Part shown: piece after piece, positions 1 through 64,000 of the stretch
Numbering within the stretch: position 1 is the first letter of the stretch
How the letters are laid out: every line of letters begins with the position of its first letter
DNA from: Pyropia yezoensis
Taxonomy: Eukaryota > Rhodophyta > Bangiophyceae > Bangiales > Bangiaceae
Length of the DNA stretch: 64,000 nt
NCBI GenBank assembly: GCA_009829735.1
Contig: CM020618.1
Location: forward strand, 7,965,119-8,029,118
Reading direction: 5' to 3'
Program-made: the position numbers and the translations under genes
The notes under the pieces: model-generated
Told to the model about the DNA's origin: nothing
Seen by the model: only the letters and a program-made list of their open reading frames with translations
Databases searched by the model: none

Positions 1-878
1 TGCCGCCGCGCGCCTTGCCCTTGCCGCCGTCGCCGCCGCGGCTGCCATCGGGGAGGCGGGCGCCGAGGTCGGCCACCAGCCGCAGGGCGGCCCGTAGCGC
101 GCGCGCACGGACGTTGCTGTCCTCCCCCGCTGCCAACAGCACCTTGGCGCCTGCCAGCCGGATGGCCGCCGCGCCCGTGTCGACGACAGGCGCAGCAGCC
201 CCCCCGGGGCTCCTCCCCCACCCCCCCCTCCCTTTCCCCCCCCCCGGCCGCCGCCACTGCGCGCACCACCCGGCCGGCGTGCGCCCAGCCCGCGCCAGCA
301 GGGGCGGTGGCCATCGGGTGCGCCGCCGCGTCGGCGCCCAGCCGGCGGTGTCGGTCGCCCAGCCGCAGCACTCCCGCCAGGCGGTTGCGCAGCGCCACCG
401 CCGCAGCGGCAGTTGCGGTCAGCTCGGACCGCACGGCCCGGCCGGCGGGTTACAGCGTATGCGCATCGACGCGCCACCGCGCCGCAGCGGCCGCAAGCGC
501 CGCCGCCGCCGCCGCCGCCGCCGCCGACGCCGACGCAGTGATGCGGTAGGCGCCGCGCCAGAGTGCTCCCCCCTCCCCACGCCACCCCGCCGCCACTGCC
601 ACCGTTACCGTCGCCTACCTTAGCTGCAGCGCCCCCGCCGCGGCGTCCTCGACGTCGCTCAGCAGTCGCAGCCGCCCCGCCGCCGCGTACACGGCCGCGG
701 CCGACCCACCCGGCCCGCCGCGGCCCACCGCCGCCAGCTCCTCTTCGCGGGCGGCGCCGAGCGCGGCGCACGCCGCAGCCGCGTCGCCAGCCGCCAGCGA
801 CCGCAGGATGATGTGGAGGTGCCGGTGGAGGCGGCTACCTACGGTCGTGGCGGCGGTGGCGGCGGCACCAGCCGTCAC
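1..878 (-). CDS. Unidentified Ala-rich protein, partial, several exons
   Basis: Reading leftwards, three stretches have the even Ala/Leu/Arg amphipathic texture of real protein rather than shadow: about 878-620 (RSLAAGDAAAACAALGAA, then LLSDVEDAAAGALQLR), about 440-270 (RSELTATAAAAVALRNRL, then GWAHAGRVVRA) and about 195-1 (VDTGAAAIRLAGAKVLLA, then RALRAALRLVADLGARLP). They are separated by low-complexity G- or C-rich DNA. A possible donor (AG|GTAGGC) ends the first stretch at 619. The acceptor phases do not resolve cleanly, so exon limits are uncertain. The helical repeats could suit an ARM/HEAT or vesicle-tethering protein, but I do not recognise the family. The gene runs off the left edge. 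Confidence 0.35.
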
Positions 879-1957
879 AACGGCGCGGTGGCGGAAGCAG
901 CGCTACCGCCGCCGCCACCACCGCCGCTGCTGCCACCGTTGCCACTGCCCCCCCTCGATGTCCGCGTAAAGGCAGCGAGGCGTTCTGCCGCCGGTGATGG
1001 GGAACGCCCGGCCACCGGCACCCACCCCCCCCCCCCCACCTCCCCCGATTCCCTCGCTGGCGCCCAGCGCAACGCGCCGACGGACCGTGGAGCTGCCCTA
1101 ACCCCTGTCGGCGCGGCGATCACCCGCGGCGCGCGCACACCGCGGCATCTGATCAAGCGACATAGATGGCAACTGCACCAGGCGAGTGAATGTGGAGAAA
1201 GAGACAAGAGTGCACCCGGGTCAGTATCGGATTCAGCGTCTGCGACACGACCGGGAGCCTCAAGGGTCGTGAAAAAGACTCCCCCAACTACGTCTGACGC
1301 ATCAAGTCCGCCCCGCATGACAGCTGAGAGGACCTGGGTGACGACCGACGCACATCTACGAGAATACCAGTCACCCGACCATCCAAAGTACCGTTCTCGC
1401 GCCCACGTCGTCACCATGTGACATACTGCATCAGAAGCCAAGGTGCTCACAGCGTGCTGCGTCATGGGATGGGAATGCGACTGCATGCCGCGAGGGGACG
1501 TGGAAAGACGACGGTTGTGACGACGTCCATGATGCTGACGACGGTAGTCGAACGGCGGGCGACGACGGCCCCACATCTCGCGGGGTCTGCCTCGGCTGTG
1601 ATCACGAATTTCGGGGCAGAAAATGGGAGCAGGTCGCTTACTGTAACGTCGGCTTGGTGCCGGCCAGTCGATTCATTGTCGACTGACGAATGCATGGATT
1701 CGACCACTTTTTGGAAAGAAGTCCGATGCGGCCGGCAATCCGGGAACGTCTGCAATGATTGGCGACCGCCGAGGGACAGACCGTCAGGAGGGAGATCCTT
1801 CCCTCACAACTTACTGCCATCGGACCGCACGACGAATGGCGCCCGTGCAGCAAAGGTCTCTACAGTGCGGTGCGTGTCGCATCACACACGGTTTCGGTAA
1901 GTGCCCTGGTGGATGCACTGCATCTGCATTGCTTTGCGCTCCGTCACGGCTGCTGCC
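879..1957. other. No supported gene
   Basis: A GC-rich poly-Pro/poly-Gly-coding stretch (879-1060) may be the 5' end or leader of the gene to the left. The rest up to the transposase start is of mixed composition, with open frames on both strands but no recognisable protein and no clear repeat. Confidence 0.4.
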
Positions 1958-2990
1958 ATGTTCTCTGAGCAGGAGAGACTGCACGCACTCGGATCGTATT
2001 CCGAAAAATACAACCGGGAGGAGGTGGCAGACATCATCGGCTGTTCGCCCCGGTCTCTGCGCCGCAGATTTGGCCGGTGGGAGGACGCGGGGACAGTGTG
2101 GCAGAGTGAGGAGCGTGAGAACGCGCACTTTGACGCCGCCATCTTTTCGTCTCCGCTCGCTGCTGCTGTGAAGCACCTGGTAGAGGCAGAACCGGCTGCA
2201 ATCCTCAAGGACCACGTCAAACTTCTGAAGGAGCTGAGAAGCATGTCTGACGAGTACGCCAACGTCCACGCCAGCGCCGCCACTGTCTACCGTGTGCTAC
2301 GCTACCATGGCTATATGCGGAAGAAGATTGAGAAGCTTTTCCATGAGCGCAACCTGAACAACCAGCGGCAGTTCGCGCAGACCATGAGCCAGATTCCAAT
2401 GCGGTGCATCGTCAGTATCGACGAGCGGCATCAATCGGGTGAGGACTCGTACAGGAAGTACGGCAGGTCGCAGCACAACAGCTCGTGCGTGCTGCTCGAC
2501 CGAGACCCATGTACCATTTCGAGGACGAGCACGATGATGGCGGTCAGCGCCAGCGAGGGCGTCTATGGATGCAGACGGTTGTGTTGGGCCAACCCAAAAC
2601 TCGGATGACTGGCGGCTGTTCCTGGAAGACCTGATGCAAGTGGGGGCGATCGGGAAGTACCAGCCCAACCTGCCGTGGGACCTGCAGCCGGCCAACAGCG
2701 TGCTGTTGTTCGATAACGCTGGCATCCATGACCAGCAAGGGGACGACTTCCTGCAGGAGAATGGCGTGTAATACATCAGGCTGCCCGCCTACTCCCCCAA
2801 CCTTCAACCTATCGAGGGGGTGTTCAATGAATTGAAGAGGCACATCCGCGACCTTGTCTACTTTGACAGTCGGTATCTGGACAAGCCTCGACGGTTGTCC
2901 GCCGACGCGGCGATGATGCTGACACACGCGCAAATCATGGGACAGTTCGTGCGAGTGCAGATTAACATGGATGCTTTGTTGCTGCAGTAG
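1958..2990 (+). pseudogene. Decayed DDE transposase (IS630/Tc1-mariner superfamily, DDE_3 type)
   Basis: The ATG at 1958 opens a helix-turn-helix region (REEVADIIGCSPRSLRRRF) followed by a DDE catalytic core. The first Asp lies in CIVSIDERHQSG, the second in VLLFDNAGIHD, and the Glu in AYSPNLQPIEGVFNELKR, about 33 residues after the second Asp. This is the pattern of the IS630/Tc1-mariner group. The frame is broken twice: a shift near 2565-2600 moves the C-terminal half to another frame, and a TAA interrupts that half at 2769-2771. The natural stop is TAG at 2988-2990. The copy is therefore inactive. No flanking inverted repeats could be identified. It is tail-to-tail with the Cys-rich frame that ends at 3299. 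Confidence 0.85.
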
Positions 2991-3298
2991 ACAGCCGCAG
3001 AACGGCTGTTGCACACATAGAGATAAAAAACGAGATCTGGCGTCACTGGCAAGACGGCGATGACCGCGCATGCATTCCATTCTCCTGTGCCTCTAGTGGC
3101 GGGCGCCTGCTGTTGGGCGCCCGCAGCTGCCCTCCCCCCCCAGCCACTGCGCACGCTTAGACCACCGCGCAAATTCTAACACACACCCTCGCCGCGTGCA
3201 AAAGCACATCACATGCGAAGTCCGCGACGTGTACGTCACCGACGCAGGCGCCGACGTCTTCGGGCCCACGCCTTCATGCCGACGCAGTGCTTTGACGG
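2991..3298. other. Intergenic, nothing recognised
   Basis: Short spacer between the transposase stop and the C-terminal end of the interrupted frame. It contains no coding or structural signal I can support. Confidence 0.4.
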
Positions 3299-3414
3299 CT
3301 ACACTTGTGACCTGGGCTGGAGGGCAGTACCAGGAGTAGAACGGCCAGGTGTCCCATCATAACAGGCAGCGGGAGTGGCAACGACCTCAAAGGCAGGAGC
3401 AGCTGCAGGCACAG
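3299..3414 (-). pseudogene. C-terminal tail of the reading frame split by element I
   Basis: Reading from 3414 down to the TAG at 3299-3301, the frame resumes exactly where the 14636-16676 frame is cut, once one copy of the 5-bp target duplication is removed. It gives a degenerate copy of the protein repeat seen on the other side (here PAFEVVATPAACYDGTPG; there SAFEVGAAPAEFYDGTPG). So this is the last ~38 codons of that protein, separated from the rest by the insertion. Confidence 0.7.
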
Positions 3415-3777
3415 TGTAGCACAATAGGAATCCGTCGCACGTCCACTCTCAGGGAACACTCACCAAGGGGGATCGGCACCAACGTCACCGGGAGGCCAAG
3501 GTTGCTGTCCTTGGAGCACAAGCCACGGGACCAAGATGGGAGCCCAAATGGGAGGGGTTTGTTGTTCTGCCTTGGCCGGCGGTGGATTCGCCGCCGGCCC
3601 CCTCGTTACAAACCCTCGGAGACACTACTAACTACCCTCCACCCCAAGATGCAAGTCCCACTGGTCATACGTAACTTGTAGATACCGTGACCAGTACGGA
3701 CTCTCAAATTGAAAGCCAAGGATTAGAAGTAGCCCCCCTAACATTAGGGTCACAATACGGCCAACCATATTGCTACA
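3415..3777 (-). repeat. 3' LTR of element I
   Basis: 363 bp with TG/CA ends. By eye it matches 14273-14635 except for three substitutions (near 3605, 3660 and 3696). One of them changes a TTTATAAC on the minus strand of the 5' LTR into TTTGTAAC here. Confidence 0.95.
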
Positions 3778-3792
3778 TATCCCCCCCTTAAA
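3778..3792 (-). promoter_or_regulatory. Polypurine tract of element I
   Basis: On the minus strand TAAGGGGGGGATA abuts the 3' LTR, as expected for the plus-strand DNA primer of an LTR retrotransposon. Confidence 0.75.
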
Positions 3793-4360
3793 TTCGGCCC
3801 GTCCTCGGGTCGAGTTGCATTCGGGATACCGAATGTAAGTGGGTCGCGTGACCGTTTACCAGTCGGGTTGGGCTTTGCGCCTTGTCGCGACAGACACCCC
3901 TTTTCGAGGTTGCCTGAGGGGGGTGCCCCCCTTTGTGTGGTACACACACGATCCGATTTCCGGACCGTTAATTTCCCGGTGCGGGTTTCTGTTGACGACC
4001 CCCCTTTTCGAGGGGTGTGCAAGCCGATCCGCCACCAGGTGACTGGTGGTAGGGGAGCCCCTCTCGTGAGACGATTGAGTGGGTGGCGGGGTTGCCCGCG
4101 TTACGTGGGGGCGGTTGGGGGTGACCCCCCTGGTTACCCCGTGTGGAGGGGGCGTGGCTCCGGTCCAGGTGCCTGGGTGGAGCGCCCTCGTAGCCCGGCT
4201 GGCGCGGGTCGTCCCGCGCCGCCGTATCGCTCGTGCTGAACTGTGTGGTTATAAGCGCGGGTGCCCGCGCTTCCCTGGCTCGTCCGCGCGAGCGTTCCTT
4301 GTACCGGGTCGAGCCGGCCTTGGCTTTTCTGCACGGGGCGCCCCTGCTACCCCGGTCATC
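3793..4360. other. Leader region of the antisense gene in element I
   Basis: 568 bp between the 3' LTR and the first well-placed ATG of the opposite-strand ORF. It contains a repeated CCCTTTTCGAGG-like motif (near 3898 and 4003) and G/C-rich palindromic patches. The plus-strand frame of the next ORF is open from 4079. It could hold a promoter or 5' UTR for the antisense gene (inference). Confidence 0.4.
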
Positions 4361-5119
4361 ATGTCGGACCCCCAGGTACCCGGGGGCAAGGACGACCTCC
4401 TGCTTGAGCAGGAGGAGGAGGTGAAGGTGGACGACGTTCCCGTCTCTGCCACCGCCGCCGAGTGTTTCTTGGCGAGCTCGTCCGAGGACGAGGGCGACCG
4501 GGTGACCGTTCGCGTGGCTCCGGACGGTGCTCCGGGCGGTTTGTCGTCCGTGTGCAGCGGCACGACGGCTCTGTCGGGTGGCGGGCAACCGCGGGTAGCT
4601 GCTGCGTCTACCCCTACTTCTCCGGCGGCCCGGATGGCTCCTGTCGCCGGTGCCGGCGCGACTCTACCTCAAGACGGCGTCGCCGGCGTGTCAGGCGGTT
4701 ATGGTGGCACCCCGACCGGGACGGCGGGTCAAGACGGCGCGGGTGCCCGCCCGGTGGGTCTGTCCGCGTCGGCGGGTAACGGGTCTACCCCTGCCGCCCC
4801 CGTGGTGCCCACGTCGGGCCCGGGTGGCGGCGATGCTCTGCCCGCGGTGCTGCGGACGCTTGGTGGTCAAGAAATGTCTACCCCGATGGCAGTGGACTCC
4901 GGGAACTACTCCGGGCGGGCGCCCGCCCTTCTTCTTCCTCCTCGGCCCCGTGCCCCTCCGGCACCGGTTCATCTGCCAGTGGGGCATCCCCCGGCGCCCC
5001 CAATTCTTCCTGGTCCTGCCCGGGTTGCCCCGTTGGGTGGCGGCGTCGCCGTGGCGGCGGGTCAACCCGCCATGTCGATGTCCGATTTGGTGGCTCGGGT
5101 TCGAGGCATGACTGTGTAA
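4361..5119 (+). CDS. Antisense ORF of element I, N-terminal part
   Basis: ATG at 4361 (MSDPQVPGGKDDLLLEQEEE) opens 252 codons on the strand opposite to gag-pol, between pol and the 3' LTR. After an acidic N-terminus (EEEVKVDDV, SSSEDEGD) the protein is a disordered Gly/Ala/Pro-rich tail. It ends MSMSDLVARVRGMTV at TAA 5117-5119. The next ORF is in the same frame two codons later, so the two are probably one protein interrupted by a single stop, or a read-through pair. No signal peptide or membrane segment is visible, which argues against an envelope protein. The matching gene in element III is uninterrupted. Confidence 0.6.
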   Translation: MSDPQVPGGKDDLLLEQEEEVKVDDVPVSATAAECFLASSSEDEGDRVTVRVAPDGAPGGLSSVCSGTTALSGGGQPRVAAASTPTSPAARMAPVAGAGATLPQDGVAGVSGGYGGTPTGTAGQDGAGARPVGLSASAGNGSTPAAPVVPTSGPGGGDALPAVLRTLGGQEMSTPMAVDSGNYSGRAPALLLPPRPRAPPAPVHLPVGHPPAPPILPGPARVAPLGGGVAVAAGQPAMSMSDLVARVRGMTV

Positions 5120-5125
5120 GAGTCG

Positions 5126-6787
5126 ATGGAGTCCGCTGGGCGGATGCGGGTGGACTTCCACCTGCCGCATCCCCGTGGAGAGTCCTCTCGGCGCGTCAAG
5201 GTGGACCCGAGTTGGGAGCGGGAGTTGGTGCGGCTGGTCAACCAGCCGAACGCGGTGCGGGTGGAACACCATTGGATCCTGAGTCAGCCGGACGACCGGC
5301 ACGCGCAGCTCTGGGGCACCCGGGTGGGACGGGGTGATGTCTACCTCGACCCCGCCTTCGGGGTATGCGACCTGATTGCTCCCGCGTTGCCGCGGGAGGT
5401 TGACTATCCGGCTAGTGCACGGGGGATTGCGGCGGCGGCGGAGCCGGTTGCGTTTGGGGAGACGGTGGGCGACACCGGTCGGTATTCCGACTTCGATTAT
5501 TACCCGGGGGTATCCCCGTATCTGTCGTTGACGGCTTTCTACCCGCCTATGGCGGGTTTGAAGTCGGCGTCGAGCTGGCGACGTAACCATGGTGTCATGG
5601 CGGATGCGTTCCGCACCGATATAACGTGTGCGTTGCAGACCGGCAACGGTCGTGCGCCGGTATACACTTCCGTGCGCCCGCCTCTGTGGCAGGAGGGGTG
5701 GGAACCCGCCCCTGCTTTCCGGATTGACACCGGCTCCTGTCTCCGATACTTCGGGAGTGTGTTAGCCTCCCGGCCGGTCCACCCGTTGCAGGGTACCTTC
5801 ACCCTTGAGGTTACCCTCGGGCAGGCTTCCTCCTTCTTGCTGTCCGTCCGCCGGCAGGGGTGCCTGTTTCATCTTCCGACGGGTGTCCGTCGGCACATCG
5901 CGCAGATGGGCGTGGACATGATAGCCGCCAAGACCGGGTTGGCCCGGGAGTTCGAGGCCCTGCTGGCTGTTCACGATGCCGTGAACTGGGCTGGGGTGTT
6001 GGCCCTTCCCCCGTACCGGGACCCGCAGGCTGGGGCTACCCCCTTGCCTCGTCACTCGTTGCGTATCCGGCGTACTCAGCCGGGTGAGCCTAGTTGCCAT
6101 GGATGGGCGTCCACCGAGGCTGTTGCTGACTTGGGTATTCCAATGGTTATTCATGACCCTCTTCAGGTCCTTGCCCCGTGGTTCGGTAACCCGATACCGG
6201 CGGCGGTTGGCCGTCGTCCCCGAGAGTGGGGCTCTGCGGGTGGGGAGCGTGAGGTGTCCCGTCGTCGCGCGGAGCCCCGCCGGGGTTACGGTGAGGCCCC
6301 TTCAGTAGGGTCCTACCGGGCCTCATATCAGGCGCCACCGGCTCCGGTGGTGGCCGTGTCGGCTCCTCTGGCTCCTCTGGCTGCGCCAGTGTCCCCTCCC
6401 GCCCCTGTCATACAAGACGGGAGTCCCCGTCTCTGGTATGAAGGCGTTGACGCCCTTGTTGCCCGCGCAATGCGGGAGAGTCTCTCTGTTAGCTGGGGGG
6501 ATATCCCCCCAGGTGCTGCGCTGGTTGGGTCCGCGCGTTGCTTCGGTGGCGTGCTTGACCGCCTCCAGACAGCTCTGGAGGACGTGGAGGATGGCCGCAG
6601 CACCCTCGTCCAGCTATGCACCGAGGTAACTCGGGTGATTGACCGTCGTGAGATTGCCGACCGGTGGAGCATGGAGGTATACGCGCTTACGCGTGAGTGG
6701 CCTCCCTCGGGCAGTGGGTCTACCCACCGAGGAGGGCTATTGTTTGTGAGGGAGAGGGCCCCGGTAAACCTTATGGTGGCCGGGTAG
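5126..6787 (+). CDS. Antisense ORF of element I, main globular part
   Basis: 553 codons, same frame as the preceding ORF, opposite strand to gag-pol. It starts MESAGRMRVDFHLPHPRG. The first ~310 residues look globular (YYPGVSPYLSLTAFYPP, GCLFHLPTGVRRHIAQMGVD). A Pro/Ala/Val-rich linker follows (residues ~385-430), then a C-terminal helical block (GAALVGSARCFGGVLDRLQ, then EIADRWSMEVYALTREWPP). Layout and several motifs recur in the antisense protein of element III: FHLPHP vs LDLPLT, LFHLPTG vs LWFLPDL, GAALVGS vs GSSLVLG, and a final block with W-S and R residues. Function unknown. It is not recognisable as Gag, Env or an enzyme. Plant Tat-lineage elements have antisense ORFs at this position, but relatedness cannot be judged here. 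Confidence 0.7.
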   Translation: MESAGRMRVDFHLPHPRGESSRRVKVDPSWERELVRLVNQPNAVRVEHHWILSQPDDRHAQLWGTRVGRGDVYLDPAFGVCDLIAPALPREVDYPASARGIAAAAEPVAFGETVGDTGRYSDFDYYPGVSPYLSLTAFYPPMAGLKSASSWRRNHGVMADAFRTDITCALQTGNGRAPVYTSVRPPLWQEGWEPAPAFRIDTGSCLRYFGSVLASRPVHPLQGTFTLEVTLGQASSFLLSVRRQGCLFHLPTGVRRHIAQMGVDMIAAKTGLAREFEALLAVHDAVNWAGVLALPPYRDPQAGATPLPRHSLRIRRTQPGEPSCHGWASTEAVADLGIPMVIHDPLQVLAPWFGNPIPAAVGRRPREWGSAGGEREVSRRRAEPRRGYGEAPSVGSYRASYQAPPAPVVAVSAPLAPLAAPVSPPAPVIQDGSPRLWYEGVDALVARAMRESLSVSWGDIPPGAALVGSARCFGGVLDRLQTALEDVEDGRSTLVQLCTEVTRVIDRREIADRWSMEVYALTREWPPSGSGSTHRGGLLFVRERAPVNLMVAG

Positions 6788-7128
6788 TAGTGAGTATAAA
6801 CTCATCCCCCGCTGGGGTGTTTGCATGATACCATGCCTGCCATTGGGGAGTACCCCGTCCGACTTCTTCCGGTTGGTTCATGCTTGGGGAGGTCATCCTC
6901 CATCACTTTGTGTCTTGGCTTGGGGAGGTCATCCTCCCGTGTAAGCCCCCTAGTTACTTCGATATTATCGGAGTTAGCCTTCACCTTTAAGTTAACTTAT
7001 TAAGGTTCAGGTTTTACTAAGTTATCTAAGCTTGACTCTACTTAGTTGCCTAAGCTTGGTTCGACTTAGAAACCTAAGTCCGATTTGACTTAGAAGCCTA
7101 AGTCTGCCGGAACCATGTCACACCCTAC
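6788..7128. other. AT-richer spacer between convergent antisense ORF and pol
   Basis: About 340 bp between the stop of the antisense ORF and the stop of pol, clearly more AT-rich than its surroundings. It includes a 'cttggggaggtcatcctcc' motif repeated near 6890 and 6920 and the 24-bp palindromic repeats listed separately. It is a plausible two-way 3'-end/polyadenylation region (inference). Confidence 0.5.
7016..7102. repeat. Four 24-bp tandem units with a palindromic core
   Basis: Units start at 7016, 7040, 7064 and 7088, an exact 24-bp period. Each has a core of the form ACT(A/T)AG-N4-CTAAG, an imperfect palindrome, followed by a 9-bp variable spacer. They sit between two convergent genes of element I. 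Confidence 0.85.
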
Positions 7129-10100
7129 TTAGTAGGTATAAGCCTCACCCCCCAACAGCCGAAGTCGGTGTCGGTTGGGTTGTTGCAGTAGGCGTCGTCG
7201 CCTCATGTAAGGCATGAGGAGTTGGCGGGGTATATTTGCCGCCTGTTCCCAGGTGGGTGAGTCGTATCCGACCCACATCACCTTGACGTACCAGGGTCCT
7301 GGAATGTCCGGGTCGGTGTGTCCGACCACGCTCTCTACTTGGTATGGAATCCCATCCGGCCCCACCGGGTCGTCTGACCGGTGGGTAGTAAGAGCTTCAT
7401 GTAGCAACCCAGCCGGTACCGGCTGAGGCTGTTCCGGCTTCGGAGCAGGTGTGACATCATTCACACTGATGCGTTGGATCTCCGTATCGGAGTGTAAGAT
7501 AACAGAGTGGTCATCTCTGTGTAGAATCTGGTACGGTCCCTTGACCGGTTGCATGAGCTTGTTCCCCCGGAACTTCTGGTGTCTGATATAGACCCAGTCA
7601 CCTGTTACCAGGGTTGCGTTGCGCACCCGTAGTCGGGCGTCAAAGTTCTTCTTGTATCGAAGTTGTGTTCTGTCAAGGGCACCCTTGAGCTTCGGTATCA
7701 TCCACGATAGCTTGGCCAACCAAGCTAAGTGGATCCGTTCGGCCGGTCGGCCCATCGGTGTATCATACCGAGTGCACCTGCCCGGTGGCCGCGTCAGGTT
7801 ACCGACGCCCATCGGCATGACCCACTCCAGCGGAGCGATGTTTGTGCTCCGATGTGGCCTGGCATTGTATGCCAGGGTGAGTACGGACAGAAGCCAGTCC
7901 CACGTGTTCGTGTGCTCGGCCACGTAGCACTGTAGCATCTTAAGGATGGTGCGGTTGAACCGCTCCACTTGCCCGTTGGACTGCGGGTGGTAGTCGGATG
8001 CCCGACGGGGTTCGATACCGAACATGCCCAGGACCTTAGTGCAGAATGCTGACGTAAGGTTTGCTCCGTTATCGAAGAGGTGTTGCTTCATGACTCCGTA
8101 CGCACTGATCCAGTGGTCAACCACTGCGTTCATGATGGTATATGCCGTATCATTCGGGATGGCTGCCGCTCGGGACAGCTTAGTGAATCGGTCAGACATG
8201 ACCAGGATGTACCTGTTCCCTTCTTCCGTTACCGGAAGTGGCCCGAGTATGTCGATAGCGACCTGCTCGTTGGGCCCATCCGGTGGGAACAGTTTCTTGG
8301 CAGACGCCTGCCTATGTAGACTCATGCGGTTACGTGCACAGAAGTGGCATCCCCGCACGTGGTCGATTACGTAGACGGCCATTGCTGGCCAGTAGAAGAA
8401 CCTTCGCATTGCTGCGAACATACGTGAACCCCCCGGGTGTCCGGCTGTGGGGTTCTCGTGTTCTCGTTCCATGACGGCCTGCCGTAAGGAGACGGGAACC
8501 ACGACCTGATGTCGTCCATCGGCGGGTGCCCGCCGGTATATGAGTCCGTCTTCATTCTCGGAGAAGATGCCGGCCGTGCCGGCCAGGAGGTTAGCGCGAT
8601 GACGTCTACAGTCGTCGTCATTGGCTTGTGCCTCGCGGAAGTCCGCGAGGGTCAATGGGCACGAAAGGTGTGCCATGGTATGGTCATCCATACCCTGGGT
8701 AGCATTACCCACCATGCACACTGGTACCACCGGGATGTCCTCGTCCACCGGGCGGGTATCCCCGCTCGGGGTGTCGAGTCGCGACAGCGCGTCCCACAGA
8801 TGATGGGTGGAGCCGGCCTTATATATGGTCCGGTAGTCGTGCTCGGCCATCTTCAGCCTCCACCGGGATAGCCGACCGTGGCTGTCGGAATCCTTGTCAC
8901 CAAGGTTGAGAAGCCATCGTAAAGGTTCGTGGTCGGACCTTACGATGAACCTGGAACCTTCCAGGTATGGCCGGAGCAGTTGCACTGCCCATGTGACTCC
9001 GAGGCACTCGCGCTCGGTGGCACTATAGTTACGCTCAGCCGGGTTGAGTGTCCGGCTGAAGTACCCTACCGGATGTAGGTCCGGGATAGCATTATTGGTA
9101 CCGATGATGGTCTCTCCCTGTAGCAGGGTGCATCCCACTTGGGTGTCGCAGGCGTCGACGTCGATGACGAAGGTCCCGCGTCCATGCGGCAACGCAAGCA
9201 CGGGTGGGGATAGTAGGGCTCGCTTCAGCGACTCGAATGCCTCCTCTTCACGAGGCGAAGGGGGTTGGAGTACCTTGGGTAAGGTACTGCTCGTAAGAAC
9301 CGTCAACGGTTTAGCTATCCGAGCGAAGTCCTTGACGAACCGTCGGTATACGTTGCACATTCCCAGGAAGCTCTTGAGCTGCGTCTGGGTGTTAGGGAAC
9401 CGGGCATCCCGGAGTGCCAGGGTATTGGCTTCGAGTACCCCTAGTTTACCAGGTGTTATCTGGTGGCCCAGATACTCGACCGTCTGTTGGAAGAAGGCGC
9501 ACTTCTTCAGACGCAGGGTTACCCCGGCGTTCCGCAAGAGGGTGAGTACCTCGTCCACATGTTGCACATGGTCATCCATGTTACGCGACAACACGATAAC
9601 GTCATCGAGGTACACTAGGCAGTTACGCCACTTCACCCCCGACATTATAATGTCGATAGCCCGCTGGAATGTAGCGGGGGCGTTGGACAATCCGACGGGC
9701 ATCCTTAGGAACTCGTACACTCCACTGTGACAGACTAATGCCGTCTTGGGGATATCCTCGTCCGCCACCGGGATCTGCCAGTATCCGGCATTGCAGTCGA
9801 TGGTGGTAAACACCGTAGCTTCCCCCAGGGAGTCGATGCATTCATCCATCCTTGGTAAAGGGTATGAGTCTTTCTTGGTAACCAAGTTGAGGCGTCGATA
9901 ATCGATGAAAAACCGAGGGGTTTGATCCTTCTTCGGTACGATCACGACTGGGGCACCCCACTCCGACATCGAAGGTCGGATCACCTTAGCTTCACTCATC
10001 CTCTTCACTTCTCCATCAACGATCTCTCGTTGCATAGGTCCCGCTCGGTGCGGTTGTGACCGGGCGGGGCGTGCGCCTGGTACCAGGTCAATACGATGTT

Positions 10101-11592
10101 GGGTTGCCCAAATGGTACCCAAGGCCCCGCCTGTCCACATGACGTCATGCTTTCTTAGCATTCGTCGTACCCCTTCGGCTACCGAAGGGGGAAGGTGGTC
10201 GAGGTCAGCCTCGGCCAGTGCCTTCAAGGCTTCTTGGTCCTTTGGTGGCATGTCCGCTGGAGCCGCCGATAGGCTAGGCTTCCCGTCATCGGGTTGCTGT
10301 CGCTCGGTGGTCTCGGCGACCGCGAGCACCTCAAGTGGTTTCACTTGACCTTCCTTGTCAGGGGTAAGGATATCTCCTTCGTAGAGCTCGGCAATCCCGA
10401 GCATAGATCCCTCCGGAAGGGTGACTGCCTTACGGCGATAGTTCGCCATCACTAGGAGGGACGACCCTTCTGCTGGGAGGTCTATGAGACCGTTGGCCAT
10501 GGTCAACCCATGGCGCTTGTACGTCCGTAGGTTGGACTGGACTCTGCAGATGCCTGCGAGGTCGCAGTTAACCGGGAGGACTGTCTCTGACAACGGCTCA
10601 AAGCGAGTCCGCTTGGCCAACCGAAGTGTCTTCGGCTCGACGCTTGCGTACACCTCAGCCACGTTAACGTGGCTCCCTTGTAGCGTCAGGTCCCTGACGA
10701 TAGCCGTATGTCCTCGCTTCGTCCCGTCGGCCTCTTGCAGCTCGACGGTCCTCCGGCCCGGCCGGATTGCATCAACGTGAACGTTGATGAAGGTGCATCC
10801 CAATATGCAGGGCACCGATAGGGTCTCACACACCAGGAAGTCGACTTCCGTGGTGAGTTCCCCGATGGTCACCCGCAGCGACATCGCTGCGGTCGTACGA
10901 ATGAGGCGACCATTCGCGTCCTTGATGGTGGGTCCCCGAGTCACTCTGACTCGCGGAAGCCACTTGTCCGGGAGGGTGTCCTTCCGGATAAGGTTGGGTC
11001 CAGCCCCTGTATCCAGTACAGGGTAGTACGATCGTGTCGACTTGGGGTCAACCCCCAGTGTAGCTGATACCTTGAAGTTCTCCAAGGTGAACAGTACGTG
11101 GCCTACACCGGTATCCGGTGTAGCTCGGGCATCCTGAACAGGGCCCTTGTCTGGTTCCATGTGACGGGGCTTCCCGTCCTCTCCTCCCAACCTTGGAGGT
11201 TGGCCATCAATCCCCTGACGCCGTATCGTCGGGGCCGGAAGGTGTACCCGGGGGTTGATGCGGCGTCGGCTCAACCGCGCTCTCCGAGGGGCTTTCCCCG
11301 CGGTACTCCGGGGTGGCTTGCTTGGGTTACCCCAGCGCCCCCCGGTCATCCTTCCTCTTACTCGTTTCCCGCCCTTGGTAGGGTGCTGTCCGCCGGGACC
11401 TCCGGCTGAGGAGGTACCTCCTCGACGGCCAGTACTCCACCTGGAGCTGGCTGCCTGCCCGGTGCGGGTCCGGGTGCTCTGGCGGGATACCCCCCGGTGG
11501 ATGCCTTGCGTTGCGCCGCTGCCCGCCGAGACTCCTCGGGGATGAGTGGGCAGGAAGACACCCAGTGTTGGGGATCCGCACACAACATACAT
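7129..11592 (-). CDS. pol: Element I pol: protease, reverse transcriptase, RNase H, integrase, chromodomain
   Basis: The open frame runs from 11592, but translation should enter it by a -1 shift at 11364-11370, so the first ~75 codons overlap gag and are probably not used. Residues are counted from 11592. Aspartic protease VLDTGAGPNLI ~188. RT with FFIDYRRLN, FQRAIDIIM and active site YLDDV ~659. RNase H VIDVDACDTQVGC, TERECLGV and RSDHEPLRWLL. Integrase zinc-binding HHCC region (GHPGGSRM to CHFCARNRM) and catalytic residues in IDILGPLP, FDNGAN and NGQVERFNR (DDE complete). A chromodomain-like end (YVKVMWVGYDSPTWEQA) ~1430-1460 fits a chromovirus, whose chromodomain steers integration to marked chromatin. 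No internal stop was seen; the protein should be enzymatically complete. Confidence 0.95.
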   Translation of the reverse strand: MYVVCGSPTLGVFLPTHPRGVSAGSGATQGIHRGVSRQSTRTRTGQAASSRWSTGRRGGTSSAGGPGGQHPTKGGKRVRGRMTGGRWGNPSKPPRSTAGKAPRRARLSRRRINPRVHLPAPTIRRQGIDGQPPRLGGEDGKPRHMEPDKGPVQDARATPDTGVGHVLFTLENFKVSATLGVDPKSTRSYYPVLDTGAGPNLIRKDTLPDKWLPRVRVTRGPTIKDANGRLIRTTAAMSLRVTIGELTTEVDFLVCETLSVPCILGCTFINVHVDAIRPGRRTVELQEADGTKRGHTAIVRDLTLQGSHVNVAEVYASVEPKTLRLAKRTRFEPLSETVLPVNCDLAGICRVQSNLRTYKRHGLTMANGLIDLPAEGSSLLVMANYRRKAVTLPEGSMLGIAELYEGDILTPDKEGQVKPLEVLAVAETTERQQPDDGKPSLSAAPADMPPKDQEALKALAEADLDHLPPSVAEGVRRMLRKHDVMWTGGALGTIWATQHRIDLVPGARPARSQPHRAGPMQREIVDGEVKRMSEAKVIRPSMSEWGAPVVIVPKKDQTPRFFIDYRRLNLVTKKDSYPLPRMDECIDSLGEATVFTTIDCNAGYWQIPVADEDIPKTALVCHSGVYEFLRMPVGLSNAPATFQRAIDIIMSGVKWRNCLVYLDDVIVLSRNMDDHVQHVDEVLTLLRNAGVTLRLKKCAFFQQTVEYLGHQITPGKLGVLEANTLALRDARFPNTQTQLKSFLGMCNVYRRFVKDFARIAKPLTVLTSSTLPKVLQPPSPREEEAFESLKRALLSPPVLALPHGRGTFVIDVDACDTQVGCTLLQGETIIGTNNAIPDLHPVGYFSRTLNPAERNYSATERECLGVTWAVQLLRPYLEGSRFIVRSDHEPLRWLLNLGDKDSDSHGRLSRWRLKMAEHDYRTIYKAGSTHHLWDALSRLDTPSGDTRPVDEDIPVVPVCMVGNATQGMDDHTMAHLSCPLTLADFREAQANDDDCRRHRANLLAGTAGIFSENEDGLIYRRAPADGRHQVVVPVSLRQAVMEREHENPTAGHPGGSRMFAAMRRFFYWPAMAVYVIDHVRGCHFCARNRMSLHRQASAKKLFPPDGPNEQVAIDILGPLPVTEEGNRYILVMSDRFTKLSRAAAIPNDTAYTIMNAVVDHWISAYGVMKQHLFDNGANLTSAFCTKVLGMFGIEPRRASDYHPQSNGQVERFNRTILKMLQCYVAEHTNTWDWLLSVLTLAYNARPHRSTNIAPLEWVMPMGVGNLTRPPGRCTRYDTPMGRPAERIHLAWLAKLSWMIPKLKGALDRTQLRYKKNFDARLRVRNATLVTGDWVYIRHQKFRGNKLMQPVKGPYQILHRDDHSVILHSDTEIQRISVNDVTPAPKPEQPQPVPAGLLHEALTTHRSDDPVGPDGIPYQVESVVGHTDPDIPGPWYVKVMWVGYDSPTWEQAANIPRQLLMPYMRRRRLLQQPNRHRLRLLGGEAYTY
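11361..11370 (-). promoter_or_regulatory. -1 ribosomal frameshift site, gag to pol (element I)
   Basis: On the minus strand G GGA AAC in gag phase (11370-11364) is followed by GAG and the gag stop TAA. A -1 slip gives GGG AAA then CGA GTA AGA, which is exactly the pol frame (RVRGRMTGG). GGGAAAC is a canonical X XXY YYZ slippery heptamer. Confidence 0.8.
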
Positions 11593-12740
11593 CCGGACGT
11601 GCCGGTCCCCCCTTGAGTTCGCATTGGGGTAGCCCCGTAGCTGCGGTTGCCTCCCTCAGGCGCCCGAGTGCCTGCTCCCTGGTAGGCCTTAGGTCCTTGG
11701 GTCAACCGGAACATGGACTCCCCCAACCGGTTGGGTCGGCCCGCAATTTGCGGGGGTGCCTCCGTGCGCACCGCCCACGTTGGCAAGGGTTGGTGAGGGG
11801 TACCCGTCACCGGGGAGTACCCCGTAGTCCGTACGTACGGGACGCGACGTCCCGTGCCCTCGCTGACCTGGAACTGGGTCCCCTCCGGAGCAATGTACGC
11901 TACCGTACCGTGCTCATCAATCACCGGCGTCGCCGGTAGCAACAGGTGGCCCTGTTGGTCAACTAGAGGTTCATCCTCGCCCGTAGTGGTATGATCGGTC
12001 GCCACCAGTACTGGTGCGGCCTTACGTTCCACCTTCTCTTGCCTCGGTACCGGGGTAAGACTGGGCTTGCCTCCCTCACCCTTGGGCTTCGGGGCCAAGG
12101 CACATTCCGGGTATAGAACCCGGTAGGCGTCCCCTAGGGACTTGCACATGTGCATCAGTCGACTGAAGTTTGTCCGGGCCGTATTGGCTCCCCGTGCGGA
12201 TATCCGCACGTAGTTGGGTACTCCTGCGAACAAGATGGCCCGTAGTTCCCCTTCACCGAGGAGCTTCCCCAGCTCGTAGTCGAGCTCTTGGATCCGGCGT
12301 CCAAACATCTCCTCATCCTCCCAGGACTGGGCGGTGGCAGTACGAAGTGCCCGATAGTGGTCTTCGCATTTGTCCTCACTGAGGTAGCTGCTAAGCAACT
12401 CCTTCAATATACCACGGTAATCCATGGGGGTTGCGGCGACCCTCATTCCCGGCATCGGGGATGCCTGGCGGAGGATGCCTCGCACCCGTTCATCAACAAA
12501 GAACGGGAGGATCTCCAGGGCCAGCCCCTCGTTGACGAGCGCCTTGTCCGCAGCTGCCTTGAAGCTAGTCAAGAAGCCGATGACTGCCAACGGGCGTCCG
12601 TTGGGGCCCCCGAACATAGGGACTCCCTTTATAAGGGTCTGCATAGAGCGAATCGCTTGGTGCGAGGTCGTACGCATCGATTGCGATACGGCAGTGGATC
12701 GGTCCTCCAAACAATAACGTTCGGGAGTCAGTACCGACCT

Positions 12741-13749
12741 GAAGACTTCGTTGACAATCTCCGTGTCCGCGTCCTGGATATCCAGTCGCTTCGCAAGTTG
12801 ATGAGTGAACTCTTCGGACTCCAACCGCTTCAGTAAGCTCGCAGTAACCTGCGCTGTCATCGCTTAACCCAGTGACGCTGGAACGTCCGGCGTCGGCGCC
12901 TCGGGTACCCGAGTTGCCTGGCTTCTGTCTTCGAGCGGGTAATGGGAGACGGTACCGTCTCCCCCCATCGCCGACTCTGTTCCGGCGTAAGTGTCCGCCA
13001 GGCCGTGTCCGCGGAGCCCGCTCTGGGTGCTCCGAGCGTAGCGCTCCGTACGGCTACGTTCCAACTCACCCGACGAGTCGGATCCATATCCCGCCGTGTC
13101 CGGGGGTTGTCCAGGAGAAGCAACACCGGGGTTGGCCCTGGTGGCCTCCGAAAGTAGTCCGGCCGGTTCGAACCGTACCGGTGTGGGGGGGACCCGACGG
13201 GGTACCGTCGTACGGCGTGCTGACATCAGCACCGCCATTGCGTCCGGAAGACGTCGTTGACGATCTCCGTGTCAGCGTCCTGGATATCCAGTCGCTTAGC
13301 CAGTTGGTGAGCAAACTCATCGGTCTCCATCCGCTTCAGTAGGCTCGCAGTTACCTGCGCGGTCATAGCTTCCACCACTGAAGATGGTACTTCAGGCGTC
13401 GGCACTTCGGGAACCCGAGTTGCCTGGCCTCCTTCGTCGTGGGGGTACTGTGAGAGGGTACCCCCTCCCCCAATAACCGACTCTCCACCGGCGTAAGTAT
13501 CCGCCGGGTCGTGTCCGCGGAGTCCGCTTCGGGTGCTCCGAGCGTATCGCTCCGTGTGACTCCGTTCCAACTCTGCCGACGAGTCTGATCCATACCCCAT
13601 TGTGTCCGGGGGCTGTCCGGGAGTTGCTGCGCCGGGGTCGACCCCGGTGGACTCCGAAAGTAGTCCGGCCGGTTCGAACCGTTCCGGTGTGGGAGGAACA
13701 CGACGGGGTCCCGTCGTGTGGCGTGTTGACATCAACACTGCCATTGCGT
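12741..13749 (-). repeat. Tandem 505-bp duplication inside element I gag
   Basis: Copy 1 is 13749-13245 and copy 2 is 13244-12741. Both run from DAMAVLMS to DIQDADTEIVN(D/E)VFR. They differ at many codons (roughly a fifth of residues by eye), far more than the two LTRs differ from each other. Confidence 0.85.
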
Positions 13750-14253
13750 CCTCCGTCCGCTCTTGACGAGCGTCGAGTCCGGACAACCGGGCCTCGATGC
13801 GGGCAAATGATGCCATCAGGGAATCCCCTGGTGAAGGTGGCGGCGGCGTGAGGTCGGTCGATGACAGTTGAGGCGGACCCCCGCCTCCTGCCGTCCGAGC
13901 CGTGCCAAACGTCGATCCGGCACCGGAAAGCATGGGCGTCTCAATGTTGTCGATCGAGTTCCCGATCCCGGTTCCCGTAGTCACCTCCGGGGTCGGCGTC
14001 GACGTCGATCCCTCATCTCGAACGTTCCCCGTCTCTTGGGTAGCCATAGTCACAATCAGTCGACTGACGTAACAGTCACCACGAGTAAGAGAGCGAGGGG
14101 GTAGATTGGGGAGAGTAACAGTAGATCACAGTCAAAGGTAGAAACTCAACACAATCGATCAGGTCGCTACACCACGAGTACAAGAAAAGGACCGGATCCC
14201 TATCCGTGTGCCAGGGCCGAGGACGGCGTCACCAAAAAGGTGACGGAAACCCG

Positions 14254-14271
14254 TCCCCTGCTGCTCCACCA
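14254..14271 (-). promoter_or_regulatory. Primer-binding site of element I
   Basis: Minus strand TGGTGGAGCAGCAGGGGA starts one base inside the 5' LTR. Its complement ends in CCA, as a tRNA 3' end must. The same 18 bases occur next to the family B and C LTRs. Confidence 0.85.
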
Positions 14272-14272
14272 A

Positions 14273-14635
14273 TGTAGCACAATAGGAATCCGTCGCACGT
14301 CCACTCTCAGGGAACACTCACCAAGGGGGATCGGCACCAACGTCACCGGGAGGCCAAGGTTGCTGTCCTTGGAGCACAAGCCACGGGACCAAGATGGGAG
14401 CCCAAATGGGAGGGGTTTGTTGTTCTGCCTTGGCCGGCGGTGGATTCGCCGCCGGCCCCCTCGTTATAAACCCTCGGAGACACTACTAACTACCCTCCAC
14501 CCCAAGATGCAAGTCCCTCTGGTCATACGTAACTTGTAGATACCGTGACCAGTCCGGACTCTCAAATTGAAAGCCAAGGATTAGAAGTAGCCCCCCTAAC
14601 ATTAGGGTCACAATACGGCCAACCATATTGCTACA
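14273..14635 (-). repeat. 5' LTR of element I
   Basis: 363 bp with TG/CA ends, partner of 3415-3777. On the minus strand it contains TTTATAAC near 14464-14470, a possible TATA box. It is followed on the right by the target duplication cacag. Confidence 0.95.
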
Positions 14636-16676
14636 CACAGCAGACACAGCAGCCCCAGAGACTTGCACACAAGCAGCAGCAGGAGTGGGACCGCCGGGTG
14701 TCCCATCATAAAACTCGGCGGGTGCGGCCCCAACCTCAAAGGCAGAAGCAGCTGTGGGCACAGCAGACACAGCAACCCCAGAGACTTGCCGACAAGCAGC
14801 AGCAGGACCACCGCCGTTCACCGGCAGCATCGGTTGGGAGAAATCCCCAACACGACGTACATTCACGCCAGGGCCGAGACCACCATAGGCAAGGGAGTGG
14901 TCGGGCGTCTGGCCGTGCATGGGATTCGCTCCAACACGAGCTCCGCTTGGAACAGGTGCTGTGACAGGTGCACGTGCAGCGCGACCGCCACACAGGTTGG
15001 AGTCGAACCGCTGCACAGGAAGGGCAGCAACCGGTAGACTCCCTGTCGCAACTGGAAACCCACTCAACTCACCGAGGACCACAGGCCGCCCTGAAACACC
15101 CGCGCCAGCAGGCTGCATCCCAGCTGCTGGGCCAGCCGAGAGCGGTGCACGTACACTCGTGTCATCCGCGGCAGCACCGCCCGCAACCGCATCTTCTCCG
15201 ACCGGCTCAGTAGATGTGTGTGTGCCGCCACGTCTACCGGTGGATGACACTGCGTTGACGTCGACAGGGTCGGCAACGTTGACAGCAGGACGCCCACGAG
15301 GCGGCGGCCGAACGAGAATAACAGGGGGTAATGACACTGTATCGGCGTGACGCTCTGCAGCTGCCGCTGCCTGTGCGTGGACTTTTACAATTCCACCCGC
15401 CACGCACGGCAGGCACATCTTCTTCATCATCTGCGGAAACTTGTTGCACAAGAGCTCCGCAATGTGAGCTGCGGAGTACTGCCCGCATGACATGACATAC
15501 CCGCGCAAGCCCTGCTTCAGCGCCGCCTGTGTCACCATATTGCGCACGTCATCGTCCGTTTCCTCGACGGGTAGCTGACAGGCGGCGACGAGAACAGCTT
15601 CTGCCAGCCCCGTCGGGGTCAGCGATGACAGAAAACCCCACTCAATGGGCGAAAACAGCGCCGAAAACCGCACCCAAGGGCCCGTCGGCCACCTGCGTCC
15701 CCCGTCAACAGAGCCACTGGAGTCGGACACCATGTGCACATCGTTGTTGTTGCGAAGGCCCTTGCCCTTGCGACTGGGCGACCGTGTCGCGGGCGAACGG
15801 CCAGACGGTGAGTGAGCGGACGGTGTCTTGTGTGACGAGCCGGCGCCGCCACGCCCACCAGAAGCCGTCCCACGTGCCTTGACTATGTCACGCGCTGCGG
15901 ATGACGTCCTTGTCTTACGTGCTGCCAGATGCGCCATCAGCTCCCGCCTCGCCTGCGGTAGAACAGCTTTTCCTGACAGGACGCGTCGGCTGTCTCCGCC
16001 TGTGCTGGAGCTGTCACCTGAGTCGTCCTTCCCGTCCATGTCGCTGAAGCTGCTTTCTTGTTCGTAAGCTGCCGCTGCGTTGGCGCCGACGGCGCCGCGC
16101 TTGCGGTGGCGCCGTACACTGTCAAAATTGGCCCGATTCTTGTCGCTGAAGACGGACGCCTTTGATCGCCGCGCGTCCATTAAAGCCACAGTTTGATCAC
16201 CACAAAACACCTCCGTTGTGGACGTTGGCTCGCAGTGTCCACGTCATAGCAGCGTCACGCGCCTTGTCTACCGTCGCTCTCGTCGCCGCGTTCACCGTGT
16301 TCTCCACGATTTGCTGCACGTCCGTGTTCTGCACGCGCTCGCAGACGAAGTCGTGCACATTGAGCCCGGGCTGGTAGTCGGAGCGTGTGATCTTGCCATC
16401 TTTCATGCGCCAGCGTCGCGGGTTGTACTTCTGCGTGCTGTTCGCGTGCCCCGTCTTGTGGCACACCCAGCACGTCATGCGATGCGAGCAATTCCCAGAC
16501 AGTCAGGGCGCCGCGACGTGGTACTCGCTGGTGCTCGGCAGCAGTGATCGGCACTCCATGTCGTTAAGCGGGAAGTTCTTCGCGTTGTGCCCCGTCGTGC
16601 CAGTCTTGAACCTGAACGGACATATGCTGCAGGTTCGGTACGTCGTGCTCTTGTCCGCCGACCCTCGCCCACTCAT
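14636..16676 (-). pseudogene. Decayed Cys-rich, Ser/Ala-rich protein interrupted by element I
   Basis: ATG at 16676 (MSGRGSADKSTTYRTCSICP) begins a protein with two Cys/His clusters: CSICPFRFKTGTTGHNAKNF, then CWVCHKTGHANSTQKYNPRR. A Lys/Arg/Ser-rich disordered stretch follows, then a helical block (SPIEWGFLSSLTPTGLAEAV) and C-terminal repeats ending ASAFEVGAAPAEFYDGTPGG. An in-frame TGA lies near 16503 and a frame shift near 16200-16210, so it is not intact. Element I cuts it at 14636; the missing tail is at 3299-3414. The double zinc-binding start and the tail-to-tail DDE transposase suggest an accessory ORF of an old DNA transposon, but I do not recognise the family. Confidence 0.55.
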
Positions 16677-16744
16677 GATGTGAGCGGCCAGAGCACAGTG
16701 GTCGCAAGAAAAGAGGAGGCAGAACGGGACACGAAACAGCACAC

Positions 16745-17198
16745 CATCAACAGCGACACCCTCACACGTGGGAAGGGCGCCAACAGCGATAGGCAGGGGC
16801 GGCCGAGCGAAGCGGCCGGGCACGACCAACAGCGACACCGTCACACGTGGAAAAGGCGACAACAGCGACCCCGTCACACGCAGGAAGGGCACCGACGGCG
16901 ACGAGCAGCGGTTGGCCGAGCAGAGTGGCCACCCACGACCAACAGCGACGCCGTCACACGGGGAAGAGGCGACTACAGCGACACCGTCTCACGCAGGAAG
17001 GGCGCCAACAGCGATAGGCAGGGGCGGCCGAGCGGAGCGGCCGAACACGACCAACAGCGACACCGTCACACATGGAGAAGGCGACAACAGCGACACCGTC
17101 ACACGCAGGAAGGGCATCGACGGCGACGGGCAGGGGGCGGCCGGGCGGCGCGGGCGGGCACCACGAACAGCGACACCGTCACACGCAGAAAGGGCACC
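16745..17198. repeat. Minisatellite with ~30-bp units and a longer period
   Basis: Imperfect repeats of 'caacagcgacaccgtcacac' plus a variable 'gNggaaggGc' part recur about a dozen times, interspersed with a longer 'aggcaggggcggccgagcg' segment. The family B LTR begins directly at its right end. Confidence 0.85.
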
Positions 17199-17770
17199 TG
17201 TAGCATCCCTGGCCCCGACTTGGCGCCGACCCGGGACTGCAACCAGAGGGCACCAGGTGCCAGAACACGCCCGCCGTGTGGTGATGGTTGGCAGCCGTGG
17301 CCCGTGCCCGGCACTGGGATGCGGTGGACTACGCTATCCACACGTGAGAGAGGGATTTCTGATGGGTTTTTGCATACTTGTGAGGGACTTGATTTGAGAG
17401 AAATTGAGTGTGAGATTAGTGAGTGGGAATAGAATTAGTAGTGATAGTGGCCCCCGACCTGACGAGGTTAGACTCGGGTCGGGGCCACTCGGGGGTATGG
17501 GGGGGGCTACCTGGCCAACGTGCCGAGGCTCCCCCAGATGCACGTTAAGAGGGACAGCGAGGCGCCCTTGGCCCGCGCCCTCAGGAAAGAGACAACTGCG
17601 CGTTTGCTTTCCTTTTCCCCGTGTGCACGACCGTGCGTACCTGTTTGCTCTGCGAGCAGGCAGGTGAGGTAACAGGCATACCACTCTCGTAGTTCCCCTT
17701 TCTGTGTTACCTGTCCCTTTACCCCGATGGATATTGACACGTGTCTGAGAGAATCGAGTTTTATACCACA
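17199..17770 (+). repeat. LTR of family B (left arm)
   Basis: 572 bp, TGTAGCATCC at the start and TACCACA at the end. It matches 31178-31750 and 45657-46229 with several differences, and the inverted copy at 23997-24568 more closely. Confidence 0.9.
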
Positions 17771-17774
17771 TATT

Positions 17775-17792
17775 TGGTGGAGCAGCAGGGGA
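17775..17792 (+). promoter_or_regulatory. Primer-binding site, family B left arm
   Basis: TGGTGGAGCAGCAGGGGA lies four bases inside the LTR and is identical to the site in element I. Confidence 0.85.
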
Positions 17793-17979
17793 TTGGAGTG
17801 TATGAGAAGAGACATTTGCGAGCAGCGGTTGGGTTGTTCCTGTTCTGTCTTTTTCTGTGGTTTGGGAATTATTTGCACCCGTTCACGGGAATCCCATTCC
17901 TGGCTCTCCAACCCCTCTCTTGTGGTCTTGCGATCTTTGGACACGCAGGCAACTGGACTGTGGCTGTCAAGAGACCAAC

Positions 17980-19590
17980 ATGGCTACCCTCCCTGGCACG
18001 ACGGTGCCCGAAGGGGTAGACCCCGCGTCCCTTGACGCATCCCTGGTCACCGCGGGGGACGGTGCCCAACCCGGCGCTCTCCCTACGGGTGAAGCAGACC
18101 TGGGTGTGACATCCGGTAGGGGACTGTGGTCTACAGGCGGCCAAGTACCTCCTGCTCCCGTTCCTCCGGCTGTTCCTCCTGTGGGAGCCACCCCGGGGTC
18201 AACGGCGGTTGAGTCCGCTCGCAGCAGACGTCTCCCTCCTGTCGGTTCTACTCCTCAACCTCCAGAGATAGCCCCTGGTGTGTTTACTCCTGGACCCACA
18301 CATGGCAGCTGGGTGTATACACCTCTTCCTGTGGGCACTAGCAGTGCCAGAGGCACCGCTGTGACTGGTTCTACGGGTCACCCTGAGACCTCGACTCCTG
18401 GGACCGGCCAAGATTTTCCTCCCCTTGCATCCTATGGGGCGGGGAGCTCCAAGACCGTTAACCGGAGCAGCCGGAGGCGTCGGCGTCGTCGTCGTCGCTC
18501 TAGCACCAGCGAGACCAGTTCCTCCAGCTCTGAGGAGGGATATGACTGGGATGCATCTCCCGGTCCCACCCGGCGCAGGCTAGTCGAGTTTGACTTCCCT
18601 GCCCACCAAGTGGGAGATGCCACCCTGAACAAGGTCACGTATTGGGGTAACTACCGGCTGGAGAACCAAGACCAAGGTTACACCCGGAAAGTGGCCAAGA
18701 AGATGGCATCCCTGAACCGGCGAATGCAGCCGAGCTTCGGGGGACATCCTAAGTTTTCCGGGAAGAGACCGGCGCTTATCTTTGCCTTCCTGCGCCGGTT
18801 TGTCAAGGCATGCAACGACAACGATGTGTCCGAGGGCAAGGCTCTCTACCTCCTGGTTAACTTCATGACCGGAGAAGCGGAACAGCGGTTTGCACAGGTT
18901 CTACCAGACTCTGCCGGACACATTGTCGGGCGTACCGTTGGGAGTTATCCGGAGGCGGTCAACTGGCTCCTGTCCAACTACGCTGACGCGGACTCCCTGC
19001 GTAAAGCAGTCGGCAGGCTGAACCGGGCAACCATGGAGAGACAAGAGACTCCAGAGGCCTTCGCCCGTCGCGTCCGGGAGATGAGCGAGGCTTGTGGCAA
19101 CGTTTATTCTGAGGACAGGCTCAAGATGATCTTCTCGGAAGGGCTTCCTGAATATCTTCAAGTGGATGCGGAGAACTACAACCCGGAACACCAAGAACAT
19201 ACCTTCCAGCAGTTGATGGCCTACACCCAGGGCAAGTACCGGCAAGCCAAGGCCCCCCAAGCTCCCATGGTATCAACTCCCAAGCCGTTGTCGCAAGTTC
19301 GTCCCGGACCCGCCAAGTATAAGGGAGGTGATAGCCCTGTACCGGTACTCTCAGTTGGCGAGGCCTCACCCGTGGGGTCAGGGGACAAGTGGGGCGGCTT
19401 CGTTTCTAAGGAGCAACCTTCCCTGGTCGCCCCCAAGCAGGTCAAGACCCAGCGGTTCCGGTCTTTTTGGCTGTGCCAAAAGGAGGACCAAATGTCCCAC
19501 CAGTGCCCGACCATTCCCAAGGACCTACAGGAGAAGCTCCAGCGTCAAGGACTGGTGTTTGCACAGGCAGTCAACTGGGCTGACCGGTGA
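17980..19590 (+). pseudogene. gag: Family B gag, left arm, with premature stop
   Basis: ATG at 17980 (MATLPGTTVPEG), the same start context 'accaacATGGC' as in the other families. It has the Arg/Ser-rich stretch (SRRRRRRRRRSS) and the capsid-like region (PSFGGHPKFSGKRPALIFAF) of element III. A TGA at 19588 replaces an Arg codon of element III and removes the last ~50 residues. The zinc knuckle is damaged: element III has CWLCQKEDHMSYQC, here the first Cys is Phe and the His is Gln (FWLCQKEDQMSHQC). Coding remains recognisable past the stop to ~19740, but the GGGAAAC shift site is lost. Confidence 0.85.
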
Positions 19591-19736
19591 GCACCCTCCA
19601 AGATGGACAAGGCACAGGTACACGCAATCCGGGTGGCAACCTTACAGAGCATCACGGAGGCTCTGGCAAGGGAAGCTCCTACGGACTTTGACCTGGAGAC
19701 CGAAACCTCTAAGGAATTTTTGGACCCGGCACACGA

Positions 19737-21348
19737 GTGGGGCAGGCGCTCTCCCCAAGTGTCTTCCCGAACCTCCAACGGCGGGATGCTTCTACCCGTT
19801 CTCCCCTTGCGTGTTGGGAGAAGGGACGGCAGTTACCTGCTCAACTGGTAGCCGCCTGGACACCCTGTTTGGTCAAGGGGACCTTGCTTGTCCTACGTAA
19901 GGAAAACCTCAAGATAAATGCTCGTATGCGTGTGGGGGATAGCCTCCCCCAAGCTGTTACGCCGGTGGTTGACACGGGAGCCGGACCAAGCGTCATCACT
20001 GAGAACCTGTTACCTCCGGGCTGGCGTCGACATGCCTGGAGAGCGCCTACCAGGACTCATATTGTCGACGCATCGGGTCAAACCCTACGACCGCTTGGCC
20101 GTCTTCCTGTCGCCATCTATGTCAACAATGAACCAATGCTTTTTCCCTTTCTAGTATTCAAGACTCTATCAGTCCCCCTCATCCTAGGCTGGGACTTCCT
20201 GAAGCAGCATGTCAAGAGCATCCTACCCGGAGAAGGGAAGGTGCAGTTCAACCATGGGTTTGTGTCACCGGTATTGGAGCATCTGGACGCCAAGGTTCGT
20301 GTAGCCAAGAACAAGAGGGAACGCATCCCACCCTCTACCTTAAATCTCTTCAAACCGGTGCTCCTACCTCCTCGCTCGGAGACCAAGGTTCAAGTATCGA
20401 CCCGGACTGCAGGTCAATGCCTGATCTACGGACGTAAGGAATTTCTGGCGACACACCGGTTATACTTGGCCCACGGACATCACAAGAAGGTGGAAAGGCA
20501 CACCCCGTTCTCGGTGCTTATCGTCAACGTGAGCCGGAAGCCGATAACCCTCGCCAAGGGCACTCGAGTTGGTACAGCAGAGCCTTACCGGGGGTGTGCC
20601 CGTGCTATGAGCAAGGAGGACCTCTTAAACCTGCAACAAGAGCTGGCATCCAACTTAACGGCCTTAGACGTACCTCCGGGACAAGAGCAGGCTAGCAGCG
20701 TCACCCCAAAGCCCGATCAAGCACCATCCGGGATGCCGAAGGTCAACCAGGAAAATGTCCTTCCCGACTTGAAGGAGGCACTGGAGAAGCTTCTCCAGGA
20801 ATATCGGCACTTGTGGTCTGATGAGCTGGGCAAGATGCACGCCACTCTACACCGGATTCAACTCAAGCCAGATGCCAAGCCAGTGCACCTGCAACCATAC
20901 CGGGCTGGACCTCATCGCCGGGATGAGATTGAGAAGCAGGTTAACAAGATGCTCAAGATGGATGTTATCGAGCCGTCTGATGGCGAGTGGGCCTTCCCGG
21001 TGGTAGTAGTTCCGAAACCAGGCGGTCACTTCCATTTCTGCGTTGACTACAGGCGCCTGAACGAGATGACCGTCAAGGATGTACACCCGATACCCCGGAT
21101 GGATGATTGCATCGACTTTCTTGGTGATGCCACCCTCTTCTCAACGCTGGATTGTAATGCCGGTTACTGGTAGATCCCTCTGGCTGACGAGGACAAGGAC
21201 AAGACCACCTTCACGTGCCACCTGAGACTATTTCGGTGCAAGCGTCTTCCTTTTGGTCTCACCAATGCTCCGGCCACCTTCCAGAGAGCCATCGACATCA
21301 TCCTGTCGGGGCCAAGGTGGAGAACATGTTTGGTCTACCTGGACGACA
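19737..21348 (+). pseudogene. pol: Family B pol, left arm: protease and first half of RT
   Basis: The frame carries the protease motif VVDTGAGPSVI and RT as far as FCVDYRRLNEM. It has a TAG at 21171-21173 where element III has Gln (GYWQIP), then continues to the catalytic LVYLDD at ~21347, where it is cut by the inverted arm. RNase H, integrase and chromodomain are absent. Confidence 0.85.
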
Positions 21349-22027
21349 GACCTGCAGTCCGGGTCGTTCCTTGAACCTTGGTCGCCGAGCGAGGAGGCAG
21401 GAGCACCGGTTTGAAGAGATTTAAGGTAGAGGGTGGGATGCGTTCCCTCTTGTTCTTGGCTACACGAACCTTGGCGTCCAGATGCTCCAATACCGGTGAC
21501 ACAAACCCATGGTTGAACTGCACCTTCCCTTCTCCGTGCAGGATACTCTTGACATGCTGCTTCAGGAAGTCCCAGCCTAGGATGAGGGGGACTGATAGAG
21601 TCTTGAATACTAGAAAGGGAAAAAGCATTGGTTCATTGTTGACATAGATGGCGACAGGAAGACGGCCAAGCGGTCGTAGGGTTTGACCCGATGCGTCGAC
21701 AATATGAGTCCTGGTAGGCGCTCTCCAGGCATGTCGACGCCAGCCCGGAGGTAACAGGTTCTCAGTGATGACGCTTGGTCCGGCTCCCGTGTCAACCACC
21801 GGCGTAACAGCTTGGGGGAGGCTATCCCCCACACGCATACGAGCATTTATCTTGAGGTTTTCCTTACGTAGGACAAGCAAGGTCCCCTTGACCAAACAGG
21901 GTGTCCAGGCGGCTACCAGTTGAGCAGGTAACTGCCGTCCCTTCTCCCAACACGCAAGGGGAGAACGGGTAGAAGCATCCCGCCGTTGGAGGTTCGGGAA
22001 GACACTTGGGGAGAGCGCCTGCCCCAC
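21349..22027 (-). pseudogene. pol: Family B pol fragment, right arm (protease)
   Basis: Inverted copy of the protease region (VVDTGAGPSVI) and the following linker, ending at the centre of the palindrome. It is nearly identical to the corresponding left-arm protein. Confidence 0.85.
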
Positions 22028-22173
22028 TCGTGTGCCGGGTCCAAAAATTCCTTAGAGGTTTCGGTCTCCAGGTCAAAGTCCGTAGGAGCTTCCCTTGCCA
22101 GAGCCTCCGTGATGCTCTGTAAGGTTGCCACCCGGATTGCGTGTACCTGTGCCTTGTCCATCTTGGAGGGTGC

Positions 22174-23784
22174 TCACCGGTCAGCCCAGTTGACTGCCTG
22201 TGCAAACACCAGTCCTTGACGCTGGAGCTTCTCCTGTAGGTCCTTGGGAATGGTCGGGCACTGGTGGGACATTTGGTCCTCCTTTTGGCACAGCCAAAAA
22301 GACCATAACCGCTGGGTCTTGACCTGCTTGGGGGCGACCAGGGAAGGTTGCTCCTTAGAAACGAAGCCGCCCCACTTGTCCCCTGACCCCACGGGTGAGG
22401 CCTCGCCAACTGCGAGTACCGGTACAGGGCTATCACCTCCCTTATACTTGGCGGGTCCGGGACGAACTCGCGACAACGGCTTGGGAGTTGATACCATGGG
22501 AGCTTGGGGGGCCTTGGCTTGCCGGTACTTGCCCTGGGTGTAGGCCATCAACTGCTGGAAGGTATGTTCTTGGTGTTCCGGGTTGTAGTTCTCCGCATCC
22601 ACTTGAAGATATTCAGGAAGCCCTTCCGAGAAGATCATCTTGAGCCTGTCCTCAGAATAAACGTTGCCACAAGCCTCGCTCATCTCCCGGACGCGACGGG
22701 CGAAGGCCTCTGGAGTCTCTTGTCTCTCCATGGTTGCCCGGTTCAGCCTGCCGACTGCTTTACGCAGGGAGTCCGCGTCAGCGTAGTTGGACAGGAGCCA
22801 GTTGACCGCCTCCGGATAACTCCCAACGGTACGCCCGACAATGTGTCCGGCAGAGTCTGGTAGAACCTGTGCAAACCGCTGTTCCGCTTCTCCGGTCATG
22901 AAGTTAACCAGGAGGTAGAGAGCCTTGCCCTCGGACACATCGTTGTCGTTGCATGCCTTGACAAACCGGCGCAGGAAGGCAAAGATAAGCGCCGGTCTCT
23001 TCCCGGAAAACTTAGGATGTCCCCCGAAGCTCGGCTGCATTCGCCGGTTCAGGGATGCCATCTTCTTGGCCACTTTCCGGGTGTAACCTTGGTCTTGGTT
23101 CTCCAGCCGGTAGTTACCCCAATACGTGACCTTGTTCAGGGTGGCATCTCCCACTTGGTGGGCAGGGAAGTCAAACTCGACTAGCCTGCGCCGGGTGGGA
23201 CCGGGAGATGCATCCCAGTCATATCCCTCCTCAGAGCTGGAGGAACTGGTCTCGCTGGTGCTAGAGCGACGACGACGACGCCGACGCCTCCGGCTGCTCC
23301 GGTTAACGGTCTTGGAGCTCCCCGCCCCATAGGATGCAAGGGGAGGAAAATCTTGGCCGGTCCCAGGAGTCGAGGTCTCAGGGTGACCCGTAGAACCAGT
23401 CACAGCGGTGCCTCTGGCACTGCTAGTGCCCACAGGAAGAGGTGTATACACCCAGCTGCCATGTGTGGGTCCAGGAGTAAACACACCAGGGGCTATCTCT
23501 GGAGGTTGAGGAGTAGAACCGACAGGAGGGAGACGTCTGCTGCGAGCGGACTCAACCGCCGTTGACCCCGGGGTGGCTCCCACAGGAGGAACAGCCGGAG
23601 GAACGGGAGCAGGAGGTACTTGGCCGCCTGTAGACCACAGTCCCCTACCGGATGTCACACCCAGGTCTGCTTCACCCGTAGGGAGAGCGCCGGGTTGGGC
23701 ACCGTCCCCCGCGGTGACCAGGGATGCGTCAAGGGACGCGGGGTCTACCCCTTCGGGCACCGTCGTGCCAGGGAGGGTAGCCAT
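22174..23784 (-). pseudogene. gag: Family B gag, right arm, with premature stop
   Basis: Inverted copy of 17980-19590 with the same start (MATLPGTTVPEG), the same TGA truncation and the same damaged zinc knuckle (FWLCQKEDQMSHQC). The few differences include LSRVRPGP for LSQVRPGP and VLAVGEAS for VLSVGEAS. Confidence 0.85.
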
Positions 23785-23974
23785 GTTGGTCTCTTGACAG
23801 CCACAGTCCAGTTGCCTGCGTGTCCAAAGATCGCAAGACCACAAGAGAGGGGTTGGAGAGCCAGGAATGGGATTCCCGTGAACGGGTGCAAATAATTCCC
23901 AAACCACAGAAAAAGACAGAACAGGAACAACCCAACCGCTGCTCGCAAATGTCTCTTCTCAAACACTCCGACAA

Positions 23975-23992
23975 TCCCCTGCTGCTCCACTA
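23975..23992 (-). promoter_or_regulatory. Primer-binding site, family B right arm (one mismatch)
   Basis: The minus strand reads TAGTGGAGCAGCAGGGGA, one change from the shared 18-mer, just inside the inverted LTR. Confidence 0.75.
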
Positions 23993-23996
23993 AATA

Positions 23997-24568
23997 TGTG
24001 GTATAAAACTCGATTCTCTCAGACACGTGTCAATATCCATCGGGGTAAAGGGACAGGTAACACAGAAAGGGGAACTACGAGAGTGGTGTACCTGTTACCT
24101 CACCTGCCTGCTCGCAGAGCAAACAGGTACGCACGGTCGTGCACACGGGGAAAAGGAAAGCAAACGCGCAGTTGTCTTTTTCCTGAGGGCGCGGGCCAAG
24201 GGCGCCTCGCTGTCCCTCTTAACGTGCATCTGGGGGAGCCTCGGCACGTTGGCCAGGTAGCCCCCCCCATAACCCCGAGTGGCCCCGACCCGAGTCTAAC
24301 CTCGTCAGGTCGGGGGCCACTATCACTACTAATTCTATTCCCACTCACTAATCTCACACTCAATTTCTCTCAAATCAAGTCCCTCACAAGTGTGCAAAAA
24401 CCCATCAGAAATCCCTCTCTCACGTGTGGATAGCGTAGTCCACTGCATCCCAGTGCCGGGCACGGGCCACGGCCGCCAATCATCACCACACGGCGGCCGG
24501 GTTCTGGCACCTGGTGCCCTCTGGTTGTAGTCCCGGGTCGGCGCCAAGTCGGGGCCAGGGATGCTACA
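23997..24568 (-). repeat. LTR of family B (right arm, inverted)
   Basis: 572 bp, reverse complement of the left-arm LTR with a few substitutions. Its outer end (24568) joins directly to family C gag coding sequence. Confidence 0.9.
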
Positions 24569-25594
24569 AGTTCCATCCCACTCCGCTTTGTGCCCAAAAA
24601 AGTGAAGTGCATTCTTCTTGGCACGGCCCATGGCTTGGGCCTGGTCAAGGCCATACGCCACCGACCTATTGTGGAGGGCGTAGGTCTCACAATCAAAGAT
24701 CCTCTGGTAGACCGGGTTGGCTACCTGGATCTTGGGCGGCACCTCACGTTGAGGGAACAGCCGCTGTGGCACTGGGGCAAGTTCACCCTCAGTGCCCATA
24801 GTCTGGCGCGGCGCGCTTGGTGTAGCCGCCGGCATTTCCGGGTGGAACTCCCCCATGAAGGGCGTACGCCCCACCGAGTATGGTGTGGCTCCCTCGTTGG
24901 GAGTCACAGGTGTCGCTCCCTGTTCGGGGCGACCAGAGGTAGGCGTGAGGAGGGATTCCCCTTGCGCCCGCGGGCTCGAAAGCCCCGATCCGGTCTGGAC
25001 ATTAAGGCCATCTGGCAAACTCGCCACAATCTGATTCAGAATTGTATTCGTCATCGTGACCACCAGGTCCGGCAAAGTCTGCCGCAACACATTGGTCGCC
25101 TCCCGACGGACAGTTTCCGCGAGGAGTGGATTGACGACTCCAGTTGAGTCTCGGTCCGCCTCCGGGAGTCCACCTGAGGGGTAACCACGTTCCTCAGGGG
25201 TCTCAACCGGGGGCATGGGCGCGAGCCCATCGCCGACCAACGGAGGTCCGCCGTCCTCCGAAAGCCTAGTTGGCGACGGCTCCAAGCCAAAGTTGGCTCC
25301 AACCCGAGTGGAACCCGCGGGGACAGTCCTCACCCCTTGGGACGTTCCCGTTGAGTATACCACACGGTGGCCAGACTTCGGCCCACCCACATCAGAAGGG
25401 TCACCCGAGCGAACTCCCGACTGAGTCGGGGTGGCCTGTTGCCCGCCCGCACTTCCAGTCCTGCTGGCTTGAGGGACCTCTAGTCCCTCTGCGACCCCAG
25501 GTCAACCCACCTGTGTCTCACCAGTATTCAAAGGCACTGGAGTACGTGCGTCACCCGTGTACTCCCCGGACGACGGGGGGTCCGAACTAGCCAT
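24569..25594 (-). pseudogene. gag: Family C gag, 5' part
   Basis: ATG at 25594 (MASSDPPSSGEYTG). An in-frame TGA near 25504 is followed by a long open stretch (from MGGPKSGHRV at 25390) with VYQRIFDCETYALHNRSVAY and RAKKNALHFFGHKAEWDG. This corresponds to the start of the capsid region in families B (PSFGGHPKFSG) and D (HSFGGYPPFSG). It is cut off there by the LTR of the inverted duplication. No zinc knuckle remains. Confidence 0.7.
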
Positions 25595-25693
25595 GTTGGC
25601 TGACGATCCGTATGACACGGTCCAAGTCAACCGTTCCTCTGAGACAGAGGGCCCCCTGCACCCGGGTGCACCCGGAGGTAAAGTTTACCTCTG

Positions 25694-25711
25694 TCCCCTG
25701 CTGCTCCACCA
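25694..25711 (-). promoter_or_regulatory. Primer-binding site of family C
   Basis: Minus strand TGGTGGAGCAGCAGGGGA, two bases inside the LTR, identical to elements I and III although the LTRs are unrelated in sequence. Confidence 0.85.
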
Positions 25712-25713
25712 AA

Positions 25714-26182
25714 TGTGGCAAAAACCACTTACACACACGACACCCAAGTTGGGGCGGTGTACAAGGGCTGCCTCCCGTGTCGGGGGAACCGGAAGAAGTG
25801 CAAGTCGCACACACTCTGTCCCTGTTGTGGGGCAAACCCCCCGCTGACAAACAAGAGGATGGTGTGTGGTCCAACAGTTTCTTGGTCGGGACGGGGACGC
25901 AGGGCCAAGCCCCGCTGTCCCTCCCCTTATCCCCCCAGGGTCTCCTCAGAATCTCGCCACTCAGAATCTCCCACCCCAGCACCTGCCCACCGGGCCACAC
26001 GAAAATTCAAGACGATAAATGCAGAAAACCCTCAAATCCAAGTTGGATTTACTACTAAGCTAACTATCCCAAACTTAGGAAATATGGACCCAAATGCAGG
26101 GGGAGGAACGCATCAGGCTAGTGGCCTGCCGCCCCTTGCATGGCACGTGTTGCCCCCCTACCTGGGGGTCAATACTGCCACA
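25714..26182 (-). repeat. 5' LTR of family C
   Basis: 469 bp starting TGTGGCA and ending TGCCACA, a perfect 7-bp terminal inverted repeat. The inner end abuts the primer-binding site. Confidence 0.8.
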
Positions 26183-27123
26183 CAAGGAACCGGTTGTCCC
26201 AGAGGAAGAAGACTTCTAAGCTACGCCTATTCCCTGCGGCGGAGCCCTTTGCAAGCTTAAGCATGGACATCCTGGGGCCCCTACCTGAAACATCCAGTGG
26301 CAACATATACCTGCTCATCATTTGTGACCGGTTCTCCGAGTTCACTCGAGCAATCCCGCTGAGGACCATTACGGCTCTGGATGTCACGTCAGCCTTCTGC
26401 GAGTACTGGATAGCTGCCTACGGCCCTCCAGACTCCGTCTTAACAGACAATGGCCCCCAGTTTGCATCCCTGTTCCTCCAAGGAGTCTGTGACCTGATGG
26501 GTATCAAGAACTTGTTCACCACGACGTACCACCCGCAAACGAACGGCCAGGTGGAACGATTCAACCGGACCCTGGTGGACATGCTACGGCACTACGTGGA
26601 GGAGCACCAAGAAGACGGGGACGAGCTCCTGACTGTCCTCACGCTAGCCTACAACTCCCGAGTTCACCGGACAACGGGGGTCGCTCCACTCGACTTTGTC
26701 ACCCCAAGGCGGCGGACCAACTTCTCCCCGGATCGAATACCAGACGGTCTCAAGCCTGCATTGAAGTCAGGTCCCAAGGCCAAGGATGAGTTCCTGGAAC
26801 AACTGAAGCTCCTGCTCCCAAGAGTCAAGGAGTCAATCTCAAAGACCCAGGAGCGATACAAGCGGGACTATGACAAGGGAGTCCAGGAAAAGAACAAGGA
26901 ACTGGGTGGTGGCGACTGGGTTTTTGTGGACAACCATAGCAAGAACCGGGGGAAGCTGGACTCTAAGACGGATGGACCTTATGAGATCCTGAGTACAGAC
27001 GGCTGGAACTTTCTTCTGGACGTGGATGGCTCCCCGTACCGGGTGAGTAGCGACCATGTCACCCGAGCTCTACCGCCAAGCAAACGGGACTTGAGCCGGC
27101 GCAAGCGGGCCGGAGTACCCTGG
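26183..27123 (+). pseudogene. pol: Family B integrase fragment
   Basis: Collinear with 36557 to ~37490 of element III. It holds the integrase core with SMDILGPLPETSS, LTDNGPQFAS and NGQVERFNRTL, and the C-terminal domain up to YRVSSDHVTRA. Left end cut by the family C LTR; right end joins family D pol in the opposite direction, before the chromodomain. No in-frame stop lies within the fragment, but it lacks everything upstream. Confidence 0.9.
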
Positions 27124-29100
27124 TGTACTGCCCATTTCGTCGCGGGACGGCCAATATGGGTGTGTGGGTCAGCCTCCACTTGAGGTCCTCAAAGGCTCTC
27201 AGCTGCTCCTTCGTAAACTCGGGCAGCAGGTCGGGGATTTTCGTACTGGTAAGGGCCGTCAAAGGCCGGGCCACCTCCGCGTAGTCCTTCACGAACCTCT
27301 CATAGACATTACATATGCCTAGGAAGCTGCGCAGGCCCTTCTTGGTATTTGACGGCTCCGCTTGCCTAAGGCCCACGAGACTTTTCTCGTTCACTCGGAC
27401 CTGCCCCTTGCCAACAGCATGACCTAAGTACTCAACCTCCTCTTGAAAGAGGAAGTATTTGCTGGCCTTCAGGGATACACCGGCCTTGGCTAGCAGGGAG
27501 AAGACCTCTTCGAGGTGGCCCAGGTGTTCTTGGGCCGTCCGGGAGAACACAATATCATCGTCCAGGTAAACCAGCACCGTCTTCCACTTGAGGCCCGCTA
27601 GTAGCATGTCGATGGCCCTTTGGAAGGTAGCAGGTGCGTTGGTCAGGCCAAATGGAAGCCGTACGTATTTGTAGGCCCCCTCGTGGCAGGTAAACGTCGT
27701 CTTGTCTTGGTCCTCGACGGCCACAGGGATCTGCTAGTAGCCCATGTTGCAGTCCAACATTGAAAAGACGGTGGCCTCTCCCAGGAAGTCAATGCAGTTG
27801 TCCATCCGTGGGAGGGGGTACGTATCTTTGACCGCCATATCGTTGAGCCGCCTGTAGTCCACGCAAAACCTCGGGGTGCCGTCGGATTTTGGCACAATGA
27901 CCACCGGGAAGGACCACTCGGCCTGCGAGGGCTCTATAACCTCCAACTTTAGCTGCTTGGCCACCTGCTTCGCTATCAACTGGCGGTGGTTAAGACCCGT
28001 TCAGTACGGCTGTGACCGTACCGGCTGGGCCCCCGGCGTCAACGTTATACGATAGGGCGTGATGTCCATACGGCCTAACTGGCCATCCCAAAATTCCCCG
28101 TAGCGGACCACAAAGTCTCGTACGGCCTCGTGCAATTCGGGTGGGATCAGCTCGTAGGCAATCCGCGGCATCTTAGGGCCGTCTTGATTTTGAGCCTCCG
28201 CTTTACTGTTCGTATGTGAAGCGTCGTTGGCCTGCCCTGAATCCAATTAGGGCCCTTGCGCCTCACCGGTTTCAATTCTTGGACCTTCAGCCAGCGTCCC
28301 AATTGGGGAGGCCCCTTCGCCAGGGGTTGAGCACGGACCCTTCGCAGGTCTCGTAGACAGGCCCATCGTAGGGCTCAAAGAGGCCAACCGCACACCCCTT
28401 GGGGAGATTAACACGCCGGCTGGTGATGTTGGTGAGGAAGAACTAAAAGTCCCGCCGGATCTTGACGTTGCCCAGCGCGTTGTGCGCAACAGGACGCCCT
28501 TGTTCGTCATCATAACAGGTCTCTTTTACAGCAGCCATTGCCCAGTAGTCCCGCATCGACTGTAGACGGCCTGAATCGAGTAGGGCTCAATCGTGACAGA
28601 CTTGGAGAGGCACAGGGCCGCTGGGTCGACCCATGGAGAGTTGTCATGCTTGTCGGGGGCCGGCAGGTCCTTGCCCTCCCATACCCTGATGGCCTCCGTA
28701 AGGGTCCCGTCGTTCCAGCGCACGGCCTCCGTCCCCGGCTAGATGGCCCTTACGTACTGCTTCTGGAAGTCCATCCCCAAGATAACCGGAACGAATAGGG
28801 CCTTGACGATCAAGAAGGTGAATGCTTTGGCCTTTCCCACAACTAGGACGGCCACCTTCAGTACGGCGAGGGCCCGTAACAGCTGTACCGATGCGTCACA
28901 GACCCGCGTTGATTTCGGGGGCCTATAGGCGTAGCGTCGCCAATCGCTAGGCAAGAAGTCCTCCCTAATAACCCTTGGTCCGGCTCCGGTGTCCAAGACG
29001 GCCGTCGTAGGCCTCGCCGGGTGTTGCGCCGTCAACTGGATGGCCACGTTGATCTCGAATTTTCTCTTTCGTAGTACCAGGAGGGTCCCTTTAAAATCAT
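27124..29100 (-). pseudogene. pol: Family D pol: protease, RT and part of RNase H region, decayed
   Basis: Read leftwards: protease VLDTGAGPRVIRED near 28990; a linker with several stops (28740, 28247); RT beginning FCVDYRRLNDMAVKD near 27860; a TAG replacing the Trp of GYWQIP at ~27734; then LPFGLTNAPATFQRAIDML and active site VYLDDDIVFS, where the usual Ile after YLDD is Asp. The sequence is cut at ~27124 by the family B integrase fragment. Integrase is missing. Clearly a dead copy. Confidence 0.85.
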
Positions 29101-29187
29101 AGGGCCTCCCTGCGTTGCACTCCTAGGACCCAAAAGCAGGGGCCCCGCAACGGAGTACGGTAGGACAAGGCGTAGTAGTGCATGCAA

Positions 29188-30947
29188 TTATAGTAGGCGT
29201 GCAGGTTCTATCCCTTGAACGGGGAGTAGGTGAGGGCCCACTCCCCGCGTCGCTTCCCCCGATGGCGGAGGGGGTCCGGCCGACATGGCCCGTAGAGACT
29301 TGCCCGACCGACGGACGTCCTCCTCTTCATCCGACGGTTCAATCTCATGGCAGAGGGCCTGTACTACCGCAATTCCAGTCCGACGGTTATTGTCCCGCTG
29401 CTCACGGTACTTGGCCTCATCGTTAATCATCTTGTTGCCCCGTGTAGACTGCAGGAACGCGTCGCGGGCCTTAGTCACATTCTCCCGCTGGGCCTCCGAT
29501 AGCTTTGGGCATTGATGGGCCATATGGCCTGCCTCCTAGCAAACGTAGCAACGCAGCGGTCGACGTCCCTCCTGCGTCCGGCTGGCCAAATAGCGACGAG
29601 TGGCGGGTTCATAGGCCCACGGAAAGGGGGTTGCCTTGTCAGCGGCCTGATGGTTGGCCGTCTTGTCTGCTACCTCCGTGGCCTTCAACTCCCCAATGGC
29701 CATTGCAGGAAGCTGCGGCCGTGGCGTAGGGGAACGTGGGATAAATGAGGTCCTTCGACCTCCTTCCTCCCCCTTGGCGCCCCTCTTGGGCAACTCAATG
29801 ACATCCTTGGCCCCCTTGAACTTGCCGGCCGTGTAGGTAACCAACCTTTGCGCGTGCAGGTGGGGTTGTTGTAGACGAAGGCGTCTGTGCGCAGAAATTC
29901 CGGTAGGCCTTGAATGAGTTGCTGTTTCATAGTCCCTTCAAAATGGATGTTCCCACAAGACTCGGAGAGGCTTCGTAGGCGTAGAGCGAAGGCCTCAACG
30001 GTCTCATCCGTCTCCTTTGCAGCCCGACTAAGATTTTCTTGCGCCAAGGCCAACGTATGCGGCTCCGCGTAGGTCTCCAAGAACCAATTGATGGCCTCGG
30101 GGTACGTCGTAATAGAGCAACCACCCGACGTACTTGCCGAATCAGGGAGGGCCCGCGTGTACCACATCTCCGCGTCGCCCGAAAGAAAGTGGGGCACCAC
30201 GTAGAGGGCCAACCCTTCCGACATACCACTATCGTCGCAGGCCTTGGTGAACTTACGTAGCCGTGAGAAGACCTTCAGGGGCTCTTCGCCAGAAAAGGGT
30301 GGGTAGCCCCCAAAAGAGTGTTTCATATTCTTGGCCGTTCTCTCCATCTTACCGGCCTCCTTCGTCCCGTACTTAGTGTCCCGGTTCCGCAGCCGATACG
30401 TGTTGTAGTCCAACACACGGGCGAAGCGGTTGTCCGCCGTCGTGATTAACTTGGGGCCTTCCGCGGTATTGGAGGCCACGTGTCCACTTTGGTCCTGGTC
30501 ACCCTCGGTGGTCGATGACGAAGACGACTCAGAACCCGAATCCGACGACGAATAATGGCCACGACGGTGACGTCGGCGGCCACGACGGCCCTTGTTCTTC
30601 TTGCTTGTGCGCGAGCTACCGGTGTAACCTGGTTGGCCCGCTTGATTCTCTACGACCGTGGGGGTGCTGGCCGTCTGGCTGGCAGTCACAGCCCGGGACA
30701 CTTCGGCCAAGATGTCCGTTCGAAAGTCGGTTACGACCGACCGTAGACCAGTTGGCCCCAGGGTTGGTAGGCCACAGCTAGGCCCACCAAAGGGCGGAGT
30801 GAGAGAACGGGGTGGGGAAATTCTCGAGGGCCCGCCGCGACCACGGCCACGACCAACCCCTGAGCCCTCCCCTCTGCCCGCCGGCGTAAGTCGGGACCCG
30901 TCCAACGGCGCACCACGCCCTTGACCGTCAGGAGGTGGGTCCGCCAT
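29188..30947 (-). pseudogene. gag: Family D gag, decayed
   Basis: ATG at 30947 (MADPPPDGQGRG), start context as in the other families. N-terminal Gly/Arg/Pro-rich part, a basic and Ser/acidic block (KKNKGRRGRRRHRRGHYSSS), then the capsid-like region (HSFGGYPPFSGEEPLKVFSR, LYVVPHFLSGDAEMWYTRAL). A frame shift near 29850 leads to VTYTAGKFKGAKDVIELPKR. The zinc knuckle reads CYVC-stop-EAGHMAHQC, with a TAG inside it near 29536. Downstream coding continues to ~29188. Confidence 0.85.
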
Positions 30948-31078
30948 GTTGGTTGTCGACACTCGACGAACAGGCCGTCAGGCCCCGCTAGGAGGGAGTA
31001 GGAACCACGAGAGCACGGCGATCCGCTACACAAGAGGGAGAGAGGCGTCCTGATACGGGAGAAAGTTTTTCCCTCACG

Positions 31079-31091
31079 TGCTGCTCCACCA
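31079..31091 (-). promoter_or_regulatory. Primer-binding site of family D (partial match)
   Basis: Minus strand TGGTGGAGCAGCA matches the first 13 bases of the 18-mer shared by the other families, then diverges. Confidence 0.6.
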
Positions 31092-31095
31092 TTAA

Positions 31096-31177
31096 TGAAG
31101 CGTTACGACCACCGCGTGCCCACAGGGAACCCAATCCACCCCAGAGGGACAACGGGTAACCACTAGAAGGAACGTGC
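31096..31177 (-). repeat. Family D 5' LTR, inner end
   Basis: Sequence between the family D primer-binding site and the insertion point of element III. The LTR resumes at 46235 after the second copy of the target duplication cgtgc. Confidence 0.65.
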
Positions 31178-31750
31178 TGTAGCATCCCTGGCCCCGACTT
31201 GGCGCCGACCCGGGACTGCAACCAGAGGGCACCAGGTGCCAGAACACGCCCGCCGTGTGGCGATGGTTGGCGGCCGTGGCCCGTGCCCGGCACTGGGATG
31301 CGGTGGACTACGCTATCCACACGCGAGAGAGGGATTTCTGATGTGTTTTTGCATATTTGTGAGGGACTTGATTTGAGAGAATTTGAGTGTGAGATTAGTG
31401 AGTGGGAATAGAATTAGTAGTGATAGTGGCCCCCGACCTGACGAGGTTAGACTCGGGTCGGGGCCACTCGGGGTTATGGGGGGGGCTACCGGGCCAACGT
31501 GCCGGGGTTCCCCCAGATGCACGTTAAGAGGGACAGCGAGGCGCCCTCGGCCCGCGCCCTCAGGGAAAAAGACAACTGCGCGTTTGCTTTCCTCTTCCCC
31601 GTGTGCACTACCGTGCGTATCTGTTTGCCCTGCGAGCAGGCACGTGAGGCAACAGGCATACCATTCTCGTAGTTCCCCTTTCTGCGTTACCTGTCCCTTT
31701 CCCCCGAGGGATATTGACACGTGTCTGAGAGGATCGAGTTTTATACCACA
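31178..31750 (+). repeat. 5' LTR of element III
   Basis: 573 bp, TGTAGC...CCACA; no difference from 45657-46229 was seen by eye. Confidence 0.95.
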
Positions 31751-31754
31751 TATT

Positions 31755-31772
31755 TGGTGGAGCAGCAGGGGA
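31755..31772 (+). promoter_or_regulatory. Primer-binding site of element III
   Basis: TGGTGGAGCAGCAGGGGA, four bases inside the LTR. Confidence 0.85.
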
Positions 31773-31959
31773 TTGGAGTGTTTGAGAAGAGACATTTGGG
31801 AGCAGCGGTTGCGTTGTTCCTATTCTGTCTTTTTCTGTGGTTTGGGAATTATTTGCACCCGTTCACGGGAATCCCATTCCTGGCTCTCCAACCCCTCTCT
31901 TGTGGTCTTGCGATCTTTGGACACGCAGGCAACTGGACTGTGGCTGTCAAGAGACCAAC

Positions 31960-33720
31960 ATGGCTACCCTCCCTGGCACGACGGTGCCCGAAGGGGTAGA
32001 CCCCGCGTCCCTTGACGCATCCCTGGTCACCGCGGGGGACGGTGCCCAACCCGGCGCTCTCCCTACGGGTGAAGCAGACCTGGGTGTGACATCCGGTAGG
32101 GGACTGTGGTCTACAGGCGGCCAAGTACCTCCTGCTCCCGTTCCTCCGGCTGTTCCTCCTGTGGGAGCCACCCCGGGGTCAACGGCGGTTGAGTCCGCTC
32201 GCAGCAGACGTCTCCCTCCTGTCGGTTCTACTCTTCAACCTCCAGGGATAGCCCCTGGTGTGTTTACTCCTGGACCCACACATGGCAGCTGGGTGTATAC
32301 ACCTCTTCCTGTGGGCACTAGCAGTGCCAGAGGCACCGCTATGACTGGTTCTACGGGTCTTCCTGAGACTTCAACTCCTGGGACCGGCCAAGCTTTTCCT
32401 CCCCTTGCGTCCTATGGGGCGGGGAGCTCCAAGACCGGTGACCGGAGCAGCCGTAGGCGTCGGCGTCGTCGCCGCCGCTCTAGCACCAGCGAGACCAGTT
32501 CCTCCAGCTCTGAGGAGGGATATGACTGGGATGCATCTCCCGGTCCTACCCGGCGCAGGCTAGTCGAGTTCGACTTTCCTGCCCACCAAGTGGGAGATGC
32601 CACCCTGAACAAGGTCACGTATTGGGGTAACTACCGGCTGGAGAACCAAGACCAAGGTTACACCCGGAAGATGGCCAAGAAGATGGCATCCCTGAACCGG
32701 CGAATGCAGCCGAGCTTTGGGGGGCATCCTAAGTTTTCCGGGAAGAGACCGGCGCTTATCTTTGCCTTCCTGCGCCGGTTTGTCAAGGCATGCAATGACA
32801 ACGATGTGTCCGAGGGCAAGGCTCTCTATCTCCTGGTTAACTTCATGACCGGAGAAGCGGAACAGCGGTTTGCACAGGTTCTACCAGACTCTGCCGGGCA
32901 CATTGTTGGACGTACCGTCGCGAGTTATCCGGAGGCGGTCAACTGGCTCCTGTCCAACTACGCAGACGCGGACTCCCTGCGTAAGGCAGTCGGTAGGCTG
33001 AACCGGGCAACCATGGAGAGACAAGAGACTCCAGAGGCGTTCGCCCGTCGTGTCCGGGAGATGAGCGATGCTTGTGGCAACGTTTACCCTGAGGACAGGC
33101 TCAAGATGATCTTCTCGGAGGGGCTTCCTGAATATCTTCAAGTGGATGCGGAGAACTACAACCAGGAACATCAAGAACATACCTTCCAGCAGTTGATGGC
33201 CTACACCCAGGGCAAGCACCGGCAAGCCAAGGCCCTCCAGGCTCCTATGGTATCAACCCCCAAGCCGTTGTCGCGAGTTCGTCCCGGACCCGACAAGTAT
33301 AAGGGAGGTGATAACCCTGTACCGGTACTCGCAGTTGGCGAGGCCTCACCCATGGAGTCAAGGGACAAGTGGGGCGGCTTCGTTTCTAAGGAGCAACCTT
33401 CCCTGGTCGCCCCCAAGCAGATCAGGAACCAGCGGTTCCGGTCTTGCTGGCTGTGCCAGAAGGAGGATCATATGTCCTACCAGTGCCCGACCATTCCCGA
33501 GGATCTCCAGGAGAAACTCAAGCGTCAAGGACTGGTGTTTGCAAAGGCGGTCAACTGGGCTGACCGGCGGGCACCCTCCAAGATGGACAAGGCACAGGTA
33601 CATGCCATCCGAGTGGCAACCTTACAGAGCATCACGGAGGCTCTGGCAAGGGAAGCTCCTACGGACTTTGACCTGGAGACCGAAACCTCTAAGGACTCCT
33701 CGGAGCCGGGAAACGAGTAG
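31960..33720 (+). CDS. gag: Element III gag
   Basis: ATG at 31960 (MATLPGTTVPEGVD), 586 codons; the frame is open further upstream but this ATG has the shared context. The N-terminal ~160 residues are Pro/Gly/Thr-rich. A basic then acidic/Ser block follows (SRRRRRRRRRSSTSETSS), then the capsid-like helical domain (~220-430, with PSFGGHPKFSGKRPALIFAF and EAFARRVREMSDACGN). An intact CCHC zinc knuckle CWLCQKEDHMSYQC lies at ~497-510 and binds nucleic acid. It ends PGNE-TAG at 33718, directly after the slippery heptamer. Gag forms the particle and packages the RNA. Confidence 0.95.
   Translation: MATLPGTTVPEGVDPASLDASLVTAGDGAQPGALPTGEADLGVTSGRGLWSTGGQVPPAPVPPAVPPVGATPGSTAVESARSRRLPPVGSTLQPPGIAPGVFTPGPTHGSWVYTPLPVGTSSARGTAMTGSTGLPETSTPGTGQAFPPLASYGAGSSKTGDRSSRRRRRRRRRSSTSETSSSSSEEGYDWDASPGPTRRRLVEFDFPAHQVGDATLNKVTYWGNYRLENQDQGYTRKMAKKMASLNRRMQPSFGGHPKFSGKRPALIFAFLRRFVKACNDNDVSEGKALYLLVNFMTGEAEQRFAQVLPDSAGHIVGRTVASYPEAVNWLLSNYADADSLRKAVGRLNRATMERQETPEAFARRVREMSDACGNVYPEDRLKMIFSEGLPEYLQVDAENYNQEHQEHTFQQLMAYTQGKHRQAKALQAPMVSTPKPLSRVRPGPDKYKGGDNPVPVLAVGEASPMESRDKWGGFVSKEQPSLVAPKQIRNQRFRSCWLCQKEDHMSYQCPTIPEDLQEKLKRQGLVFAKAVNWADRRAPSKMDKAQVHAIRVATLQSITEALAREAPTDFDLETETSKDSSEPGNE
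33708..33717 (+). promoter_or_regulatory. -1 ribosomal frameshift site, gag to pol (element III)
   Basis: G GGA AAC in gag phase (33708-33714), then GAG and the gag stop TAG. Slipping back one base reads CGA GTA GGG CAG, opening a frame that runs without stop into the protease. Identical arrangement in element I. Confidence 0.85.
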
Positions 33721-33848
33721 GGCAGGCGCTCTCCCCAAGTGTCTTCCCGAATCTCCAACGGCAGGGTACTTCTACCTGTTCTCCCCTTGCGTGCCGGGAG
33801 AAAGGACGGCAGTTACCTGCTCAACCGGTAGCCGCCTGGACACCCTGT

Positions 33849-36800
33849 TTGTTCAAGGGGACCTTGCTCGTCCTGCGTAAGGAAAACCTCAAGATTAATG
33901 CTCGTATGCGTGTGGGGGATAGCCTCCCCCAAGCTGTTACGCCGGTGGTCGACACGGGAGCCGGACCAAGCGTCATCACTGAGAACCTGTTACCTCCGGG
34001 CTGGCGTCGACATGCCTGGAGAGCGCCTACCAAGACCCGGATTGTAGACGCATCAGGTCAAACCCTACGACCGCTTGGCCGTCTTCCCGTCGCCATCTAT
34101 GTCAACAATGAACCAATGCTTTTTCCCTTTCTAGTAGTCAAGACCTTATCAGTCCCCCTCATCCTAGGCTGGGACTTCCAGAAGCAGCATGTCAAGAGCA
34201 TCCTACCCGGAGAAGGAAAGGTGCAGTTCAACCATGGGGTTGTGTCACCAGTGCTGGAGCACCTGGACACCAAGGTTCGTGTGGCCAAGAACCAGAAGGA
34301 ACGCATCCCACCCTCCACCTTGACCCTCATCAAACCGGTGCTCCTACCTCCTCGCTCGGAGACCAAGGTTCAAGTCACGACCCGGACTGCAGGTCAATGC
34401 CTGATCTACGGACGCAAGGAATTTCTGGCGAAACACCGATTATACCTAGCCCACGGACACCACAAGAAGGTGGAGAGGCACACCCCGTTCTCGGTGCTGA
34501 TCGTCAACGTGAGCCGGAAGCCAATAACCCTCGCCAAGGGCACTCGAGTTGGTACAGCAGAGCCTTACCGGGGGTCCGCCCGCGCTATGAGCAAGGAAGA
34601 CCTCTTCAACCTGCAACAAGAGCTGGCATCCAACTTGACGGCCTTAGACGTATCTCCGGAACAAGAGCAGGCTGGCCGTACTACTCCGAAGCCGGAACAA
34701 GCACCGCCCGGGATGCCGAAGGTCAACCAAGAAAACGTCCCTCCCGACTTGAAGGAGGCACTGGAGAAGCTTCTCCAGGAACATCGGCATCTGTGGTCTG
34801 GAGAGCTGGGCAAGATGGACGCCACCCTACACCGGATTCAACTCAAGCCAGATGCCAAACCAGTGCACATGCACCCATACCGGGCTGGACCTCATCGCCG
34901 GGATGAGATTGAGAAGCAGGTTAACAAGATGCTCAAGATGGATGTTATCGAGCCGTCTGATGGCGAGTGGGCTTTCCCGGTGGTAGTCGTCCCGAAACCT
35001 GGCGGTCACTTCCGTTTCTGCGTTGACTACAGACGCCTGAACGAGATGACAGTCAAGGATGTATACCCGATACCCCGGATGGATGATTGCCTCGACTTTC
35101 TTGGTGATGCCACCCTCTTCTCGACGCTGGATTGTAATGCCGGTTACTGGCAGATCCCTCTGGCTGACGAGGACAAGGACAAGACTACCTTCACGTGCCA
35201 CATGGGACTGTTCCGGTGCAAGCGTCTCCCTTTTGGTCTCACTAATGCTCCGGCAACCTTCCAGAGAGCCATCGACATCATCCTGTCGGGGCTAAGGTGG
35301 AGAACATGTTTGGTCTACCTGGACGACATCATTGTTTTCTCCAAGACCCCAGCGGAACACCTGGAGCACCTTCGAGAGGTCCTGGCCCTCCTGTCCAAGG
35401 CTGGAGTTACCCTCAAGGCCGAGAAGTGCCACCTGTTTGAGACTGAGGTGGAGTACCTGGGGCACGTGCTGAGTCCGGGGGAGCTCCGAGTCAACGAGAA
35501 GAACATCAAGGCCCTCCGGCATGCACGGCAACCTAAAACCCAGACGGAACTCAAGAGCTTCCTGGGTATGTGCAACGTCTACCGCCGGTTCGTACGGGAC
35601 TACGCTCTGATTGCCCGGCCCTTGACCAAGCTTACTAGCAAGAAGCTTCCAGCACAACTCCCGGTGTTCGACGAGAAGCAGACAGCAGCCTTCGAAGAGC
35701 TCAAGAAGCGCCTGACCACCACTCCAGTACTGGCGTTACCCAAGCGGGAGGGTCAGGTTGTTCTGGAGACTGACGCCTGTGGCGTCCAGGTGGGGTGCTC
35801 ACTACTCCAGCAACAACCTGATGGGCACTTCCTCCCGATAGGCTACTACAGTCGCGTCTTGACTCCAGCCGAGAAGAACTATTCCACGACCGAGCGCGAG
35901 TGCTTGGCGGTCGTCTGGGCTTGCTTCCTGTTACGTCCATATCTTGAAGGACAAGAGTTCCTCATCCGGACGGACCACGCCAGTCTAAGGTGGCTGCTAT
36001 GCATGGACAGCAGTCAAGGAAGGGTCGCCCGGTGGCGCCTACGCCTTTCGGAGTTCAAGTACAAGGTGTGCACCAGAGCAGGGAGGGAGCACCACTGCGC
36101 CGACACCATGTCCAGGCTGGAGACTCCTGCAGCCGATACCGGTCCTATCCCGGAGGAAATACCTTGCTTCATCCTCCCGAATGTCGGACGTGGCTGGCAC
36201 GCTCCCCTGTACGAGACACCTGACGCTCATCAACCGGTAACCATTCACCGGATGCTGGAGGCACAATTGACGGACCCTCAATGCTTGGAGCTTCGCCACC
36301 AAATGGACCTGAACCGGAACAGTCGCTTCTCCGAGTCTACAGACGGACTCCTGGTACGGGTGTCACCCTTCGATGGGGCAACTCAAGTCTACGTACCCCG
36401 GAGCCTACGGACTGACATCCTACGCCTGGAGCACTTGTCTCCCCAGGCCGGGCATCCTGGTATCAATCGGATGTATGCTTCCATGAGACGACATTATTAC
36501 TGGGAAACCATGGCCAGTGACGTCCATAAGTGCCTGGAGGCTTGTATTTCTTGTGCAAGGAACCGGTTGTCCCAGAGGAAGAAGACTTCTAAGCTACGCC
36601 TATTCCCTGCGGCGGAGCCCTTTGCAAGCTTAAGCATGGACATCCTGGGGCCCCTACCTGAGACCTCCAGTGGCAACATATACCTGCTCATCATTTGTGA
36701 CCGGTTCTCCAAGTTCACTCGAGCAATCCCGTTGAGAACCATCACGGCTCTGGATGTCACGTCGGCCTTCTGCGAGTACTGGATAGCTGCCTACGGCCCT

Positions 36801-37808
36801 CCAGACTCCGTCTTAACCGACAACGGTCCCCAGTTTGCATCCCTGTTCTTCCAAGGAGTCTGTGACCTGATGGGCATCAAGAACTTGTACACCACGACGT
36901 ACCACCCTCAAACGAACGGTCAGGTGGAACGATTCAACCGGACCCTAGTGGACATGCTACGGCACTACGTGGAGGAGCACCAAGAAGACTGGGACGAGCT
37001 CCTGGCTGTCCTCACTCTAGCCTACAACTCCCGAGTTCACCGGACAACGGGAGTCGCTCCACTCGACTTTGTCACCCCAAGGCGGCTGACCAACTTCTCC
37101 CTGGAAAGAATACCGGATGGTCTCCAGCCTGCACTGAAGTCAGGTCCCAAGGCAAAGGATGAGTTCCTGGAACAACTAAAGCTCCTGCTCCCAAGAGTCA
37201 AGGAGTCAATCTCAAAGACCCAGGAGCGATACAAGCGGGACTATGACAAGGGTGTCCGGGAAAAGAACAAGGAACTGGGTGGTGGCGACTGGGTTTTTGT
37301 GGACAACCATAGCAAGACCCGGGGGAAGCTGGACTCTAAGACGGATGGACCTTATGAGATTCTCAATACGGATGGCTGGACCTTCCTTCTAGACGTGGAT
37401 GGCTCTCCGTACCGGGTGAGCAGCGACCATGTCACCCGAGCTCCACCGCCAAGCCAACGGGACTTGACCCGGCGTAAGCGGACTGCGATACCCTGGCTAT
37501 CCCAAGAAGAAGGTCGGGAATTTGTCTACGTCAAGTTTGTCGACCATGCCTGGAGAGATGGACGCCTGTACCTGCGAGTACGCTGGTTCGGCTTTAACCC
37601 AGCAGATGATACATGGGAACCCTCAAACCGGCTACCCATCGCGGACGTCTGTGCCTACACGCGACGGAACGGGATTGAGGGCACTCCCGTGGCCAGAGCC
37701 GGCAAGATTCTGGAGTCGGACACGGAGGAGGACCAAGAGGACGGGGCCAACCAAGACCCTGGGGACGAGACGAGCTCACCCGCAACGGATGCGGAACAAG
37801 AGGATTGA
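33849..37808 (+). CDS. pol: Element III pol: protease, RT, RNase H, integrase, chromodomain
   Basis: The frame is open from the shift site at 33714. Residues are counted from 33849. Protease VVDTGAGPSVI ~35. RT FCVDYRRLNEM ~390 and YLDDIIVF ~491. RNase H LETDACGVQVGC ~641, TERECLAVV, and RTDHASLRWLL. Integrase HHCC region (GHPGINRM to CISCARNRL) ~866-905; catalytic DDE in MDILGPLP ~930, LTDNGPQF ~990 and NGQVERFNRT. Chromodomain (VYVKFVDHAW, RVRWFGFNPADDTWEPSNRL) ~1222-1275, followed by an acidic tail. All key residues are present; 1319 residues without a stop. The chromodomain places it with the chromoviruses, and unlike plant Tat elements it combines that domain with an antisense gene. Confidence 0.95.
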   Translation: MFKGTLLVLRKENLKINARMRVGDSLPQAVTPVVDTGAGPSVITENLLPPGWRRHAWRAPTKTRIVDASGQTLRPLGRLPVAIYVNNEPMLFPFLVVKTLSVPLILGWDFQKQHVKSILPGEGKVQFNHGVVSPVLEHLDTKVRVAKNQKERIPPSTLTLIKPVLLPPRSETKVQVTTRTAGQCLIYGRKEFLAKHRLYLAHGHHKKVERHTPFSVLIVNVSRKPITLAKGTRVGTAEPYRGSARAMSKEDLFNLQQELASNLTALDVSPEQEQAGRTTPKPEQAPPGMPKVNQENVPPDLKEALEKLLQEHRHLWSGELGKMDATLHRIQLKPDAKPVHMHPYRAGPHRRDEIEKQVNKMLKMDVIEPSDGEWAFPVVVVPKPGGHFRFCVDYRRLNEMTVKDVYPIPRMDDCLDFLGDATLFSTLDCNAGYWQIPLADEDKDKTTFTCHMGLFRCKRLPFGLTNAPATFQRAIDIILSGLRWRTCLVYLDDIIVFSKTPAEHLEHLREVLALLSKAGVTLKAEKCHLFETEVEYLGHVLSPGELRVNEKNIKALRHARQPKTQTELKSFLGMCNVYRRFVRDYALIARPLTKLTSKKLPAQLPVFDEKQTAAFEELKKRLTTTPVLALPKREGQVVLETDACGVQVGCSLLQQQPDGHFLPIGYYSRVLTPAEKNYSTTERECLAVVWACFLLRPYLEGQEFLIRTDHASLRWLLCMDSSQGRVARWRLRLSEFKYKVCTRAGREHHCADTMSRLETPAADTGPIPEEIPCFILPNVGRGWHAPLYETPDAHQPVTIHRMLEAQLTDPQCLELRHQMDLNRNSRFSESTDGLLVRVSPFDGATQVYVPRSLRTDILRLEHLSPQAGHPGINRMYASMRRHYYWETMASDVHKCLEACISCARNRLSQRKKTSKLRLFPAAEPFASLSMDILGPLPETSSGNIYLLIICDRFSKFTRAIPLRTITALDVTSAFCEYWIAAYGPPDSVLTDNGPQFASLFFQGVCDLMGIKNLYTTTYHPQTNGQVERFNRTLVDMLRHYVEEHQEDWDELLAVLTLAYNSRVHRTTGVAPLDFVTPRRLTNFSLERIPDGLQPALKSGPKAKDEFLEQLKLLLPRVKESISKTQERYKRDYDKGVREKNKELGGGDWVFVDNHSKTRGKLDSKTDGPYEILNTDGWTFLLDVDGSPYRVSSDHVTRAPPPSQRDLTRRKRTAIPWLSQEEGREFVYVKFVDHAWRDGRLYLRVRWFGFNPADDTWEPSNRLPIADVCAYTRRNGIEGTPVARAGKILESDTEEDQEDGANQDPGDETSSPATDAEQED

Positions 37809-38096
37809 GAAGAAGGGAACGGGTATATCAAGGAGAACACGCAATGCAAGCATGGAACAATCAAGGAAACCAAGCACCCGCTCGAGCAACCCTTCTCTCC
37901 GCCTCTTCCCTCCTCGCTTCTCCCAAGACCCTCACCCTCCTTGCCTCCAACTACTACTCTCGGCGCGGACGCTGAGCCGCGGGAGTGTCCTCCGGCGCTA
38001 CCTCCGCGGTACGACGGGAACCGGAGGAAGACGGGATGACGTAGTGCGGTGGACGCGGCGCATCCCGGTATGACGCCATCGGAGTAGTACCAGTAG

Positions 38097-38596
38097 NNNN
38101 NNNNNNNNNNNNNNNNNNNNNNNNNNNNNNNNNNNNNNNNNNNNNNNNNNNNNNNNNNNNNNNNNNNNNNNNNNNNNNNNNNNNNNNNNNNNNNNNNNNN
38201 NNNNNNNNNNNNNNNNNNNNNNNNNNNNNNNNNNNNNNNNNNNNNNNNNNNNNNNNNNNNNNNNNNNNNNNNNNNNNNNNNNNNNNNNNNNNNNNNNNNN
38301 NNNNNNNNNNNNNNNNNNNNNNNNNNNNNNNNNNNNNNNNNNNNNNNNNNNNNNNNNNNNNNNNNNNNNNNNNNNNNNNNNNNNNNNNNNNNNNNNNNNN
38401 NNNNNNNNNNNNNNNNNNNNNNNNNNNNNNNNNNNNNNNNNNNNNNNNNNNNNNNNNNNNNNNNNNNNNNNNNNNNNNNNNNNNNNNNNNNNNNNNNNNN
38501 NNNNNNNNNNNNNNNNNNNNNNNNNNNNNNNNNNNNNNNNNNNNNNNNNNNNNNNNNNNNNNNNNNNNNNNNNNNNNNNNNNNNNNNNNNNNNNNN
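38097..38596. other. Assembly gap (500 N)
   Basis: Exactly 500 N, a conventional length for a gap of unknown size, lying inside element III. Confidence 0.99.
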
Positions 38597-41500
38597 GATG
38601 GCCTACACCCAGGGCAAGCACCGGCAAGCCAAGGCCCTCCAGGCTCCTATGGTATCAACCCCCAAGCCGTTGTCGCGAGTTCGTCCCGGACCCGACAAGT
38701 ATAAGGGAGGTGATAACCCTGTACCGGTACTCGCAGTTGGCGAGGCCTCACCCATGGAGTCAAGGGACAAGTGGGGCGGCTTCGTTTCTAAGGAGCAACC
38801 TTCCCTGGTCGCCCCCAAGCAGATCAGGAACCAGCGGTTCCGGTCTTGCTGGCTGTGCCAGAAGGAGGATCATATGTCCTACCAGTGCCCGACCATTCCC
38901 GAGGATCTCCAGGAGAAACTCAAGCGTCAAGGACTGGTGTTTGCAAAGGCGGTCAACTGGGCTGACCGGCGGGCACCCTCCAAGATGGACAAGGCACAGG
39001 TACATGCCATCCGAGTGGCAACCTTACAGAGCATCACGGAGGCTCTGGCAAGGGAAGCTCCTACGGACTTTGACCTGGAGACCGAAACCTCTAAGGACTC
39101 CTCGGAGCCGGGAAACGAGTAGGGCAGGCGCTCTCCCCAAGTGTCTTCCCGAATCTCCAACGGCAGGGTACTTCTACCTGTTCTCCCCTTGCGTGCCGGG
39201 AGAAAGGACGGCAGTTACCTGCTCAACCGGTAGCCGCCTGGACACCCTGTTTGTTCAAGGGGACCTTGCTCGTCCTGCGTAAGGAAAACCTCAAGATTAA
39301 TGCTCGTATGCGTGTGGGGATAGCCTCCCCCAAGCTGTTACGCCGGTGGTCGACACGGGAGCCGGACCAAGCGTCATCACTGAGAACCTGTTACCTCCGG
39401 GCTGGCGTCGACATGCCTGGAGAGCGCCTACCAAGACCCGGATTGTAGACGCATCAGGTCAAACCCTACGACCGCTTGGCCGTCTTCCCGTCGCCATCTA
39501 TGTCAACAATGAACCAATGCTTTTTCCCTTTCTAGTAGTCAAGACCTTATCAGTCCCCCTCATCCTAGGCTGGGACTTCCAGAAGCAGCATGTCAAGAGC
39601 ATCCTACCCGGAGAAGGAAAGGTGCAGTTCAACCATGGGGTTGTGTCACCAGTGCTGGAGCACCTGGACACCAAGGTTCGTGTGGCCAAGAACCAGAAGG
39701 AACGCATCCCACCCTCCACCTTGACCCTCATCAAACCGGTGCTCCTACCTCCTCGCTCGGAGACCAAGGTTCAAGTCACGACCCGGACTGCAGGTCAATG
39801 CCTGATCTACGGACGCAAGGAATTTCTGGCGAAACACCGATTATACCTAGCCCACGGACACCACAAGAAGGTGGAGAGGCACACCCCGTTCTCGGTGCTG
39901 ATCGTCAACGTGAGCCGGAAGCCAATAACCCTCGCCAAGGGCACTCGAGTTGGTACAGCAGAGCCTTACCGGGGGTCCGCCCGCGCTATGAGCAAGGAAG
40001 ACCTCTTCAACCTGCAACAAGAGCTGGCATCCAACTTGACGGCCTTAGACGTATCTCCGGAACAAGAGCAGGCTGGCCGTACTACTCCGAAGCCGGAACA
40101 AGCACCGCCCGGGATGCCGAAGGTCAACCAAGAAAACGTCCCTCCCGACTTGAAGGAGGCACTGGAGAAGCTTCTCCAGGAACATCGGCATCTGTGGTCT
40201 GGAGAGCTGGGCAAGATGGACGCCACCCTACACCGGATTCAACTCAAGCCAGATGCCAAACCAGTGCACATGCACCCATACCGGGCTGGACCTCATCGCC
40301 GGGATGAGATTGAGAAGCAGGTTAACAAGATGCTCAAGATGGATGTTATCGAGCCGTCTGATGGCGAGTGGGCTTTCCCGGTGGTAGTCGTCCCGAAACC
40401 TGGCGGTCACTTCCGTTTCTGCGTTGACTACAGACGCCTGAACGAGATGACAGTCAAGGATGTATACCCGATACCCCGGATGGATGATTGCCTCGACTTT
40501 CTTGGTGATGCCACCCTCTTCTCGACGCTGGATTGTAATGCCGGTTACTGGCAGATCCCTCTGGCTGACGAGGACAAGGACAAGACTACCTTCACGTGCC
40601 ACATGGGACTGTTCCGGTGCAAGCGTCTCCCTTTTGGTCTCACTAATGCTCCGGCAACCTTCCAGAGAGCCATCGACATCATCCTGTCGGGGCTAAGGTG
40701 GAGAACATGTTTGGTCTACCTGGACGACATCATTGTTTTCTCCAAGACCCCAGCGGAACACCTGGAGCACCTTCGAGAGGTCCTGGCCCTCCTGTCCAAG
40801 GCTGGAGTTACCCTCAAGGCCGAGAAGTGCCACCTGTTTGAGACTGAGGTGGAGTACCTGGGGCACGTGCTGAGTCCGGGGGAGCTCCGAGTCAACGAGA
40901 AGAACATCAAGGCCCTCCGGCATGCACGGCAACCTAAAACCCAGACGGAACTCAAGAGCTTCCTGGGTATGTGCAACGTCTACCGCCGGTTCGTACGGGA
41001 CTACGCTCTGATTGCCCGGCCCTTGACCAAGCTTACTAGCAAGAAGCTTCCAGCACAACTCCCGGTGTTCGACGAGAAGCAGACAGCAGCCTTCGAAGAG
41101 CTCAAGAAGCGCCTGACCACCACTCCAGTACTGGCGTTACCCAAGCGGGAGGGTCAGGTTGTTCTGGAGACTGACGCCTGTGGCGTCCAGGTGGGGTGCT
41201 CACTACTCCAGCAACAACCTGATGGGCACTTCCTCCCGATAGGCTACTACAGTCGCGTCTTGACTCCAGCCGAGAAGAACTATTCCACGACCGAGCGCGA
41301 GTGCTTGGCGGTCGTCTGGGCTTGCTTCCTGTTACGTCCATATCTTGAAGGACAAGAGTTCCTCATCCGGACGGACCACGCCAGTCTAAGGTGGCTGCTA
41401 TGCATGGACAGCAGTCAAGGAAGGGTCGCCCGGTGGCGCCTACGCCTTTCGGAGTTCAAGTACAAGGTGTGCACCAGAGCAGGGAGGGAGCACCACTGCG

Positions 41501-43497
41501 CCGACACCATGTCCAGGCTGGAGACTCCTGCAGCCGATACCGGTCCTATCCCGGAGGAAATACCTTGCTTCATCCTCCCGAATGTCGGACGTGGCTGGCA
41601 CGCTCCCCTGTACGAGACACCTGACGCTCATCAACCGGTAACCATTCACCGGATGCTGGAGGCACAATTGACGGACCCTCAATGCTTGGAGCTTCGCCAC
41701 CAAATGGACCTGAACCGGAACAGTCGCTTCTCCGAGTCTACAGACGGACTCCTGGTACGGGTGTCACCCTTCGATGGGGCAACTCAAGTCTACGTACCCC
41801 GGAGCCTACGGACTGACATCCTACGCCTGGAGCACTTGTCTCCCCAGGCCGGGCATCCTGGTATCAATCGGATGTATGCTTCCATGAGACGACATTATTA
41901 CTGGGAAACCATGGCCAGTGACGTCCATAAGTGCCTGGAGGCTTGTATTTCTTGTGCAAGGAACCGGTTGTCCCAGAGGAAGAAGACTTCTAAGCTACGC
42001 CTATTCCCTGCGGCGGAGCCCTTTGCAAGCTTAAGCATGGACATCCTGGGGCCCCTACCTGAGACCTCCAGTGGCAACATATACCTGCTCATCATTTGTG
42101 ACCGGTTCTCCAAGTTCACTCGAGCAATCCCGTTGAGAACCATCACGGCTCTGGATGTCACGTCGGCCTTCTGCGAGTACTGGATAGCTGCCTACGGCCC
42201 TCCAGACTCCGTCTTAACCGACAACGGTCCCCAGTTTGCATCCCTGTTCTTCCAAGGAGTCTGTGACCTGATGGGCATCAAGAACTTGTACACCACGACG
42301 TACCACCCTCAAACGAACGGTCAGGTGGAACGATTCAACCGGACCCTAGTGGACATGCTACGGCACTACGTGGAGGAGCACCAAGAAGACTGGGACGAGC
42401 TCCTGGCTGTCCTCACTCTAGCCTACAACTCCCGAGTTCACCGGACAACGGGAGTCGCTCCACTCGACTTTGTCACCCCAAGGCGGCTGACCAACTTCTC
42501 CCTGGAAAGAATACCGGATGGTCTCCAGCCTGCACTGAAGTCAGGTCCCAAGGCAAAGGATGAGTTCCTGGAACAACTAAAGCTCCTGCTCCCAAGAGTC
42601 AAGGAGTCAATCTCAAAGACCCAGGAGCGATACAAGCGGGACTATGACAAGGGTGTCCGGGAAAAGAACAAGGAACTGGGTGGTGGCGACTGGGTTTTTG
42701 TGGACAACCATAGCAAGACCCGGGGGAAGCTGGACTCTAAGACGGATGGACCTTATGAGATTCTCAATACGGATGGCTGGACCTTCCTTCTAGACGTGGA
42801 TGGCTCTCCGTACCGGGTGAGCAGCGACCATGTCACCCGAGCTCCACCGCCAAGCCAACGGGACTTGACCCGGCGTAAGCGGACTGCGATACCCTGGCTA
42901 TCCCAAGAAGAAGGTCGGGAATTTGTCTACGTCAAGTTTGTCGACCATGCCTGGAGAGATGGACGCCTGTACCTGCGAGTACGCTGGTTCGGCTTTAACC
43001 CAGCAGATGATACATGGGAACCCTCAAACCGGCTACCCATCGCGGACGTCTGTGCCTACACGCGACGGAACGGGATTGAGGGCACTCCCGTGGCCAGAGC
43101 CGGCAAGATTCTGGAGTCGGACACGGAGGAGGACCAAGAGGACGGGGCCAACCAAGACCCTGGGGACGAGACGAGCTCACCCGCAACGGATGCGGAACAA
43201 GAGGATTGAGAAGAAGGGAACGGGTATATCAAGGAGAACACGCAATGCAAGCATGGAACAATCAAGGAAACCAAGCACCCGCTCGAGCAACCCTTCTCTC
43301 CGCCTCTTCCCTCCTCGCTTCTCCCAAGACCCTCACCCTCCTTGCCTCCAACTACTACTCTCGGCGCGGACGCTGAGCCGCGGGAGTGTCCTCCGGCGCT
43401 ACCTCCGCGGTACGACGGGAACCGGAGGAAGACGGGATGACGTAGTGCGGTGGACGCGGCGCATCCCGGTATGACGCCATCGGAGTAGTACCAGTAG
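38597..43497 (+). repeat. Second copy of 33195-38096, probably an unmerged assembly overlap
   Basis: The sequence after the gap repeats, from the last quarter of gag to 38096, what stands before the gap. The only difference I found is one G fewer in a G run (39316 region versus 33915 region). It contains the gag end (38597-39122, with the slippery heptamer at 39110) and pol. Confidence 0.85.
39346..43209 (+). CDS. pol: Element III pol, duplicated copy (likely the same gene as 33849-37808)
   Basis: 1287 codons, the same protein as the copy before the gap from the protease (VDTGAGPSVI) to the acidic end. The apparent later start is caused by the missing G at ~39316, which breaks the frame just upstream; given the rest is identical, this is more likely a homopolymer error than a real mutation. 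It should not be counted as a second gene until the assembly is resolved. Confidence 0.85.
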   Translation: MVDTGAGPSVITENLLPPGWRRHAWRAPTKTRIVDASGQTLRPLGRLPVAIYVNNEPMLFPFLVVKTLSVPLILGWDFQKQHVKSILPGEGKVQFNHGVVSPVLEHLDTKVRVAKNQKERIPPSTLTLIKPVLLPPRSETKVQVTTRTAGQCLIYGRKEFLAKHRLYLAHGHHKKVERHTPFSVLIVNVSRKPITLAKGTRVGTAEPYRGSARAMSKEDLFNLQQELASNLTALDVSPEQEQAGRTTPKPEQAPPGMPKVNQENVPPDLKEALEKLLQEHRHLWSGELGKMDATLHRIQLKPDAKPVHMHPYRAGPHRRDEIEKQVNKMLKMDVIEPSDGEWAFPVVVVPKPGGHFRFCVDYRRLNEMTVKDVYPIPRMDDCLDFLGDATLFSTLDCNAGYWQIPLADEDKDKTTFTCHMGLFRCKRLPFGLTNAPATFQRAIDIILSGLRWRTCLVYLDDIIVFSKTPAEHLEHLREVLALLSKAGVTLKAEKCHLFETEVEYLGHVLSPGELRVNEKNIKALRHARQPKTQTELKSFLGMCNVYRRFVRDYALIARPLTKLTSKKLPAQLPVFDEKQTAAFEELKKRLTTTPVLALPKREGQVVLETDACGVQVGCSLLQQQPDGHFLPIGYYSRVLTPAEKNYSTTERECLAVVWACFLLRPYLEGQEFLIRTDHASLRWLLCMDSSQGRVARWRLRLSEFKYKVCTRAGREHHCADTMSRLETPAADTGPIPEEIPCFILPNVGRGWHAPLYETPDAHQPVTIHRMLEAQLTDPQCLELRHQMDLNRNSRFSESTDGLLVRVSPFDGATQVYVPRSLRTDILRLEHLSPQAGHPGINRMYASMRRHYYWETMASDVHKCLEACISCARNRLSQRKKTSKLRLFPAAEPFASLSMDILGPLPETSSGNIYLLIICDRFSKFTRAIPLRTITALDVTSAFCEYWIAAYGPPDSVLTDNGPQFASLFFQGVCDLMGIKNLYTTTYHPQTNGQVERFNRTLVDMLRHYVEEHQEDWDELLAVLTLAYNSRVHRTTGVAPLDFVTPRRLTNFSLERIPDGLQPALKSGPKAKDEFLEQLKLLLPRVKESISKTQERYKRDYDKGVREKNKELGGGDWVFVDNHSKTRGKLDSKTDGPYEILNTDGWTFLLDVDGSPYRVSSDHVTRAPPPSQRDLTRRKRTAIPWLSQEEGREFVYVKFVDHAWRDGRLYLRVRWFGFNPADDTWEPSNRLPIADVCAYTRRNGIEGTPVARAGKILESDTEEDQEDGANQDPGDETSSPATDAEQED

Positions 43498-45472
43498 TTG
43501 CCGGTGGCTCCCGCTCATCCAGATATGTCCGTCGGCGCCGCTGGAAGCCCGTGAAGGTCTCTGACCACTGCTGGGCCAGGCCATGCCGCGTCAAAGTCGC
43601 CAGAAGTTCGCCAACCACCGGGTTGTTCGACATCTGGCCGCTGTCCGCGCAAGCAAACACCCGGTCGACCACGTCGTTCAAGACGCTGGCGTAAGTACCC
43701 AGCACCAGAGAGGACCCGACGCCTTCAACCTGCACCGGAAGACGACCCAGCTGGTCTTCAATCATGCCGACGTCGTACTGGTCGCATGTTGGACCACCTT
43801 GGTTCAGGTACCAGTCAGGCACCCGGAAGCGGGTGAGGCGCAGAGTCGGCGCCGGAATCTCGAACCGGCCCGAGGATGACACTACCGGACGGTCCACAAC
43901 GGCCCCCGAGACCGGAGTACCCAACTCCAGCGGAGGCACAGCGCCGCCGGCGTTGGAAGAAGGCGTCCGGGGTAGAGCGGCCGGAGTAATCGGCGACCGC
44001 ACGGCCACTCCCAGACTCGCCGCAGACAAGCGCGGTGCCGGAGGAGCTTGAAGTACTGGCACAGCCGGAACAGGGCGCGGACGTGCCGGTGACGGTTCAG
44101 GCGAGGCGACCGGGGCGACAGGGGCAACCGGAGGAAGTGGAGCCGCCGCAGACGCCCGACCGACCGCCGCGGCCCATCCCGACTCCTGCACCGGCGGTCC
44201 AACTGGCAGAAGATCAAGGGCGGCCGGAGCAGGAAAGCTACCTAGCTGCGGCCACGCCGGAAGCGGCGTCGCCAGCTGCACCTTGGCCGGAGAAGACTGG
44301 TAGACCACCTGCGCCCAACCGAAGCCATCCCGACGCGGGCGGTTCTGGTCGGCAATCGCGTTCAAGAAGTTCCGGTCATGCACCGGCACCAGACGCCGGA
44401 AGTCGATCATCGCCTGGAAGAGCTCCTTGTACTCCTCGTCCTGGCTGCACAGGAAGTCGACGGTCAACTTGTCGACAATCCAGACCATCAGGAGGTCAGG
44501 GAGAAACCAAAGCCGGTTGGACACCAAGACCTCATGAAGCCAGTGGTTGGCCGCCAAGACTGTCATCTCGGACGTGTACATCATGTACGGGATTGAGTGG
44601 AAGAAGCCCTTGATCGACGCCTGAGTCAAGGCGTCCAAGAAGTACCAGGTGCAAGGGATGCTGGAAGGAGCAAACCCGACCGGGATCTCGACTTCCTGCT
44701 GCTGCGGGATGACCTTGGGGTAGTACGCCGCCCGGTTAGCCTTGTCCAGCTTCCAGAACTCCTGGTGGTTGCAGCTCACGAGGAAGTCACGCTGACGCCC
44801 GCGTCGCTCACCCTGCTCCCGTGCCGGCGACAACTTGGAGTATTTCCGGGTCAAGAAAGGCGGCTCCAGAGCGACCATGCTCGGACGGGGGTCGCAGTTC
44901 AAGCTTCCCGACCCCTTGAGCGCCTCGTCCCAGACCTTGAGCGCCCGGTGGACGTACCCTTCCTCCTCCGGCCACCGGAGAACGGACGCGGACACGCGAC
45001 GCTCGGTCAGGGGTAGATCCAGTACCAGCGCGAAGGGGAGATCCTCCAGACGAGCAGCCCAAGAGGAACCCGAGAAGCTCTGGGAGCGGTCTTGTGCCAG
45101 GCGCATCTGGTCCGCCGTATGAAGACGTGCCTTGTCCATCTCGGTCAAGACCCCGCGCTGGAGTTCCTTGCGCCAGAGGTCCATGCAATCCTGCTGGCAC
45201 TGGGCCGCGCCGGCGTTGCCGACCACCGTGGAGTAACGCCGGGCCGCCAGAGGGTCCTGCCCAAGGAGCATCTCCGGGAGACCCTCCGGGGGGGCCTCGA
45301 CCGGGTGCATCGCGGAAGCCGGGGGAACTCGATCCGTCCCCGCCGTGGCGACCGGCGCCGGCACCGACATCCGAGGAACCGGAGGCAGGAGAGGGGCACG
45401 ACGACCCGAGTTCTCCTCCGCAACACTCGCCGCCGGAACCACGGGCCCAGCTTGGATCTCGGAACTGGACAT
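43355..45472 (-). CDS. Antisense gene of element III, unknown function
   Basis: ATG at 45472 (MSSSEIQAGPVVPAASV), 705 codons, opposite to gag-pol, between pol and the 3' LTR; the stop lies 146 bp from the pol stop. Layout: Pro/Ala-rich N-terminus (1-100); a mixed region with MDKARLHTADQM and FALVLDLPLTERR; a central domain with ever more hydrophobic helices (YYPKVIPQQQEVEIPVGFA, ANHWLHEVLVSNRLWFLPDL, then DKLTVDFLCSQDEEYKELF); a Pro/Val/Ala linker (~470-560); a C-terminal block (PDWYLNQGGPTCDQYD, GSSLVLGTYASVLNDVVDRV, QQWSETFTGFQRRRR). No signal peptide or clear membrane span. It matches element I's antisense protein in order and motifs. Role unknown; regulation or RNA binding are guesses. 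Confidence 0.8.
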   Translation of the reverse strand: MSSSEIQAGPVVPAASVAEENSGRRAPLLPPVPRMSVPAPVATAGTDRVPPASAMHPVEAPPEGLPEMLLGQDPLAARRYSTVVGNAGAAQCQQDCMDLWRKELQRGVLTEMDKARLHTADQMRLAQDRSQSFSGSSWAARLEDLPFALVLDLPLTERRVSASVLRWPEEEGYVHRALKVWDEALKGSGSLNCDPRPSMVALEPPFLTRKYSKLSPAREQGERRGRQRDFLVSCNHQEFWKLDKANRAAYYPKVIPQQQEVEIPVGFAPSSIPCTWYFLDALTQASIKGFFHSIPYMMYTSEMTVLAANHWLHEVLVSNRLWFLPDLLMVWIVDKLTVDFLCSQDEEYKELFQAMIDFRRLVPVHDRNFLNAIADQNRPRRDGFGWAQVVYQSSPAKVQLATPLPAWPQLGSFPAPAALDLLPVGPPVQESGWAAAVGRASAAAPLPPVAPVAPVASPEPSPARPRPVPAVPVLQAPPAPRLSAASLGVAVRSPITPAALPRTPSSNAGGAVPPLELGTPVSGAVVDRPVVSSSGRFEIPAPTLRLTRFRVPDWYLNQGGPTCDQYDVGMIEDQLGRLPVQVEGVGSSLVLGTYASVLNDVVDRVFACADSGQMSNNPVVGELLATLTRHGLAQQWSETFTGFQRRRRTYLDEREPPATTGTTPMASYRDAPRPPHYVIPSSSGSRRTAEVAPEDTPAAQRPRRE

Positions 45473-45644
45473 ACCGTCCAGACTCCGGGGAACGAGAGGG
45501 CCAAGGTGAAGGAGCGGAGGGGGGGGGCAGAATCGGGGCAGGTGATCGTGACCGGGGTGAAGACGCTCGACCTCGGCACCGGTGTGGACGTGCTCGAGGC
45601 TGTGCACGGTGGCACCTGGTTCGGCCCGAGGACGTGCCGGACTA
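45473..45644. other. Leader of the antisense gene in element III
   Basis: About 170 bp between the antisense ATG and the polypurine tract. The antisense frame remains open through this stretch and into the LTR (to 45799). Transcription of the antisense gene would therefore start here or inside the 3' LTR. Confidence 0.4.
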
Positions 45645-45656
45645 GGGAGGGAGCTA
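45645..45656 (+). promoter_or_regulatory. Polypurine tract of element III
   Basis: AGGGAGGGAGCTA-like purine run directly before the 3' LTR. Confidence 0.7.
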
Positions 45657-46229
45657 TGTAGCATCCCTGGCCCCGACTTGGCGCCGACCCGGGACTGCAA
45701 CCAGAGGGCACCAGGTGCCAGAACACGCCCGCCGTGTGGCGATGGTTGGCGGCCGTGGCCCGTGCCCGGCACTGGGATGCGGTGGACTACGCTATCCACA
45801 CGCGAGAGAGGGATTTCTGATGTGTTTTTGCATATTTGTGAGGGACTTGATTTGAGAGAATTTGAGTGTGAGATTAGTGAGTGGGAATAGAATTAGTAGT
45901 GATAGTGGCCCCCGACCTGACGAGGTTAGACTCGGGTCGGGGCCACTCGGGGTTATGGGGGGGGCTACCGGGCCAACGTGCCGGGGTTCCCCCAGATGCA
46001 CGTTAAGAGGGACAGCGAGGCGCCCTCGGCCCGCGCCCTCAGGGAAAAAGACAACTGCGCGTTTGCTTTCCTCTTCCCCGTGTGCACTACCGTGCGTATC
46101 TGTTTGCCCTGCGAGCAGGCACGTGAGGCAACAGGCATACCATTCTCGTAGTTCCCCTTTCTGCGTTACCTGTCCCTTTCCCCCGAGGGATATTGACACG
46201 TGTCTGAGAGGATCGAGTTTTATACCACA
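45657..46229 (+). repeat. 3' LTR of element III
   Basis: 573 bp, no difference seen from 31178-31750; followed by the target duplication cgtgc. Confidence 0.95.
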
Positions 46230-46234
46230 CGTGC

Positions 46235-46690
46235 CTGGGAACCCCACGCGCGCTTGCCCACCTCAAGGTCCGAGGTAAAGGTGAAAGGCTTTTGCCCAAG
46301 GGGAAGAAGAAACCCAAAGCAACGTTGTTTTACAAGAGGGACCGCGTTGGGACCCCGGGCCAAGCCCCTAAGAACCCTCCAAAGGGCTCCCCAGGTGACC
46401 TCCCAGGCGCCCTTCCCAGCGGGCCCCGCCCAGCGAGCCAAGTGCCAGCATGCACCCAGCCTACCCCGGAGCGCAGCGGGGCTCCCACTCCAACAATAAT
46501 CCCTCGAAAGAAAAGCAAGCGAGAACCCCCCGAACACAGGTGCAATCCGCCCAAAAAAACCCAATGGGAGAAAAAGGACGGAAAGCACGAAAACACGCAA
46601 GGAAAATCGAGAAGAGACAAATGCACAGAGAGACAATCGAATCCCAGGCCACCAAAACCAGGGGGGTGCAACCGCCTCCCTTGGTCAGTC
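46235..46690 (-). repeat. Probable outer part of the family D LTR
   Basis: Because element III is flanked by a clean target duplication, this sequence continues the family D LTR from 31177. The outer LTR end cannot be placed without a second copy; it must lie before the Tc1 remnant. There is no coding evidence in this stretch. Confidence 0.45.
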
Positions 46691-47215
46691 CACAACGGAC
46701 GGCCAGCAAGGCCCGCCATCCCGCGACGGCCGACCAATGATCCGCTGACGCCCCAACGTAGGCCAGCACTCCGTGGTCCCCGGAGGGGGAACGAGGGCCA
46801 CAAACGCCACAATGGCCTTGCACACCCTGGCAGTGTGGATCGGTGCCAAGTCGTCCTGGAACCACGGCACGTTCACAGAGCCATAGTCTGTCACAATCCC
46901 TGGAACCACATGCTTCTCCAACAGCGCATCGTAGGAAGCCGCCGTCATCTTGCCCTGGCAGCGCACGGGTGCGGCCGAAAGCCGATGAAGCCCTCAGACA
47001 ACCATGCTTTGGCGGCCGCTCTTGAGCGTACGCCTCGGCCGAGACGGGGAGTAGCACTCGCCCCGGCGGCGCCAAACGCGATGCATGGTCCCGTCACGGA
47101 TGAAAAAGGAGGTCTCGTCACTAGAACAGACGGATTGTGAGAAGCTGCCCACACTTGAGCAGCCCTCAACGTACTCGTGATGTGTGTCAGCGACCCGTGC
47201 CAGCCAATAGGGAGA
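46690..47215 (-). pseudogene. Tc1/mariner transposase remnant (catalytic half)
   Basis: Fragments in one direction give SDETSFFIRDGTMHRVWRRR (first catalytic Asp in SDE), then GKMTAASYDALLEKHVVPGI and VPWFQDDLAPIHTARVCKAI (second Asp), the typical Tc1/mariner order. The following segment has lost the frame of the 'DLNPIE' motif. A stop follows SGRQSMVV. Dead copy. Confidence 0.8.
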
Positions 47216-48003
47216 CAAGGTGTAGGCAAGAGGATGGAGGTGGTGATGGTGGTGGGTCTGGGAAAGAGGACGGCACGATGTCAGTTGTGATCGAGGGGTG
47301 TTCAAAGCGTTGAGGTCTTCTTTGGTCTGTGTCTGTGGTTTCCTCTTCCGTCTCCCCCGGTGGCGCCGACACCCACGCACTATATACTCGCGTCGGGGCA
47401 CCCGGGGTGCCCCAAAGCATGCGATTCCCTGTCGCGCCGCCGGTAGGCACAAAACGGCCCAAAAACAAAGCACGGATCTCAGAACAAAGCATGGGCGGGC
47501 GTGCGCACTAAAGGAGTGCAGCCCCAGCTTGCCCCAAACGAAGGGGTCCGGCTTGCGGCGCGTAGCGCGCCGACCCAGCCGGCTCTAGACGCCAGTCGGT
47601 CCGGAGGTCTGAGAGGCGTGTAAGCACGGTTCGATCGAGTCGACCGAATCGGCCAGCCGGCAAGCCAGGCACATCGCTGCAATGCAGCAGCGAGGACATT
47701 CTAACGGACTCGCCAGCTGTTGCAGATATGGCTCGTCATGGATACTGACGGTGGCGCCTTTCGACAGGCCATGATGGGCTGTCGATGGCTGCTATCGTGC
47801 GGCCGGCTGACACTGTGAGACAGCGGCTGACTCATCTTGAGTCTGGAAGGTACACCGCGTCATGCCCTACAATACAAGGAGTTGACTCATGTTGCCAGGA
47901 GTTGATTCGGCAGGATCTGTAAGGAAAGGTCCCGGATATTGTCCCGTAGGTATGAGGCATAGGATTAGTGGGAAAATCCTTACACGGATGCCCACTCGAC
48001 CGT
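47216..48003. other. Spacer between two transposase remnants, nothing recognised
   Basis: Mixed-composition DNA, with a TATATA near 47382 but no supported gene. If both remnants belong to one transposon this would be an insertion; I see no element ends. Confidence 0.35.
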
Positions 48004-48473
48004 CTACCCCTGTCGCTCACAGCACCAGACCAGTCGCTTAGCCTTGTTCCGGTCCGATAGGTACGGTTTCGTCGCGGCCACCCGGCACTCAAACACCATG
48101 GCCTTAATGGCCCGTCGGACCGTCCAGGTCGATAACTTATCCAAGCCCCCAGCCGACAGGGTGCGCGTCTGGTCCACCATCTTCGTCATAGCATGGACGG
48201 ACGTGAAATCGTTCCGATCCAGCGCCCGTCGCAGGGAGCGCAGCTCACGCCCCGTCAGGAGCTTAGGCCTGCCCCGCTTTTTCACCTTGGCTCCGCCCCT
48301 GTCCTCCGTGCCACCCCCGCCGCGTAGGCGATGGTGCTCTTCGGCCGCCCGCGGATCGTACCAATGGCTCGAAGAGACTTTCTCTGACGCAGCAGCGTCG
48401 CTATTGTCTCCCGCTCACTAGCGGGCACAGGACGACGCAAGCGCCTCCCCATGGTGGTTGGCGGGCGCGCCAT
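48004..48473 (-). pseudogene. Tc1/mariner-type transposase remnant (N-terminal DNA-binding half)
   Basis: MGRRLRRPVPASERETIATL then LLRQRKSLRAIGTIRGRPKS is a paired-type helix-turn-helix start. After a stop and shift near 48285 comes KKRGRPKLLTGRELRSLRRA with the GRP hook, then LSTWTVRRAIKAMVFECRVA and NKAKRLVWCCERQG, the usual end of the DNA-binding half. Broken; may pair with the catalytic half to the left or belong to another copy. Confidence 0.7.
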
Positions 48474-49062
48474 GGTCGGAGGGGTTCAGCTGTCGGCGGG
48501 TAAAGACGCGCGCTGCCGGTGCGTGCGGAGGCCAAGTCGGGAACTATTGCGCACACTGTTGCATGGAGGCAGGTGTGGAGACTTGAACCGGGACGAAAAA
48601 ATGTTGCAAGAACGTATGGATAATTTTGCTCACATACTGAGGAAAGAGAGAGAAGTCGACTCGGCACTCTGGTCGAGCCGGGTGGGTCCCCTCACGTGAG
48701 GAGGCATGACAAAGTAGCCTCCATGAAGAGAACCAGCTTTAGTAATACATTGCGAGGGTATTTTGAAAACTCGCACTCGGCTGATGGGAACATTGTGACT
48801 TAAGTCTTCCACGGCCCGGAATGATGCAGCCCCGACTGCCACCAACCCCCGGACAGCAACACCTCCGTAGCCGTCGAACCTTCGTCCTGGCTTCCGATCG
48901 CCTCGCCTTCGCCCCGCCCCCGCCACAGCCCAGTCCGCACCCGCTCCCCTTAACCTTCCCCTCGAGCCACATTTTGTGCATCGTTCTCCTTCCCGTCTTC
49001 ACTGCAGCCGCCCTGCTCCCTCTTCACCCGGCGTTGGTGGCGGTCCTAGCCCCGTGCTCGCC
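48474..49062. other. Upstream region of the proteasome gene
   Basis: About 590 bp without a supported gene. The last ~150 bp before the ATG are C-rich and probably include the promoter and leader. Confidence 0.4.
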
Positions 49063-50964
49063 ATGAGCGGCCTCCGGCTGACCGAGGGTTCGCGCGGGCC
49101 GGGCGCGTCCGTGGCGGTGGAGGGGGCCCCCTTGACCCGCACTCAGGTGCCCTACGTCACGGGCTCGAGTGTTTTGGGCATGAAGTGCGCAGATGGGGTG
49201 GTTATTGCGTGCGACACGATGGGTACGTTGGGTGGCCGGGGTGTGAAGGGTCAGGATGTGGGCAATGGGCGGCCAGTGGGGTGGGGCTCAGCACGGCCAC
49301 CGATGCAGTGTACCCGCCCACAATGCTCGGCTCGGCTCGGAGGACCTGGGCGCGGGGGCGACGAGCTACCAGTGGGTTAAGGACAGCGGCAACGGACGCA
49401 GCGTGCCCGCCCACCTTGCTCGTTGCGGCGCACCAATCCGGCCTTAGCGGCAGTTTCTTCGTTCAGCACGAGTGCGGATGTCGGACAACTGCGCCTCGCC
49501 TATCTCGTGGCTGGCCGTACTCGGTCGTGATGGTGGCGGGGCGCAGTGGCCTCTGCGGTGACCCGCGACACTGGAGTGACGGGTGAGTGAACTGCGTGTA
49601 GCAGGGACGTTGGTGTCCCCATGGTCGATGCCCGCCCACATTTGCGAACGATCGCTTCTGTGCTCGTGTGATCTGCTTGGCCAGTCTAGCTTACTTTTTT
49701 TTTTTGGCGTTCCCGGAACCTTGAGCGCTTCTCCCGCTCCTCCCCGCACCTTGTTTGCTCCCGTAGCGTCTTACGGGTCGCTGGCCCGCTTCAAGCGCCT
49801 GACGCGAATGCACGTGGCGTCTCCCAACTGCATCTTGGGTGTTGGCGGTGACTACTCGGACTTCCAGCAGCTGCAGACCATGGTCGACGCAGAGATGACC
49901 GCCCAATATGTGGCCAACGATGGGCTGTCGCTTTCTCCGAAGTACGTGAACTATCGCCGCCGTGCAGGCGTTCGGTGCAGAAGGTCTTTAGCCGTGCTCG
50001 TCCGACTACTCTTACCCGCTGCCTTGTGCTCTAAAACGGGGGGGTCGGTTTGCCCCTCCGCCCTCAGGCGCTGCGGCCATCGTCCCTTTTGGCGGCGCTG
50101 GCAGATTTTTCTCGTGGGCCCACCATCTGACCGGTAATTGCGATTGTGGCTCCCTGCTTGCCCTTCGTTCCCGGTTCTACGTGGTCTGTCCACTGCGGGT
50201 GTCCTTGCGTACTTGCTGCCTGCTTTTTGTCCCATCGCAGAGCCATTCACGCCTTTCTGGCTCGCCATATGTACCACCGGCGGTGCAAGGTGGACCCGCT
50301 GTGGAACTCAGTGCTCGTGGCTGGGTTCCACAAGGGGGAAGGGTACGTTTCTTTTCTTCTTATAGCATTTACGCTGGCCTTGGTGATTGGGTGGGTGCGC
50401 ATGCTCCCTTGATCAACTGGCAGGATGACCGAGTTCTTTTCAGCCCACCCTGTTTGATGGTTGTCGGCAGCTCGTTGCCTAGTGGTGGGCATGCGCGATT
50501 GCTGCTATTTGTGCTCTCAACGAGCACGTGCAGACAGGTAACTGACCCTGCGTCTCCTATTGTTGTTCCTCCATTCTTTCTTTCTGCTGCCGTGGATGCC
50601 CTCCGCCTGTGCCTTCGCCTCTTCATCCACCTTGCTTTTGTTTTACAGGACTCTTTCTCTTGTCGACCTGTACGGCACGGCGTACTCGTCAGACGTGCTC
50701 GCAACGGGCTTTGCCCTTCACCTGGGCCTGCCGCTGCTGCGGAATGCGCACCGACCGGACATCACGGTGGCAGAGGCCAAGGTGGTGATGAACGACGTCC
50801 TCAAGGTCCTCTTTTACCGCGACGCCCGCACCAATGACGTGGTGCAGTTGGCAACGGTGACGGCAGCAGGGGTGGAGGTGGGCGACATGGTCAAGCTCGA
50901 CACCGAGTGGAACCACAAAGCTTTTGTGCAGGGCGCGCGGGCTGGCGACGAGAGCTCGTGGTAG
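49063..50964 (+). CDS. 20S proteasome beta subunit, PSMB4/Pre4 (beta-7) type, four exons
   Basis: Exons 49063-49222, 49767-49941, 50241-50342 and 50649-50964 join in frame to 250 residues; all three donors read GTACGT and all acceptors end AG. Family signatures in order: VPYVTGSSVLGMKCADGVVI, ASYGSLARFKRLTRM, GVGGDYSDFQQLQTMVDAEM, LSPKAIHAFLARHMYHRRCK, DPLWNSVLVAGF, LVDLYGTAYSSDVLATGF, VLKVLFYRDARTNDVVQLAT. This subunit is part of the inner beta ring of the 20S core in nucleus and cytosol and is catalytically silent: it keeps the Thr-Gly before SVLG but not the active-site arrangement. Length and N-terminus (short pro-sequence) are close to the human protein of ~264 residues. The last ~130 bp are copied just downstream. 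Confidence 0.93.
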
Positions 50965-51018
50965 CCCCTGTATGTGTCGACTTGCTCTGCAGAGTCTATA
51001 GTCTTGTTTTGTTTTGCT

Positions 51019-51147
51019 GTGACGGCGGCCGGGTGTGGCGGTGGGTGAGATGGTCAAGCTGGACACCGAGAAAAACCGCAATGCTTTTGTACAGGGCGCG
51101 CGGGCTGGCGACAAGAGCTCGTCGTTACCCCTGTGTGTGTGGACCCT
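51019..51147 (+). repeat. Downstream partial duplication of the proteasome gene 3' end
   Basis: Matches 50857-50985 at a ~162-bp offset with many substitutions. The protein reads VGEMVKLDTEKNRNAFVQGA against VGDMVKLDTEWNHKAFVQGA in the gene. The stop codon is lost in the copy (SSS for SSW-stop). Confidence 0.85.
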
Positions 51148-51806
51148 CTCAGCATCGTCAATGCTTTTCCCTCTGCGAAAACGAGTGGCTCTTGTCTTAC
51201 CGCCGAGGGGCGCGCATCTGCCGCTTGCTCGGGCTTGGGGGTGGCCCCTTCCAGCGGCAGGGGCAGCCTCGGAGAGTCACCCTGTTTCCCTTCCGCCTCA
51301 CCCGCCGGTTCACCCAGGTAGCGTCAACCCCCATCCGGCTTCTGTGCACAGGCTGGACGCAGCCTCGGAGCCCACGCGAAGCACCAGCGTCCAGTCACAT
51401 CACGGCACGAGAGATTTTAATTTCATTCTCTCACCCCCGATGCGTTTGGTGATCAGACGCTTCGCTGCGAACTTCTCAATTCCGCCCATCACCCCCACAC
51501 GCGACACTGACTGCGACCGGTCCACGTGGCAGTAGAGCCCTGACTTCTCAAGAGCGCGCGCAACAGCAACGGAATCTGCGCGCCTCCGTCCGATCCTTCC
51601 GCTCACTGCACGAGCAGCCGCCGTGCAGCGCGCGTACGGATATCAGCGGAGGCCACTGTCGCCGACCACCTCCCCGTGTGGGGTATCGACTGTCTGGTAC
51701 TCTCGTCTGGCCTGTCAACGCTGGTCGCAGCTTGTGGCTTGGCACCTCCGCACAATTGACTGGCCACCTCCCCGCCTCTGCCCCCACCGGCGGTGGCGCC
51801 GTTGCC
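51148..51806. other. Upstream region of the topoisomerase gene
   Basis: About 660 bp between the duplicated proteasome end and the topoisomerase ATG. Open frames exist, but none has a recognisable product. The topoisomerase frame is open back to 51678, so a longer N-terminus is possible. Confidence 0.4.
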
Positions 51807-54353
51807 ATGGTGGGCAAGCGCGCCGGCGCCGCCGACGGCGGCGCGCCCACCCCCCGCAAGAAGCCCCGCGCTTCAGGAGCGGCCGCGGCTGCCGCTGCTG
51901 CGGCCGGCGGCCTAGACCGGGCCAAGCTGCAGGTCAAGTCGCCTGCCCAGTTTTTTGCCGACAACAAGAACATTGCGGGCTTTGACAATGCCGGCAAGAG
52001 CCTCTACACCACCATCCGGGAGCTTGTGGAGAACGCCCTCGACGCGGCTGAGGCAGTGCCTGTGCCCCCGGATATCAATGTGGCCATTGAGGCACTGTCG
52101 GCAGCGTCGTTTCGGGACCTGGTTGGCTTGGGCCGTGCCACCGCACGGACGGACCTTGGCCTCTTTGCCACGCCTGTGACTGCCAAGGAGCGGCGGGCGG
52201 CGGCTAAGGAGGCCAAGGAGGCTGCCAAGGAGGCTGCTCGGGTCGCCAAGTCGTCAGCGGCAGCCGCGGCGGCTGCAGCGGCGGCGGGGCTCCCCTTGGT
52301 TGCGGACGCGACGGCAGGTGCCGGGGCCGGTCTTTCGTTGGGAAGCGTGAACCTCAGCCAGGGGGTTGACGGGGCCGGGGTGGGGGCACCTGCTGATGCC
52401 CTAGCTGCCACCGCCAGTGCCGGCGTCGGCGGCAGTGCAGCCCCCACCCCCCGCGGGCGGGCGGGCGAGACGGGCGTCTTCCGCATTACTGTCGAGGACA
52501 ATGGCACGGGCATGCCCCACGAGGAGGTACCATCCATGATGGGTGTCGTTCTTGCTGGCACCAATTACCGTGTGCGGCAGTCTCGGGGCAAGTTTGGTCT
52601 TGGCTCCAAGATGGCCCTCATCTGGGCCAAGATGTCCACTGGCCTCCCAGTCTCCATTGTCACGGCTACGTCGCCGACGGCGCCCATGACGCACTGCACG
52701 CTAGACATTGACATCGCGGCCAACCAGCCTGTCATCCTGTCCCACACACAGGTTCCCAACGTGGAGGGTTGGCGTGGCACCAAGGTCAGCGTGACGATTG
52801 AGGGGGCCTGGACTATGTACAAGCATCGAGTGGTGGCCTACCTCCGGCAGCTGGCGGTCATCACCCCATACGCGCACCTCGTGCTGCGCTACTCCGCGGA
52901 CGGATGTGCGACCGCCCTCGGTGGGGTGGGCGGCGCCGCTGCGGCGCAGCCCGCGGGTGAAGCTGGCGTGGAGGTGGCAGGCGCCGCTATTGCCCCCGAC
53001 GGCAGCGCAGCTGCTCCCAGTACACCTGGGCGAGTCGACAAAGCGTCTTTCTCGATGACGTTTTCTCGTCGCTGTGAGGCGATGCCCCCCTCTGCAGCAG
53101 AGGTCAAGCACCACCCCGCGGCGGTGAACCAGTTGCTGCTGCGAGCTCTGCTCGACGAGGTGCCCCCGACGATGCCTGTTCAAGAGTTTCTTACCACTCA
53201 ATTTTCTGCTATCTCCCCTGACCTTGCGGGACGTCTGTTGGCAGAGCTGGGTCCCCGCTTTACCCCCGGCCTTACCGTTGGCGAGGTTGGCCTCAACCAT
53301 GTGCGTGAGATTCATGCTCTCTTCCAGTCCGTCACCCGCTTTGCCGACCCGTCGGGAGCGTGCCTCTCCCCCGCGGGGGAGTACAACCTGCGTCTTGGGG
53401 TCATGAAGGAACTTCGTCCCGAGCTGGTGGTCACCCACGCCGAGTCGGCAGGTGCGTTTGAGGGCCACCCTTTCATTGTGGAGGTGGCGGTTGCCCTCGG
53501 CGGGAGCGTCATGAAGCCCGGCTTGTCCGTGTACCGCTTTGCCAACCGCATCCCGCTGCTGTTTGAAGGGGGCAACGACGTGGTCACCCGCACTGCCCTG
53601 AAGCGTATCAACTGGGCAGTGTACAAGATTAACCCGGCTACCGACCGGGTCGGCGTCTTTTGTTCCATCGTTTCGACGCGGATACCCTTCAAGGGCACCG
53701 GGAAGGAGTACATTGCCGACGACGCCGAGGCGCTGCAGCGGTCCGTCCGCAAGGCTATCATGGCGTGTGGGGTCCAGCTGCGTGCCAAGCTGGCCCGTAA
53801 GGCCGCCGCTCGGGAGCGCGCCGCGCGGCGTCGGAACCTGGCCCGCTACGTGCCCGACGTGGCCCGCGCGCTCGTTGCCATGCTGTCGTTTGAGGCAACG
53901 CCCCTCCATCCGGGTGCCGCGCAGCACGCGGCCGCCGTGGCCGCGGGGTCCCTCACCGCCGAGGTCCTCGAACGGAAGCTGCGGGAGCACGTAGAGGCGG
54001 GCGAGCGGGCCGCTGGCGCAGATGGTGGTGGCATGGGAGCCGTCTTGGGCGTGGGGGGAGGAGGGGGTGCGCCGGGCACCTTGGGCGCCGCCGCCGGCCG
54101 CCAATTGCTCTTTTTTGCGCCCCGCCCGGACGACTCGGCGTACGGGGTGCGCTTTGGGCCTGTCCGCCGCCCGCCGACGACGCCGACGCGGGGCAAGGCA
54201 GCCGCGGCGGCGGCGGCGGCCGTTGCAGCTGCGGCCGAGGGGGGATCTTCGCACGCGCCCGACGTGGCCGCGCCCGAGCCTCCAGAGTCGGACGTCTGCC
54301 CGGTGCGGCTCATCCTGCTGAGCGGCTGCCAGCGGCTGTCTGCTACAGATTGA
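51807..54353 (+). CDS. TOP6B: DNA topoisomerase VI subunit B (GHKL ATPase)
   Basis: 848 residues from the ATG at 51807 (context gccATGG), uninterrupted. Basic N-terminus (KKPRAS), then QFFADNKNIAGFDNAGKSLY (~50-70) and the N-box RELVENALDAAE (~71). The ATP-binding Asp motif VEDNGTGMP lies at ~228 and the ATP-lid region SRGKFGLGSKM at ~258-268, followed by the linker with WRGTKVSVTIEG and the transducer domain (NRIPLLFEGGNDVVTRTALK, RVGVFCSIVSTRIPFKGTGK). Between N-box and Asp motif there is an Ala-rich insert of ~100 residues, and Ala runs also occur near the C-terminus. The enzyme (A2B2 with a Spo11-like A subunit, not in this window) passes one DNA duplex through another and in plants supports endoreduplication. 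Ends tail-to-tail with the BRCT gene. Confidence 0.93.
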   Translation: MVGKRAGAADGGAPTPRKKPRASGAAAAAAAAAGGLDRAKLQVKSPAQFFADNKNIAGFDNAGKSLYTTIRELVENALDAAEAVPVPPDINVAIEALSAASFRDLVGLGRATARTDLGLFATPVTAKERRAAAKEAKEAAKEAARVAKSSAAAAAAAAAAGLPLVADATAGAGAGLSLGSVNLSQGVDGAGVGAPADALAATASAGVGGSAAPTPRGRAGETGVFRITVEDNGTGMPHEEVPSMMGVVLAGTNYRVRQSRGKFGLGSKMALIWAKMSTGLPVSIVTATSPTAPMTHCTLDIDIAANQPVILSHTQVPNVEGWRGTKVSVTIEGAWTMYKHRVVAYLRQLAVITPYAHLVLRYSADGCATALGGVGGAAAAQPAGEAGVEVAGAAIAPDGSAAAPSTPGRVDKASFSMTFSRRCEAMPPSAAEVKHHPAAVNQLLLRALLDEVPPTMPVQEFLTTQFSAISPDLAGRLLAELGPRFTPGLTVGEVGLNHVREIHALFQSVTRFADPSGACLSPAGEYNLRLGVMKELRPELVVTHAESAGAFEGHPFIVEVAVALGGSVMKPGLSVYRFANRIPLLFEGGNDVVTRTALKRINWAVYKINPATDRVGVFCSIVSTRIPFKGTGKEYIADDAEALQRSVRKAIMACGVQLRAKLARKAAARERAARRRNLARYVPDVARALVAMLSFEATPLHPGAAQHAAAVAAGSLTAEVLERKLREHVEAGERAAGADGGGMGAVLGVGGGGGAPGTLGAAAGRQLLFFAPRPDDSAYGVRFGPVRRPPTTPTRGKAAAAAAAAVAAAAEGGSSHAPDVAAPEPPESDVCPVRLILLSGCQRLSATD

Positions 54354-54695
54354 GGGGGGAGGGATGCCACGGTGGAGGACATGTGGGGGTGGGGGCCGCA
54401 CCGTCTCCACACCCTTTGTTGTGCGTGTACGCGCACGCTGGCGGGCACTGCCGGTCCCTTTCCTGTTTTTTTTTATTGTGCATAGCGGGGTGCAGGAAGG
54501 GGGGGGTGTTCGCTGGGGGGAATGTTCGCCCCATGATGAGGCCTTTGGATGTGACGTTGCCGCGCATGCGGCTGCCACTCATGCACCCGCCGCCGACGGG
54601 CGCGTGCCCTTTTTCAATCGCCCCAAGTCAACAGACAGCAACCAATGCCCCCCCCCACCCCCCTCCCGCCCCCCCTGCCCCCCCCCCCCCTGGCA
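54354..54695. other. 3' spacer between convergent genes
   Basis: About 340 bp, G-rich then C-rich, with a run of T near 54470 that may belong to the topoisomerase 3' end. No gene seen. Confidence 0.4.
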
Positions 54696-56151
54696 TCAAT
54701 GCCGTCCTGCCAGGCGCGACGACGAGCGTCTCTTCCCCCCCCCCACCGCCCGTGGTGGGGGCGTCAGCCCCCGGTGAAACACCACCTGCGACGGCCCCTC
54801 CTCTTCCGCTCCCCCCCCCCCCGGGCCGTCCTCGTCGCTCGCCACCCCCGACCCGCGGCTCGCCTCGAGCCGCAGCAGACCCGCAAAGTCAGTGGGCGTC
54901 GCGCCGCCGCCGCTGCCACCGCCAGCGCCGCCACCCGCCTCCGCCGCGGGGCAAGTGTCCCCGCCCGCCGGGCTGCCGCTGCCGCCCGGTGGCCCGCCGC
55001 CACCACCACCACCACCACTACGGCTGCGGCTGCCACTGCCGCTGCCGACCCCCCCGGCGGGTGGGAGAGAGGGCAGCGGCGGGGGTACCGCCGCGGCGAG
55101 GCGCTCGGCGAGGCGGCGGAGGCCCTCGGCGGATGGGGCCGCCGCCGTCGCCGCCGCCGCCGCCGCCGCCGCCGCCGATGCGGCCGTCACCTGTGACGAC
55201 GGCGGCGGCGGCCGCGGCAGCGACCGCAGGGGGTCGGGCGATGGGGAGCGCCCCCGGGAGACCCCCCGGCGGGGGCGCTTGCGCGACGCCCCCGGCTGCT
55301 CCGCGACGGTGGGTGCCGCCGCCGCCGCCACCGCCTCCGCTGCCGGCGGGCGCACCCCCCCCAGCGCGTAAGCCGCTTCCGGCTGTCGCGACCGAGCAGC
55401 AAACGTGGCAAGTACCCACCCGCCGGTAACAACGGCAACGCCCCAGCCCGCCACCGCCTCGGCCTTGCGCCTCGTCCCCGCCGCCCGCTCGTCGGCCACC
55501 AAGACGGTCACCCCCGCCCGGCGGCTGAGCGTCTTGACCTCCACCGTGCCGCCCAGCAGCACCACCGCCCGTGCCAAGACGGACCGGCGGAGGGGGTAGG
55601 CGGGCTCAAAGCGCCCCTGGAAACCCGTAAACGCCACCTTGACGCCCGCCAGGACGGGGGGCAGCGTGCCACCCCCACCCGCACCCCCACCCGCACCCCC
55701 ACCCCACCCGCCAGGAGCCACGGGCATGGGCGCAAACGGGGGGCACCGCGCCGCCGTTGCCGACGGCGGGGGCTCCACAACGGTGAGCTCCCCCGCCCGT
55801 GGGGCGGCGCCCCGCGCTTCCGCGCGTGCCGCAAAGGCCGCGTCCCACAGCAGCTCATCCAGCCACGCCTCGGTGACCGCCACGGGGGGCGGCGCCCGCC
55901 GGCCGTCGGCCGCGGAGCGGAGGGCGCCCAGCACCGCCGCCGACCGGCTGTCCAGCGCCGCCGGGCACACCGCGTGGGTGGCGGCGCCCGCGGCGGGCAC
56001 CCCGCTGCCGCCACTGGGGGTGGCCAGCACCGTTGCGCCCGCCGAGCGGAGCTTGGCCGCCACCCGGTCCGCCGCCGCGGCGGCCGCGGCGGCAATGGTG
56101 GTCGTGGCGCCGCTGCTGTCGGCGGCGGCGGCGGCGGCAGCGTCGGCGTCG

Positions 56152-56182
<31 letters not shown>

Positions 56183-56852
56183 CCAGCGGGGAGAGGACAA
56201 AGCGGAGGCCCCGCAGCGCCCGCACGGGGGGGGGGGCGACAAAGGTGGCGGGCAGCGGCAGCCCCCGCACGCGGTCGTCGGCGTCCAGGCCGTGGCGGCC
56301 AGAGGCCGAGGCGGGCGCCGACGCTGCCGCAGACGCGGCGGCGGCGGCGGCGGCGGCGGCGCGACGCGCCGCTGGGTCGCCGCCACCCGCAAGGGATGAC
56401 CCCGCCGGCAGTGGCGTCGGCGTTGGCGGCGGCGGCGGTGGCCGCCGGGGCGCCACCGCCGAGTAGTCCCCGGCGGGGAGTGCCCCCCGGGCGGCCACAC
56501 AGGCGGCGAGCCAGGCGGGGCGCACGACGGGGATGCCCGCCGCAACGGCCGCGCGGATGGCCGCCGCCACCGCCGCCGTCGGTGGGGGCGGCGGCGGCGG
56601 CGGCCCGTCGGGGTGGTGGTGGGGGACGGCGGCAGCCGCAGCCGCCGCCGCCGCCGAGGACGACGGGCCGTCGGGGGCGGGGGGGTTGTCTGCCGTCAAG
56701 ACCACCAGGTGGGTGACCGCGGCGGTGAGGCGGGGGAGGAGCAGCGCGCCCGACGCGGCGGCGGCGCGGCGGACAGCGGCGAGCGCGGGGGGGTGCTCGC
56801 CGGTGAGGTGCAAGCGGGTGTGGGAGAGGTAGAGGGGGGGGGAGGCTGCCAT
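54696..56852 (-). CDS. Protein with three BRCT-like domains
   Basis: 718 codons from the ATG at 56852 (MAASPPLYLSHTRLHLTG). BRCT 1 is residues ~1-130: hydrophobic strand, LTAAVTHLVVLTADN, then GIPVVRPAWLAACVAARGAL with the signature Trp. BRCT 2 is ~205-330: LRGLRFVLSPLAATA, ATHAVCPAALDSRSA, VTEAWLDELLW. BRCT 3 is ~395-490: LAGVKVAFTGFQGRF, VVLLGGTVEVKTLSRRAGVT, GVAVVTGGWVLATF. Poly-Ala and poly-Gly inserts interrupt domains 1 and 2; a disordered basic C-terminus carries RKRPRRG and KRRSSSRLAG. BRCT domains bind phosphopeptides in DNA-damage and replication complexes, as in TopBP1/Rad4-type scaffolds. Which family member this is cannot be decided here. Divergent from the V-ATPase gene, ~475 bp between starts. 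Confidence 0.75.
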
Positions 56853-57326
56853 GGCTGCGCGTGGGGGTGGGACGAAGACGAAGGGAGGGGAGGAAGAAGG
56901 TGGGGAGGGGGGGGCGGATAAGGGGGGGGGAGGGGGAAGAAGGTGTGGTGGGCGAGAGGGGCCAACCGGCGGCGCGGCGCTACGTCGCAGACTCGGTGCG
57001 CAAGTTGAGGGTGCGTCGTATGTACACACGGGAAGCTACATCTCCTGCGCTTTTTGAAAATTTGAAGACCACCCGTCGACGGGCGTGGCTCGTGGCTGGT
57101 GGGATGTTTGATTGGCACGCCACCAGCAATGAACCCGCAACTCCCGTACCAGTTGCAAAGCATTTTACGGTGAGAGGGTGGAATGGGACAGCGTAGGGGG
57201 GGTGCGGCTGACGCCTGGCTGCTGTCCAAGCGAGGCGCCCCTGCCAGTCACGCGCGCCCCGTGCCGCGCCACCCCGCCCGCGCCCTCGACCGTTGGTGGC
57301 TGCGGACGACGCTGTTGCCGTTCACC
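56853..57326. promoter_or_regulatory. Shared upstream region of the BRCT and V-ATPase genes
   Basis: 474 bp between divergent starts. G-rich on the BRCT side. An in-frame upstream ATG for the V-ATPase exon exists at 57183, but the homologous protein begins at or near 57327. Confidence 0.4.
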
Positions 57327-59230
57327 ATGGCACCCGGGAGTATGCTCACGTTCAACGTGGACGATGGGTACTTGGAAGCCATCCTGCGTGGCTACCGGTC
57401 GGTGCGTTGGTGGTCGTGGTGTTTGTTTTTGTTTTATTGTTGTATCCCCGCTTCTGCTGTCGTGCGGCCTGCTTTCGCGGGGGGGGGGGGGGGGGGGAGG
57501 CTGGGGGCGGCTGGTCTGCGTGCGCTTGCTGCTGGCGGCCCATATCGGGTTCCCCCGCATCTGTCGCTTTGTTTTGGTTCTTTTCGCTATGCGTGTGACG
57601 CGGAATCGGTAGTGGTCGGGGGATGCTGACTCGTGGGGCTGATGCGTTTCTTTTTTTTGCTTTTCCAGCCCTCCCCTCTTTCCCCGGTCCCGTTTCCCTC
57701 TGCTTCCTCTCGGCTGTCTGCCATGGTGTACTGTGGGCGGGGGTTGTGTCTTGATGCTCCTTGCGGCGCGGATAGGGTATCCTGACCACCACGGACTACA
57801 TCAACCTGACGCAGTGTGAGAACCTGGAGGATGTGCGCATGCACCTGACGGTACGTGGTACCATAGTGAGATAAGCGAGGACGCGGGTGTGACCGGCGCG
57901 GATGGCCCCTGCGCCGCGTGCGCCTGCTACCATGTTGAGGTGCTGGCCCTGCCGGCCGGCTGTTTTCCCTGCTACCTGCGGCCCTGGAGATGACGCTGCG
58001 AAGCGCGGGCGTGTGCTGCCCTACGCGTAGGCCCCGCGTGTAGACCCTACACATAGGCCGCAGGCCCCGACGAGTAAGCCCTCTGCCCCTCCCCTCCCTC
58101 CCCCCCAACCGACTCTAATACCCTGGGGATGGTATGGCGGTAGGCGGCATGACTGCCTGACGCGCGTGAGACTCACTAACGTAGCACCCGCCTCGTTTTG
58201 CGTGCCTGTTTGTGCGTGTCTGTGGCTTGCGCTGGCTGTTTGCGTGGACTGTGGAATCGATGCCCGTGCCGCTATCACGATGTAATGTGAACGTTGACTG
58301 CTCTTCCTTGCGCGTGCTCTATCACAGGGAACAGACTATGGAACGTTCTTGCAGAACGAGCCCGCGCCGCTCTCCACCGCCACCATTTCGGAGCAGTGCA
58401 CCAAGAAGCTGGTGGACGAGTTCCGCTTCTTGCGCACGCAAGCGGTGGAGCCCCTGTCCAAGTTTTTGGACTACCTCACTTACCCGTACATGATTGACAA
58501 TCTGGTGTTGCTCATCACCGGGACCGTGCACGGGCGAGACATCTCGGAGCTAATTGACAAGTGCCACCCGCTGGGCCTATTTGACTCGATGGCATCCCTG
58601 TGCATCGCGTCTACCCCCGAGGAGCTATACCGAGAGATCATTGTGGACACCCCCCTGGCGCCCTACTTTGTTGAGTGCGTCTCGCTGGATGACCTGACCG
58701 ACGTGAACATCGAGATCATTCGGAACAGCCTGTACAAGGCGTACTTTTCCGATTTTAACGCCTTTTGCAACCGCATGGGCGGAGAGACGGCGGAGCTCAT
58801 GTCCCAGGCGCTGGCGTTTGAGGCGGACCGTCGGGCCATCAACATCACGCTCAACTCGTTTGGCACGGAGCTCTCCCGGGAGGAGCGCAGCAAGCTGTAC
58901 CCGTCCATTGGGCTGCTTGTCCCCGAAGGCACCATGCGCCTGCAGCGTGCCGACGATTCGACCGCTGTGGGTGCGGCCATTGAGCCCTACTCGGTGTATC
59001 GGAGGTTGTTCCAATCGGCGGCGGACAACCCGGAGAAGTCTCTGGAGGACGCCTTCTTTGAGAACGAGGTGGCCCTGTGCAAGGAGATGTTCGAGCACCA
59101 GTTCAACTATGCCATCTTTTACGCTTGGCTGCGACTCAAGGAGCAGGAGGTGCGCAACGTGGTGTGGATTTCAGAGTGTATCTCGCAGAAGCAGAAGCGG
59201 CGGATCAACAACTTTGTGCCCATCTTCTAG
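57327..59230 (+). CDS. V-type H+-ATPase V0 subunit d, three exons
   Basis: Exons 57327-57401, 57776-57850 and 58328-59230 (donors GTGCGT and GTACGT) join in frame to 350 residues, the family's length (~350). Signatures: LTFNVDDGYLEAILRGYRSG, TDYINLTQCENLEDVRMHLT, GTDYGTFLQNE, PLSKFLDYLTYPYMIDNLVL, NIEIIRNSLYKAYFSDF, FEADRRAINITLNSFGTELS, NVVWISECISQKQKRRINNF, ending VPIF. Subunit d sits on the cytosolic face of the V0 ring and couples the central rotor to it in vacuolar and endomembrane proton pumping. Strong conservation, no breaks. An earlier in-frame start at 57183 would add ~48 residues of non-conserved sequence. Confidence 0.95.
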
Positions 59231-60172
59231 TGAGGAGCGACAGGGGTGCGGTGGACAGGCTGCCGTGTGGTGCGCGTGCGGATGTGTGGGCGTTGCTCGC
59301 CGGGTCCGCTCACAGAGCGCCAGTGAGGGTGGGCGGCAGTACGCAGCAGTATTTTTTTCTTGTATTTTGTGCTTGCCACTGCTGGTTATCGCCAGACTCT
59401 TTTTCTTGGGGGCTTGCACCCCGTTTGTCTGAGCCAGTCACGGCTGCGATGCGAGAATCGCAACGCGAGAATCGCAGCTTTTCCAAGGTGGCCTTGGACT
59501 GCAGCCAGACGTGGTCCCCCGATACGCATGGGCGATGCGCGCACACGGCGTCAATGCCCTCGGCTCTGGCTGCCGCGCCCAAAAGCATGCGTGGTGAGCT
59601 GCCTGTGGGGCCCCGCCCTGCGACCATGGCGATGAGCGAGTGGGCCAGGTACCATTTCCGTCTCATCTCGTGTGTGTCACACGTATACGAGCTTGTGTGG
59701 CGTGCGAGCACAGTTGGGTAACTCAAGGTCTGCATCAACAGAGTGATCGAACAGGCGTCCCGCCCGTGGTTGAGCCGCCGATAGCCAGGAAGCGGGACTC
59801 ATCGAGTCGCAGCGCCTCCTGTTGTGGCCGTGGATAGCAGTCGAGAGCCAAACGAGAGATTTACCACTCACACCGAAAAGGAGACGAGAGCAACCAAAGA
59901 AAGACGAAAGGATAATTGCATGCAATATGCCAAGGCCAGATGAACACAGCACATCAGCTCAACAACCACAACCACACATCCTCACTGTGGTGCAACCGCC
60001 ACCACCATCAGTATCACCACAACCGCCGTCACCACCACCACCAATGACCACCAACCTCAATCTCCACCGACAGCCCGTGCAACCACACTTCCTCCCATCG
60101 CCATCCTGCTTCACCACCAGCCACCACCGCCTGGCGCTGGGCCAGCCACCCCCCCCACGTCCCGTCCGCTCG
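59231..60172. other. Intergenic, no gene recognised
   Basis: About 940 bp. Contains a small direct repeat 'gcgagaatcgca' near 59450-59475 and a CCA/CAA-rich stretch before the F-box gene stop. No coding support. Confidence 0.4.
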
Positions 60173-61795
60173 TTACGGATTCATGGGCGGGTACGCGTCC
60201 TGAACCACCCCCAGCAGCGAGTCGCCCGCGTAGTTACGGTTGCGCGCAAAGTCGCAGGGCGGCACAAAGATGAATCGCCGATTGTCGTCGAGCGCCAGCC
60301 CCGCGCGGGAGCGCTTCGTAAGGTAGTCGATAAACTCGGTAAAGCCGTCCACATCCGCCTCAGCTTCGGGCTCAAAGTAGAGCAGCGACGCGTCAGGCAC
60401 CACAAACGACTCGAGGTGCTGGATGTTGAACCGCCGCTCCACAACAAGCACGTACGGCAGGCCGCCGCCACCACTGCCGCCGCCACCACCGCCGCCGCCG
60501 CCACCACCAGCACCACCGCCACCGGCACCTACACCACCAGCACCACCGCCCCCACCTCCGGCGCCGCCGTCCCCGGCACCCGCGCCACCACCTGCGCCAG
60601 CGCCAGCGCCAGCGCCCCCCCCCCCAGCCGGTGGCGTCAGCGGCGCACCCGAAATGTGGTGCGCCACCAGGTTGCAAATGAACCGCCCCGTCTTTTGGAG
60701 CCGCACCCGCCACTGCGCGCCACGGGCGACAATCGGGTAGACGCGGCGCCACCGGAAGGGGTCCGCGACGGAGACGCTCCCTCCCGACGCCAGCGGCCAC
60801 GCGGCAGCATCCGTGGCCAGCGACCGCCAGCAGCGAAGCGTCAGCGCCTTCCACAGCGACTCGTCCTCGGCAAGGCTCCTCCACGGCCAGCTCACGAGCC
60901 GTAGCGATGCGAGGGTGGGGCCGTCAAGAAAGGAGAAAATGTGCTTGCACAACTCATCAGGGAGATACGAAAAGTAGTCAATGGCGGCCGGGGCATGCGG
61001 GCGCGCCGCATTGGCGGTGGCGGCTGCCAACGCGGCCGCCTCGACTGCCCCAGCCAAAGCCAGCGCATCACCACCACTGTCTACCATGGCCTCGGCAGCC
61101 GCCGCCGCGGCCTTGGCAGGGTCCACCACCGCCACCGCCCTCGCCGCCGCCGCCGCCTCCGCCTCCACCGCCGCCGTTTGGGCCATCAACATCGTCCGCA
61201 GGTAATCGCGCGCGAATGACGCCGACCCAGACGCCAGCCGTGGCTTGTCTGCTACGTAGGCGAGGAACGTCTCCACGTCAGCCACCATCCGCGCCACCGA
61301 GTCCGCGCCGCCGTGAGCGGTGGAAACAACCGACCCGGTGGTCGCCCCGTCGACGGCGCCCCCTCCACCCGGCGGCACCGGCCCACCAACGGCGGCAGCA
61401 ACGATCGGCATGCTGCCGCTGGGTGGCCGCCAAAAGCCTTCACCCCCATTCCCACTCTTGTCGGCGTGGTGACGTAACCCTTCACCGGCCCCCGCCGCCG
61501 TCCCCGTCGCCGCCGATAGGGCCACCGGCGCTCGCAGCACGGCAGGGACGGGGAGGCCACCCGCCACGGTGGCGGCGCCAACGGCGGCAGCGGGGCCAGC
61601 GGGGCCACCGGCAAAGGCGGGGGGTCCACCCAAGACGCCCCCTCCCGCCCAGCCGCCCCCAACTTGTCCGACTGCCGCCGCATCCGCCGCCGGCGCACCC
61701 CCGCCCCCCCCGCCCCCCCCCCCTCCCCTGCGCGATTGGTACAGGTCGGCAGCCCGCCGAGCCGTGCCACCCGACCCGTCATCGTCGTCGTCCAT
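60173..61795 (-). CDS. F-box protein with a long poly-Gly insert
   Basis: ATG at 61795 (MDDDDDGSGGTARRAADLY), 540 codons. The N-terminal ~270 residues are Gly/Ala-rich. The F-box is FSYLPDELCKHIFSFLDGPT followed by LASLRLVSWPWRSLAEDESL, near residues 273-313, the pattern that binds Skp1. Then comes a Trp-rich segment (LWKALTLRCW, FRWRRVYPIVARGAQWRVRL), a ~50-residue Gly/Ala run, and a conserved-looking C-terminus (LPYVLVVERRFNIQHLESFV, DDNRRFIFVPPCDFARNR). By family it would be a substrate adaptor of an SCF ubiquitin ligase; the substrate is unknown. Confidence 0.75.
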   Translation of the reverse strand: MDDDDDGSGGTARRAADLYQSRRGGGGGGGGGGAPAADAAAVGQVGGGWAGGGVLGGPPAFAGGPAGPAAAVGAATVAGGLPVPAVLRAPVALSAATGTAAGAGEGLRHHADKSGNGGEGFWRPPSGSMPIVAAAVGGPVPPGGGGAVDGATTGSVVSTAHGGADSVARMVADVETFLAYVADKPRLASGSASFARDYLRTMLMAQTAAVEAEAAAAARAVAVVDPAKAAAAAAEAMVDSGGDALALAGAVEAAALAAATANAARPHAPAAIDYFSYLPDELCKHIFSFLDGPTLASLRLVSWPWRSLAEDESLWKALTLRCWRSLATDAAAWPLASGGSVSVADPFRWRRVYPIVARGAQWRVRLQKTGRFICNLVAHHISGAPLTPPAGGGGAGAGAGAGGGAGAGDGGAGGGGGGAGGVGAGGGGAGGGGGGGGGGGSGGGGLPYVLVVERRFNIQHLESFVVPDASLLYFEPEAEADVDGFTEFIDYLTKRSRAGLALDDNRRFIFVPPCDFARNRNYAGDSLLGVVQDAYPPMNP

Positions 61796-62533
61796 GCACA
61801 GTCGTCACCGGCGGTGTCTCGGCGGTCGTCCAGGCTATCGTGTTAGTCTTCCTCATTCATACGGTGCCACCAATAAGCACAGAGGTAGCAGGGGGGAGAG
61901 CGGTGAGGCAGGGAAGGGCCGGGGTGGAGGGGGGAGGGAGGGGGGGGGGAGGCGGCGCGGAGGCGGAAGCAGGAAGCGTCCTTGCATCCGCGCTCCCCGC
62001 CGTGTGCCGCCGCCGCCACCACCACCGCCGCCGCCGCCGACACCGTCAAGCACGCCGCTGATGACACCTTTGTAACGCCCGCCGGTGCACGCGTAGTTGC
62101 CGGGCTACCACGCCCCGGTGCGTGGCGGGCAGCGACCGCGGACAGACCGGGCGGGCGGGCGGGCGGGCGGGCGGGCGGGCGGGCGGCCGGCGCAGCGACG
62201 CGGGGCAGAAGCGACGCGCGGCAGCAGCTCGCGGCGGGAAGAGCGGAGCGGGCTGGCGGCACCCGCACGCGCCCACAGCCCACGGCGCGCCGGCGCGAGG
62301 GCAAGCCCCCCTCCCCCCCCCTCCCACAGCCCACGCCCCACGCCGCCCCTCCCGGGCCTGCACGTCGCGAGGGGGTGCCGGTCCAAACGAACACCCCCCC
62401 ACACCACCACCGCAAATCGGCGAGGGGGGTGAATCGACCGGAAAACCCAAACTCAAAATAGGCGGCGCTCCCGCCGCGAGCGTCGGCGCGCAGCCAGCGC
62501 CTTGCGTGCGTGGCGACCGCCCGCGCCCCTCCT
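61796..62533. other. Intergenic with a GGGC repeat, no gene recognised
   Basis: About 740 bp upstream of the F-box gene and downstream of the next minus-strand ORF. Very GC-rich, overlapping open frames on every strand, none with recognisable protein. Confidence 0.4.
62149..62188. repeat. (GGGC)n microsatellite
   Basis: About ten tandem GGGC units. Confidence 0.9.
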
Positions 62534-63715
62534 CTACGCGTTGGGGTGCGCGCGCCAGGCGCGTAGGAGGGAGGCCCCGCCCCGCGCCCCTTCCGCATCC
62601 GGTGGGTTGGTAAAATCACACCCCAGCTCTCCCACCGGATAAGGCCGGAAGCCACCATTGCATCGATACAACGTGTCTCCCCCAGCGCTCGCGGGTTGCC
62701 GTGGCGGGTCGCTGTTGGTGCCGGCGCAGCGCCACCGCCCTGTCGCCTCCCTGCCCCCGCCCCATCCTGTCTCTCGTTCCATCCACTTCGCCGCCCAACA
62801 TAGTGTCATTGCCCCCGGTCGCACGTACCTGTCTGCTGCTGTCCCCGCGCGAAGGCGCTTGGTCCCACCCCCGCTGGTGGCCGCCGCACCGGAGGCCGCT
62901 GCGCCGGCAGACCCCTCTCCCCCAGCCACTCGCAGGTGGTTCTGTCGCCGCGCCGCCTCGTCGTCAGGCCGCTCTGCCACCGCCGCATCTTCTGGTAACG
63001 ACAAGCCATCTGCACCAACCACGGTGTCAGCCGCCCAAACACCGCCGCTGTGACCGTCGCAGCCGCCGCGGCCGCGGCCGCCGCCACCGCCGCCGCCACC
63101 GCCGCCACTGCCGCCACTGCCGCCGTCACCTCCGCCGCCGCGGTCGGCGTCCTTGCCACCCCCATGGCCGCCACCACTGTCGTGCTCCCTGCCGCCCTCG
63201 GCCGTTGCTGCGGGGAGCCGCCCCCCGCTGGCTTGGTCTGGCGCGCCGCCATCCTCTCTCTCTCGCTCTGATGCCGCCGTCAGGCGGCCAGGTGTGGCGG
63301 CGTCGGCCACCGCTGCGGCTGCCGTCTTGCCGCAGAGCACCCCCGCCTGGCGCTTGTGGCTGAGGAGGGCGGCGGCGGCGCCTCCCAGGGCCAGCATCCC
63401 ACTGCTGATGCCGCTCCCCTGATCGACGTGGGGCGGGCCGTCCAGGGATGTGAGCTCTTTCTCCCCGACGCTCTCGCTGCTGCCGCCACCCCCGCCACCG
63501 TCGTCGCCGCCGGTACCGCCACCGCTGCTGGTGGAGGGCGGCGAGGGGGACACCCGCCCGTGGGGGTGGCCTTGTTTATGGTTGTCGGGCGAGGCACCCG
63601 TTGGGACCGCTGCCATCGCTGCCGGGGAGCCCCCAGGACTGCTGCTGCTGTCACTGCTCCCACCACCGCGCTGGCCGGCAGTGTCGTTGCTGCCGCTGCG
63701 GAGAGGGACTGTCAT
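62534..63715 (-). CDS. Predicted disordered Gly/Ser/Ala-rich protein
   Basis: ATG at 63715 (MTVPLRSGSNDTAGQRGGG), 393 codons without a stop. Mostly low complexity (Ser/Gly runs, an Asp/Gly run), with one ordered-looking glycine-zipper-like stretch GMLALGGAAAALLSHKRQAG at ~106-125. The C-terminus has mixed composition (AMTLCWAAKWMERETGWGGG, DTLYRCNGGFRPYPVGELGC). It could be a real host protein, since neighbouring host proteins have the same bias, but an open frame this biased can occur by chance in such DNA. No family recognised. Confidence 0.35.
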   Translation of the reverse strand: MTVPLRSGSNDTAGQRGGGSSDSSSSPGGSPAAMAAVPTGASPDNHKQGHPHGRVSPSPPSTSSGGGTGGDDGGGGGGSSESVGEKELTSLDGPPHVDQGSGISSGMLALGGAAAALLSHKRQAGVLCGKTAAAAVADAATPGRLTAASEREREDGGAPDQASGGRLPAATAEGGREHDSGGGHGGGKDADRGGGGDGGSGGSGGGGGGGGGGRGRGGCDGHSGGVWAADTVVGADGLSLPEDAAVAERPDDEAARRQNHLRVAGGEGSAGAAASGAAATSGGGTKRLRAGTAADRYVRPGAMTLCWAAKWMERETGWGGGREATGRWRCAGTNSDPPRQPASAGGDTLYRCNGGFRPYPVGELGCDFTNPPDAEGARGGASLLRAWRAHPNA

Positions 63716-64000
63716 GGTGGCCCGCCCCGGGGGGGGCTGCCGGTCAGTACAAGGGTGTTAGAAAGGGTGGGCGTGTGGCGCAACCCACAACCGCCTTGTC
63801 GTTGGCTGCGGCTTGACGGCCTCCACGGCGGCCCCAACGGCTGTGGTAGGAGGAATGGCAGACGGTGGTCGGGAGTACAGGCGGCGGTGGAGCGGCCGTG
63901 GTCGAAGGGGTGGGGAGGGTTTGCCGATTGCGGTCGTTGCCGTTTGGCGACGACCCCCTCCTCGCCTCCCACTCGTCCCTGTTCACCCGCATGGTACGCA
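63716..64000. other. Right edge, no gene recognised
   Basis: GC-rich, short overlapping open frames only; may be the upstream region of the preceding ORF. Confidence 0.35.

What the first reader, a model, noticed from the sequence alone, without database searches (positions are those of the whole stretch)
43355..45472. Long antisense gene between pol and 3' LTR in a chromovirus, shared with a second family
Element III carries a 705-codon uninterrupted ORF on the strand opposite gag-pol. Element I, from a family with different LTRs, has an ORF at the same place and orientation (4361-6787). Both start MS..., have a disordered N-terminus, a globular centre, a Pro/Val/Ala linker and a helical C-terminus. 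Short motifs occur in the same order: LDLPLT/FHLPHP, LWFLPDL/LFHLPTG, GSSLVLG/GAALVGS, then a W-S and Arg-rich block. This suggests one ancestral antisense gene kept under selection. Antisense ORFs are known in plant Tat-lineage Ty3 elements (Grande, RIRE2, Retand). I know of none in chromodomain elements of algae, though I could not search.
Basis: partly seen in the sequence, partly recalled or inferred. Interest (0 to 1): 0.88.

Follow-up and report, generated by a model that had tools for sequence, protein, structure and literature searches.

The report
Reverse-strand gene in seaweed jumping genes
Copy-and-paste jumping genes of a red seaweed carry an extra protein gene written on the opposite strand, and natural selection has kept that protein about as carefully as the jumping gene's own enzymes, so it probably does a job that is not yet known.

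Summary
The antisense ORF 43355-45472 (705 codons) is real. It lies between pol and the 3' LTR of one complete chromodomain Ty3/Gypsy element (31178-46229; 5-bp target duplication, identical LTRs); the gap inside is a scaffold artefact. The host is a red alga, Pyropia yezoensis (scaffold sizes match). In 30 genomic copies the antisense frame shows 70 synonymous, 25 nonsynonymous and 0 stop variants (pN/pS 0.14; pol in 28 of them 0.13). Length varies by non-triplets just upstream of the ATG but by triplets within the matches. Element I, a second family, has an ORF in the same place (pN/pS 0.36; pol 0.375), but the window's copy is broken by a TAA at 5117; 18 of 30 copies are open. Its relatives occur in P. 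vietnamensis at 37-57% identity. Homology of the two antisense proteins is suggestive, not proven: hhalign probability 5.9%, though 1 of 500 shuffles reaches the score. No known domain was found and AlphaFold failed (pLDDT 34 and 32). Antisense genes at this place are a known kind (Grande, RIRE2, Retand; Boty in fungi); this looks like a new, unrelated variant, probably a trans-acting accessory (regulatory or anti-silencing) protein. Expression is untested.

The parts
31178..31750 (+). Element III 5' LTR (573 bp, TGTAGCA...TACCACA)
   Evidence: 100% identical to 45657-46229; ends and duplication CGTGC (31173-31177, 46230-46234) read
31837..33720 (+). Element III gag ORF (627 aa), weak CCHC zinc knuckle
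   Evidence: 28% identity over 214 positions to element I gag, E 1e-18
33849..37808 (+). Element III pol, contig before the gap
   Evidence: RVT_1, RNase H, H2C2, rve, weak Chromo
38097..38596 (.). 500-N scaffold gap; 33195-38096 is repeated as 38597-43497 at 99.98%
39346..43209 (+). Element III pol, contig after the gap (complete to its stop)
   Evidence: pN/pS of the last 450 codons 0.129 in 28 copies
42901..43053 (+). C-terminal chromodomain of element III pol
   Evidence: HP1 chromodomains in PDB, best E 1.5e-6; Pfam Chromo 22.0 bits, below its 25.1-bit cut-off
43355..45472 (-). Antisense accessory gene of element III, 705 aa (P0001)
45473..45656 (.). Spacer between antisense ATG and 3' LTR; carries non-triplet length variation in copies
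   Evidence: length 183-187 in 29 of 30 copies
45657..46229 (+). Element III 3' LTR; on its minus strand a TATAAAAC near the outer edge
3415..3777 (-). Element I 3' LTR (363 bp, TGTAGCA...TGCTACA); duplication CACAG at 3410-3414 and 14636-14640
   Evidence: match 3412-3777 to 14270-14635 is 98.9% identical; ends read
4361..6787 (+). Element I antisense ORF, broken in this copy by TAA at 5117-5119; it also runs past the stop used by 28 of 30 copies
7129..11592 (-). Element I pol (1487 aa)
   Evidence: RVT_1, RNase H, H2C2, rve; 42.5% identical to element III pol
11358..12860 (-). Element I gag ORF
14273..14635 (-). Element I 5' LTR (363 bp)

Best explanation
Two families of Ty3/Gypsy LTR retrotransposons in the red alga Pyropia yezoensis, at least one with an integrase-linked chromodomain, carry an accessory protein gene on the strand opposite gag-pol, between pol and the 3' LTR. 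Shown: the reading frame is real, sits in that place in nearly all copies examined, and is kept by purifying selection about as strong as that on pol. Inferred: it is transcribed from a promoter in or next to the 3' LTR, towards pol; the protein (about 77 kDa in element III) has a disordered N-terminus, a globular core, a Pro/Ala linker and a helical C-terminus, and acts in trans as a regulatory or anti-silencing factor that the element needs for its spread, as has been suggested for antisense genes of Grande/Retand elements by comparison with retroviral antisense genes. Homology of the two families' proteins is somewhat more likely than not, but not proven. The class of function (regulatory rather than structural) is a guess by analogy, about 0.4.
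For: Coding: 95 variants in 30 copies (24 distinct) are 70 synonymous, 25 nonsynonymous, 0 stops, codon positions 16/11/68, pN/pS 0.125-0.152 for kappa 1-4; placing the same mutations at random gives 65.3 nonsynonymous on average and never fewer than 48 in 2000 draws. In 28 of those 30 copies antisense 0.135 and pol C-terminus 0.129. Family I: 184 synonymous, 168 nonsynonymous, 7 of these stops, in 30 copies (random 246.9 nonsynonymous, minimum 219 in 2000 draws); antisense 0.362, pol 0.375 in 28 of 30 copies. Place: LTR upstream and pol C-terminus downstream on the opposite strand in 30 of 30 family-III loci; 27 of 30 and 29 of 30 in family I. Copies: 63 of 63 scored (of 23,185 first-look candidates) are 98-100% identical without stops; of 150 scored core matches one has a stop. 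Boundary: the match is 2115 nt in 61 of 63 copies; one starts at residue 2, one is 9 nt longer, while the spacer before the ATG varies by single bases. Chosen by non-coding DNA: of 40 spacer matches (capped list) 20 border a listed full ORF, 11 more have the core at the expected place, and 2 of those 11, the only ones read, are open over 705 codons with 34 nt and 12 or 11 aa differences from the window. Persistence: family-I relatives at 37-57% identity in P. vietnamensis. No transmembrane-like stretch (19-residue mean at most 1.54).
Against: No transcript or peptide was seen. The 30 copies per family were picked by protein similarity, which favours few amino-acid changes; the two copies chosen without this bias give about 12/22 and 11/23 nonsynonymous/synonymous differences, a weaker though still clear signal. 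9 of 40 spacer copies show no core in the capped list (one is the window's own gap; the rest unread). Single-base variation in the spacer lies mostly in a C run and could in part be sequencing error. No domain, no fold, no localisation signal beyond one RRRR run. The database searches for family III found only a 98% identical protein, with the first one limited to 7995 candidates, so its age is unknown. Homology I-III has an HH-suite probability of 5.9%.
Confidence: 0.8

Rival explanations
1. The two antisense proteins are not related; each family picked up its own antisense gene, and the shared place and layout are convergent.
For: BLASTP finds nothing better than E 0.11; HH-suite probability 5.9%; 1 of 60 shuffles in one batch exceeded the score, and reversed P0001 scores 21.3, above all 13 control segments; FHLPHP and Arg-rich motifs do not correspond.
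Against: 1 of 500 shuffles overall and 0 of 13 control segments reach the score; core and C-terminal parts each score in the top 1-2% of shuffles, in the same order (6 of the 9 family-I sequences used for each part); both low-confidence models put four helices of similar spacing at the C-terminus; same PBS, gag 28% and pol 42.5% identical, so the elements share ancestry.
Confidence: 0.4
2. The protein is a structural or entry factor (envelope-like or capsid partner), not a regulator.
For: [quoted passage not shown] Size 77 kDa.
Against: No stretch reaches the usual transmembrane threshold; antisense orientation separates it from gag-pol expression; no convincing similarity to solved structures (best E 0.005, in the Pro/Ala-rich stretch and what follows it).
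Confidence: 0.15
3. The antisense frame is a by-product: selection acts on a cis element, an antisense RNA or a sense-strand protein, and the ORF is incidental.
For: Antisense transcripts of retroelements can act as RNA (passages). One sense frame has pN/pS 0.236.
Against: Variants fall on third codon positions of the antisense frame (16/11/68); the sense frames carry 8, 11 and 11 stops, and the low sense value comes from the frame whose third positions coincide with the antisense third positions.
Confidence: 0.03
4. It is a captured host gene or nested transposon carried as a passenger.
For: Gene capture by LTR elements is known (passages).
Against: No Pfam or NCBIfam family; found with its LTR and pol in 30 of 30 copies; constraint about equal to pol; family-I protein persists in a second species.
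Confidence: 0.1

Closest known systems
Antisense ORFs (aORF-3R) of plant Grande, RIRE2 and Retand-lineage elements (PMC11963269, PMC7264820; passages seen)
   Different: Retand is a non-chromovirus lineage of flowering plants, 97% of clusters with TRP28 (PF04195); here a chromodomain-bearing element of a red alga and no PF04195 match at E up to 10
Boty-like retrotransposons of Botrytis with antisense gene brtn (Zhao et al. 2011, seen only as cited in PMC7264820 and PMC8365987)
   Same: Gypsy-type element with an antisense gene between pol and 3' LTR, outside plants
   Different: Fungal; its sequence was not compared, and whether Boty has a chromodomain was not checked
HTLV antisense gene HBZ (named in passages of PMC11963269 and, for the promoter, PMC7264820)
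   Same: Antisense gene with a promoter in the 3' LTR and a nuclear product
   Different: Retrovirus; no sequence relation tested; given only as a way of working
Chromodomain-bearing Gypsy lineages of the brown alga Ectocarpus (PMC12477816, passages seen)
   Same: Algal Gypsy element with a chromodomain fused to integrase
   Different: The passages shown for 'antisense' concern small RNAs, not an antisense gene; those lineages are said not to be related to chromoviruses, which is untested here

Membership tests
LTR retrotransposon, Ty3/Gypsy | LTRs, target duplication, PBS, gag, and pol with RT-RNaseH before integrase | tested here: met
   LTRs 100% (III) and 98.9% (I) identical, duplications CGTGC and CACAG, TGGTGGAGCAGCAGGGG after the 5' LTR in both; RVT_1, RNase H, H2C2, rve in that order
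Chromodomain-bearing element (element III) | Chromodomain at the C-terminus of integrase | tested here: met
   HP1 chromodomains, E 1.5e-6; Pfam 22.0 bits, below its cut-off of 25.1
Chromodomain-bearing element (element I) | Chromodomain at the C-terminus of integrase | tested here: inconclusive
   Pfam Chromo E 0.12; cpSRP43 chromodomain E 0.27
Chromovirus lineage | RT phylogeny inside the chromovirus clade | not tested
   No named reference RT set was compared; chromodomain Gypsy elements outside chromoviruses exist (passage)
Retand-lineage antisense gene | Antisense ORF between pol and 3' LTR | tested here: met
Retand-lineage antisense gene | TRP28 (PF04195) or other reported domains (Smc etc.) | tested here: not met
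   0 families for P0001 and only DUF6214 and RGS12_usC for family I at E up to 10; HMMER's filters drop most weak matches
Retand-lineage antisense gene | Antisense transcript, nuclear product (Grande) | not testable with these tools
   no RNA or localisation data here
Env-like accessory gene | Sense orientation, transmembrane segments | tested here: not met
   antisense; highest 19-residue hydropathy mean 1.54 (III) and 1.35 (I, the 555 residues after the stop)

The most novel reading that the evidence does not exclude
A single antisense gene was acquired before these two red-algal element families split and has been kept since, so Bangiales Ty3/Gypsy elements carry an ancient accessory protein family, unrelated to TRP28, evolving faster than gag and pol as expected of a factor that fights host silencing.
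Probability: 0.45. Interest if true: 0.72.

Novelty: new variant of a known kind. Interest (0 to 1): 0.6.

Why it matters
Antisense genes between pol and the 3' LTR are described mainly in flowering-plant elements and a fungal element, and their role is unknown. This adds a very distant host group with an apparently unrelated protein, in at least one chromodomain-bearing element, and gives a direct measure that such a protein is kept about as tightly as pol. Repeated, independent evolution of a gene in this place would argue that a 3'-LTR-side antisense gene is a general solution to some problem of these elements (regulation or escape from silencing). With many near-identical open copies in a 107-Mb genome, the question can be tested.

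Tried and rejected
Structure: AlphaFold models of both proteins are poor (pLDDT 34.0 and 31.7), so no fold search was run. P0001 in viral contigs: none; A1 had no usable stretch. Family III relatives in the protein database: only P0002, 98% identical. P0011 in the own genome gave 126 of 126 matches at 47-49%, several at places of known family-I copies, none closer. Saturation: the genome searches 18, 20 and 50 filled their scoring caps with near-identical copies of one family each, so further families could not be listed. A stretch behind another RT family (L063) held a Dam-type methyltransferase and an opposite-strand ORF that was not compared with P0001. One search counted variants before minus-strand loci were turned; its numbers are wrong and were replaced. 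The reading 'sense-strand or cis element' was rejected on codon pattern. Steinbauerova et al. on extra ORFs is not held; what I recall of it (chromovirus extra ORFs rare and only at the 5' side, in grasses) is recall, not a result. Novelty rests on listings of searches in one open-access library, and on passages of the papers cited.

Full report
What is there. The window is G000:C1:7965119-8029118 of a 107.5-Mb genome. Its three large contigs of 43.59, 34.33 and 29.39 Mb equal the 43.6, 34.3 and 29.4 Mbp scaffolds reported for Pyropia yezoensis (passages of PMC7423979), so the host is a red alga. Element III runs from 31178 to 46229: LTRs of 573 bp, 100% identical, flanked by CGTGC on both sides, gag 31837-33720, pol ending at 43209, and the antisense ORF from 45472 to 43355. 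A 500-N gap (38097-38596) with a 4.9-kb flank present twice is a scaffolding artefact, not a tandem element. Pol has RT, RNase H, H2C2 and integrase core domains and a C-terminal chromodomain (HP1 chromodomains, E 1.5e-6; Pfam below its cut-off). A 2012 survey reported no retrotransposon chromodomain in the Porphyra yezoensis sequences it had (passage of PMC3350952).

The antisense ORF is a gene. It is longer than any ORF in 1000 resampled sequences (705 against a maximum of 471), and it does not overlap pol, so its constraint cannot be a shadow of pol. In 30 copies (24 distinct) there are 70 synonymous and 25 nonsynonymous variants and no stops; 68 of 95 lie at third positions. Random placement of the same changes gives 65.3 nonsynonymous, never below 48 in 2000 draws. 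In the 28 copies with a colinear pol end (L015 and L020 dropped), antisense pN/pS is 0.135 and pol 0.129. The other five frames give 0.24 to 2.6; the 0.24 belongs to the sense frame whose third positions coincide with those of the antisense frame, and the three sense frames hold 8, 11 and 11 stops. The LTR-to-ATG spacer varies between 183 and 187 bases in 29 of 30 copies (one is 914), while the match to the ORF is 2115 nt in 61 of 63 scored copies, starts at residue 2 in one, and is 9 nt longer in one. Selection on length thus seems to begin near the ATG at 45472, although part of the spacer variation lies in a C run and could be sequencing error.

Bias. These copies were ranked by protein similarity. 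As a control I took copies by the 145-bp non-coding spacer between pol and the ORF: 40 matches scored of 522 candidates, of which 20 border a listed full ORF, 11 more have the core domain at the expected place, and 9 are unresolved (one is the window's own gap). Two of these 11 were read: both open over 705 codons, 34 nt differences each from the window, 12 and 11 amino-acid differences. About a third of the changes are nonsynonymous, where random placement predicts about two thirds. Constraint holds, perhaps weaker than 0.14.

The second family. Element I (3415-14635, minus strand, LTRs 363 bp, duplication CACAG) has an ORF in the same place and orientation, but the window copy has a TAA at 5117-5119. 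Of 30 copies, 25 have the MSDP start within the scanned 900 nt and 18 are open from there to the usual stop. pN/pS is 0.362, and pol 0.375, in 28 of 30 copies (2 dropped for gaps or divergence in the pol part); this family is more diverged and partly decayed (7 stop variants). Relatives at 37-57% identity, over 45-92% of the query, occur in Pyropia vietnamensis (6 of 10 hits carry that name; only 7995 candidates were scored), so the family-I protein has persisted across species. Their position relative to pol could not be read.

Are the two proteins one family? Pol is 42.5% and gag 28% identical between the elements, and both share the PBS, so an equally old antisense gene would be expected to be near the limit of detection. 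BLASTP: best E 0.11, in a Pro/Ala-rich stretch. hhalign of the family-I profile (9 sequences) with P0001: score 30.7 over 96 columns of the core, 23% identity, E 0.0063, but probability 5.9%. Local shuffles reach it 1 of 60 and 0 of 440 times; 13 control segments of the window score at most 19.4, P0001 reversed 21.3. Cut into parts (6 of the 9 family-I sequences each), the core is reached by 3 of 300 and the C-terminus by 5 of 300 shuffles; these parts were chosen after seeing the motifs. Both AlphaFold models are of very low confidence, though each places four helices near the C-terminus with similar spacing (440-451, 464-490, 496-507, 509-524 in I; 568-576, 589-610, 618-629, 634-653 in III). 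I put common ancestry at about 0.55.

How it may work. Shown: place, orientation, constraint. Inferred: an antisense promoter in the 3' LTR or the spacer, a separate transcript, and a trans-acting protein. The minus strand of the element-III LTR has a TATAAAAC at its outer edge and the sense strand no such motif, but element I has none on either strand, so this is weak. There is no transmembrane-like stretch, which speaks against an envelope. By analogy with Grande (antisense promoter, nuclear product; passages) and with HTLV antisense genes, a nuclear regulator or anti-silencing factor is the likeliest role; apparently faster divergence than gag and pol would fit a factor in conflict with the host, but is no proof.

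Known or new. [quoted passage not shown] No TRP28 match was found here. In the listings of the open-access searches named under Tried and rejected I saw no report of an antisense gene in red-algal elements; subscription journals are mostly missing from that library. So: a new, apparently unrelated variant of a known kind.

Noticed in passing
window 38097-38596, 33195-38096 and 38597-43497: Scaffold gap of 500 N with a 4.9-kb overlap left unmerged (99.98% identical), which makes one element look like a tandem pair.
   Followed up: yes
L063 (G000:C1:34415300-34417400), 1-492 + and 649-2079 -: Behind a different RT family (1673-aa frame) lies a Dam-type adenine methyltransferase frame (PF05869, E 3e-8) and, on the opposite strand, a 476-aa Arg/Ser-rich ORF; perhaps a DIRS-like element (recalled) with its own opposite-strand gene.
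   Followed up: partly
window 17193-24574: Two family-III gag-pol fragments in inverted orientation (arms 17775-20415 and 21349-23989, 99% alike).
   Followed up: no
window, after the 5' LTR end 31750 (+) and 14255-14271 (-): Elements I and III share the putative primer binding site TGGTGGAGCAGCAGGGG although their LTRs differ; the tRNA was not identified.
   Followed up: no
window 16748-17195: Tandem repeats (direct copies of 111-326 bp at 81-88% identity) next to the LTR-like copy at 17193.
   Followed up: no
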